The notes under the pieces: model-generated
The model's database searches: none
Seen by the model: the letters and a program-made list of their open reading frames with translations, nothing else
What the model was told of the DNA's origin: nothing
Origin: a virus
Reading direction: 5' to 3' (one strand)
DNA: 39,913 nucleotides
Virus record (IMG/VR): IMGVR_UViG_3300030110_003433
Location: 1-39,913 of that record
Position numbers and translations under genes: made by a program
Shown here: piece after piece, positions 1-39,913 of the stretch
Numbering within the stretch: position 1 is the stretch's first letter
Layout of the letters: each line of letters starts with the position of its first letter

Positions 1-2
1 TC

Positions 3-299
3 ACACCTCCAACTGGAAAAGTAGTTGTTGCAATAACTATTTTACAATCTGGTACAACATTTCAAGCTTTAACGGGTGACACATCTGGATATGTAGATGG
101 TACTACTGGCGCTAATTTAGCAGGATCTACAGCTTTTATACAAACAACAGCTGTAGGTGCTAATGGTACTAACGCTGATAATTTAGCTAATACAATTGTC
201 TTTCCTTTGGGCTTAACAATATACGGTAGATGGACTAGCGTAGATCTTGCCACTGGAAGAGCTATATTATATTTTGGACCATCGAATACAAGAAATTAA
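3..299 (+). CDS. Partial phage structural protein (C-terminal 98 residues)
   Basis: This open frame enters from the left edge of the window, so its start is outside. The visible C-terminal part is a small beta-rich domain rich in Thr, Gly and Ala, ending in the motif IYGRWTSVDLATGRAILYFG and a short tail. From memory, short proteins ending in an IYGRWT..AYFG-type strand pair recur next to structural genes in marine phages. I infer a virion decoration or fibre-associated protein but cannot name a function. The stop is followed three bases later by the next gene, which suggests a shared transcript. Confidence 0.6.
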   Translation, partial: TPPTGKVVVAITILQSGTTFQALTGDTSGYVDGTTGANLAGSTAFIQTTAVGANGTNADNLANTIVFPLGLTIYGRWTSVDLATGRAILYFGPSNTRN

Positions 300-302
300 A
301 AT

Positions 303-1208
303 ATGAGTTTAGGATTAGGTGTAGGTTTTTTTAAGCTAGGAGTTGATACAATTATTTCTAGTAGTAGAAGAAATAGTGTTGACGGTGATGGTGGTGATAA
401 CGTTGTAAATGCTGGTAATACACGTGGCGCTGGAACCCCAAGACCTCCAGATGCAATAACTGTAACAGCTTGGATAAAGCCAGATAATTGGGATCCTGCA
501 AATCCAGGTGGTAGTCAAGATAGATCAGAAGGTGTTGTTAGTAATATAAATACTGGTGGTTATGGCTTAAGTGTTGATTTTGCTGGAACAGAAGCAAACC
601 CAACTACTAAATTAAAATTTTCAATTAGTGTTGCTAACAACGGGTCTTCTTCTCCTGGGTATTTAACTATATTGTCTTCAGAAGTACAAGATGTAGCTGC
701 TCTTATTAATGGCTGGGCTTTTTTAGCCGCTACATATGATGGGACAACAGCTAGGCTTTGGGCTGGTTATGATGGTTCTGCTATTGCATCAATGGGTACA
801 GCTGCGCATGGCGTTGGCTCTGCTCAAGCTATTAATTACGGTGCAGAAGACGGTGTAAAAGATGTTGACGTAATGGTTGGTGCTGATCCAAACGTATCTG
901 ATTCAAGTGGAACACCTTACATATCTTCTGTTCAGTCTACAACTGCTTTTGATGGTAAAATATCTGACGTGGCTATATGGGATGGTGCTTTAAGTGAAGC
1001 TGCACTTAACGTTATTTACAATGATGGTATACCTGCTGATCCCCGTTATAACTCAGGTAGCTATACTAGTTCTGGAGATTTAGTACTTTATTACACGTTT
1101 TCAGAAGGTATTGGAACAGAAACAGAAGATTTATCTGGCAACGGTGTTACAGGTAAACTTCAAAATGGAATGACATTTGACTCTGAATTACCAGAGGACG
1201 CTATATAA
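303..1208 (+). CDS. LamG-like (concanavalin A fold) lectin domain protein
   Basis: The 301-residue protein has a LamG/concanavalin A-like pattern from about residue 50 to 290. It begins with AITVTAWIKPDNW (the VTAWIKP strand), continues with WAFLAATYDGTTARLW and GKISDVAIWDGALSEAALNVIYNDG, and ends with LVLYYTFSEG..TEDLSGNGVTGKLQNG. These are the usual strands of LamG jelly-roll domains, which often bind sugars. No signal peptide is visible, so it is likely part of the virion: a head decoration, fibre or host-surface-binding protein. The first 45 residues are Gly/Asp-rich and may be a linker or anchor. The start follows the upstream stop directly with an A-rich leader. The domain call is fairly firm; the location on the particle is inference. 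Confidence 0.75.
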   Translation: MSLGLGVGFFKLGVDTIISSSRRNSVDGDGGDNVVNAGNTRGAGTPRPPDAITVTAWIKPDNWDPANPGGSQDRSEGVVSNINTGGYGLSVDFAGTEANPTTKLKFSISVANNGSSSPGYLTILSSEVQDVAALINGWAFLAATYDGTTARLWAGYDGSAIASMGTAAHGVGSAQAINYGAEDGVKDVDVMVGADPNVSDSSGTPYISSVQSTTAFDGKISDVAIWDGALSEAALNVIYNDGIPADPRYNSGSYTSSGDLVLYYTFSEGIGTETEDLSGNGVTGKLQNGMTFDSELPEDAI

Positions 1209-1218
1209 AAAATATAAA

Positions 1219-1452
1219 ATGAGTAGAAAATATGTAATTATAGATTCATCAGAAGTATCTAGTATTGACTTTAGCAAAGTTTTACAAACTAGTGCTGATA
1301 CTTTAATGTATAATAAAGATAAAAGTAAAACACTTTTAAAGTTTGAAGGTAATACTCCTTCTTTTTTAGATGGGAAAACACAATACACAAAAGAACAAGT
1401 ATTGAATATAATAAGAGATCCTGAAAATGGATGGAAGCAAGATCAAGAATAA
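1219..1452 (+). CDS. Small conserved phage protein (77 aa), function unknown
   Basis: I chose the ATG at 1219 (MSRKYVIID) over an in-frame ATG at 1177. The later start leaves the upstream LamG gene intact, sits 10 bases after its stop and has the A-rich leader seen across this genome. The protein begins with a beta strand (KYVIIDSSEV), then SSIDFSKVLQTSADTLMYNKDKSKTLLKFEG, and ends with a helix (KEQVLNIIRD) and an acidic tail. From memory, similar small proteins occur near the terminase genes of Bacteroidota phages. No catalytic motif is visible, and I do not assign a function. Confidence 0.7.
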   Translation: MSRKYVIIDSSEVSSIDFSKVLQTSADTLMYNKDKSKTLLKFEGNTPSFLDGKTQYTKEQVLNIIRDPENGWKQDQE

Positions 1453-1474
1453 AAAAATAATTAAATAAAATAAA

Positions 1475-1744
1475 ATGGCAAAAACAAAAACAAGACCAGA
1501 AAAAATTACTGATTTACAGTTGAAAAAAATTCAAGATACTATAAATCATATAAATAGATCTCAATTAGAAATAGGATCTATAGAAGTTAAAAAACATGAA
1601 TTAATGCACCAAGTATCTTCCTCAAGAGATGTATTGTCTGAAATGCAAGTAGAGTTTGAAAAAGACTATGGTACTTATGATATAGATATAAGTACTGGTG
1701 CTATAAATTACCCGGAAAATGGCGAAGCTGATAAGAAAGATTAG
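1475..1744 (+). CDS. Small coiled-coil phage protein (89 aa)
   Basis: Residues 10-65 form a heptad-like amphipathic helix pair (LKKIQDTINHINRSQLEIGS, then HELMHQVSSSRDVLSEMQVE). An acidic end follows with EKDYGTYDIDISTGAINYP and a charged tail. It looks like a helical hairpin. From memory, similar proteins recur beside the packaging genes of Bacteroidota phages. The last 26 bases overlap the start of the following gene in another frame, implying translational coupling. The role is unknown; a virion-assembly or DNA-binding helper is possible but not shown. Confidence 0.7.
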   Translation: MAKTKTRPEKITDLQLKKIQDTINHINRSQLEIGSIEVKKHELMHQVSSSRDVLSEMQVEFEKDYGTYDIDISTGAINYPENGEADKKD

Positions 1745-1940
1745 TATCGGTAAAGACTATAAAAATGATGCCATGCATTACGCTGTTGGTCAAGAAGTTT
1801 ACGGTGGACATACAATTTGTGATATCATAGAGGAAGATGATAAATTTTCTATTTATATTAGAAAAGAAAAAAATGTATTACCATGGAAAGACTTTAACAA
1901 AAATATGGCTGTATCTATAGAATATAATCTCGAATACTAA
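1719..1940 (+). CDS. Small conserved phage protein (73 aa)
   Basis: The protein starts inside the end of the preceding gene and its stop shares an A with the next start (TAATG), so three genes here are likely coupled in translation. It is predicted to be mostly beta: MAKLIRKISIG, then MHYAVGQEVYGGHTICDII, IYIRKEKNVLPWKDF and VSIEYNLEY. From memory, the MHY.VGQ...I pattern and the closing SIEYN are seen in other flavobacterial phage proteins of this size. No known catalytic motif is present. Confidence 0.7.
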   Translation: MAKLIRKISIGKDYKNDAMHYAVGQEVYGGHTICDIIEEDDKFSIYIRKEKNVLPWKDFNKNMAVSIEYNLEY

Positions 1941-2530
1941 TGAAAAGTGTTTACAACTTTGTTGTAACACCAAAAGGAAAAAGATATAACAATACTAAAA
2001 AAGTCGGTGATTCAGAGTTAATACTTAACACTGAAATATTTAACCACCAATATGTAAACAGAGAAGCTACAGTTATATCAACACCTATAATTGGTGATAC
2101 AGATATAAAACCTGGTGATACAGTTATATTACATCATAATGTTTTTCGTAGATGGCATAATCAGTATGGCGTAGAAAAAAATAGTAGAAGTTATTTTAAT
2201 GAATCTACTTACTTTGTAAACTACGATCAAATATTTTTGTATAAAAAAAATAATAAATGGTTGGCTCCAAAAGGTTATTGTTTTGTAAAACCAATAAAAA
2301 GTTTTGACAAGTTTAATATTGATCAAGAACAACCACTAATAGGTATTATAAAGTATACGGATGGTGTGTATAGCAAAGGCGACTTAGTTGGCTTTACACC
2401 AAACAGTGAGTACGAATTCATAATAGACGGGCAAAAATTATATAGAGTTTTATCTAAATTTATTACAATTAAATATGAATATCAAGGAAACGAAGAAGAA
2501 TATAATCCTAGCTGGGCAAAAAGCAGTTGA
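1940..2530 (+). CDS. Probable tandem GroES-like co-chaperonin
   Basis: The 196-residue protein appears to hold two copies of a GroES-like barrel. Copy one (about residues 20-105) has REATVISTPIIGDTDIKPGD followed by TVILHHNVF and YFVNYDQIFLYKK. This matches the GroES order of a strand plus turn, VKVGDxVIF, and a closing strand with D-I-L. Copy two (about 108-180) has YCFVKPI, PLIGIIKYTD, YSKGDLVGFTPNSEYEFIID and FITIKYEY. A phage co-chaperonin would replace or adapt host GroES on GroEL to fold capsid proteins, as gp31 does in T4. The first loop carries extra length (RRWHNQYGVEKNSRS), which could be the mobile loop. The gene starts on the stop of its neighbour and its end overlaps the terminase-small-subunit candidate by 56 bases. 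The fold call rests on pattern only. Confidence 0.5.
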   Translation: MKSVYNFVVTPKGKRYNNTKKVGDSELILNTEIFNHQYVNREATVISTPIIGDTDIKPGDTVILHHNVFRRWHNQYGVEKNSRSYFNESTYFVNYDQIFLYKKNNKWLAPKGYCFVKPIKSFDKFNIDQEQPLIGIIKYTDGVYSKGDLVGFTPNSEYEFIIDGQKLYRVLSKFITIKYEYQGNEEEYNPSWAKSS

Positions 2531-2750
2531 TGAATTAATCAAGGTGGCAAAAGAACCTATTGTAGATTCAGATGATGATATATCAGCTGATAGATTAAAA
2601 AATGCTGCAGCTACTAAAAAACTAGCTATATTTGACGCATTTGAAATACTTAACAGAATTCAAGAAGAAAAGAACTTGCTTGAGGGCAAAGCACCTGAAG
2701 AGAGAAAGGAAACGGTCTTTAAAGGATTCGCAGAAGGTAGATCTAAGTAA
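2475..2750 (+). CDS. Candidate terminase small subunit (91 aa)
   Basis: A short, almost wholly helical protein lies directly before the large terminase gene, its stop sharing an A with the terminase ATG. It opens with a helix (KKNIILAGQKAVDELIKVAK), then an acidic turn (VDSDDDIS), then ADRLKNAAATKKLAIFDAFE and a charged end. From memory, the KNAAATKKLAIFDAFEIL helix recurs in small proteins in this position in Bacteroidota phages. Position and all-helical make-up suggest the small terminase or a packaging helper, but no DNA-binding helix-turn-helix can be named with certainty. It begins within the preceding gene, a 56-base overlap. Confidence 0.5.
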   Translation: MNIKETKKNIILAGQKAVDELIKVAKEPIVDSDDDISADRLKNAAATKKLAIFDAFEILNRIQEEKNLLEGKAPEERKETVFKGFAEGRSK

Positions 2751-4963
2751 TGTACGAGCAAAGTTTAGTTAAAATAATTGAACCCATTAAGAGGACAACT
2801 ATTAGTCGTCTTAATAAATCTAAAAAATGGAAATATGGATACAATAAAGAACATGATATTGTGGTTATCTCTAAAACGGGAAAAATTGGTAAAATCTATG
2901 AAATCCAAGGTTTGCGAATTGGCTTGCCGTTGGAACCAAAAGGAGTGCACATGCACCCCAAAAACAAATGGGTAAAGTTTGAACAACCAAAAGAATTATC
3001 TCGTTTAAAAAATATATTTGACTGGAAAAACTATCCAGATGAAAATAAAGAAAAATGGTTTGATTATATAGACGAAGAGTTTAAAAGAAGAGATGAAGGT
3101 TTTTGGTTTACTAATGGAGGAAAACCAACATATTTAACAGGTGCACATTATATGTATCTTCAGTGGAGCAAGATAGATGTAGGTGCTCCTGATTTTAGAG
3201 AAGCTAATAGATTGTTTTTTATATTTTGGGAAGCTTGCAAGGCTGATAAAAGATGTTATGGTATGTGCTACCTAAAAAACAGAAGGTCAGGGTTTTCGTT
3301 CATGTCATCTGCTGAAACAGTTAATTTAGCTACTCTTGCTAGTGATAGTAGATATGGAATACTATCTAAAACAGGTGCTGATGCTAAAAAAATGTTTACA
3401 GATAAAGTAGTACCTATTAGTATTAACTATCCTTTTTTCTTTAAACCAATACAAGACGGTATGGATAGGCCAAAATCAGAACTTGCTTATAGAGTACCAG
3501 CTAGTAAGTTTACTAGAAAAAAAATTACTACAAACGAAAAGCTTGAAGATATACAAGGTCTAGATACAACTATAGATTGGAAAAATACTGGAGATAATAG
3601 TTATGATGGTGAAAAACTAAATTTACTAGTACATGATGAGAGTGGTAAGTGGGAAAGACCCGATAATATATTAAATAATTGGCGAGTAACCAAAACTTGT
3701 TTACGATTAGGTAGTAGAATTATAGGTAAATGTATGATGGGCTCGACTTCAAACGCATTAGATAAAGGTGGAGATAATTTTAAAAAACTATACAACGCAT
3801 CCGATGTCACTAAAAGAAATAGAAATGGCCAGACAAAATCTGGTTTATACTCTTTGTTTATCCCAATGGAATGGAACTACGAAGGATTTATTGACGAGTT
3901 CGGATTTCCAGTATTTACTACTCCTGACACAGACGTATTCGCCCCAGATGGTGAATTAATAGATATAGGTGTAATAGATAATTGGCAAAACGAAGCCGAT
4001 GGTTTAAAAGATGATCAAGACGCTTTAAATGAGTTTTACCGTCAGTTTCCACGTACTGAAGAGCACGCATTTAGAGATGAAACAAAAAACAGTATATTTA
4101 ATTTAGTAAAAATATACGAGCAAATAGATTATAACGAAGAGTTAAGCAGAAGTCTAGGTATAACAAAGGGTAATTTTCAGTGGGTAAATGGTATTAAAGA
4201 TTCAACTGTAATATTTTATCCAGATCCGAAAGGTAGATTTCAATTAAGTTGGGTACCACCTCAACAATTACAAAATAGAGTGGTTATTAAAAACGGAGTA
4301 AAATATCCTGGTAATGAACACATGGGAGCATTTGGTTGTGACTCTTATGATATATCAGGAACCGTAGATGGAGAAGGATCTAAAGGAGCATTACACGGCT
4401 TAACCAGGTTTAGTATGGAGGACGCTCCCGCGAACAGCTTCTTTTTAGAATACTTATCAAGACCACCTACGGCAGAAATATTTTTTGAAGATGTTTTGAT
4501 GGCAATAGTTTTTTATGGTATGCCAATATTAGCAGAGAACAATAAACCTAGACTTTTATATTATTTAAGACGTAGAGGTTATAGAGGTTTCAGTATGAAC
4601 AGACCGGATAAAATCTGGAACAAGTTATCTGTTGCAGAAAAAGAAATAGGTGGTATACCAAACTCTAGTGAAGATATTAAACAAGCTCATGCTGCGGCAA
4701 TTGAAATGTACATACAAGATCACGTTGGCATGAAACAAGATGGTAGCTTTGGTAATATGTATTTTAACAGAACACTAAACGATTGGTCTAGATTTGATAT
4801 TACCAAAAGAACAAAACACGATGCCGCTATAAGTAGTGGTTTAGCAATTATGGCAAATAATAGACATTTATATGCTCCAAACGCTAAGATAGAAAAACCA
4901 AAATTAAACATAAGTATTTCCAAGTATAACAACGCGGGAACTAATTCACAAATAATCAAATAA
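2750..4963 (+). CDS. terL: Large terminase subunit (DNA-packaging ATPase/nuclease)
   Basis: The motor protein cuts and pumps phage DNA into the prohead. The ATPase half shows a deviant Walker A, KNRRSGFS at residues 176-183, of the KxRRxGxS type used by many terminases. A Walker B is at 290-297 (LNLLVHDE, Asp296 and catalytic Glu297), and the coupling motif GSTSN is at 331-335. The nuclease half begins near residue 520 with AFGCDSYD (Asp531, Asp534), a usual first metal-binding position of the RNase H-like fold, and continues through FFLEYLSRP and MPILAENNKPRLLYYLRRRG. At 737 residues it is longer than the common 450-600, with about 150 extra N-terminal residues, a length I associate with crAss-like and related phages. 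The start is fixed by TAATG overlap with the small-subunit candidate. Confidence 0.92.
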   Translation: MYEQSLVKIIEPIKRTTISRLNKSKKWKYGYNKEHDIVVISKTGKIGKIYEIQGLRIGLPLEPKGVHMHPKNKWVKFEQPKELSRLKNIFDWKNYPDENKEKWFDYIDEEFKRRDEGFWFTNGGKPTYLTGAHYMYLQWSKIDVGAPDFREANRLFFIFWEACKADKRCYGMCYLKNRRSGFSFMSSAETVNLATLASDSRYGILSKTGADAKKMFTDKVVPISINYPFFFKPIQDGMDRPKSELAYRVPASKFTRKKITTNEKLEDIQGLDTTIDWKNTGDNSYDGEKLNLLVHDESGKWERPDNILNNWRVTKTCLRLGSRIIGKCMMGSTSNALDKGGDNFKKLYNASDVTKRNRNGQTKSGLYSLFIPMEWNYEGFIDEFGFPVFTTPDTDVFAPDGELIDIGVIDNWQNEADGLKDDQDALNEFYRQFPRTEEHAFRDETKNSIFNLVKIYEQIDYNEELSRSLGITKGNFQWVNGIKDSTVIFYPDPKGRFQLSWVPPQQLQNRVVIKNGVKYPGNEHMGAFGCDSYDISGTVDGEGSKGALHGLTRFSMEDAPANSFFLEYLSRPPTAEIFFEDVLMAIVFYGMPILAENNKPRLLYYLRRRGYRGFSMNRPDKIWNKLSVAEKEIGGIPNSSEDIKQAHAAAIEMYIQDHVGMKQDGSFGNMYFNRTLNDWSRFDITKRTKHDAAISSGLAIMANNRHLYAPNAKIEKPKLNISISKYNNAGTNSQIIK

Positions 4964-4968
4964 TAAAT

Positions 4969-7377
4969 ATGGCAGAGTCTGGCATTAAAAGTTATTTTCC
5001 AAGTCAAACAGTTAGTGATGCTGAAAAGCTTAGCTATGATTATGGTTTGAAAGTGGGTAAGGCTATAGAAACCGAATGGTTTAATAATAATAGAAGTTCT
5101 AATAGATTTAGAAATAATTATAATAATTTTCACAAATTAAGATTATACGCTAGAGGAGAACAATCTATACAAAAATACAAGGATGAATTATCTATTAACG
5201 GTGATTTGTCTTATCTTAATTTAGACTGGACACCAGTACCAATTATACCTAAATTTGTAGACATAGTTGTAAATGGTATGGCAGATAGAATGTATGATAT
5301 AAAAGCGTTTTCACAAGATCCTTATGGTGTTGAAAAACGAACTGAATATATGGAGTCTATATTAAACGATATGAGAAGTCAAAAGTTTAATGAATATGCT
5401 AAATCAGCTTTTAATATAGATTTATACGAAACCAATAAAAATAATTTACCTTCAACCGAAGAAGAATTAAAACTGCACATGCAGTTAACTTACAAACAGT
5501 CTGTAGAATTAGCTGAAGAACAAGCTATAAATGTCTTAATGCAAGGTAATAACTACGAGTTAATTAGAAAAAGATTTTATTACGATCTTACTGTTTTAGG
5601 TATTGGTTGTGTTAAAACATCTTTTAATACTTCTGAAGGTGTTACAATAGATTATGTTGATCCAGCTAATCTAGTTTATTCTTATACTGACTCCCCTTAT
5701 TTTGATGATATATATTATGTTGGTGAGGTTAAATCCATACCAGTAAATGAGTTGGCAAAACAATTTCCGCATTTAACAGAAGCAGATCTTGAAGATATAA
5801 TGAAAAATAAAAGTTATAATAGAAATAATTATAACACTAGATATTCTGCTGGAAAAGAAGATAATAACACTATACAAGTTTTATACTTTAATTATAAAAC
5901 CTATATGAATGAGGTTTATAAAGTAAAAGAAACAGGCACTGGTGCTGAAAAAATTATAGCAAAAGATGATGGTTTTAATCCACCACAGAATATGGAAGGT
6001 GGATACTCTAGATTAATAAGATCAATAGAGTGTTTATATGATGGGGCTATGGTTCTTGGCGCTAACAAATTATTAAAATGGGAAATGGCCGATAATATGT
6101 TACGACCTAAAAGTGATTATACTAAAGTTAAAATGAACTATGCTATTGTTGCACCTAGAATGTATGATGGTAAAATTGAATCTTTAGTTGGTAGAATTAC
6201 CGGTTTTGCAGACATGATACAGTTAACCCATTTAAAACTACAACAAGTAATGTCACGTATGGTACCAGACGGTGTTTATTTAGACGCTGATGGTTTAGCT
6301 GAAATTGATCTAGGTAATGGCACAAATTACAATCCACAAGAAGCCTTAAATATGTTTTTTCAAACTGGTTCTGTAATTGGTAGATCATTTACACAAGAAG
6401 GTGATATGAATCCTGGTAAAGTACCTATTCAAGAAATAACATCTGGTAATGGTGGTAATAAAATGCAAGCTTTAATTGGTACATATAATTATTATTTACA
6501 AATGATAAGAGATGTAACCGGGTTAAACGAAGCTAGAGATGGTAGTATGCCAGATAAAGATACTTTAGTTGGTGTTCAAAAACTGGCAGCAGCTAATTCA
6601 AACACTGCTACTAGGCATGTTTTACAAGCTGGTTTATTTTTAACTGCTGAGGTTGCTGAATGTTTATCGCTTAGAATATCTGATATATTAGAGTACTCAC
6701 CAACAGCAGATGCTTTTATACAAGCTATAGGTAGTCACAATGTTGCTACATTAGATGAAATGAAAGAATTACATCTTTATGATTTTGGTATATTTTTAGA
6801 ATTAATGCCTGATGACGAAGAAAAAGCCATATTAGAAAATAACATACAAATGGCATTGCAGCAACAAAATATAGAACTAGAAGATGCTATTGATCTTAGA
6901 GAAATAAAAAATATAAAACTAGCTAATCAATTACTTAAACTTCGTAGAAAAGAAAAATTAGCTAGAGATCAACAGATACAACAAGAAAATATTAGGGTCC
7001 AAGGAGAGACTAATATACAAGCTCAAAAAGTAGCAGCTCAAACTGAAGTTGACAAAAATCAAGCTATAACTTCTATGCAACAGCAGTTAGCTAGTACTAA
7101 AGCTGCTTTAGAAAGTGAAAAAATGGAACAAGAGTTATTACATAAAAAAGAGTTAATGGCTTTAGAGTTTCAATATAACATGCAACTTAAAGGTGTTGAA
7201 GTTGACGGTATGAAAAATAGAGAAAAACAAAAAGAAGATAGAAAAGACGAAAGAACAAAAATACAAGCTAGCCAACAATCTGAAATGATAGAGCAAAGAA
7301 AAAGTGGTAAACCACCTAAAAACTTTGAGTCTACAGGTAATGATATACTAGGAGGTGGCTTTGATTTAGAAATGTAG
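4969..7377 (+). CDS. Portal protein
   Basis: The gene following the large terminase encodes 802 residues with portal-like composition. There is an N-terminal clip/wing region (KLRLYARGEQSIQKYKDELS near residue 60, LDWTPVPIIPKFVDIVVNGM near 90-110). A central part contains the helix-rich stem and crown (DMIQLTHLKLQQVMSRMVPD, RDVTGLNEARDGSMPDKDTL, GVQKLAAANSNTATRH). From about residue 620 to 780 there is a very long Gln/Glu/Lys-rich helix with heptad character, probably a barrel or crown extension above the ring. The dodecameric ring forms the DNA gateway and the terminase docking site. The assignment rests on order and on this pattern. The distal end (ILGGGFDLEM) is a short non-helical tail. 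Confidence 0.85.
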   Translation: MAESGIKSYFPSQTVSDAEKLSYDYGLKVGKAIETEWFNNNRSSNRFRNNYNNFHKLRLYARGEQSIQKYKDELSINGDLSYLNLDWTPVPIIPKFVDIVVNGMADRMYDIKAFSQDPYGVEKRTEYMESILNDMRSQKFNEYAKSAFNIDLYETNKNNLPSTEEELKLHMQLTYKQSVELAEEQAINVLMQGNNYELIRKRFYYDLTVLGIGCVKTSFNTSEGVTIDYVDPANLVYSYTDSPYFDDIYYVGEVKSIPVNELAKQFPHLTEADLEDIMKNKSYNRNNYNTRYSAGKEDNNTIQVLYFNYKTYMNEVYKVKETGTGAEKIIAKDDGFNPPQNMEGGYSRLIRSIECLYDGAMVLGANKLLKWEMADNMLRPKSDYTKVKMNYAIVAPRMYDGKIESLVGRITGFADMIQLTHLKLQQVMSRMVPDGVYLDADGLAEIDLGNGTNYNPQEALNMFFQTGSVIGRSFTQEGDMNPGKVPIQEITSGNGGNKMQALIGTYNYYLQMIRDVTGLNEARDGSMPDKDTLVGVQKLAAANSNTATRHVLQAGLFLTAEVAECLSLRISDILEYSPTADAFIQAIGSHNVATLDEMKELHLYDFGIFLELMPDDEEKAILENNIQMALQQQNIELEDAIDLREIKNIKLANQLLKLRRKEKLARDQQIQQENIRVQGETNIQAQKVAAQTEVDKNQAITSMQQQLASTKAALESEKMEQELLHKKELMALEFQYNMQLKGVEVDGMKNREKQKEDRKDERTKIQASQQSEMIEQRKSGKPPKNFESTGNDILGGGFDLEM

Positions 7378-7404
7378 ATTTATTAATTATTATTATATTA
7401 TATT
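7378..7404 (+). promoter_or_regulatory. A/T-only translation leader shared with the 10217 gene
   Basis: The 27 bases between the portal stop and the next ATG contain only A and T and finish in TATTATATTATATTATGG including the start codon. Nearly the same string precedes the gene at 10217. No Shine-Dalgarno is present. This fits leaderless-type or S1-dependent initiation as used by Bacteroidota. It may alternatively be part of a promoter; I see no TAnnTTTG box in it. Confidence 0.35.
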
Positions 7405-8580
7405 ATGGAAGAAAATAAAGAAAATGTAGTTGAAGAAACTACACAAGATAACGTTACAAAAGTTGAGGTAAAAAACACTCAAGAAGATGATAACATTATT
7501 AAAGTAAACTTAGATAAACCAGTAAACCAAGAAAAAAATGAAACTAAAGAAGATAACGCTAACGACAGCGGAGTGGTTGCAGAGTCTAAAGACACCGAGC
7601 CCACAGAAAAACAAGAAGAGGTACAACCGGAAACAAAAGCACAAGAAGAAACAGTATTAGAAGAAATTACTGAAGAAGCTACCGAAGAACAAGTTACAGA
7701 AGTAAAAGAAAAAATTGAAGAAGCTGTAGCTGAAGCTGAGGCAACCGGTAAACCGCTACCAGAAAATATTCAAAAGTTGGTAAACTTTATGGAAGAAACT
7801 GGTGGTGATATAAATGATTATGTAAAACTTAATCAAGATTATAGTCAATTAAATGATAAAAATTTATTATACGAATACTATAAACAAACAAAACCTCATT
7901 TAAATAATGAAGAAATTAACTTTCTTATGGAAGATTCGTTCTCTTATGATGAAGATGTTGATGAAGAAAGAGATATACGAAGAAAGAAATTAGCGTTAAA
8001 AGAGCAAGTTGCCGACGCTAGAGCTCACCTGGAAGGGCAAAAATCCAGATACTATGAAGAAATTAAAGCTGGTTCAAAACTTACGTCTGAACAACAAAAA
8101 GCTTGGGATTTCTTTAATAGATACAACAAGCAATCAGAAGAAAATGCAAAAGCTGCAAAAAATTCTAGATCTATTTTTGATAAAAAAACTAATGAAGTTT
8201 TTAACGACAAATTCAAAGGTTTTGAATATAAAATTGGAGATAAAAAATTCAGGTTTAATGTTAAAGATAAAAACAATGTTAAACAGCAACAAAGTGATAT
8301 TAATAATTTTGCTAAAAAGTTTTTAGGAAAAGATAATGAACTACAAGACGCTGCTGGTTATCACAAGTCTATTTTTACAGCTATGAATGCTGATGCTATT
8401 GCAAAACACTTTTATGAACAAGGTAAGGCTGATGCTATGAAAAATAGTGTAGCTAAAGCTAAAAATGTCAATATGGATCCAAGACAATCTCATGGTGAAA
8501 TAGAAGCTGGTGGAATAAAAGTAAAAGTGTTAGGTGATAATTCTTCTGATTTTAAGTTTAAAATTAAAAACAATAAATAA
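7405..8580 (+). CDS. Capsid scaffolding-like protein
   Basis: This sits between portal and major capsid protein, the usual place of the scaffold. The 391-residue product has a disordered, very acidic N-terminal third rich in Glu (for example EEITEEATEEQVTEVKEKIE near residue 90), a helical middle (residues 170-300, with YDEDVDEERDIRRKKLALKE and the following helix), and a short basic C-terminal tail (DFKFKIKNNK). An acidic front, helical core and basic end are typical of scaffolds, whose basic end binds the capsid protein. No protease triad is visible. The start is preceded by an A/T-only leader. The role is inferred from order and composition. Confidence 0.7.
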   Translation: MEENKENVVEETTQDNVTKVEVKNTQEDDNIIKVNLDKPVNQEKNETKEDNANDSGVVAESKDTEPTEKQEEVQPETKAQEETVLEEITEEATEEQVTEVKEKIEEAVAEAEATGKPLPENIQKLVNFMEETGGDINDYVKLNQDYSQLNDKNLLYEYYKQTKPHLNNEEINFLMEDSFSYDEDVDEERDIRRKKLALKEQVADARAHLEGQKSRYYEEIKAGSKLTSEQQKAWDFFNRYNKQSEENAKAAKNSRSIFDKKTNEVFNDKFKGFEYKIGDKKFRFNVKDKNNVKQQQSDINNFAKKFLGKDNELQDAAGYHKSIFTAMNADAIAKHFYEQGKADAMKNSVAKAKNVNMDPRQSHGEIEAGGIKVKVLGDNSSDFKFKIKNNK

Positions 8581-8599
8581 CAATTTAAAATAAAAAATT

Positions 8600-10150
8600 A
8601 TGGCAATTACAGGAGGAAATTTGTTAAATAGTGTACCTGCTTCTCAAAAGCAAACACTTGCAACAAATTATTTAGATCTTGCGTCTTCAGCTGGAGAAGG
8701 TTGGGCGCAACAATACGTGCCGGACTTGATGGAAAAAGAAGCTGAGGTTTTTGGACCTCGTACAATTTCTGGTTTCCTTGCTCAAGTTGGTGCAGAAGAG
8801 GCTATGACTGCTGATCAAGTAGTATGGTCTGAACAATCAAGATTACATTTATCGTACAAAGGAAACATTAGTTCTGCAACTGCAGGTATTGATCCTGGTA
8901 CTGGTGTAACTAATATATGTCAGTTCACTGTTGAGTCTGATATTGATGAAACTTCTGGTTTCACAGCGGCTAATCATGGTATACGTCCAAACGATCAAGT
9001 TATCGTTTCAAACTCTGATGGTATATTTAAATGTTTAGTTTCTAGAGTAGTTCAATCATCAGGTGTTAACACAGCTGTTATTGATTTACTTCCTTATGGA
9101 AGTTCTGCTTTATCAGCTAACACAGGGTCAAAAGGAACTACTTTATTAGTTTATGGTTCTGAATTTGGTAAAGGTGATAAGTATCGTGCTATGGATAACT
9201 CTGGTGTTGGTGCTGTTGCTCAGAACGATAGAAGAGGTGCTAACGAAGCTGACTTCAAATCTTTCACTAACAAACCAATTATAATGAAAGATTACTACGA
9301 GGTATCAGGTTCTGATGCATCTAGAATTGGTTGGGTAGAAGTTTCTTCTGAACTTGGTGGTTCTGGATACTTATGGTACTTAAAAGCTGAAGCTGACACG
9401 AGAGCTAGATTTACTGACTACATTGAAATGGCAATGTTAGAATCTGAGTTCGCTGTAGCTGCTTCTGAGGTTCCTGGAGCTACAAACTTAGGTACATTAG
9501 GTACTTTAAACACTGCTAATACAGCGGGTACTGAAGGTTTGTTTGCTGCTGTTGAGTCAAGAGGTAATGTTACTACTGGTGTTACTGGTGTTAACGCTGC
9601 TACTGATTTAGCTGAGTTTGATGCAATACTTGCTGAGTTTGATAAGCAAGGTGCTATTGAAGAGTATATGATGTTTGTTAATAGAGGTACTTCTCTAGCG
9701 ATGGATGACATGTTAGCTTCAATGAACTCTTACGGAGCTGGTGGTACGTCTTACGGTGTATTTAACAACTCTGAAGATATGGCATTAAATTTAGGTTTTA
9801 CTGGTTTCAGAAGAGGTTCTTATGACTTCTATAAGTCTGACTTTAGATACTTAAATGATAAAGCTACAAGAGGTGGTATTAACGATGCTAGTTCTGCTAA
9901 CGCAATTAGAGGGGTTATGATTCCTGCTGGTACTTCTTCAGTTTATGATCAAACTGTTGGTGCAAGTATGAAGCGTCCTTTCTTACATGTTAGATATAGA
10001 GCTTCGCAAACTGATGACCGAAGAATGAAAACTTGGGTTACTGGTTCTGTTGGTGCTGCTACATCTGCGCTTGATGCAATGCAAATACACATGTTAACTG
10101 AAAGATGTTTGATCACTCAAGGTGCAAACAACTTTATGTTAATGAAGTAA
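8600..10150 (+). CDS. Major capsid protein (HK97-like fold expected)
   Basis: The 516-residue product lies after portal and scaffold and before the strong terminator, and its codon use looks more regular than its neighbours. Visible blocks are the N-terminal arm (YLDLASSAGEGWAQQYVPDL, then MEKEAEVFGPRTISGFLAQV), the E-loop-like TADQVVWSEQSRLHLSYKG near 70-90, FTNKPIIMKDYYEVSGSDAS near 225-245, GYLWYLKAEADTRARFTDYI near 260-285 and a C-terminal domain ending LTERCLITQGANNF. From memory, the WSEQSRLH and GSDASxIGWxEVS blocks match capsid proteins of crAss-like and other Bacteroidota phages. HK97-type folding is expected for tailed phages but is not proved here. No cleavable propeptide is obvious. 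Confidence 0.85.
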   Translation: MAITGGNLLNSVPASQKQTLATNYLDLASSAGEGWAQQYVPDLMEKEAEVFGPRTISGFLAQVGAEEAMTADQVVWSEQSRLHLSYKGNISSATAGIDPGTGVTNICQFTVESDIDETSGFTAANHGIRPNDQVIVSNSDGIFKCLVSRVVQSSGVNTAVIDLLPYGSSALSANTGSKGTTLLVYGSEFGKGDKYRAMDNSGVGAVAQNDRRGANEADFKSFTNKPIIMKDYYEVSGSDASRIGWVEVSSELGGSGYLWYLKAEADTRARFTDYIEMAMLESEFAVAASEVPGATNLGTLGTLNTANTAGTEGLFAAVESRGNVTTGVTGVNAATDLAEFDAILAEFDKQGAIEEYMMFVNRGTSLAMDDMLASMNSYGAGGTSYGVFNNSEDMALNLGFTGFRRGSYDFYKSDFRYLNDKATRGGINDASSANAIRGVMIPAGTSSVYDQTVGASMKRPFLHVRYRASQTDDRRMKTWVTGSVGAATSALDAMQIHMLTERCLITQGANNFMLMK

Positions 10151-10157
10151 ACTGTTT

Positions 10158-10193
10158 AAAAGACCGGGGCTTCGGCCTCGGACTTTTATTTTA
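10158..10193 (+). terminator. Strong rho-independent terminator after the capsid gene
   Basis: A hairpin starts seven bases after the capsid stop. The stem CCGGGGC (10164-10170) pairs with GCCTCGG (10175-10181), with one G-U pair, around the extra-stable loop TTCG. An outer stem AAAAG/CTTTT extends it past an A-A mismatch. It is followed by a T-rich run (CTTTTATTTTATT). The GC-rich island stands out in otherwise A/T-only spacers. It likely ends or attenuates the packaging/capsid transcript, protecting the high-abundance capsid messenger at its 3' end. Confidence 0.85.
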
Positions 10194-10216
10194 TTAATTT
10201 TATTATATATTATATT
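10190..10216 (+). promoter_or_regulatory. A/T-only leader before the 272-aa gene
   Basis: Between the terminator hairpin and the ATG at 10217 lies an A/T-only stretch ending in ATATTATATTATGG with the start codon, closely matching the leader at 7378-7404. Because it follows a terminator it could also hold a promoter for the tail genes, but I cannot place clear boxes. Confidence 0.3.
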
Positions 10217-11035
10217 ATGGCAAAAAAACAAGAAACAAAAAAAGAGGTAGAGGTACCTGTTGTTGAAACACCAGTTGTTGAAACACCAAAACCTAAAAAA
10301 GTTGAACCAAAAAAACCAAGTTGGGATGTAAAAGATAGAGTTTATTATTTAAAAGGAGACAAAAAACCTTTGTCTTACAGCTTGAGAAGTTCAAATATAT
10401 ATTGGTTTGATGAAGAAAAAAGTCACGAAAGAGAATTAAAATATTGTCAAAATCAAAGAACACCTTTTGTTGATGAAATGAAAGGCGATCAAAGATTAGA
10501 ACATATTATATTTAGAAATGGCGCTTTGTTTGTAGAAAAAGAAAAAACAGTATTGCAAAAATTATTAGATATACATCCTCATAAAGGTAAAATATATTAT
10601 GAGTACAATCCAATAAAAGAAGCCGCTCAAGATATTGAAATTTTAGAATTAGAAGCCGACGCAATAGTTATAGCTAGAGAAATGGATATTGATTTAGCAG
10701 AAGCTATTATGCGTGTAGAAAAAGGTTCTGAAGTATCTAAGATGAGTTCTAAAGAACTTAAAAGAGATTTATTAGTATTTGCTAGAAATAATCCCGCTTT
10801 ATTCTTAGAATTAGCTTCTGACGATAATGTTCAACTTAGAAACTTTGGTATTAAAGCAGTTGAACTTGATATTATTAAGTTATCTGGTGATCAAAGAAAT
10901 TTTTTATGGGGATCTAATAATAGAAAAATAATGACGGTTCCATTTGACGAGCACCCATACACTGCTTTAGCACATTGGTTTAAAACCGATGAAGGTATGG
11001 AAATATATGCAAATATAGAAAAAAGGTTAAAATAA
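10217..11035 (+). CDS. Conserved phage protein (272 aa) beside the capsid gene
   Basis: The N-terminal 35 residues are a low-complexity linker rich in Pro, Val, Glu and Lys (PVVETPVVETPKPKKVEPKK). A mixed domain follows: DVKDRVYYLKGDKKPLSYSL, then WFDEEKSHERELKYCQNQRT and HIIFRNGALFVEKEKT. Next is a helical part, LEADAIVIAREMDIDLAEAI, then MSSKELKRDLLVFARNNPAL and FLELASDDNVQLRNFGIKAV. It ends with DQRNFLWGSNNRKIMTVPFD. From memory, this helical block is well conserved in phages of marine Bacteroidota at this site. A capsid or connector accessory role is plausible; I cannot assign one. The gene lies between two hairpins. Confidence 0.7.
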   Translation: MAKKQETKKEVEVPVVETPVVETPKPKKVEPKKPSWDVKDRVYYLKGDKKPLSYSLRSSNIYWFDEEKSHERELKYCQNQRTPFVDEMKGDQRLEHIIFRNGALFVEKEKTVLQKLLDIHPHKGKIYYEYNPIKEAAQDIEILELEADAIVIAREMDIDLAEAIMRVEKGSEVSKMSSKELKRDLLVFARNNPALFLELASDDNVQLRNFGIKAVELDIIKLSGDQRNFLWGSNNRKIMTVPFDEHPYTALAHWFKTDEGMEIYANIEKRLK

Positions 11036-11042
11036 TCAACCT

Positions 11043-11078
11043 GTAGTAAGCAGTCGCCCTACGGGGCGATTGTATTAC
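11043..11078 (+). terminator. GC-rich hairpin, possible terminator
   Basis: The stem CAGTCGCCC (11051-11059) pairs with GGGCGATTG (11064-11072) around a TACG loop, with one G-U pair. The flanks GTAGTA and TATTAC can pair further after a bulge. No T run follows (ATTACTAAAAAAA), so termination would be weak. It may be an mRNA end-protecting or processing hairpin instead. Confidence 0.5.
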
Positions 11079-11092
11079 TAAAAAAATATTAT

Positions 11093-11257
11093 ATGAAAAA
11101 AAAGAAATCAAAAGGATTAGGCGACACTATAGAAAAAATTACAAAAGCAACTGGAATAAAAAAAGTTGTAGATACAGTTAGTAAAGTTACTGGTAAAGAC
11201 TGTGGTTGTGATGAAAGAAAAGAAAAACTAAATAGATTATTCCCGTATAATTATTAA
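11093..11257 (+). CDS. Small Cys-Gly-Cys protein (54 aa)
   Basis: This short frame fills the gap after the hairpin. It encodes a Lys-rich start (MKKKKSKGLGDTIEKITKAT), an amphipathic helix (KKVVDTVSKVTG) and a conserved-looking end, KDCGCDERKEKLNRLFPYNY. From memory, the GDTIxKITKATGI...DCGCDERKxKLNxLFPY pattern recurs in small proteins of Bacteroidota phages next to capsid or connector genes, which supports it as real. The CxC pair could bind metal. The leader before its ATG is A/T only (AAATATTAT), and the next gene starts 10 bases after its stop. Function unknown. Confidence 0.75.
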   Translation: MKKKKSKGLGDTIEKITKATGIKKVVDTVSKVTGKDCGCDERKEKLNRLFPYNY

Positions 11258-11267
11258 ATAAAAATAA

Positions 11268-11996
11268 ATGGTACTTATAGACACTGTATATCAAAGAGTT
11301 TTAGCGTTAGCCAATAAAGAACAAAGAGGTTATATAACACCTCAAGAATTTAACTTATTTGCTGACCAAGCACAGCACGAAATATTTGATCAATATTTTT
11401 ATGATATAAATCAATACAATAGAAGAACACCAGAAGGTGATATAGAAATTCAATATGAATATTCTGATTTAGCTGATTATGTTGATGAAAAACTAAGTCC
11501 TTTTAAAAGAACTGATCCTGTTAATGTAAATGATGGTAGAATACAAATACCATCTAATGCTTATAGAATAGGTGCTATTCATTATCAAGGTAATAAAGTT
11601 ATGAGAGTTACTCAAGAAGAGTACAATATAATAAGTAAATCTAGATTTACAAGACCTAGCAGTAATAATCCAATGTGCATTTATAGTGGAGAGGCAACAA
11701 TATCAAATGGTATGCCAGGTGTAAATCCTTATATAAAACCAGCTTTTATAAACAAAGTTAATTTAGAGTATGTTGTATTACCTACGCGACCAAAATGGGG
11801 TTACGTAGTTATTAATGATAAAGCTTTGTATGACCCAACACCAACAAAAACTGTTAACTTTGATCTTCACGCTTCTGAAGAAACAGAGTTAGTTTATAAA
11901 ATATTAAAATTAGCTGGTGTAGCAATTCAAAGAAAAGATGTGTTACAAGCTGCGGCAGCTTTAGAACAAGCAGAGATCGCACAACAAAAACTATAA
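11268..11996 (+). CDS. Head-tail connector / tail-tube-like protein
   Basis: The 242-residue product opens with an N-terminal helix-rich segment (VYQRVLALANKEQRGYITPQ, EFNLFADQAQHEIFDQYFYD). The middle is beta-rich (NVNDGRIQIPSNAYRIGAIH), and it ends in paired helices (ELVYKILKLAGVAIQRKDVL). Position immediately before the 430-aa connector-like protein and the large tail protein fits the ring proteins under the portal in short-tailed phages. From memory, the NKEQRGY.(T/S)P.EFN opening recurs in marine phage genomes. A specific T7 or P22 counterpart cannot be fixed from motifs. Confidence 0.6.
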   Translation: MVLIDTVYQRVLALANKEQRGYITPQEFNLFADQAQHEIFDQYFYDINQYNRRTPEGDIEIQYEYSDLADYVDEKLSPFKRTDPVNVNDGRIQIPSNAYRIGAIHYQGNKVMRVTQEEYNIISKSRFTRPSSNNPMCIYSGEATISNGMPGVNPYIKPAFINKVNLEYVVLPTRPKWGYVVINDKALYDPTPTKTVNFDLHASEETELVYKILKLAGVAIQRKDVLQAAAALEQAEIAQQKL

Positions 11997-11999
11997 TAA

Positions 12000-13292
12000 A
12001 TGGCTCAAAATCCAAAACAATATTACGATTCTAGCACTAGTTGGGGTAACTATCAATTTACTTCTTTACAAAACATTATAGATCAATTTATAATAGCTTA
12101 CGTTGGAGAAGATAAAATAATTCCTAAAATAAAAAGAACAGATGTTATTTTTCACGCTAATAGAGCGTTACAGGAATTATCTTTTGATGTGTTTAAATCT
12201 TGTAAATCACTAGAATTTACAGTACCCCCAACATTACAAATGCCTCTTCCACAAGATTATATTAACTATACAAAACTAAGCTCTGTTGATAGCTCTGGTA
12301 TAAAGCATGTACTATATCCTACCTCTAAAACATCAAATCCTACTTCCTACTTTCAAGACGCAGATGGTGATTTTAAAATATCTGCTGTTGGTACTTTTAC
12401 AAATAACTCAAAAACTTTAGTGTTAGATGGTGAGTATAAAAATATTATTGTTGATATGAGGGTAGATATTGGTAATAATATAGTTAAAGATACTTCTACT
12501 GTTGGTGGTGTAACTACAATAACATTAAATTCTAAAGCTAGTTTTACTGGCGATAGAAAAGTTTGTTTTTACGATAAAAATTATCTTTTGTCTTCTAAGG
12601 TTAAAGACTCTGTTGTGCTAACTGGTATGTCATGGTCAATCAGCTCCGCAATATTAACAGCTGCCTCAGCTAGTGATGCTGCTAAAGTAAAACCAGGTAT
12701 GGTATGCTCTCATGATGATTTTTCTTATAAAGCTTTAGTTTTAGATGTGCAAGGCACGACAATATATTTAAATTCTACATCAGCTGCCGCTGGTACTAGT
12801 GAAAACGTAAATTTTGTATCTTATATAGAATCAGAAACTTGGGAAAATTATAAATCACAAGAACCGTCTGAAAACAATACGAGTAACTATAAAGATTATG
12901 AAAATGATGTGTATTGGCCAAACGAAGGTAGACGATATGGTTTAGATCCACAGCACGTTCAAGTAAATGGTTCTTATTATATTGATTGTAAATCTGGTGT
13001 AGTACATTTTAGTTCAAATTTAAGTGGTAAAATAGTTGTAATAGATTATTTAAGTGATAACATAGGCGAAAGTGATGAAACACAAGTCCACAAACTTGCA
13101 GAGGAAGCAATGTACAAATGGATTTTATGTGCTATAATGTCTACACGTTCAAATGTTCCTGAGTTTGCTATTCAAAGATATAAAAAAGAAAAATTTGCTG
13201 AGGTAAGAAGAGCAAAACTAAGATTATCTAATATTAAATTAGAAGAAATAACTCAAATTTTAAGAGGTAAATCAAAACAAATTAAACACTAA
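12000..13292 (+). CDS. Tail tube / connector protein (gp4- or gp11-like candidate)
   Basis: The 430-residue product starts three bases after the preceding stop. Residues 20-90 show IDQFIIAYVGEDKIIPKIKR followed by TDVIFHANRALQELSFDVFK, a helical start resembling the alpha-helical base of short-tail tubular proteins, then a strand with VPPTLQMPLPQDYINYTKLS. A beta-rich insertion of about 200 residues follows. The C-terminus is helical again (HKLAEEAMYKWILCAIMSTR, AIQRYKKEKFAEVRRAKLRL). Helical ends around a beta insertion suit a ring protein joined to a side domain. Role inferred from context. Confidence 0.6.
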   Translation: MAQNPKQYYDSSTSWGNYQFTSLQNIIDQFIIAYVGEDKIIPKIKRTDVIFHANRALQELSFDVFKSCKSLEFTVPPTLQMPLPQDYINYTKLSSVDSSGIKHVLYPTSKTSNPTSYFQDADGDFKISAVGTFTNNSKTLVLDGEYKNIIVDMRVDIGNNIVKDTSTVGGVTTITLNSKASFTGDRKVCFYDKNYLLSSKVKDSVVLTGMSWSISSAILTAASASDAAKVKPGMVCSHDDFSYKALVLDVQGTTIYLNSTSAAAGTSENVNFVSYIESETWENYKSQEPSENNTSNYKDYENDVYWPNEGRRYGLDPQHVQVNGSYYIDCKSGVVHFSSNLSGKIVVIDYLSDNIGESDETQVHKLAEEAMYKWILCAIMSTRSNVPEFAIQRYKKEKFAEVRRAKLRLSNIKLEEITQILRGKSKQIKH

Positions 13293-13296
13293 TTAA

Positions 13297-16200
13297 ATGC
13301 CAGAGATTAAAAATAATTTTACCGGTGGTAAAATGAATAAAGATCTCGATGAGAGACTTATTCCCAACGGTCAATATAAAGATGCGCTTAATATACAAGT
13401 TTCAACTTCAGAAGGTTCTGATGTAGGAACAGTTCAAAATATATTAGGAAATAAATTATTTAATAGTCAATTATTTGACAATATAGCTAGTCCTCAATGT
13501 ATTGGTTCTATTGCTGATGAAAAAAATGATACATTATATTGGTTTGTACATGCGAGTAATGGTGATTTTATTTTTAGATACAGCGACGCCAATGGTATTC
13601 AAATGGTTGTTGCTGATCCAGAAAAAAAAGCTTTAAAATTCCAACCTAACAATATAATAACTGGTATAAATATAATTGATGATTTACTTTTATGGACAGA
13701 CAATAACTCCGAGCCTAAAAAAATTAATATATCAAGATGTATTGAAGGTACAAATCCTAATCAACCTGGTACTCAAACATTAATGATAAATTATTCTTTA
13801 AATTACCAACAAGGTGGTATTACTACATATAAACTTAGAGAAAAACACATAACAGTTATAAGAAAAGCACCTTACAAACCTTTGTCCTTAGAATTTTTTA
13901 CAGGAAGAGATCCTAATTTAATATATACAGGTGTTTGCCACATAACATCGGATCCAGGTTTAAATCAAAACACATCATCATTTACTGCGGAATCTAGTGA
14001 TCTTTATGATTTCTCCTCTTTTCAAATTGGGGATATTTTTGAAATACAATTAGATACAGATATAAATGGTAATGTGGATTTTAATCTGCAAGACTGGGAG
14101 GTAGGTAAAAAAATTGTTTTAAAAGAATATAATGATTCAGGTAACGCGCCAGCTATACCTATTACAGATTATAGAATAAGAGGTATTTTAATACCTTGGG
14201 AAGATACTGACGTTAATAACCCTTGTGACGATGCTTTTTATAGACCAGGGCAAACTAGTCCTAATTACACTCCAGCTTTATACACTGTATCTGGTAGAGA
14301 TTGCAATAGATTTTTTGCAGATTCAAATTTAATTGGTTATAATCCAACCGCTGCGTTTCCAGCTAACATAATAGGATCAAGTATTTTTAAAGTTCAAATA
14401 ACTTCTATAGATGGTTTTCCACCAGCAGTTATAGATAACGTTGATAGAAATTATGTGATAGATTTATTTGATGAAACGGAAAAACTATTTGAGTTTAGAT
14501 TACCTAGATTTTCTTATAGATACAAATATGCTGACGGTGAATACTCTACTTTTGCACCTTGGTCAGAAATTGCTTTTGTACCTGGTTCATTTGATTATCA
14601 TCCTAAAAAAGGTTTTAATTTAGGTATGACAAACAGACTTGTTTCTTTAACTGTATCAGGATTTTCTAATCCAAACTCTGAAATACCAAAAGATGTTGTT
14701 TCTATAGATATTTTATATAAAGAAGAAAACAATGCTAATGTATATTTAGTTGAAACTATAAAACCAGAAGATGCGGTACAACAAAATGCCTCTAATAACG
14801 CTTGGTACAGCGATTCATATCACATAACATCTGAAACTATTCATTCTGTATTACCATCTAATCAAACATTACGTCCTTGGGATAATGTTCCGAGAAAAGC
14901 TTTAGCTCAAGAAATAACAGGTAATAGAGTTGTATATGGAAATTATATACAAAATTATAATTTAAAAGCTGGTAGCACAAATAGTGATTATTATCCAGAT
15001 TTTAATGTTGTTATAGATCAATTTGAAACAAGTCCTACTAATGCTGTTAAATCTATAAAATCATTAAGAGAATATCAATTAGGTGTTACATTTATTGATG
15101 AATATGGTAGGGAAACACCTGTAATAACTAGTCCAAGTGGTACTTTTAAATTAGACAAAACATATTCTAGTTCTTATAATAGAATAAAAGTAGGATTTAA
15201 TCAAGAAAACTATCCAGAAAATATGAAGTGGATGAAGTTTTATGTAAAAGAAACTTCTGGTGAATATTATAATATGGCTATGGATAGATATTACGACGCT
15301 GATGATGGTAATGTATGGCTAGCATTTCCTTCTTCTGATAGAAACAAAGTTGATATAGATACGTTTTTAATATTAAAAAAAGCTGTAGACTCAGACCAAC
15401 AAATTACAGAGCCAGCTAGATTTAAAATATTAGCTATAGAAGATAAAGCACCAGACTTTGTAAAACAAAATAAAATATTAGTAGAATCAAAAACACACTC
15501 TTTAGCAGATGTAGCTACTAATATTAATTACGTAGATATTTTTGGAAACGGCATGACTAACGTACCAGCTCTTGGTACTGATTATTTTGAAATAAATTAT
15601 GAACCATTTTTCATGAGTAGTGGTGGTAATTTACATGAAATAACACAAGGCTTAATACAAGATCAATTATACGTTGAATTTACAACTACGGAAGGAGATG
15701 AAACCTCTAACAGATATAGAATTAGTAATATTACATGCACGTACAAAGAGGAACTTAATAATTTAAGCAGTTCTAAATACAATATAAAAATAGAAGAATC
15801 TTTTGGTAATGATATAAACTTTATATCAGATGACCCAACAGGCCTTAATTCTACTAAAATAATTGATACTGCTCAAATAAATATATATAAATACAGGGTA
15901 GAAAATAGACCTCAATTTGATGGTAGGTTTTTTGTTAAGATATTAAACGATGATGTATTTAGAAAATATATTAGAAAAGTATTTCAAGAAAATAAAAATG
16001 ATTTTAAAGTAGTAGCTTCTAATAAAGTAAATTATTTAAAAAATAGTTTTCACAATCTTAGTAATAACCCGTTAATTAATCAATTTGATTTACCAGTTTT
16101 AACCAATGCCGCTGTTACTGCTAGTACCGCTTTAGGAATTGCCTTGGTAAGTGGTGGTGCTTTTCAGTCAAACCCAATATATAATCCTTTTGCTCCTAGT

Positions 16201-18645
16201 AAACATCATTTCCAAGCCTGGTTTCAAGATTTTCATTTTACAAATGATAATGGTGCAGCTCAACCTTGGAGTTCGGCTATTAGTAGTACTAACCAGGCTT
16301 CCGTTAAGTTATCATATTACGAGCAATATGGTTGGACTATGTATTACCCTATTGCACATCCCGACGCTACATATGCACATGATGTATTTAGAGCAGAGCC
16401 ACCAGCTGCTAATTGGTTTGTTGATTATGGTGGTTATCACGCATATTCTTTAAACAACGATTTATATGGTAAATTTGGTGGTTTTAATTCGCCAGGTTTA
16501 GGAAACGTTGGTTTTAAAGAGCCTAATACTGGAGGTAGTTATGGCTATCAAAGCGAGTTAAAAGGAAGAGGTAATGGTATTGTAAATAACGTGCCTGGTA
16601 ATAAATGGAGCATGGATTTATCATTTGGTGGTATATTGAGTAAAGATTGGACATGGAGCCCTATGGGTGGTGGTGGTGAATACGAAAAAATAGAGCAATT
16701 TTTTAATATAGGTAGAGAAGGTGGTAATATTAATCATGTTGGTGAAGGTGATTTTGCTAATAAATTATTACCTGGTGCTAAGGTTAGATGGAGAGAAGAT
16801 CCAACTGAAACAATATACACTATAAAATCTGGTGTTGGAGAACACCAAAGATTAAGATATTTTAGTGGTAGTGGAAATCAAAATGCAGATAATAATCCTA
16901 ATGGTAATGATGCTGTTAGTGGTCAATGGAGCGCAATGAGCTTTGACCCTGATCACGTTAAAGATGATCCAAACGAATATGATAACTCTGGTAAAGGTGG
17001 TTATCACGAAAATATAGGTTTTACAAATCCAGCTAATTTTACTAAAACATGGGATATTACATTTGAACCTTCTTTAGCTTGGGATCCAACAACAAATGGT
17101 GTAATTACAAATGGTCATAATATACAAATTGATGAAGCTAATGTTTCAATAAATATACCATCTCCTTTTGATCCAAACAATGTCTACATAGAAATTGACA
17201 CTTTAATAGGTGTTTGTCAAAACATAGGTGGTGAGTTTCCTATAGCGCCTGGTATGATGGTAACACATTATAATGATGGTACCGCTTGGGTTAATAGTGG
17301 TGCTTCTTGTGGATTTAGTGGTGATGGTGGTCCAGTAATTAAAGAAATAAAATATGATGAAATTAATGGAGTTTATCAATTATATTTAGCTGGTTATAAA
17401 AATACTTTGTCTGCTGCTGACGTAAATGTTAGTATGACGGCTGCTCAGTATTTAACATTTCAACAACCAGGTATGAATCACTTAAGCGAGACCTTTGTTA
17501 AAAATTTTCATAAACAAATAAATAAAGAAGGTGAAATACATGTTATAGATGTTGGTTATACATTAGATATATTAGAACCAGTGGATCCAAAAGAAGTACT
17601 TCCAGATGATCCAGCTATATGGGAAACAGAACCTAAAGAAACAGCTGATTTAAATTTATATTATGAAGCTAGTGGTCTTTTACCGTTAGAATATAATGAA
17701 AAAAATGATGGATACCCAATAATTCCTTTACCATCATATATAGTTATAAGTGGTTCTAATACTGAATATGTGGTAGAAAGTGTTTCATATGACAATGGTA
17801 CAATGCGGTTAAATTTTCCATCAGGCAATAACTTTACAAGTTTATTATTAGCCACAAGCATGATTAGCCCAAAGGATGCGGTTATAACAACATCTTATGG
17901 TCTAAAGTTTGATTGTAAAGCGTATTGGCCTGGAGGTATAAACACATCACCGACAGCTAAAAATTTTATACTCATAAAAAACACACCGTATTTAAACCAA
18001 TATCACTTAAATTGGTACAATTGTTATTCTTTTGGTAATGGCGTTGAATCTAATAGAATTAGAGATAATTTTAATTTACCTTTTATATCTAATGGTTTTA
18101 CTGTATCTACAGTACTTTCTGATCCATACAAAGAAGAACATAGAAAATATGGTTTAATATATTCTGGTATATATAATTCTATTAGCGGTGTAAATAATTT
18201 AAATCAATTTATACAAGCTGAAAAAATAACTAAAGATGTAAATCCTATATATGGTAGTATACAAAAGCTACATAGTAGAAATACTGATTTAGTAACAATG
18301 TGTGAAGATAAAATATTAAAAATACTAGCAAATAAAGATGCTGTATTTAATGCTGATGGTAATCCTCAGTTAACAGCCACTAATAATGTTTTAGGACAAA
18401 CAATACCTTTTTCTGGTGAATATGGTATATCAACAAATCCAGAATCATTTGCTTCAGAATCTTATAGAGTTTATTTTTCTGATAAAGTTAGAGGTAGCGT
18501 ATTAAGATTGTCTATGGATGGTTTAACACCAATATCTAGTTATGGTATGAAAGATTGGTTTAAAGACAACTTAAAACTAGGAGATAAAATAATCGGTAGT
18601 TACGATGATAAAAAGGACGAATATAATATTACAATAATTGAATAA
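13297..18645 (+). CDS. Large tail protein (stabilisation/nozzle-like), 1782 aa
   Basis: The protein opens with MPEIKNNFTGGKMNKDLDER and LIPNGQYKDALNIQVSTSEG. From memory, this start is a hallmark of the large tail protein in many uncultured marine phages, and of proteins called tail stabilisation in crAss-like phages. The rest is beta-rich with many short blocks (SIADEKNDTLYWFVHA near 70, SYRYKYADGEYSTFAPWSEI near 405, YGRETPVITSPSGTFKL near 605), suggesting propeller or sandwich repeats lining a short tail nozzle. Residues 920-1200 are Gly/Asn/Trp-rich and look like an exposed insertion. The C-terminus returns to a regular domain ending YNITIIE. No enzyme motif is recognised. Confidence 0.6.
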   Translation: MPEIKNNFTGGKMNKDLDERLIPNGQYKDALNIQVSTSEGSDVGTVQNILGNKLFNSQLFDNIASPQCIGSIADEKNDTLYWFVHASNGDFIFRYSDANGIQMVVADPEKKALKFQPNNIITGINIIDDLLLWTDNNSEPKKINISRCIEGTNPNQPGTQTLMINYSLNYQQGGITTYKLREKHITVIRKAPYKPLSLEFFTGRDPNLIYTGVCHITSDPGLNQNTSSFTAESSDLYDFSSFQIGDIFEIQLDTDINGNVDFNLQDWEVGKKIVLKEYNDSGNAPAIPITDYRIRGILIPWEDTDVNNPCDDAFYRPGQTSPNYTPALYTVSGRDCNRFFADSNLIGYNPTAAFPANIIGSSIFKVQITSIDGFPPAVIDNVDRNYVIDLFDETEKLFEFRLPRFSYRYKYADGEYSTFAPWSEIAFVPGSFDYHPKKGFNLGMTNRLVSLTVSGFSNPNSEIPKDVVSIDILYKEENNANVYLVETIKPEDAVQQNASNNAWYSDSYHITSETIHSVLPSNQTLRPWDNVPRKALAQEITGNRVVYGNYIQNYNLKAGSTNSDYYPDFNVVIDQFETSPTNAVKSIKSLREYQLGVTFIDEYGRETPVITSPSGTFKLDKTYSSSYNRIKVGFNQENYPENMKWMKFYVKETSGEYYNMAMDRYYDADDGNVWLAFPSSDRNKVDIDTFLILKKAVDSDQQITEPARFKILAIEDKAPDFVKQNKILVESKTHSLADVATNINYVDIFGNGMTNVPALGTDYFEINYEPFFMSSGGNLHEITQGLIQDQLYVEFTTTEGDETSNRYRISNITCTYKEELNNLSSSKYNIKIEESFGNDINFISDDPTGLNSTKIIDTAQINIYKYRVENRPQFDGRFFVKILNDDVFRKYIRKVFQENKNDFKVVASNKVNYLKNSFHNLSNNPLINQFDLPVLTNAAVTASTALGIALVSGGAFQSNPIYNPFAPSKHHFQAWFQDFHFTNDNGAAQPWSSAISSTNQASVKLSYYEQYGWTMYYPIAHPDATYAHDVFRAEPPAANWFVDYGGYHAYSLNNDLYGKFGGFNSPGLGNVGFKEPNTGGSYGYQSELKGRGNGIVNNVPGNKWSMDLSFGGILSKDWTWSPMGGGGEYEKIEQFFNIGREGGNINHVGEGDFANKLLPGAKVRWREDPTETIYTIKSGVGEHQRLRYFSGSGNQNADNNPNGNDAVSGQWSAMSFDPDHVKDDPNEYDNSGKGGYHENIGFTNPANFTKTWDITFEPSLAWDPTTNGVITNGHNIQIDEANVSINIPSPFDPNNVYIEIDTLIGVCQNIGGEFPIAPGMMVTHYNDGTAWVNSGASCGFSGDGGPVIKEIKYDEINGVYQLYLAGYKNTLSAADVNVSMTAAQYLTFQQPGMNHLSETFVKNFHKQINKEGEIHVIDVGYTLDILEPVDPKEVLPDDPAIWETEPKETADLNLYYEASGLLPLEYNEKNDGYPIIPLPSYIVISGSNTEYVVESVSYDNGTMRLNFPSGNNFTSLLLATSMISPKDAVITTSYGLKFDCKAYWPGGINTSPTAKNFILIKNTPYLNQYHLNWYNCYSFGNGVESNRIRDNFNLPFISNGFTVSTVLSDPYKEEHRKYGLIYSGIYNSISGVNNLNQFIQAEKITKDVNPIYGSIQKLHSRNTDLVTMCEDKILKILANKDAVFNADGNPQLTATNNVLGQTIPFSGEYGISTNPESFASESYRVYFSDKVRGSVLRLSMDGLTPISSYGMKDWFKDNLKLGDKIIGSYDDKKDEYNITIIE

Positions 18646-18647
18646 CT

Positions 18648-21600
18648 ATGGCGTATACATTAACTTTTAGAGAAGACGTTAAAGGATGGGTAAGTTTTAA
18701 GTCGTTTATACCAGAGTTCGGTGTAAGTATGGCTAATAATTATTATACTTTTTCAGGAGGTAAGCTATATCAACATCATCGTGAAGACGTAGATAGAAAT
18801 CTTTTTTATAACATACCATATGATTGTAGTTTTAAAGTTATTGTAAATAGTTTTCCAGATACCGTTAAAGCTTTTAATACTTTAAACTATGAGGGTACGC
18901 AGTCTAAAGTAAATAAATTTGTTGAGTACCAAGTGCCAAATGATAATACTTGGTATACTGATTTAGATTATTATAATTTAAGTGACAAACCTGGTTGGCA
19001 CGTTACAAATATACAAACTGACTTACAAAATGGTACTTTACCAGAGTTTAAAGGTAAAGAAAACAAATGGTTTAACTATATAAAAGGAATAAATGTAGAA
19101 ACAAATATTGATGGTGTTATAACTAATTTTTTAGATCCCGGTGAGTTTTCTTTTCAAGGACTAGGTTATGTTGATGGTATTAATATTTTTGTTGGAGTTT
19201 TTGGCTGTACAGATCCTAATTATATAGAATATTCTGCAGGGGCAACAATAGATGATGGTAGTTGTTCGGAAGAAATTATAGAAGGTTGTATGAATTCTGA
19301 TGCTACTAATTATAATGCAAGCGCAAACGTAGATGATGGTAGTTGTGTAATATTAGGTTGTAATGATCCAACAGCATTTAATTATAATACAGCTGCCACT
19401 GCTGATGATGGTTCTTGTATTCCAATTATTTACGGATGTTTAGATTCTAATGATGTTAATTATTATGCGGCGGCAAATACTCCATGTGATGGTAGTGCTC
19501 CTGGTTGTGATGGTACAGTTACTACTTGTGGTGGTCCTGGTACATATCCTGGCGAATGTTGTGAGGACACCGTGCTTGGCTGTACAGACCCTAACGCGCC
19601 TAACTATGATCCAAATGCAAATGTTGATGATGGTTCATGTGTTATTGGTGGTTGTACAGATGTTAATGCTGTAAATTACGATCCATTAGCTACTGCTGAT
19701 TGCGCTGGTATTGCTGGTGGTAGCGATGTTAGTTGTTGTTGTAATGTTTCTGGTTGTACAGATTCAACAGCAGTTAACTATGATGCAGCAGCGTGCCAAG
19801 ATGATGGGTCGTGTATAGCATGTGTATATGGATGTACGGATCCAATAGCTACAAATTATGATCCAAATGCAACTTGTGATGATGGAACATGTACTGGTAA
19901 TGTAAACTTAGCCTGTACTGATCCAACAGCGGATAATTATGATCCTAGTCCAAACGCGGTTTCTGATAATGATCTATGTAATTATTGTGCTAGCCCAATA
20001 CAATTTGATGAAAGTCTTGGTGGCCCAAACTCTAACACTTCAACTTTAGCGTTGCTTTACGGATTTTTTGCAGATCCTAATAAAGGATTATTAATTATAA
20101 ATAATACGTGGAATACATTATTACTGCCGTTTAATCAAAATCAAACTTCTCCTAACGATGCTGTTATAGATACATTTACTATATGGACTAGAGACTGTGG
20201 TAGTAGTAATCCAAATTTTGGTACAAATAATCTTGGTGGGTGCTATGCTTGGACAACTAGAACTCTTGGCGCTTGCCCACCTCAAGCCCCGGGTCACGTC
20301 TGTAGTGTACTATCTGGTTCAACTGAAGACTGGATAAATGTAGATGCTAGTGATTTTTCTACAAGTGGTTGGACGCTTCCCGATGGCGGCCAGTTTGAAG
20401 AAGATGGCGCAGGTAATATTTTTGAAAAAGGTTTAGATCATGCTTATGAAATAAAAGTAGTTGCTACTTGTGTAGGTGGTACAACATACGAAGCAACGCA
20501 TCAATTTGCTAGTTTAAGCGCTAATGTTTCTGGATGTACAGATCCTACCGCTTGTAATCATAATTCTAATGCTACAAACGACGATGGTTCCTGTGAATTC
20601 GCTAGTTGTTATGGCTGTACAGATCCAAGTTCACCTAGTTATGATTCTAATGCTACCACGGCTTGTGATGGTTCACTGCCATTCCCAGCTCCTCAATGTA
20701 CACATGATATAAACGGTAACATGCAATCTGGTCCGGATTGCTGTTGTTCTCCACCTATTGTAATGGGTTGTATGGATACTCAAGTTGGTTTAAACGCTGA
20801 TGTAAATGGTAATTCATCACTTGGTGTATCTTGTTTAGGAACTAATAACGGTGGGACATACCACCCTTCAATACACCCAGACTCAACATTTACTAACTGT
20901 ATAGATACAAGCACACCACCCGCCCCAATTGGTTATAAAGCTACAAACTACGATCCAACTGTTAGTGTAAGTGGTAGTGGTGGTAATTTAAGTACTGGTA
21001 TACAAGGTTTATCTAATAATGGTTGTACTTATATCGCTGGCTGTATGGACGATGGTAATCAACCTAGTAATGGTACATATAATTATACTCCTTATATTGG
21101 TGGTGGTCCTGAGTTTTTAGAAACAAATGGAGGTCATTATCCAACCGCTGGTGGATCTTTAACACCAGGTTTACCTGCGCTTAATTACAATCCGTTTGCT
21201 GGTATTGATGATGGTAGCTGTATACCTCAAATAATAGGATGTATGGACGAGTTTGACGGTAATAGTAATCCTAATAAAAACGTTGGTAGAAGAGATAATA
21301 ATAATTACACCTCACAAACAGCGCCTATTAACCCTGACTGGCCAATGGCAACTACATTAACAACAAATAGTATGGCAGCTGCTGGTAATATGTGGGCTGA
21401 TATTCCTGTTCCTGGTTATGAAAATAGAAGAGATAGTGGTAGTTTAATTTCATGGATAGATGTTAATGTTCATAGTCAAAGTACTTGTATTCTTGTAGAG
21501 TCTGGTTGTATGAACGATAGTAGTACTTCAAATGTTGATCTAGCTGCGGGACCAGTAAATGCAGACACAGGTTGGACTATTAAAAAAGGTGCTTGGGGTC

Positions 21601-22499
21601 ATATATCTGGTGGTGGTACAAATTATAGTGATTACACTGGTAACAACAGACCCCACTCTTTACCGGGTGTTCTCAATAATCAACAATTTAACGCTGCAAA
21701 TGCTGATACAGCAACCGCTAATAACGCTTTGCTACCTTGGGATGTTAAAGATAATGAAATATTTCAACAAGTGCTTCCAAATGGTCAGGCTGTAAATCAT
21801 GGTGGTAGTTCTTTTGGTGCTTACAACCATGAAGATTATTATGCTGAAGATTTTGATCACAATATAGCACAACCTTGGTCACCAGTAAATATGCAAGCTT
21901 GTTGTTTTGTTGCAGGTTGTTTACATCCTTACGCATATAATTTTGATTTAATAGGTTATAGATACAGTGGTGTTGCGGTTACTGGTAATGATCCAAATAA
22001 TGTGTTTAGTAATGGTACTTTTTACCAACCAGCGGTTCCTTCGGCTAGTGAACCTGTGTATGACCCTAATGAATCAATCCACGAATCTTGTGCTTTTTGT
22101 GATGGTACACCTGCTGCTGATTTTTTTAGAACAGATGATAGTGGAGAAGCAGATTATTATCTTCAAGATCCAGATACTTGGGACGGAATACAAGGCTTTA
22201 ATTCAGACGCTTTAGGTTCTCTTACTTTAACAACACAAATGTGGTGGGACTGGTCTGGTTATGCTGATTACGCGGCTAACGCTGGTAATCCTCAAGCTTT
22301 AGGAAATAATTCGGGTTTTCCTAAAAAATATGACTGTTGTTGTTTTGAGCCAGGTTGTCAAAATCCAAATGCAGATAATTATGATTCTACCGCACAGTGT
22401 GATGATGGATCATGTTGTTCAGATAGTCCGAGTGCTCAGGCAACATATGGTTTTCCAGCTTGTCAATCAAGTACCCTCGATACTGGCGGTGGCGCATAA
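18648..22499 (+). CDS. Cysteine-repeat tail adhesin candidate, 1283 aa
   Basis: The first 185 residues are a virion base domain (FREDVKGWVSFKSFIPEFGV, then MANNYYTFSGGKLYQHHRED and LNYEGTQSKVNKFVEY). From memory, that domain recurs behind the large tail protein in marine phages. From residue 186 on come about 17 modules of the type GCTDPxAxNYDPxAxxDDGSC. Eight or nine are packed at 186-445, one Trp-rich non-repeat domain lies at about 446-625, and degenerate copies with long Gly/Asn-rich inserts continue to the C-terminus. Each module has a Cys pair and an acidic DDGS loop, suggesting disulfides and calcium. In Bacteroidota the repeat belongs to exported cell-surface proteins. A receptor-binding or spacer role at the tail tip is inferred. 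No signal peptide is present. Confidence 0.65.
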   Translation: MAYTLTFREDVKGWVSFKSFIPEFGVSMANNYYTFSGGKLYQHHREDVDRNLFYNIPYDCSFKVIVNSFPDTVKAFNTLNYEGTQSKVNKFVEYQVPNDNTWYTDLDYYNLSDKPGWHVTNIQTDLQNGTLPEFKGKENKWFNYIKGINVETNIDGVITNFLDPGEFSFQGLGYVDGINIFVGVFGCTDPNYIEYSAGATIDDGSCSEEIIEGCMNSDATNYNASANVDDGSCVILGCNDPTAFNYNTAATADDGSCIPIIYGCLDSNDVNYYAAANTPCDGSAPGCDGTVTTCGGPGTYPGECCEDTVLGCTDPNAPNYDPNANVDDGSCVIGGCTDVNAVNYDPLATADCAGIAGGSDVSCCCNVSGCTDSTAVNYDAAACQDDGSCIACVYGCTDPIATNYDPNATCDDGTCTGNVNLACTDPTADNYDPSPNAVSDNDLCNYCASPIQFDESLGGPNSNTSTLALLYGFFADPNKGLLIINNTWNTLLLPFNQNQTSPNDAVIDTFTIWTRDCGSSNPNFGTNNLGGCYAWTTRTLGACPPQAPGHVCSVLSGSTEDWINVDASDFSTSGWTLPDGGQFEEDGAGNIFEKGLDHAYEIKVVATCVGGTTYEATHQFASLSANVSGCTDPTACNHNSNATNDDGSCEFASCYGCTDPSSPSYDSNATTACDGSLPFPAPQCTHDINGNMQSGPDCCCSPPIVMGCMDTQVGLNADVNGNSSLGVSCLGTNNGGTYHPSIHPDSTFTNCIDTSTPPAPIGYKATNYDPTVSVSGSGGNLSTGIQGLSNNGCTYIAGCMDDGNQPSNGTYNYTPYIGGGPEFLETNGGHYPTAGGSLTPGLPALNYNPFAGIDDGSCIPQIIGCMDEFDGNSNPNKNVGRRDNNNYTSQTAPINPDWPMATTLTTNSMAAAGNMWADIPVPGYENRRDSGSLISWIDVNVHSQSTCILVESGCMNDSSTSNVDLAAGPVNADTGWTIKKGAWGHISGGGTNYSDYTGNNRPHSLPGVLNNQQFNAANADTATANNALLPWDVKDNEIFQQVLPNGQAVNHGGSSFGAYNHEDYYAEDFDHNIAQPWSPVNMQACCFVAGCLHPYAYNFDLIGYRYSGVAVTGNDPNNVFSNGTFYQPAVPSASEPVYDPNESIHESCAFCDGTPAADFFRTDDSGEADYYLQDPDTWDGIQGFNSDALGSLTLTTQMWWDWSGYADYAANAGNPQALGNNSGFPKKYDCCCFEPGCQNPNADNYDSTAQCDDGSCCSDSPSAQATYGFPACQSSTLDTGGGA
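19201..22419 (+). repeat. Degenerate GCTD...DDGSC coding repeats
   Basis: About 17 in-frame modules of 60-70 bases in their compact form, recognisable by GGTTGTACAGATCC-like starts and GATGATGGTAGTTGT-like ends. Spacing is regular from 19201 to 19986 and irregular later because of insertions. Codons differ between copies, so this is an old protein repeat rather than a recent tandem duplication. The same 18-base string GTTTTTGGCTGTACAGAT occurs at the first module and again in the secreted protein at 39590. Confidence 0.85.
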
Positions 22500-22522
22500 A
22501 TAAATAAATTAAATAATAAACT

Positions 22523-22900
22523 ATGGCTATAAATATTATACTAAACCATATAAATGAATCTGTTGAAATAGGAGATGTAGTTTACTACGTTAACGTTGGC
22601 ACAACTTCTGTATATGGTGTTAGTGATGCTTTTTTAACAGGTGATATGAACAATATAAAAGAGTTAGGACCAATTACACATTTTATATCTGGTGCTTATG
22701 GAACCGGTATAACTGTAGATAACTCTCAAAACAATACACCTGATCCACCAAATGGAGCTTTTTTAATGTTTTCTAAAAATAAAGTAGCTAATACATCTGG
22801 TTTACTAGGATATTATATAGATATAGATTTTAAAAATGACTCTACTGATAAAGTAGAATTATTTCAAATAGGTTTAAACACTGAAATGAGTAGTAAATAA
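22523..22900 (+). CDS. Small conserved tail-region protein (125 aa)
   Basis: A beta-rich protein with blocks VEIGDVVYYVNVGTTSVYGV, IKELGPITHFISG, GTGITVDNSQNNTPDPPNGA, FLMFSKNKVANTSGLLGYYI and DIDFKNDSTDKVELFQIG, ending SSK. From memory, the IGDxxYYV, IxEIGPIT, FxLFSKN and GYxxxVxFxNxSxxKAELFxIG series is a steady companion of the tail genes in uncultured marine phages. It is probably a small virion part, perhaps an adaptor between fibre and tail. No catalytic residues are evident. It starts after a 23-base A/T-rich spacer. Confidence 0.7.
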   Translation: MAINIILNHINESVEIGDVVYYVNVGTTSVYGVSDAFLTGDMNNIKELGPITHFISGAYGTGITVDNSQNNTPDPPNGAFLMFSKNKVANTSGLLGYYIDIDFKNDSTDKVELFQIGLNTEMSSK

Positions 22901-22908
22901 TTATTAAT

Positions 22909-24351
22909 ATGAAAATAATAAAAAAGTTTGATATAGATACTGGTAATATACCTTCTGGTGGAGAACGTAGAAGATTTTCTGTACTAGGTGATAATAATTG
23001 TGTATTTAAACTAGAAATAACAAACGAAGATAGTCCTAAAAAATATTATAATTTTTCTACAGAAGAATTTACAACAACAAAATCATCTTTAAGAGCTGTG
23101 ATAAGTGGTGGTATATATTCTAGTGATATATTATTTCCTAGTGTTTCTGATGATGATCATTACGATATATATTTATGGGCAGATTCAACAAACACAGAGC
23201 ACGCTAATTATAGAGAGGCTAGATTTACAGATGGAAGCATAGATATAAACTCTTCATCTGGTTCTAGTTCTAAATTATTACAAAAAATAATAAGACAATA
23301 TACCTCTAAAACATTTACAGTGACAGCAGCAGCACCAACATTAAGCGATAGTGGAGAGGCTTTTGAAGGTGCTACTATAGTAGCTGATACAATATCTGTA
23401 GAAACAAATAATAGATCTTATAAAAAAGATTTTACAGTTACAATTACAGCTGATACAAATCATGTTTTTGCAATAAATAGACAACCAGTTCCATCTGATG
23501 CATACGCATCGGCTTCAAGAATTATTGGAGCGTTTTCAGCTATACCAGGTGAAGATGTTAGTAGTTCTACATATTATAGATGGGCAATAAAATCTACAAG
23601 TACTCTTCACGGGTTAGCTAATGGTATGCAAGTACTTGGAACTAACGTTACCGCTAATACTGAAATAGCTGATTATGATGAAACATTAAGCTATGATGTT
23701 GAGGCAAGAGAATATGGATCTGGTCCTTCTGTACCATCTTTAGCTGAAACTGTTGAAGAATCTGTTAGTGTTACTGAAACAGTAGAACATGTTGACGGTA
23801 TAGATACTTTAGGATTTACACCTACTTTAACAAATGGATCTATTAGTAAACAACTAGGAAATGTAACGTTTAACAATCAACAAGCAGCTGCTTTAGCTGA
23901 TGATACTGTTGTTTTTTATGCTTATGGTCCAAATCAAATAAAAAAATTAACTGGTAATAGTATTAAGTTAAGTAATTTAAAAGTTGAATTAACAGATGTA
24001 ACTACAACAATAAACGATGCGAGTGCTACTGGTTCTGCGTCTTTAAATGATTTTGATGTAACTAGTGTTGCTGGCATAATGGACGATGTGAGTGTTGTAA
24101 CGGGTGTAAATATAAATGCTTCGGCTAAAAATCCATTAGTAACAACAATATCTTCTAGTAATTTAACACTAACACCTGGTGGTCACTATGTTCAAAATGG
24201 GCAAACATTAGTGTTTAAAAATGCTAGCACTATAGCAACTATAACTGGTACAGTTGAGATTACAAACATTGGTGATTTTAGAGCTGTTAACGGTAGTTCT
24301 GTAGCCCCAAGTATAACATTTAATTTAGAAAAATTCTTAAAAGCAGTTTAA
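22909..24351 (+). CDS. Tail fibre-like structural protein (480 aa)
   Basis: The N-terminal 125 residues form a beta domain (FDIDTGNIPSGGERRRFSVL, then GDNNCVFKLEITNEDSPKKY, DDDHYDIYLWADSTNTEHAN, and FTDGSIDINSSSGSSSKLLQ). From memory, this domain is shared with other marine phage tail proteins and resembles a docking domain. The rest is Thr/Ser/Val-rich repetitive beta sequence without Cys clusters, fitting a fibre shaft or stacked immunoglobulin-like domains. It ends with an acidic-hydrophobic strand (SITFNLEKFLKAV). The receptor is unknown. It lies between the small tail protein and the membrane-active ejection candidates. Confidence 0.6.
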   Translation: MKIIKKFDIDTGNIPSGGERRRFSVLGDNNCVFKLEITNEDSPKKYYNFSTEEFTTTKSSLRAVISGGIYSSDILFPSVSDDDHYDIYLWADSTNTEHANYREARFTDGSIDINSSSGSSSKLLQKIIRQYTSKTFTVTAAAPTLSDSGEAFEGATIVADTISVETNNRSYKKDFTVTITADTNHVFAINRQPVPSDAYASASRIIGAFSAIPGEDVSSSTYYRWAIKSTSTLHGLANGMQVLGTNVTANTEIADYDETLSYDVEAREYGSGPSVPSLAETVEESVSVTETVEHVDGIDTLGFTPTLTNGSISKQLGNVTFNNQQAAALADDTVVFYAYGPNQIKKLTGNSIKLSNLKVELTDVTTTINDASATGSASLNDFDVTSVAGIMDDVSVVTGVNINASAKNPLVTTISSSNLTLTPGGHYVQNGQTLVFKNASTIATITGTVEITNIGDFRAVNGSSVAPSITFNLEKFLKAV

Positions 24352-24401
24352 AGTAAAAAAAACACATAAACTGTGACTATATAATAATAAAACTATGAAT
24401 A

Positions 24402-25412
24402 ATGAATCAATTTAAACCAACGCCTTTTACACGTAAATCTATAAAAGAAGAATTAAAAGCAGCTGAAAAAGCCGCAAACTCTCCTTCTCCTGTTAAGTTT
24501 GATTGGGCAGGTGCAGCGGGTGGAGGTGCTGTTGGTGGTTTAGCGGGTGGTGCAGCCGCAGGTACTGCAATTTTACCCGGTGTAGGTACTCTTGCTGGCG
24601 CATTAATAGGTGGTGCTATTGGTTTTTTTGCGGGCGGTAAAGAAGAAGAAAAAATAGATCCAAAATATCAAGAACAAATAACGAAATCTTTAAATGATTT
24701 TAAACTCTTAGAAACAGACAATCTATATGCTGGGGCTGAAAATTTAATGGGTGGAGTATCTTTTGATTTACAAAACAGAGAATTTAAAAACCAATTTCAA
24801 GATGCAAGAAATGTTTACGCTGATCTTGGTGAATTACGTGTAGAAAATGCATTTGAAAATATGACTGTAGATCAAAGGGCTGCACAATTTCAAAGAGATA
24901 TGTTTTCTCAACAACAAGCAAATATAATGCAGGGTTTACAAGGTTCTGCGGGTGGTAGTGGTATTGCTGGTTTAGCTCAAGCTATGGCGCAGCAAGGTCA
25001 ATTACAAGCACAACAAGCCGCTGCAGATATTGGTAGACAAGAAAGAGAAAATCAATTAAGAGCTAGAGGTGCGGACATGGATATTCAAAGAATGCAGGCA
25101 CAAAGAAGAGAGTTAATTGCTAGAGGAGGAATGGAAACACAAATGGCTAGAATGTCTGGTGCTCAAGCAGCTGATCAAATGTTATCACAAAGAGAGCAGG
25201 CTATAGCTACTGGTCAGTTTCAAGCGTCGCAAGCTAGAGCACAAGGAGCTATGCAGGCACAAGCTATGAGATTACAAGGCGAAACAGATGCTAGAAACTT
25301 AGAGTATCAAAAAGCACAGGGTATGCTTAGCTATTATTCTGGACAACAAGAAGGTGAGTATGCTAGAATTGAAGCTGATAAATCTTGGTTGCAAAGAACC
25401 TTTGGCTTTTAA
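24402..25412 (+). CDS. Ejection / internal virion protein with glycine-zipper segment
   Basis: After a short basic start, residues 35-83 form a Gly/Ala-rich hydrophobic stretch (AGGGAVGGLAGGAAAGTAIL, then PGVGTLAGALIGGAIGFFAG), a pattern of small-residue zippers that insert into membranes. From residue 160 the protein is a long Gln/Ala/Arg-rich helix (AQAMAQQGQLQAQQAAADIG and similar) ending with SWLQRTFGF. This is the usual build of proteins ejected with DNA to form a channel through the cell envelope. I used the ATG at 24402: an ATG seven bases earlier runs into a stop after six codons. Located just upstream of two further probable ejected proteins. Confidence 0.65.
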   Translation: MNQFKPTPFTRKSIKEELKAAEKAANSPSPVKFDWAGAAGGGAVGGLAGGAAAGTAILPGVGTLAGALIGGAIGFFAGGKEEEKIDPKYQEQITKSLNDFKLLETDNLYAGAENLMGGVSFDLQNREFKNQFQDARNVYADLGELRVENAFENMTVDQRAAQFQRDMFSQQQANIMQGLQGSAGGSGIAGLAQAMAQQGQLQAQQAAADIGRQERENQLRARGADMDIQRMQAQRRELIARGGMETQMARMSGAQAADQMLSQREQAIATGQFQASQARAQGAMQAQAMRLQGETDARNLEYQKAQGMLSYYSGQQEGEYARIEADKSWLQRTFGF

Positions 25413-25429
25413 ATATTAAAAAATAAATT

Positions 25430-26920
25430 ATGGTAATAGATCCAAACTTAATGTATAGAGCTGGTCGTTCCAGCAGAATGAGACCTAGATCCGGCGAGGC
25501 AAGACGAGCTGACCTGTATGATAAAATATTAGGATACGTTGGTCAAATAGCTGTTAACAGATATTCACAACTTAGTGAAGAACTTGGTCAGTTTAAACAA
25601 AAATGGAGAAACGCTAGTTCGACTGTAAATGGTTTAGTAAATGATGTTGGCGCATCAATGAATCCGCAGTTTAGAAGCGCTTTAAAAGACTGGAAAAAAG
25701 AATATATAAAAGGTAAAAGAAAATCTAAATTTGGATTATCAGAAAAGAAAAGAGAAGAGGGTAATTATATAGCTGATAATGCATATAATAAAATTAAAAG
25801 ACTACATGCTCAATTCCAAGATATATCTGGTAGAGTTGCTAAGTTTGAAAACCAAGTTGCATTACAGGCAAATGAAAAACCTCCTAACTATACTGGTCAA
25901 GGATTTAATTCTGGTGATAGTGATGATAGAATAATATTAGCAACAGAACTTGCTAATGGTAAACTATGGCAAAGCATGGATGTTAATCGTGAAACTGGTG
26001 ATATAGTACAGCTACAACAAGTCCAAGATGAAAACGGTAAAAATATTATAAAACCAGTACCATATACGAATTTAAATTGGCCTACAGATGAAGACGATTC
26101 TCTTCAAGGCGTTCAAACAGGCTATGTTGATGAAGCAATTAAAAATGGGAATAAAGGAAGAATTTGGGACGAGCTTTACGGTAAGCTTCAGTATGATAAA
26201 ATAAAAGCAAGTGTACAGTCAAAGGATAATGGTGGTATTGATGCGCAAAGAAGTTTTTTCTTTGGGGGAACGGTTATGCCAGGTGTTAATGAAAAATTAG
26301 AAACTAGTTCATTAGCCTATATAACACTAAAAAATGCTAAGCATCCACAAACTGGTGAACCATTGAATTTACAAGAAGGAACTCCAGAATGGAGAGCCGC
26401 ATTACAGTCTTTAAAAACAGATCTTACATTTGCCGAGGGTAGCGATGAAACTAAAATGATAATAGACTACATGTATAATGCCACTGAAAGATACCACAAA
26501 AATTACTATAATCAATGGGAATTAAAAAACCAAAAAAAGAGCAGTAAAAAGACTGATAAAGAAACTACAATCGCTGGTACAATAGATTTAGGTATGAGTA
26601 GGTTTAATCGTGGTGAAAAACCAAGAAGATTAAGTGCTAGAAGAGAAGATGCTGTTACTAAAAGAAAACAAATTGCAAATTCTAAAAAAGGAGATATTAT
26701 ACAAGGTTGGGAAGGCCCAAAAACTTATCGCTACAAAAACATGGGTGATGGTAGATTTATGTATCAAGAATATAATAATGATTTAGGTAAATTTGAAAAT
26801 GTTGAAAATCCAACTGGTATGACGCCGGGTCCAGTTAGAGTACCACAAGGCCAAGGGTATTATACTATAGATGATGTATATAGTGATCTTATTCCACAAG
26901 TTTTACGTTTACCAGGTTAA
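25430..26920 (+). CDS. Probable internal virion protein (496 aa)
   Basis: Lies between the glycine-zipper protein and the giant protein and is likely co-ejected. The start is strongly basic (RAGRSSRMRPRSGEARRADL). A helical region follows to about residue 150 (YDKILGYVGQIAVNRYSQLS, NAYNKIKRLHAQFQDISGRV), then a mixed domain with IWDELYGKLQYDKIKASVQS and a linker-rich C-terminal part (QGWEGPKTYRYKNMGDGRFM). No enzyme motif is visible. I do not recognise a named family; the role comes from order, basic charge and helical build. Confidence 0.55.
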   Translation: MVIDPNLMYRAGRSSRMRPRSGEARRADLYDKILGYVGQIAVNRYSQLSEELGQFKQKWRNASSTVNGLVNDVGASMNPQFRSALKDWKKEYIKGKRKSKFGLSEKKREEGNYIADNAYNKIKRLHAQFQDISGRVAKFENQVALQANEKPPNYTGQGFNSGDSDDRIILATELANGKLWQSMDVNRETGDIVQLQQVQDENGKNIIKPVPYTNLNWPTDEDDSLQGVQTGYVDEAIKNGNKGRIWDELYGKLQYDKIKASVQSKDNGGIDAQRSFFFGGTVMPGVNEKLETSSLAYITLKNAKHPQTGEPLNLQEGTPEWRAALQSLKTDLTFAEGSDETKMIIDYMYNATERYHKNYYNQWELKNQKKSSKKTDKETTIAGTIDLGMSRFNRGEKPRRLSARREDAVTKRKQIANSKKGDIIQGWEGPKTYRYKNMGDGRFMYQEYNNDLGKFENVENPTGMTPGPVRVPQGQGYYTIDDVYSDLIPQVLRLPG

Positions 26921-26937
26921 TAAAAAAAATATAATAA

Positions 26938-29900
26938 ATGTCAGATTACACTTATAATGGAGAGGTATACTCTCAAGATGATATTAAGTCAAAAGCAGAT
27001 AGCTTAGGTCTTTCTGTAAATCAATACTTAAATAAATATAAAGAAATAAAGCCTGTTAGTACGGGAAAGACAATCGACTCTACACCTGTGGACCCAAATG
27101 TGGAGTCAAAAAATATGGGGTCCACTTCGGAAGATGGTTCTTTGGTGCAACCAGAAATTATTAAAATTAAAGATATTCCTTCTCGTCAAGATAATAGAAT
27201 TGCTAGTATAAACGAATACACAATATTACAAGGTAAAAACGAAGAAAATAAACTAGAATTATTTGAAATATTTAAACAAGAAAATAATACTAGTAATCCA
27301 GACGAAGCAATAGTTAATAAATATGATAAAACTATTTTTGCTGAAAAAGTTGGAAAAGGTACTTTGCCTATGCCAGAGCGTCCAGAAGGATTTTTGTTAA
27401 GTGATTATGATTTTAATAACACAAATACTTTAGAAGAACCTAGAAAAATTTATATAGATAAAAAAGCTAAAGACGAAAGATTAGTTTTTGAAAATAAATA
27501 TCCAGCTGTAAAACAAGATGACGGTAGTTTTAAATTTAATGATGCGCCTATAATATCACAAGGTGATAACTATATATCTTTAGAGGATATGGATATTGCT
27601 AAGCTAAGAAGAGATGGTAAAATAAAAGAGGCGAATAAATTAGCTAAAGAAAGAGGTTATGTCGAATTATTAAACGAAGATGGAGATTTAAAAGGTTGGA
27701 TACCACAAGAAGTAGAAGATCAAGCGCAACAAGAAGGAGGATCTAAAGATAAAGATGTGTTAGAAGAACAACGTAGACAAGCTTATTTTAAATTAATAGC
27801 AGCGGCTAAACTAGCGCATGAAAACAATCAACCAGAAACACACCCATATTTACAGACTCTTGGGGATGTTGGTCTTGGAAAATCTTTAGTTCATAAAATA
27901 AGAGATGCTTTTGGAGACGATTCAACTATTGATGACGTTATGTCTGCTTTAGAAATTTTAAATAGTACCGGTGAGTTACCACCTGGGTTACACAAATTAC
28001 CATCAAAAACAGCTACAGCTAGAACTTTTAATAACGCTTTAGATGAATTTGTGATAATGAATAGAGCTTTAGAAATTAACGCTGATTTATCTAAACTAAA
28101 AGAAGGTCAATTCTTTGTGGAAATTTTTGACAAATCTAATGATGAAATAGTGGAAACTATGAAAGGTATGTTAGAGGCTAACGGGTATGAAGCCTCTCCA
28201 GATGCTATAAAAAGAGCTGGAAGTGATTGGGGTGGAAAAGGTGGTTTAAGTATTTTAGGAACAGAATATGAATTAAGAGATGTTTTAGAGGGCGGTAGAG
28301 ATGTAGCTTCTCATTTAGCACCATTAGCAGCTTCTGTTTGGATTACTAAAAAATTACCCATGGGTATTGGTAAAAAGGCTAAAAATTTTGGTCAAATTTT
28401 AGACCAAAAAACAAATATAATTGGTAGATATTTAAAAGGCGCTGGTCCACAGTCTAGAGTATATAGAAATGTTGTTGATTTAACTTTAGGTGGTATTAAA
28501 GAAACTGTAGTGTTAGGTTTAGCTGATAAACCAGCTGAAGGAATATTTGGATCAGATCCATTTGTTTATAATGATAAAACAGGTGAATTTACACCTACAT
28601 TCCCATTTGCTTTAGGTTTTGGAAATGCTGCTGCGGCTAAAATACTTAATAGACTTAATACTACTAAAAACTTTTTTACACCAGCTTTAGCTACAATAAA
28701 TAGATCTAAAACAGCTCAAGCGGTTTTGGAGGCTAATATTGGGGCTACAGTAGGTACAGCTACAATGTTTTTTGCAGAAGAAGTAACTAAAGGTGTAGAT
28801 AACTGGAATAATTTAGGTTATGATTCTGAAGAAGACATGAAACAGGATCATGGGTTTAAAAATCTTGTAGATACGTATATTGGAATGTTAATGTTTCAAA
28901 GTGTATCACCAGCTATGGGGCAAAACGCTTTATCTAAACTAGCTAGAGGTATGCGTAATGATATAACAAGAGCAGCAACTGGCTTAACTCCTAGAGCTAG
29001 AAAAGCTATGAAGTTTTTTGGTATAGAAAAAAATAAAAAAGGAGAGTTTAATTTACAAGATGTAAACAATGCTAAAGGTCAAAAAATATTTGAAGTAAGT
29101 CAAGATAAAAGTTTAAATAAAGAGCAGAAAGAACAAAAAATTGAAGAAATAGAAAACAAAGCTGAAGAATTAATATTTCATAATGAGTTAAAACTAGCTA
29201 AACAATTAGCAAAAAGTGAAGGTAAATATAGAGAGTACTTAACTAATACATTTGATATAGCTAATAAATTAAAAACTAATAAAAAACCTACAGCTGACGA
29301 TATACAACGTTTTAGCAATTTAACTGATGTTGAGTTCTCTTGGTTGAAAAAGAAATTTGGTGTAACGGAAAACTCTGAGTTTAGTAGAATGCTAGATAAC
29401 AAACGTGAAGTTTATAAAGATATACTTAAACGTGTTGATGAAGCGTTCACAACTAAAGATAGACCTGGTGTAATACAGGGTAGAATGTTTAGTAGTATAT
29501 CTCCAGAGGCTAGAAACAAACAAATAGATTTATTGTTAGAGCAAGCTGAAATGGCTGGTGAAGTAACAATGTTAACTAAGGAAGCTGAAAATAAACCGCA
29601 TTTAAAAGAAATAAACGCGGAAAAAATCAAAAAAATAAAAGAAAAACAAAAACTTAACGCAGAAGAGGTTGTTAAAAACGAAGAACTTTACGATAAAATA
29701 TTAAAAGAAAGATTTGAAACTGAAGTTCAGTTTTCTAAATTAATGGCAAAAGAGCTTGGCGCTGGATTTAACTTGTTATCAGAGCAACAATACAATAAAA
29801 TTAAAGGTGTTACAAAAGGCGCTGAAGGTCATTACAATAGACAAACCAATCAAGTTTATATTAATAGAGAAGCAGCTTTAAAGGTTAGACAACTTGGAAC

Positions 29901-32900
29901 ACCTCTACATGAAATTACACACGCTATATTAAAAAATTCATTAAAGGAATCCTACATAGATGATCAAGGCGTAGAAAGAACTAGGGTCTCTGAAGCTGGT
30001 ATGATAAAGATAAACCAATTCTTAGATCAACTTACAACAAAAGAAAGATCTGCTGTTGAAAAAAGAATGGAACAAGAGTATAAATACTATAGAGATAAAA
30101 ATGGTAACTTTATATTAAATAAAGATGGTAAAAAAATAGAGCGACCTAAAAACGAATATGCTGAAGAATATTTAACAGCATTTGGAGATGTGCTTAAAAA
30201 TAAAGAAGTTGTAGAAACAGCTGATTTAGCTAGTAGAATAAGTAATTTCTTTACACCTATAATGAGACAAGCTGGGTTTAAAAATCTACAAGTAACCGCT
30301 GAAAGTGGTAAGGGTTTATATAATACAATTAAAGCTATTCAAAAAAGTAGTGAAACTGGTATTATAGATAGAGATGTTTTAAATATAGCTAAAACAAGTA
30401 AAGCGGTTACAGGTAAAGCTATAGCAGAATCTAGAACCATAACAGAGGGAATGAAAGAAGCTTCTACTGATATAGATAGAATATATAAAGAAAAAGGCTT
30501 AGAAGGTTACAACGAAATAATAGATAGAATAAAAGGTAAAAAAGCAGACGGTACTAAAGGTAAAGATTTTATAAAACAATACACAGAGATATATAGAGAT
30601 CATGCTGGTTACGAAAGTAAAAAAGATTTATTATATGATGCTATGGCTACTGATCCAACTTATGGTGTACTAGGTAGTATTATGTCATATAATCCAGCTA
30701 AAAACCCTTCTATGGCATCACATATACTCGGTAGACTTAAACAAGGTAAACATATAGATGTTGCTAATATAATTTTAGGTAAAGATGCACAGAGACAATT
30801 TACAAAATCTTTAGATGTAGTAGAAGTAAAAGAAGTTGAGGCTAAACAATTAACAGCTGAGGAGTTAACGGATATATCATTAGCTAAAGAAAAAATACAA
30901 CAAGCACCTAATCTTAGAAAATCTTTAGTAAAAGGTGAAGAAAAAGGTATTAACCAAGAGTTAATAGATAAAGTTGAAGCAACTGTAGTTAAAACATTTG
31001 GAACTAAAATACCTAAGCCAGAAGCAAAGGGATTTAGAAAATCTATAGAAAATAGTTATAAAACAGAACTTAAAAAACCTATAGCTGATTTAATGGGTAA
31101 AGGTCCTGAGTACGAAGTATTTTTAAGAGAGAACTTCGATGCTATAATGAAGCATGTCGATAAATCTTTCTTTGTGCAAATGGAAAGAATGACACCTAGG
31201 AAAGATAGAATATTTACAGAGGTTGAAATTGAAAGCATGTCTACTAAACAAACAGACAAAGCTATTGCTGAGGGTAGAGTACCTAAAAACACAAACCGAA
31301 ACGCTGGTAATACTCTTTGGAAATTTAAAAAACCTGCTCCAGCTCAATTTTTAAAGTTTTATGCTGGCACTGGTTTAGGATCAACAAAAGGTACTCGTAA
31401 AGATAGATTAGCTGAAGTTTTAGGTATAGAAATGGCTAAAGATTTTACATCGGAAATATTATCTAGACCAGAGGTTATAGCTAGAGTAAAAGAAATTTCA
31501 TTATTAGAACTAGAGGGCAAAATTGATGTGGTTGGTAAAACACCATCTCCAAAAGTAAGAGAAGCTAGAGAAATGCGTTTTGATAATTACGTTGAAAGAG
31601 TTGCGGCTGAAATAGGTAGAGATCCTAATTTATCTTTTAGTTTTACAGCAAAAGATTTTAAAAAGCAAGTTGAAGAACTAAAAACTGCTATCAACAAAAG
31701 TCAATCAATAGAAGATGTTATTGATTTAAAAAATCAAAAAGCTTTAAAAGGTGATTATCACCCAGACGCTGTAAAAGCAGCTATATATGGTTGGAATGAA
31801 GGTTGGGTTATAACAGCTGTTAGTAAAATAGGTGGAAATAAAGGTACAGCTTATGAAGTTGTGACAGGGACAAAAGGGGTTAAAGAATCTAAAAATATAG
31901 ACGGATTAGATTTAAAGTTAAATGTTACTGAAAAAAGAATAGAATTAGATCCAATTGGTAATTTTAAGGGCGGTAAATATCAAGCTCCTGATCTTATGCC
32001 TATTGTTCATAATAAACAAATGGGTTGGGAGCTTAAATTTGGTGATGCTGTTGCTGGTAAAAACAACGCTGGATTTATAAATTACACAAAAGGAACTTTT
32101 GAAAGAAAGCAAAAAAGAAAAAATCCAGAACAAGAAAAAGCTGTTGAACAAGCATTGCAAGAAGCTATAAATCAATCTAAAGCAGTTGAGGCTATACTTA
32201 GAGAAAAAGGTGTATTAAAACCAGGTGAAGACTTTACCTCTAAAACAAAAATACCATTAGAAATTCATAATATACTTAGTGGTAGGGGTGGTGCTAAAGC
32301 AAAAATGAAATCAGAATCTGTAAAGGTTAAAGAAGATTTTATTTCTGATTATTATAATGGTAAAGGCGTGTTTTATTTTCAAATGCACGGTAAAGGAGCT
32401 CATTTTTTAGGTAGCGATCCTTTTAATATTGCAAAAGAAATTGGAATGCCAAAGCTTGAAGGTGAATTTGTTTTAAAATCTAGAGTATTTGCTTCTAGTT
32501 ATAAAGTAAACGGTAAAACAGCTGGATATACATATAAAATAATAGCAGAACCAAAAATATCACCAAAATCGATAACTTCTAAAAGTAATTTTAATTTAGA
32601 TACGCCTGGTTCTTGGGGAAAAATAATGAAAACAGAATCAATGCAGGCTCTTGGTAAAATGGTTAGATCAGAAAACTCTGCGTTAAAAACAAATAAAAAA
32701 AGCACAAAAGATTTAGGTGTTATATCAGAATCTAAAACCAATAAAGAACTTGTAGAAAAAGTTAAAATTGTTGATAAGGCTTTAGAAAATGGTAGAAAAA
32801 CTAATAAAAAATCTAGAGGTGGTAGTTTTTGGGATTTTGATGATACATTAGCTACAACAAAATCTGGAGTTAGAGCTAGAATACCTAATACAGATGGTTT

Positions 32901-35900
32901 ACCAAAACCAAATAGAAAGGTTGTATTTTTAGCAGGTGGAGCTGGTAGTGGTAAATCAAACGTAATTAAAAAACTAGGTTTAGAAAAACAAGGGTTTAAA
33001 ATAGTAAATCAAGATATATCTTTAGAATGGTTAAAAAAGAACAACGGTTTACCAGAAAATATGAATGATCTTACTAAAGAACAAAAAAGTACTTTAGGTA
33101 AATTACAAGCTGAGGCTAGAACTATTGCTAAAAGAAAAATGATGAAGTTTAAAGGTAATGCTAATGGTGTAGTTGTTGATGGTACTGGTGGTTCTATAAA
33201 AGCTATGGAAAAACTAGTTAATGAATTTAAAGAAAAAGGTTATGATGTTAGCATGTTATTTGTTGAGACATCATTAGAAACTGCTTTAGCTAGAAATAGA
33301 GCAAGGAAAGAAAGATCATTGTTAGATAAAATAGTAGAAAGAAACCACGCTTCTGTTCAGGGTAATAAGCCAGGATTTAAAACAATGTTTGGTGAAAGAT
33401 TTATGGAAGTGAAAACTGATAAGTTAAAAATAGAAGATGCTATGCCTAGTGAACTAGTTAACAAAATGAATGATTTTGTTAGTAGTTATGAAAAAATTAG
33501 ATTAGACGCTGAGCAATTTGCTACACAAGGACAAAGTATATTAGATAGAGGTGGTAAATTTGATTTTTCAGAATTTAATGTTGTTACTGGTGGTCAAAGA
33601 GGACCTTTCTTTGAAAAAGCTATGGCTAGAGCGCAAAAATTTGGTACTAAAGATCAGTTTATTATAACCGCTAGACCACCTGAATCAGCAGGGCCAATAC
33701 GTGAGTTTTTAAAATCACAAGGTCTTGATATACCATTAGAAAATATTACTGGTTTAGGTAATAGTACTGCTGAGGCAAAAGCAATGTATATGCTTAAAAA
33801 GTTTTCAGAAGGATATAATGATATGTATTTTGCTGATGACGCAATACAAAACGTTAAAGCTGTTAAAGATGTTTTAAGTCAATTAGATATTAAATACAAA
33901 GTGCAACAAGCTTTAAGCAAAACAAATGTAAACAAGGAGGTTAATGATATAATGGAACACTCTTTGGGTATTAGTTCTGGTAAAAAATTTAGTAAAGCAG
34001 AGGCTAAAGTTAGAGGTAAAGATATTAAAGGTAGAAGATTCTTTTTATCAAATAGTGCTTCTGATTTAGAGCTTCTTATAGAACCCTTATATGGTAAAGG
34101 TGGTAAAGGTATAAAGAATAAAGAATGGTTTGATAAAGAGCTTATAGAGCCGTTTGAAAGAGGTATAGATAGTTACAACACAGCTAGACAAACTGCTAAA
34201 AACGATTATATGTCTCTTCGTAAGCAAAACAAAGATGTAGTTAAAATGTTGCCTAAAGAAGTAGAGGGCACTAGCTTTACGCATGACATGGCAATGAGGG
34301 TTTATCTTTGGAATAAAGCTGGTTACAAAATTCCAGACTTAACAAAAACAACAGAAGCTAAATTAGTTGAGTATGTAAAAAATAATCCAAAGTTACAAGT
34401 TTATGCAGAGCAATTTGCTAAAATAACAAAGCAAGAGAAAGGATTAAAAGAACCTAGCACTGAATGGTGGGCAGAAACTATGGCTGGTGAAGTTACAAAT
34501 ATAGATAGAGGTGTTAGTAGAAAACAATATCTTCAAGAATTTATAGATATTAAAAACGAAATATTTTCTGAAGTAAACCTAAACAAAATGGAATCTAAGT
34601 TAGGGACTAACTGGAGGGAAAATATTACAGACATGCTTGATCGTATGGAAACTGGTAGAACAAGATCTTTAAAGTTAGATAGAGGTAGTTCAATGATGAT
34701 GAATTATTTAAACGGTGGTGTTGGTACTATTATGAATTTTAATACTAGATCAGCTGCTCTACAAACTATATCTACTCTTAACTTCCTTAACATGAGAGAA
34801 AATAATCCAATTGCTGCGGCGAAAGCAATGGGTAACGTGCCACAGTTTTCAAAAGATTTTTTAAAAATTATGAATTCTGACATGTTGAAACAAAGAAGAG
34901 ATGGTTTATCGATAAATGTAACTGAAGCTGAAATAGCATCTGCAGCTGCTTCTTCTAAAAACCCTATACAATCAGTAATTTCTAAAGTGTTAAAAGTAGG
35001 TTATACACCTACTAAACTTGCGGATAGTTTTGCAATATCATTTGGTGGTGCAACTTATTACCGTAATAGAATTAAAATGTATGAAAAGCAAGGTTTATCC
35101 ATGAAAGAAGCTGAAGCAAAAGCTTGGACTGATTTCCAAAAGTTATCAGAGAGAACACAGCAATCATCTAGACCAGATTTATTATCTAAACAACAAACGT
35201 CACTAGCTGGTAGAATTATACTACCTTTCGCAAACACACCTATGCAGATGAATAGAAGAGGTATGAAAGATATACTTGATATATCTAAAGGAAGATATAA
35301 AAACACCGCCGAGTTAGGAGAAAAAATGGGTAGAATAACTTATTATATGGGTGCTCAAGTCGCTTTGTTTGCTGGATTACAATCTGCATTATTCGCGATG
35401 ATGTTGAACGATGAAGATGTTTCTGATGAGAAGATAATAAAAACAAAAGAATATGCTTTAAATACAGTTAGTGATTCGTTTTTAAGAGGTATGGGTATAT
35501 CTGGTGCTATTGCTTCTGGTTTTAAAAATGCAACTATTGCATATATGAAACAAAGTGAAAAAGGTTTTAGAGCTGATTATAGTGAAGTTGGTGAAGCTTT
35601 ATTAAATATATCACCACCAATTGGTTCTAAATTTGGTAGATTAGACGCTGCTGGAGAAAGAATAAAATGGGCTAAAATTAAAAAACAAAAACCTGAGTTT
35701 AAACTTGGTAATCCTTATTTAGAAGCAGGGTTATTAACAGTAGAATCTATTACTAACGCACCTGTTTATTCACCATATCAAAATACTATTAATATTCAAC
35801 ATGCTTTAAGTAATGATTATGAAAACTGGCAGAGAGCTCATATGATTGGTGGTTATACACCATATAATGTTGGTATTGAAACTAGAACAAAAGTAGCTAA

Positions 35901-36105
35901 AACAAAACTGGGACCTAAAGAAAAATTACTTAAACTTAAGAAAAACGAACAAGTTGATATGTTGTTAGAATTAGGTTTACCAAGATACAAAGTAAATAGA
36001 TTAAAATTAGAAAAAGATAGGATAGAAAAAATTATGGAACTACAAAATAAAAAGAAAAAGAAAACACGAAAATCTCTTTTTAATTACGACTTAAACATTC
36101 AATAA
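26938..36105 (+). CDS. Giant multi-enzyme virion protein (3055 aa)
   Basis: Likely ejected with the DNA. Visible parts in order: an N-terminal Tyr/Asp-rich segment (MSDYTYNGEVYSQDDIKSKA); helices to about 980; a zincin motif HEITH (991-995) with a candidate third ligand in EEYLTAF near 1077; a candidate PD-(D/E)XK nuclease (Glu1640 in GTAYE, PD at 1684-1685, ELK at 1698-1700); a HAD phosphatase (DFDDT 1966-1970, ITARP 2243-2247, FADDA 2298-2302) interrupted by a P-loop kinase (GGAGSGKS 2000-2007, Asp2026 in NQD, Arg-rich lid near 2120); then a C-terminal part with MMNYLNGGVGTIMNFNTRSA and a hydrophobic helix near 2797-2826. Such enzyme strings resemble the polyvalent proteins described for phages and plasmids. 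The frame is open throughout. Domain roles are inferred. Confidence 0.75.
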   Translation: MSDYTYNGEVYSQDDIKSKADSLGLSVNQYLNKYKEIKPVSTGKTIDSTPVDPNVESKNMGSTSEDGSLVQPEIIKIKDIPSRQDNRIASINEYTILQGKNEENKLELFEIFKQENNTSNPDEAIVNKYDKTIFAEKVGKGTLPMPERPEGFLLSDYDFNNTNTLEEPRKIYIDKKAKDERLVFENKYPAVKQDDGSFKFNDAPIISQGDNYISLEDMDIAKLRRDGKIKEANKLAKERGYVELLNEDGDLKGWIPQEVEDQAQQEGGSKDKDVLEEQRRQAYFKLIAAAKLAHENNQPETHPYLQTLGDVGLGKSLVHKIRDAFGDDSTIDDVMSALEILNSTGELPPGLHKLPSKTATARTFNNALDEFVIMNRALEINADLSKLKEGQFFVEIFDKSNDEIVETMKGMLEANGYEASPDAIKRAGSDWGGKGGLSILGTEYELRDVLEGGRDVASHLAPLAASVWITKKLPMGIGKKAKNFGQILDQKTNIIGRYLKGAGPQSRVYRNVVDLTLGGIKETVVLGLADKPAEGIFGSDPFVYNDKTGEFTPTFPFALGFGNAAAAKILNRLNTTKNFFTPALATINRSKTAQAVLEANIGATVGTATMFFAEEVTKGVDNWNNLGYDSEEDMKQDHGFKNLVDTYIGMLMFQSVSPAMGQNALSKLARGMRNDITRAATGLTPRARKAMKFFGIEKNKKGEFNLQDVNNAKGQKIFEVSQDKSLNKEQKEQKIEEIENKAEELIFHNELKLAKQLAKSEGKYREYLTNTFDIANKLKTNKKPTADDIQRFSNLTDVEFSWLKKKFGVTENSEFSRMLDNKREVYKDILKRVDEAFTTKDRPGVIQGRMFSSISPEARNKQIDLLLEQAEMAGEVTMLTKEAENKPHLKEINAEKIKKIKEKQKLNAEEVVKNEELYDKILKERFETEVQFSKLMAKELGAGFNLLSEQQYNKIKGVTKGAEGHYNRQTNQVYINREAALKVRQLGTPLHEITHAILKNSLKESYIDDQGVERTRVSEAGMIKINQFLDQLTTKERSAVEKRMEQEYKYYRDKNGNFILNKDGKKIERPKNEYAEEYLTAFGDVLKNKEVVETADLASRISNFFTPIMRQAGFKNLQVTAESGKGLYNTIKAIQKSSETGIIDRDVLNIAKTSKAVTGKAIAESRTITEGMKEASTDIDRIYKEKGLEGYNEIIDRIKGKKADGTKGKDFIKQYTEIYRDHAGYESKKDLLYDAMATDPTYGVLGSIMSYNPAKNPSMASHILGRLKQGKHIDVANIILGKDAQRQFTKSLDVVEVKEVEAKQLTAEELTDISLAKEKIQQAPNLRKSLVKGEEKGINQELIDKVEATVVKTFGTKIPKPEAKGFRKSIENSYKTELKKPIADLMGKGPEYEVFLRENFDAIMKHVDKSFFVQMERMTPRKDRIFTEVEIESMSTKQTDKAIAEGRVPKNTNRNAGNTLWKFKKPAPAQFLKFYAGTGLGSTKGTRKDRLAEVLGIEMAKDFTSEILSRPEVIARVKEISLLELEGKIDVVGKTPSPKVREAREMRFDNYVERVAAEIGRDPNLSFSFTAKDFKKQVEELKTAINKSQSIEDVIDLKNQKALKGDYHPDAVKAAIYGWNEGWVITAVSKIGGNKGTAYEVVTGTKGVKESKNIDGLDLKLNVTEKRIELDPIGNFKGGKYQAPDLMPIVHNKQMGWELKFGDAVAGKNNAGFINYTKGTFERKQKRKNPEQEKAVEQALQEAINQSKAVEAILREKGVLKPGEDFTSKTKIPLEIHNILSGRGGAKAKMKSESVKVKEDFISDYYNGKGVFYFQMHGKGAHFLGSDPFNIAKEIGMPKLEGEFVLKSRVFASSYKVNGKTAGYTYKIIAEPKISPKSITSKSNFNLDTPGSWGKIMKTESMQALGKMVRSENSALKTNKKSTKDLGVISESKTNKELVEKVKIVDKALENGRKTNKKSRGGSFWDFDDTLATTKSGVRARIPNTDGLPKPNRKVVFLAGGAGSGKSNVIKKLGLEKQGFKIVNQDISLEWLKKNNGLPENMNDLTKEQKSTLGKLQAEARTIAKRKMMKFKGNANGVVVDGTGGSIKAMEKLVNEFKEKGYDVSMLFVETSLETALARNRARKERSLLDKIVERNHASVQGNKPGFKTMFGERFMEVKTDKLKIEDAMPSELVNKMNDFVSSYEKIRLDAEQFATQGQSILDRGGKFDFSEFNVVTGGQRGPFFEKAMARAQKFGTKDQFIITARPPESAGPIREFLKSQGLDIPLENITGLGNSTAEAKAMYMLKKFSEGYNDMYFADDAIQNVKAVKDVLSQLDIKYKVQQALSKTNVNKEVNDIMEHSLGISSGKKFSKAEAKVRGKDIKGRRFFLSNSASDLELLIEPLYGKGGKGIKNKEWFDKELIEPFERGIDSYNTARQTAKNDYMSLRKQNKDVVKMLPKEVEGTSFTHDMAMRVYLWNKAGYKIPDLTKTTEAKLVEYVKNNPKLQVYAEQFAKITKQEKGLKEPSTEWWAETMAGEVTNIDRGVSRKQYLQEFIDIKNEIFSEVNLNKMESKLGTNWRENITDMLDRMETGRTRSLKLDRGSSMMMNYLNGGVGTIMNFNTRSAALQTISTLNFLNMRENNPIAAAKAMGNVPQFSKDFLKIMNSDMLKQRRDGLSINVTEAEIASAAASSKNPIQSVISKVLKVGYTPTKLADSFAISFGGATYYRNRIKMYEKQGLSMKEAEAKAWTDFQKLSERTQQSSRPDLLSKQQTSLAGRIILPFANTPMQMNRRGMKDILDISKGRYKNTAELGEKMGRITYYMGAQVALFAGLQSALFAMMLNDEDVSDEKIIKTKEYALNTVSDSFLRGMGISGAIASGFKNATIAYMKQSEKGFRADYSEVGEALLNISPPIGSKFGRLDAAGERIKWAKIKKQKPEFKLGNPYLEAGLLTVESITNAPVYSPYQNTINIQHALSNDYENWQRAHMIGGYTPYNVGIETRTKVAKTKLGPKEKLLKLKKNEQVDMLLELGLPRYKVNRLKLEKDRIEKIMELQNKKKKKTRKSLFNYDLNIQ
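29890..30185 (+). other. Zincin-like metallopeptidase domain within the giant protein
   Basis: LGTPLHEITHAIL gives the HExxH zinc motif at residues 991-995 on a predicted helix. About 80 residues later ENEYAEEYLTAFGDV-like sequence (actual text NEYAEEYLTAF at 1072-1082) offers a glutamate as third zinc ligand. Preceding GHYNRQTNQVYINREAALKV forms the edge strand and helix expected before it. The substrate could be host envelope protein or the giant protein itself. Confidence 0.6.
31801..32043 (+). other. Candidate PD-(D/E)XK nuclease core within the giant protein
   Basis: A helix with GTAYEVVTG (Glu1640) precedes beta strands, then APDLMP (Asp1685) and, 12 residues on, GWELKFGDA (Glu1698 and Lys1700). 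This order of E, D and ExK is that of the restriction-endonuclease fold. The spacing is acceptable, but the call is by eye only. Confidence 0.4.
32821..33860 (+). other. HAD phosphatase with nested P-loop kinase within the giant protein
   Basis: HAD motif I (FWDFDDTLA, Asp1966 and Asp1968) is followed within about 30 residues by a kinase core, VVFLAGGAGSGKSNVIKKLG. Its candidate base is Asp2026 in VNQDIS, with a zeta-toxin-like later part (VVVDGTGG, MLFVETSLETALARNRARKE). HAD sequence resumes at KFDFSEFN (2207-2214), motif II FIITARPP, a lysine at 2281 or 2287 and motif IV MYFADDAIQNV. The kinase therefore occupies the site of the HAD C1 cap. Confidence 0.7.
34690..35480 (+). other. Membrane-active C-terminal part of the giant protein
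   Basis: The segment from MMNYLNGGVGTIMNFNTRSA through RRGMKDILDISKG to MGRITYYMGAQVALFAGLQS and ALFAMML contains amphipathic helices and one clear hydrophobic helix. From memory, the LNGxxGxIMxFNTRSAxLQTxSTxNFxN block is a recurrent ending of large internal virion proteins in marine phages. It suggests a channel or inner-membrane contact during DNA delivery. Confidence 0.5.
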
Positions 36106-36124
36106 AATAAGTGATTATATAAAA

Positions 36125-37222
36125 ATGGCAAGAAGACTTATAATACTACTAACAATGTTTTTAATAGCTTGTTCAGCTCCTAAAAAATGTTGTTCGCAAG
36201 AAATAAATATAGACGTTAAAAAACTTTTAAAGTTTTCTACGTTTTATGCTGCTGTAAATGGTGGTACATCATTATCTGATGTAGATGTATTTTCTGTAGA
36301 CAATGGTTTATCTACAAGCACTATATCAACTCCTTATGATTATAATTTTACTATTGGGCTTCGTAAAATAGCTAGGTTTGGTTACGAAAATAAAGCACAA
36401 ACATTTTATGATGGTACAGAGTCTAATTATAGTGACGCTGCTACAATAGGTAAAGTAAAAGGTATAGAGTACTTGTTTGAGGTAGATTACAAGAGACAGG
36501 AAGGTATAGATTATATGGATCAACATCATTTTATACGTTATAGCTCTGATGACGGTTGTCCTAGCGGTCTATGTGTAAATTATTTTGCTTTAAAATTAGA
36601 GTATTTACAAGATGGCTTTGCAGATGTAGAATATTTTGAAGCATCAGAAAGATATAGACATCGTAAAGGTAAAAATTTATCTTGGAATGTTGGGCTTGCT
36701 CATAGACTAGCGGAACCATATGGCTATAATCCATTAGACGAATGGATGTTATCTAATGGTAATTTACATTATACATATTTAGCGTTACAAGAGGGTTACA
36801 CTGTAGATGTGTATAGCAACGAATATTATAATCCAGCTGGAGAATTAGTTGCTACCAGTGCTGAGGTTTGGGAAGCTGTAGTTATACCACAAGTACTAGC
36901 AGATTACACTGAAAAGAAAAGAAACGAATTAAGTAGAATTATACAACACTCTATAGTTGTAGGATTTGATTATTATAAATACTCTAAAAAAACATGGTTA
37001 CACGCTTGGGGAAGTTTAATGCCTTGGCATTATAATGATGGAAGTGAATTCTCTTATCATAATTATATAGAAGATGATCAATGGTATGATTATTCTGGTG
37101 GCTTGATTTACGGTATAAAAGTAAACAAACAATTAGGGTATTTTGTAGAAGGAAAATATAACAAGTACTGGAATCGTGAATGGTATGATTTCAAAATAGG
37201 ATTAAACTATACAATTTTTTAA
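36125..37222 (+). CDS. Exported outer-membrane-type protein (lipoprotein and/or beta-barrel)
   Basis: The N-terminus MARRLIILLTMFLIACSAPK has a basic start, hydrophobic core and lipobox LIAC with Cys16. The rest is rich in alternating aromatic strands (SWNVGLAHRLAEPYGY, IVVGFDYYKYSKKTWLHAWG, SGGLIYGIKVNKQLGYFVEG). It ends KIGLNYTIF, with the C-terminal aromatic that marks barrel proteins folded by the Bam machinery. A 365-residue length could hold 10-14 strands. A phage gene for a host outer-membrane protein could mask the receptor, block superinfection or alter permeability. From memory, homologues occur in uncultured marine phages. Lipoprotein versus barrel is not settled; both may apply, and an exact signal cleavage after SQ (CCSQ) is a rival. 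It opens the small-gene block after the giant protein. Confidence 0.65.
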   Translation: MARRLIILLTMFLIACSAPKKCCSQEINIDVKKLLKFSTFYAAVNGGTSLSDVDVFSVDNGLSTSTISTPYDYNFTIGLRKIARFGYENKAQTFYDGTESNYSDAATIGKVKGIEYLFEVDYKRQEGIDYMDQHHFIRYSSDDGCPSGLCVNYFALKLEYLQDGFADVEYFEASERYRHRKGKNLSWNVGLAHRLAEPYGYNPLDEWMLSNGNLHYTYLALQEGYTVDVYSNEYYNPAGELVATSAEVWEAVVIPQVLADYTEKKRNELSRIIQHSIVVGFDYYKYSKKTWLHAWGSLMPWHYNDGSEFSYHNYIEDDQWYDYSGGLIYGIKVNKQLGYFVEGKYNKYWNREWYDFKIGLNYTIF

Positions 37223-37223
37223 A

Positions 37224-37505
37224 ATGGCAAAAGAATTAAATGAAGAAACAGCGTTTAAACTAAGTATAAAAACGCTAATAGGTATAGGTTTTGCAATGGC
37301 AACCTTAATTAGTATGTATTTTATGCTTCAAGCGGATATTGCTGAGGCAAAAGAATTACCTGTTATTCCACCAGATGAAGTAACACGAATGGAATTTAAT
37401 ATGAAGGATCAAATGATTCGTAATACTATTTTGGACACACAGAAGGACGTTCAAGAAATTAAAACATCTATTGAAAAAATAGAAGATAAATTATATAATA
37501 GATAA
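37224..37505 (+). CDS. Single-pass membrane protein with coiled coil (93 aa)
   Basis: A charged N-terminus (MAKELNEETAFKLSIK) precedes a hydrophobic helix at about residues 18-37 (TLIGIGFAMATLISMYFMLQ). A Pro-containing hinge (ELPVIPPDEV) follows, then a heptad-like helix (DTQKDVQEIKTSIEKIEDKL). The layout, N-inside anchor plus periplasmic coiled coil, is that of inner-membrane spanins or of tethering proteins. It starts one base after the preceding stop, so it is probably coupled to the outer-membrane gene. No endolysin is seen nearby, so a lysis role is a guess; holin is less likely with one helix and a long tail. Confidence 0.65.
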   Translation: MAKELNEETAFKLSIKTLIGIGFAMATLISMYFMLQADIAEAKELPVIPPDEVTRMEFNMKDQMIRNTILDTQKDVQEIKTSIEKIEDKLYNR

Positions 37506-37510
37506 ATTAA

Positions 37511-37873
37511 ATGGAACAATCTGAAACTACGCTAAGCCAATGGATAATATATTCGTTAGTAATTATTTTTGTATTAATAGCTAGCACGGCTTTTAGCCAA
37601 ATAGAAGTTAGGCAATTTAACGCTGAATGGAATAACGTTAATAGCGTTTCATGGTTTATGGATTTAGAAGATTGTCAAACTAAAGGTTATACTGATATAG
37701 CTAAAAATCCAGATGATGCAAAACTACATAAAATAGCTGTTGTACCTACTATTATAATATTTAAAGATGGGGAAGAAGTTGCTAGATTTCAAGCTGATTT
37801 ATCGTTTAAAATGGTAGCAACAAGAGAAGAAGTACAAGAAGAAATAGATAATCAATTAATGAGCGATTTTTAA
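37511..37873 (+). CDS. Exported thioredoxin-fold protein lacking both active-site cysteines
   Basis: Residues 11-30 form a signal or anchor (IIYSLVIIFVLIASTAFSQ). The AFSQ end resembles flavobacterial signal-peptidase sites. The mature part matches thioredoxin: strand IEVRQFNAEW (31-40), then, where WCGPC is expected, W-N-N-V-N (40-44), so both cysteines are Asn. It continues with the helix through DLEDCQTKGYTDIAKNPDDA, the cis-proline strand VVPTIIIFKDGEEVARF (Pro79) and a closing amphipathic helix (TREEVQEEIDNQLM). It cannot act as a CxxC redox enzyme. A binding or chaperone role, as T7 uses host thioredoxin for processivity, is possible, but export argues for the envelope. It lies between the coiled-coil membrane protein and a basic protein. 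Confidence 0.75.
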   Translation: MEQSETTLSQWIIYSLVIIFVLIASTAFSQIEVRQFNAEWNNVNSVSWFMDLEDCQTKGYTDIAKNPDDAKLHKIAVVPTIIIFKDGEEVARFQADLSFKMVATREEVQEEIDNQLMSDF

Positions 37874-37874
37874 T

Positions 37875-38156
37875 ATGGCATATGATAACAAAAGTGTTGG
37901 TCCACTTAAAATAACAAAAGCTGCTTACGAAAGACGTAATAGAAAAATGCGTAAAGAAAACCCGGGTATGGCTAGTAGAAAAACTAGTGGAACACATCCA
38001 GATAGGGTTAAGTTTGCTTGTAGGTTTGGTCCTCAAAACCACGCTATGAAAGATAAAAAAGGAGAACCAACTCCTTACGCTATGGCATTAAAAAATTGGG
38101 GGTTTGGTAGCGCACAAGCTGCTAGAGCGTTTTGTAGAAAACATAAAAAATCTTAA
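37875..38156 (+). CDS. Small basic conserved phage protein (93 aa)
   Basis: A Lys/Arg-rich protein with a first segment KITKAAYERRNRKMRKENPG, then SGTHPDRVKFACRFGPQNHA and MKDKKGEPTPYAMALKNWGF, ending SAQAARAFCRKHKKS. From memory, the FACRFG...MKDEKGEPTxxAxALKKWGF.S.EAARxFC block recurs in small proteins of marine phages. Two cysteines lie in the conserved part. There is no signal peptide. It may bind nucleic acid or be a packaged accessory; function unknown. Starts one base after the preceding stop. Confidence 0.65.
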   Translation: MAYDNKSVGPLKITKAAYERRNRKMRKENPGMASRKTSGTHPDRVKFACRFGPQNHAMKDKKGEPTPYAMALKNWGFGSAQAARAFCRKHKKS

Positions 38157-38159
38157 ACA

Positions 38160-38681
38160 ATGTTTGAAGATTTTAATATATCAAAGTTTAAAAAAAACAA
38201 ACCACCAAGTGATAATTCTATTACAACTAAAAACGAAATAAAAGAATTAAAAAAAATACCTATTAGAGAAAAGTTTGTTAAAGAAATGGATGATGGAGAA
38301 AAAAACTTTACTAAAATAGTAGGTAAAGATCCTTTAGTAGGCAAATTAATATCAAAATCTACACCTATAGTAATGAAGTTAAAAAAATATTTTAACAGAC
38401 CAAGACCAGTTATATTAGCAAAAAAAATAGGTATAGAACTTAAAGATATAAAGTTAAAATCAATGGACTCACCAGCATACCCGTCTGGTCACGCCACACA
38501 AGCAACTTTATTATCTTTAGCTTTGTCTGATAAGTATCCAGAAAAAGAAGATAAATTAAAAAAACTAGCTAGGGATATAATCCATAGCAGATCTGTTGCT
38601 CACACGCATTTTAAATCAGATAATATTGCTGGTGAACAACTAGGAAAACAATTGTATAACTTAATAAAAAACAAAATATAA
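38160..38681 (+). CDS. PAP2-superfamily phosphatase
   Basis: All three catalytic signatures of the PAP2/acid-phosphatase/haloperoxidase family are intact and in order. They are K-x6-R-P at Lys75-Arg82-Pro83 (KKYFNRPRP), PSGH at 108-111 (AYPSGHATQ, His111 as general acid), and S-R-x5-H-x3-D at Ser143-Arg144-His150-Asp154 (SRSVAHTHFKSDNIAG). Vanadate/phosphate-binding residues are therefore complete. At 173 residues with no signal peptide or membrane helices, it is a soluble minimal form, unlike class A acid phosphatases or membrane PAP2 enzymes. Substrates could be phosphatidic acid, polyprenyl pyrophosphate or nucleotides. The first 60 residues are highly charged. Its stop overlaps the next ATG. 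Confidence 0.9.
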   Translation: MFEDFNISKFKKNKPPSDNSITTKNEIKELKKIPIREKFVKEMDDGEKNFTKIVGKDPLVGKLISKSTPIVMKLKKYFNRPRPVILAKKIGIELKDIKLKSMDSPAYPSGHATQATLLSLALSDKYPEKEDKLKKLARDIIHSRSVAHTHFKSDNIAGEQLGKQLYNLIKNKI

Positions 38682-38878
38682 TGGCAATGAATAAACCTTC
38701 TGCTGCAAAAAGAATGACTAAAGCAGCTCCAACTAAAAGAATGACTAAATCTACTCCAGTAAGAGCTATGAAACCTTCTGCTATTAAAGCAATGGGAAAG
38801 AAAATGTCTGCTATGATGAAAAAATTAACACCAGCAGAAAAAAGAGCAATGTTAGCTCAACTAAGAAACAGTAAATAA
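38681..38878 (+). CDS. Short basic Lys/Met/Ala-rich protein (65 aa)
   Basis: Low-complexity, strongly basic sequence with repeated KRMTK and MKPSA units (AAKRMTKAAPTKRMTKSTP), then a helix (LTPAEKRAMLAQLRNSK). It resembles histone-H1-like or DNA-condensing tails, but also internal virion basic peptides. The last helix is less repetitive and may be a small domain. Its start shares its first base with the PAP2 stop, which implies co-translation. No function can be assigned. Confidence 0.6.
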   Translation: MAMNKPSAAKRMTKAAPTKRMTKSTPVRAMKPSAIKAMGKKMSAMMKKLTPAEKRAMLAQLRNSK

Positions 38879-38879
38879 T

Positions 38880-39047
38880 ATGGAACCAGGAAATAACACA
38901 TCAGCATTTAAAATGAAACTAACACCTTTCAAGAAAAAAAAGAAAGGTTTTAAAGATAATTACCAAGGACCTTGTTGGGATAGATATAAACAAGTGGGTT
39001 TTAAATATAAAGACGGTAAACGAGTTCCTAACTGTGTTCCAAAATAA
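38880..39047 (+). CDS. Small protein with CW...NCVP box (55 aa)
   Basis: This short frame translates to a Lys-rich start (MEPGNNTSAFKMKLTPFKKK) and a conserved-looking end with PCWDRYKQVGFKYKDGKRVP then NCVPK. From memory, the CWxxYKxxGxKxKxGKxVPNCVP box is a recurrent short motif in phage structural and small proteins, often as a lone C-terminal tag. The two cysteines, about 20 residues apart, may pair or bind zinc. It fills the gap exactly, starting one base after the preceding stop and ending one base before the next ATG, which supports it as real. Confidence 0.75.
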   Translation: MEPGNNTSAFKMKLTPFKKKKKGFKDNYQGPCWDRYKQVGFKYKDGKRVPNCVPK

Positions 39048-39048
39048 A

Positions 39049-39913
39049 ATGAAAAAATTACTATTACTATTATTATTACCAATATTTAGCTTTGGACAAA
39101 TTAATCAATTTCCATGGGTTCATGATTTTGAAAATATTGTAGGCTTAGAACAAGAACCAAATGATGATGGTGATTGGTGGTTAATGCAAGGACCAACAAG
39201 TTCTTTTAATACTGGCCCACAAGGAGATCACACTGTGGGTAATGGTATTTATTATTATGTAGAATCATCTTCACCTAATTTTCCTAATAAAGTATTTGTA
39301 ACATATACACCTACATTTGATATATCACAAACACCTGGTAAAGTTTTATCATTTTGGTATCACATGTATGGGGCTGCTATGGGTGATCTTGAAGTGGGTT
39401 ATATAGATAATAATGGATATACAATATTAGATGTTATATCTGGCAACCAAGGTGATTTATGGAAATTTGCTTATTATCCTATACCTGCTGTAGATTCTTT
39501 TAAAGTTGCTTTTGTAGCAACTACCGGCTCTAGTTATACTAGTGATATAGCTATAGATGATATAATGATTAGTGATCCATTTAATGTTGTTTTTGGCTGT
39601 ACAGATACTGTTTCATCTAATTATGATTCAACAGCTACACATGATGATGGTGGTTGTATTTATTATTTTGGTTGTACTGACGTTAACGCTACAAATTATA
39701 ATCCTTGGGCTAACGTAGATGATAATAGTTGTATACAAAATGTTAATTGTGATTCTACACAATCTTTAATTGATGTAGCTATAAAATTAGATAATTGGCC
39801 TGGTGAAACATATTGGGATATAACAGCTAACGGAACTGTAATATATTCTGTACCATCTGGAACTTACAATTACACTCAAACAGGACAAACAATACATACA
39901 CAAGTTTGTATAC
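39049..39913 (+). CDS. Secreted MAM-domain protein with GCTD repeats (partial, runs off the end)
   Basis: The N-terminus MKKLLLLLLLPIFSFGQ is a clear signal peptide with a Bacteroidota-style FGQ end. Residues about 20-180 form a MAM domain: FPWVHDFENI, DDGDWWLMQGPTSSFNTGPQ, GDHTVGNGIYYYVE, LSFWYHMYGAAMGDLEVGYI, and SDIAIDDIMISD, the usual signature of this adhesion domain. Two GCTD...DDGGC/DDNSC modules follow (183-229), the same repeat as in the tail adhesin, then a domain starting NCDSTQSLIDVAIKLDNWPG that is cut by the window end. MAM plus these repeats is a host-like cell-surface build. On a phage it may be exported from the infected cell or mimic host surface protein. Only the start and 288 residues are visible. 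Confidence 0.85.
   Translation, partial: MKKLLLLLLLPIFSFGQINQFPWVHDFENIVGLEQEPNDDGDWWLMQGPTSSFNTGPQGDHTVGNGIYYYVESSSPNFPNKVFVTYTPTFDISQTPGKVLSFWYHMYGAAMGDLEVGYIDNNGYTILDVISGNQGDLWKFAYYPIPAVDSFKVAFVATTGSSYTSDIAIDDIMISDPFNVVFGCTDTVSSNYDSTATHDDGGCIYYFGCTDVNATNYNPWANVDDNSCIQNVNCDSTQSLIDVAIKLDNWPGETYWDITANGTVIYSVPSGTYNYTQTGQTIHTQVCI
39592..39735 (+). repeat. Two GCTD...DDxxC modules in the secreted protein
   Basis: In-frame modules GCTDTVSSNYDSTATHDDGG-C and GCTDVNATNYNPWANVDDNS-C match those in the 1283-residue tail protein. The first is preceded by the same 18 bases as the first module there. Confidence 0.8.

Follow-up and report, generated by a model that had tools for sequence, protein, structure and literature searches.

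Phages alter the surfaces of their hosts by small lipoproteins or by sugar modification. Llp of phage T5, a small lipoprotein exclusion protein, is a phage product that acts at the host outer membrane (PMC9586334); the protein considered here is likened to it as a functional analogy only, being a large protein of the type IX secretion system (T9SS) type, for which an exclusion role is only proposed. Phage-encoded T9SS cargo with the type A sorting domain has been described in Cryophage and termed there a unique occurrence (Bellas et al. 2020, PMC7468147). The Cryophage cargo consists of an endoglucanase, a GH39 protein, and a PA14 protein, which vary among strains of one phage, and its authors likewise proposed superinfection exclusion or inter-strain competition (PMC7468147). 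In the gut crAss-like phages of cluster 2, ORFs with T9SS cargo sorting domains lie by BACON genes, near the head gene section (2019, PMC6949934); they involve BACON domains rather than MAM and GCTD modules, and were not analyzed further in that study. Secreted MAM proteins are also found in Bacteroidota, with up to 48% identity in the MAM domain, and the single complete example read through (L098) has a type A-like tail at its end.

The gene family analyzed here resembles Cryophage in that some of its virus-encoded proteins have a T9SS type A sorting domain at the C-terminus. It differs in that a single MAM/GCTD protein, conserved across a lineage of marine podophages, carries either of two swapping tails. 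Compared with the Bacteroidota MAM proteins, the phage copies have a fixed architecture and group separately, in a clade set off by a long stem. A literature search that left most subscription journals and preprints outside its reach found no account of phage cargo of the MAM type or of the second, short tail; both the presence of such cargo in marine podophages and the interchangeable second tail appear to be new.

The phage lineage and the locus

The window, that is, the whole stretch of DNA analyzed, is the 39,913-bp IMG/VR virus record IMGVR_UViG_3300030110_003433. A terminase (PHROG profile match to phrog_6681, E = 7e-170) and a portal (phrog_6547) are encoded on it alongside several virion proteins. 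The terminase shares 63.5% identity with that of an uncultured podophage from Manatee Spring and 45% with those of Flavobacterium elemoviruses, and the nearest cultured phages by terminase have Flavobacterium, Cellulophaga, Tenacibaculum, and Maribacter as hosts. Terminase relatives are encoded by more than 600 stretches of the viral collection, and the phage group is therefore large. The features that matter to the argument are as follows.

18648–22499, + strand: tail-region protein of 1283 aa with GCTD repeats; weak match to the crassvirus muzzle C-terminal profile (E = 3.7e-4, below the cut-off)
36125–37222, + strand: protein with signal peptide and outer-membrane beta-barrel; at 34 of 43 related loci
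37224–37505, + strand: 93-aa protein with a single transmembrane/coiled-coil segment; at 38 of 43 related loci
37511–37873, + strand: thioredoxin-like protein with an N-terminal leader and no CxxC; at 38 of 43 loci (Pfam Thioredoxin, E = 0.003, below the cut-off)
38880–39047, + strand: small phage gene of 55 aa, with TAA at 39045–39047 (phrog_9737, E = 5e-8)
39049–39913, + strand: MAM/GCTD secreted-protein gene, with ATG at 39049 and 288 codons visible; 3′ end past the contig
39049–39099, + strand: Sec signal peptide, MKKLLLLLLLPIFSFGQ, as read from the sequence
39133–39573, + strand: MAM domain, residues 29–175 (PF00629, E = 3.5e-21, 76.1 bits against a cut-off of 26.4)
39595–39657, + strand: GCTD repeat 1, residues 183–203
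39670–39732, + strand: GCTD repeat 2, residues 208–228
39745–39912, + strand: start of a beta domain (LDNWPGETYW...), truncated by the contig end (alignment with and translations of relatives)

The MAM/GCTD gene starts one base after the end of the 55-aa gene and its frame is open through the window end. The original prediction of a signal peptide, a MAM domain, and two GCTD repeats in a gene directly behind a small phage gene is borne out. In the PDB, the sequence matches of the window MAM are animal MAM proteins, namely MDGA1 (8.6e-18) and enteropeptidase (~1e-17). Animal MAM domains typically contain four conserved cysteines, which the PF00629 profile does not demand; because residues 29–175 of the window translation contain none, the domain is filed as bacterial-type rather than animal-type. 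In relatives, the LDNWPGETYW-type beta domain is followed by more repeats and then by a sorting tail. The tail of the window copy is cut off by the contig end, as it is in the nearest neighbor L001, and the last part of the window, taken as a 29-mer, has no exact match in viral contigs.

The barrel, 93-aa, and thioredoxin-like genes constitute a conserved module directly upstream of the MAM gene. The counts refer to 43 loci, which include a few overlapping fetches of one contig, and that for the barrel is a lower bound because some loci are cut before it; in some relatives, the barrel gene lies 3′ of the MAM gene instead (for example, L124). A model of the barrel (pLDDT 66) predicts ~12–13 long strands typical of outer-membrane proteins, and its closest folds, at this modest confidence, are Tsx (Z = 14.8) and KdgM (Z = 14.3). 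The barrel has no Pfam match; no relatives were found in cultured phages or solved structures, and none was detected in 18 bacterial genomes, mostly of the presumed host type, in a search run without a positive control. Its identification as a PorV/PorP shuttle, a 14-stranded FadL-family barrel with a PorP/SprF profile, finds no clear support: there is no Pfam hit, and the ~12–13 strands and the Tsx/KdgM folds come from a model of limited confidence. The thioredoxin-like protein without CxxC is encoded close to a cysteine-rich secreted protein. Downstream of the MAM gene, relatives encode an M15 endolysin (PF08291, phrog_894) and a tail-fibre-like protein, which places the MAM gene in the late region. 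A PAP2-superfamily phosphatase (38160–38681; PF01569, E = 3e-9) also lies in the late region and occurs at 10 of 43 related loci. Further upstream, a giant 3055-aa protein (26938–36105) closes the structural block directly before the conserved module, and at 13297–22499 the window has ORFs of 1782 and 1283 aa that in many relatives appear as a single fused frame of ~1300–3450 aa, the C-terminal part of which is hypervariable.

Two scans of IMG/VR contigs recovered ~45 viral contigs with a MAM/GCTD gene, largely the same set as that obtained when the MAM core was searched for as a DNA pattern. The arrangement of features is far above chance and is conserved in these related contigs. A phage terminase was detected on 22 of the 24 contigs checked, and not on the other two, a 20-kb contig and a 49-kb record. 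Complete copies range from 818 to 1374 aa and share one order. The signal peptide and MAM domain come first, followed by two GCTD repeats and a beta domain (LDNWPxETSW); after more repeats, a second beta domain (DDGGDSWG...) precedes a long GCTD array, and a cysteine-rich module (VDDYCCENEWD) leads into the tail. By regular expression count, intact copies have 8–23 GCTD repeats and 36–75 cysteines, so that the two repeats in the window are only the start of an array. Signal peptides, called by inspection for the window and by pattern for relatives, are present in 34 of 34 complete relatives. In the MAM proteins of L131, L145, and L116, the ordinary leader is replaced by a lipobox-like one (..ISCSAQKKCCAQ / ..VSCAAPKKCCSQ); these leaders resemble that of the neighboring barrel gene, a likeness that suggests leader exchange inside the phage. 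The full-length protein has no homologs in cultured phages; the only matches there were to the GCTD repeats, and came from cyanophages and from a single marine virus record. Among these are Synechococcus phage proteins with GCTD repeats (MW147367, KU686198), some annotated as virion structural.

In phylogeny, the phage MAM domains, that of the window included, group into one clade of 36 rows (support 100), which a long stem separates from 78 further sequences, nearly all cellular, and the GC and GC3 of the gene match those of the phage. These data bear on the concern, raised with the original prediction, that this end of the contig might be a host-derived assembly join. Every module of the protein is typical of Bacteroidota secreted proteins, as would be expected if a piece of host DNA had become attached to a phage contig by artefact or by recent transduction. 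Against such an origin stand the ~45 contigs, with terminase on nearly all of those checked, the conserved upstream module, the single phage clade on its long stem, and the phage-like GC and GC3. An assembly join with host DNA is ruled out by the terminase contigs, synteny, phage clade, and base composition, because in relatives the gene lies within the contig between conserved phage genes, and a host fragment of either kind is extremely improbable.

Two exchangeable C-terminal tails

A T9SS type A-like C-terminal domain is found in 12 complete copies. In four type A-tailed proteins of the five scanned, it scored 35–42 bits with TIGR04183 (cut-off 23) and 38–48 bits with PF18962 (cut-off 27). 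TIGR04183 exceeds its curated cut-off in 11 of 29 phage records, each time only at the MAM/GCTD gene. With a type A tail as query, a sequence match (E = 1.8e-6) was obtained to 8glk_D, the substrate domain of NucA in the solved complex with the Flavobacterium johnsoniae T9SS. The full-length cargo model has a pLDDT of 42 and is usable only in part, namely in portions of the MAM, second beta, and C-terminal domains; within these limits, residues 993–1058 of the L002 model superimpose on 8glk_D with Z = 8.9 and an rmsd of 1.7 Å over 66 residues, and the MAM of the same model matches meprin MAM (Z = 11.5, rmsd 3.4). The L002 tail is accordingly predicted to adopt the Ig-like beta-sandwich of the T9SS sorting domain.

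The 19 other complete copies in the tree carry a conserved tail of ~40 residues, ...TDLLGR...N..LFYIYDDGTVEKKIII, at the exact C-terminus, which is recognized neither by TIGR04183 or PF18962 nor by any other Pfam/NCBIfam model tried. The same short tail occurs in bacteria, again at the exact C-terminus and mostly in proteins with a signal peptide, some of which, in small Flavobacteriales, have a leader that nearly matches that of the phage protein. Only 2 of 148 genomes from across the phylum contain the short tail. Within one Flavobacteriales group, whose genomes are mostly of 1–2 Mb, it is present in 69 of 196, with up to 37 copies per genome. Fifteen short-tail genomes were tested for T9SS components: SprA was found in 14, each of the 15 has at least 31 TIGR04183 (type A) matches, and G366, which gave no SprA match, may be an incomplete assembly. 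On a tree of the remaining protein, from which the apparently frameshifted L133 (repeat region) was excluded, as it was from the tail counts, well supported branches show at least six changes of tail type, and parsimony gives eight.

Homology between the short tail and the type A domain is unsupported (hhalign probability 7%), and for lack of detectable homology the role of the short tail rests on the swapping and on its host distribution. These point to the two tails being interchangeable sorting signals, and the short tail is slightly more likely than not to be a separate class of T9SS sorting signal used by small Flavobacteriales on tens of proteins. On this reading, with its tails swapped at least six times, the phage gene would amount to a natural domain-exchange experiment in secretion signals.

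The MAM/GCTD gene is accessory, being absent from a 68.7-kb relative and from the complete MW202828 genome. Its absence from some relatives would suit a passenger without a role in infection, either cargo for host fitness or a genetic hitch-hiker. The gene is, however, under purifying selection: the computed pairwise dN/dS is ~0.1–0.15 in most pairs compared and 0.07 in the closest, across many lineages with large synonymous divergence. Moreover, the copies belong to one old clade in which repeated tail replacement has always retained a tail, and a mere passenger is thus quite unlikely.

Proposed export and function of the encoded protein

It had been suggested that the protein is secreted and that a T9SS C-terminal domain might lie beyond the window end. 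Relatives that reach past this point carry either the sorting domain or the second, interchangeable tail, and secretion is strongly supported by the signal peptide together with the C-terminal sorting tail in relatives; that the window copy has such a tail as well we infer from them. The MAM/GCTD protein is thus probably a virus-encoded cargo of the host T9SS, displayed at or released from the cell surface. With host export labels at both ends of the protein, the infected cell most likely displays it before bursting.

In the proposed mechanism, the cargo would be made late in infection together with structural and lysis genes, and would be moved across the inner membrane by Sec via its signal peptide. 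The host SprA–PorV would then recognize the C-terminal tail, which would be removed, and the cargo would be anchored or released, as is known for type A cargo (PMC12618676). At the cell surface, the protein may present a long, cysteine-rich GCTD rod with a MAM head, and the surface of the doomed cell would be remodeled such that competing or sister virions are kept from adsorbing. The leading function put forward, tentatively and as yet unproved, is superinfection exclusion or receptor masking.

Cell or particle adhesion is a close second, and is possible at a slightly lower level of confidence. The protein would take the same T9SS route and act as an adhesin that glues cells together or to particles, with the benefit of a higher local host density or of infected cells held on a surface. 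The combination of MAM with long repeat arrays is an adhesion architecture; long GCTD proteins are also present in bacteria of the presumed host type, and the T9SS exports adhesins such as SprB (PMC12618676, PMC9143113); the late position by lysis and fibre genes, however, would leave little time for a benefit from adhesion.

The original suggestion that the protein coats or clusters cells would be compatible with this picture. The original prediction also held that the protein may saturate receptors shared with the tail adhesin. This has been weakened: GCTD repeats are present in the tail protein of the window, but in the tail proteins of only 4 of 20 relatives, one of them with a single repeat, so that sharing of the repeat with the tail is not a general rule, and shared receptors are possible for the phage of the window but not general. 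The same distribution bears on whether the product is instead a virion-associated fibre or decoration protein that, as part of the particle, would bind receptors through its MAM and GCTD modules, an outcome under which the original prediction would have been refuted. Consistent with such a role, GCTD repeats occur in the window tail protein and in cyanophage proteins that carry a virion structural annotation, and the gene lies within the late region. Nevertheless, the tail proteins of 16 of the 20 relatives have no GCTD, all complete copies have a signal peptide, and many have a T9SS sorting domain; the signal peptide and sorting tail make the protein unlike a virion fibre, and this assignment is unlikely.

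If the preferred reading, a T9SS cargo of viral origin, is true, a dedicated host export machine displaying a viral adhesin of ~1000 residues would be another, Bacteroidota-specific route by which phages alter host surfaces. With terminase relatives on more than 600 stretches of one collection, the route would concern common phages. In addition, the exchange of two unrelated-looking tails raises a testable question, namely whether the T9SS reads a class of signal that current annotation misses.
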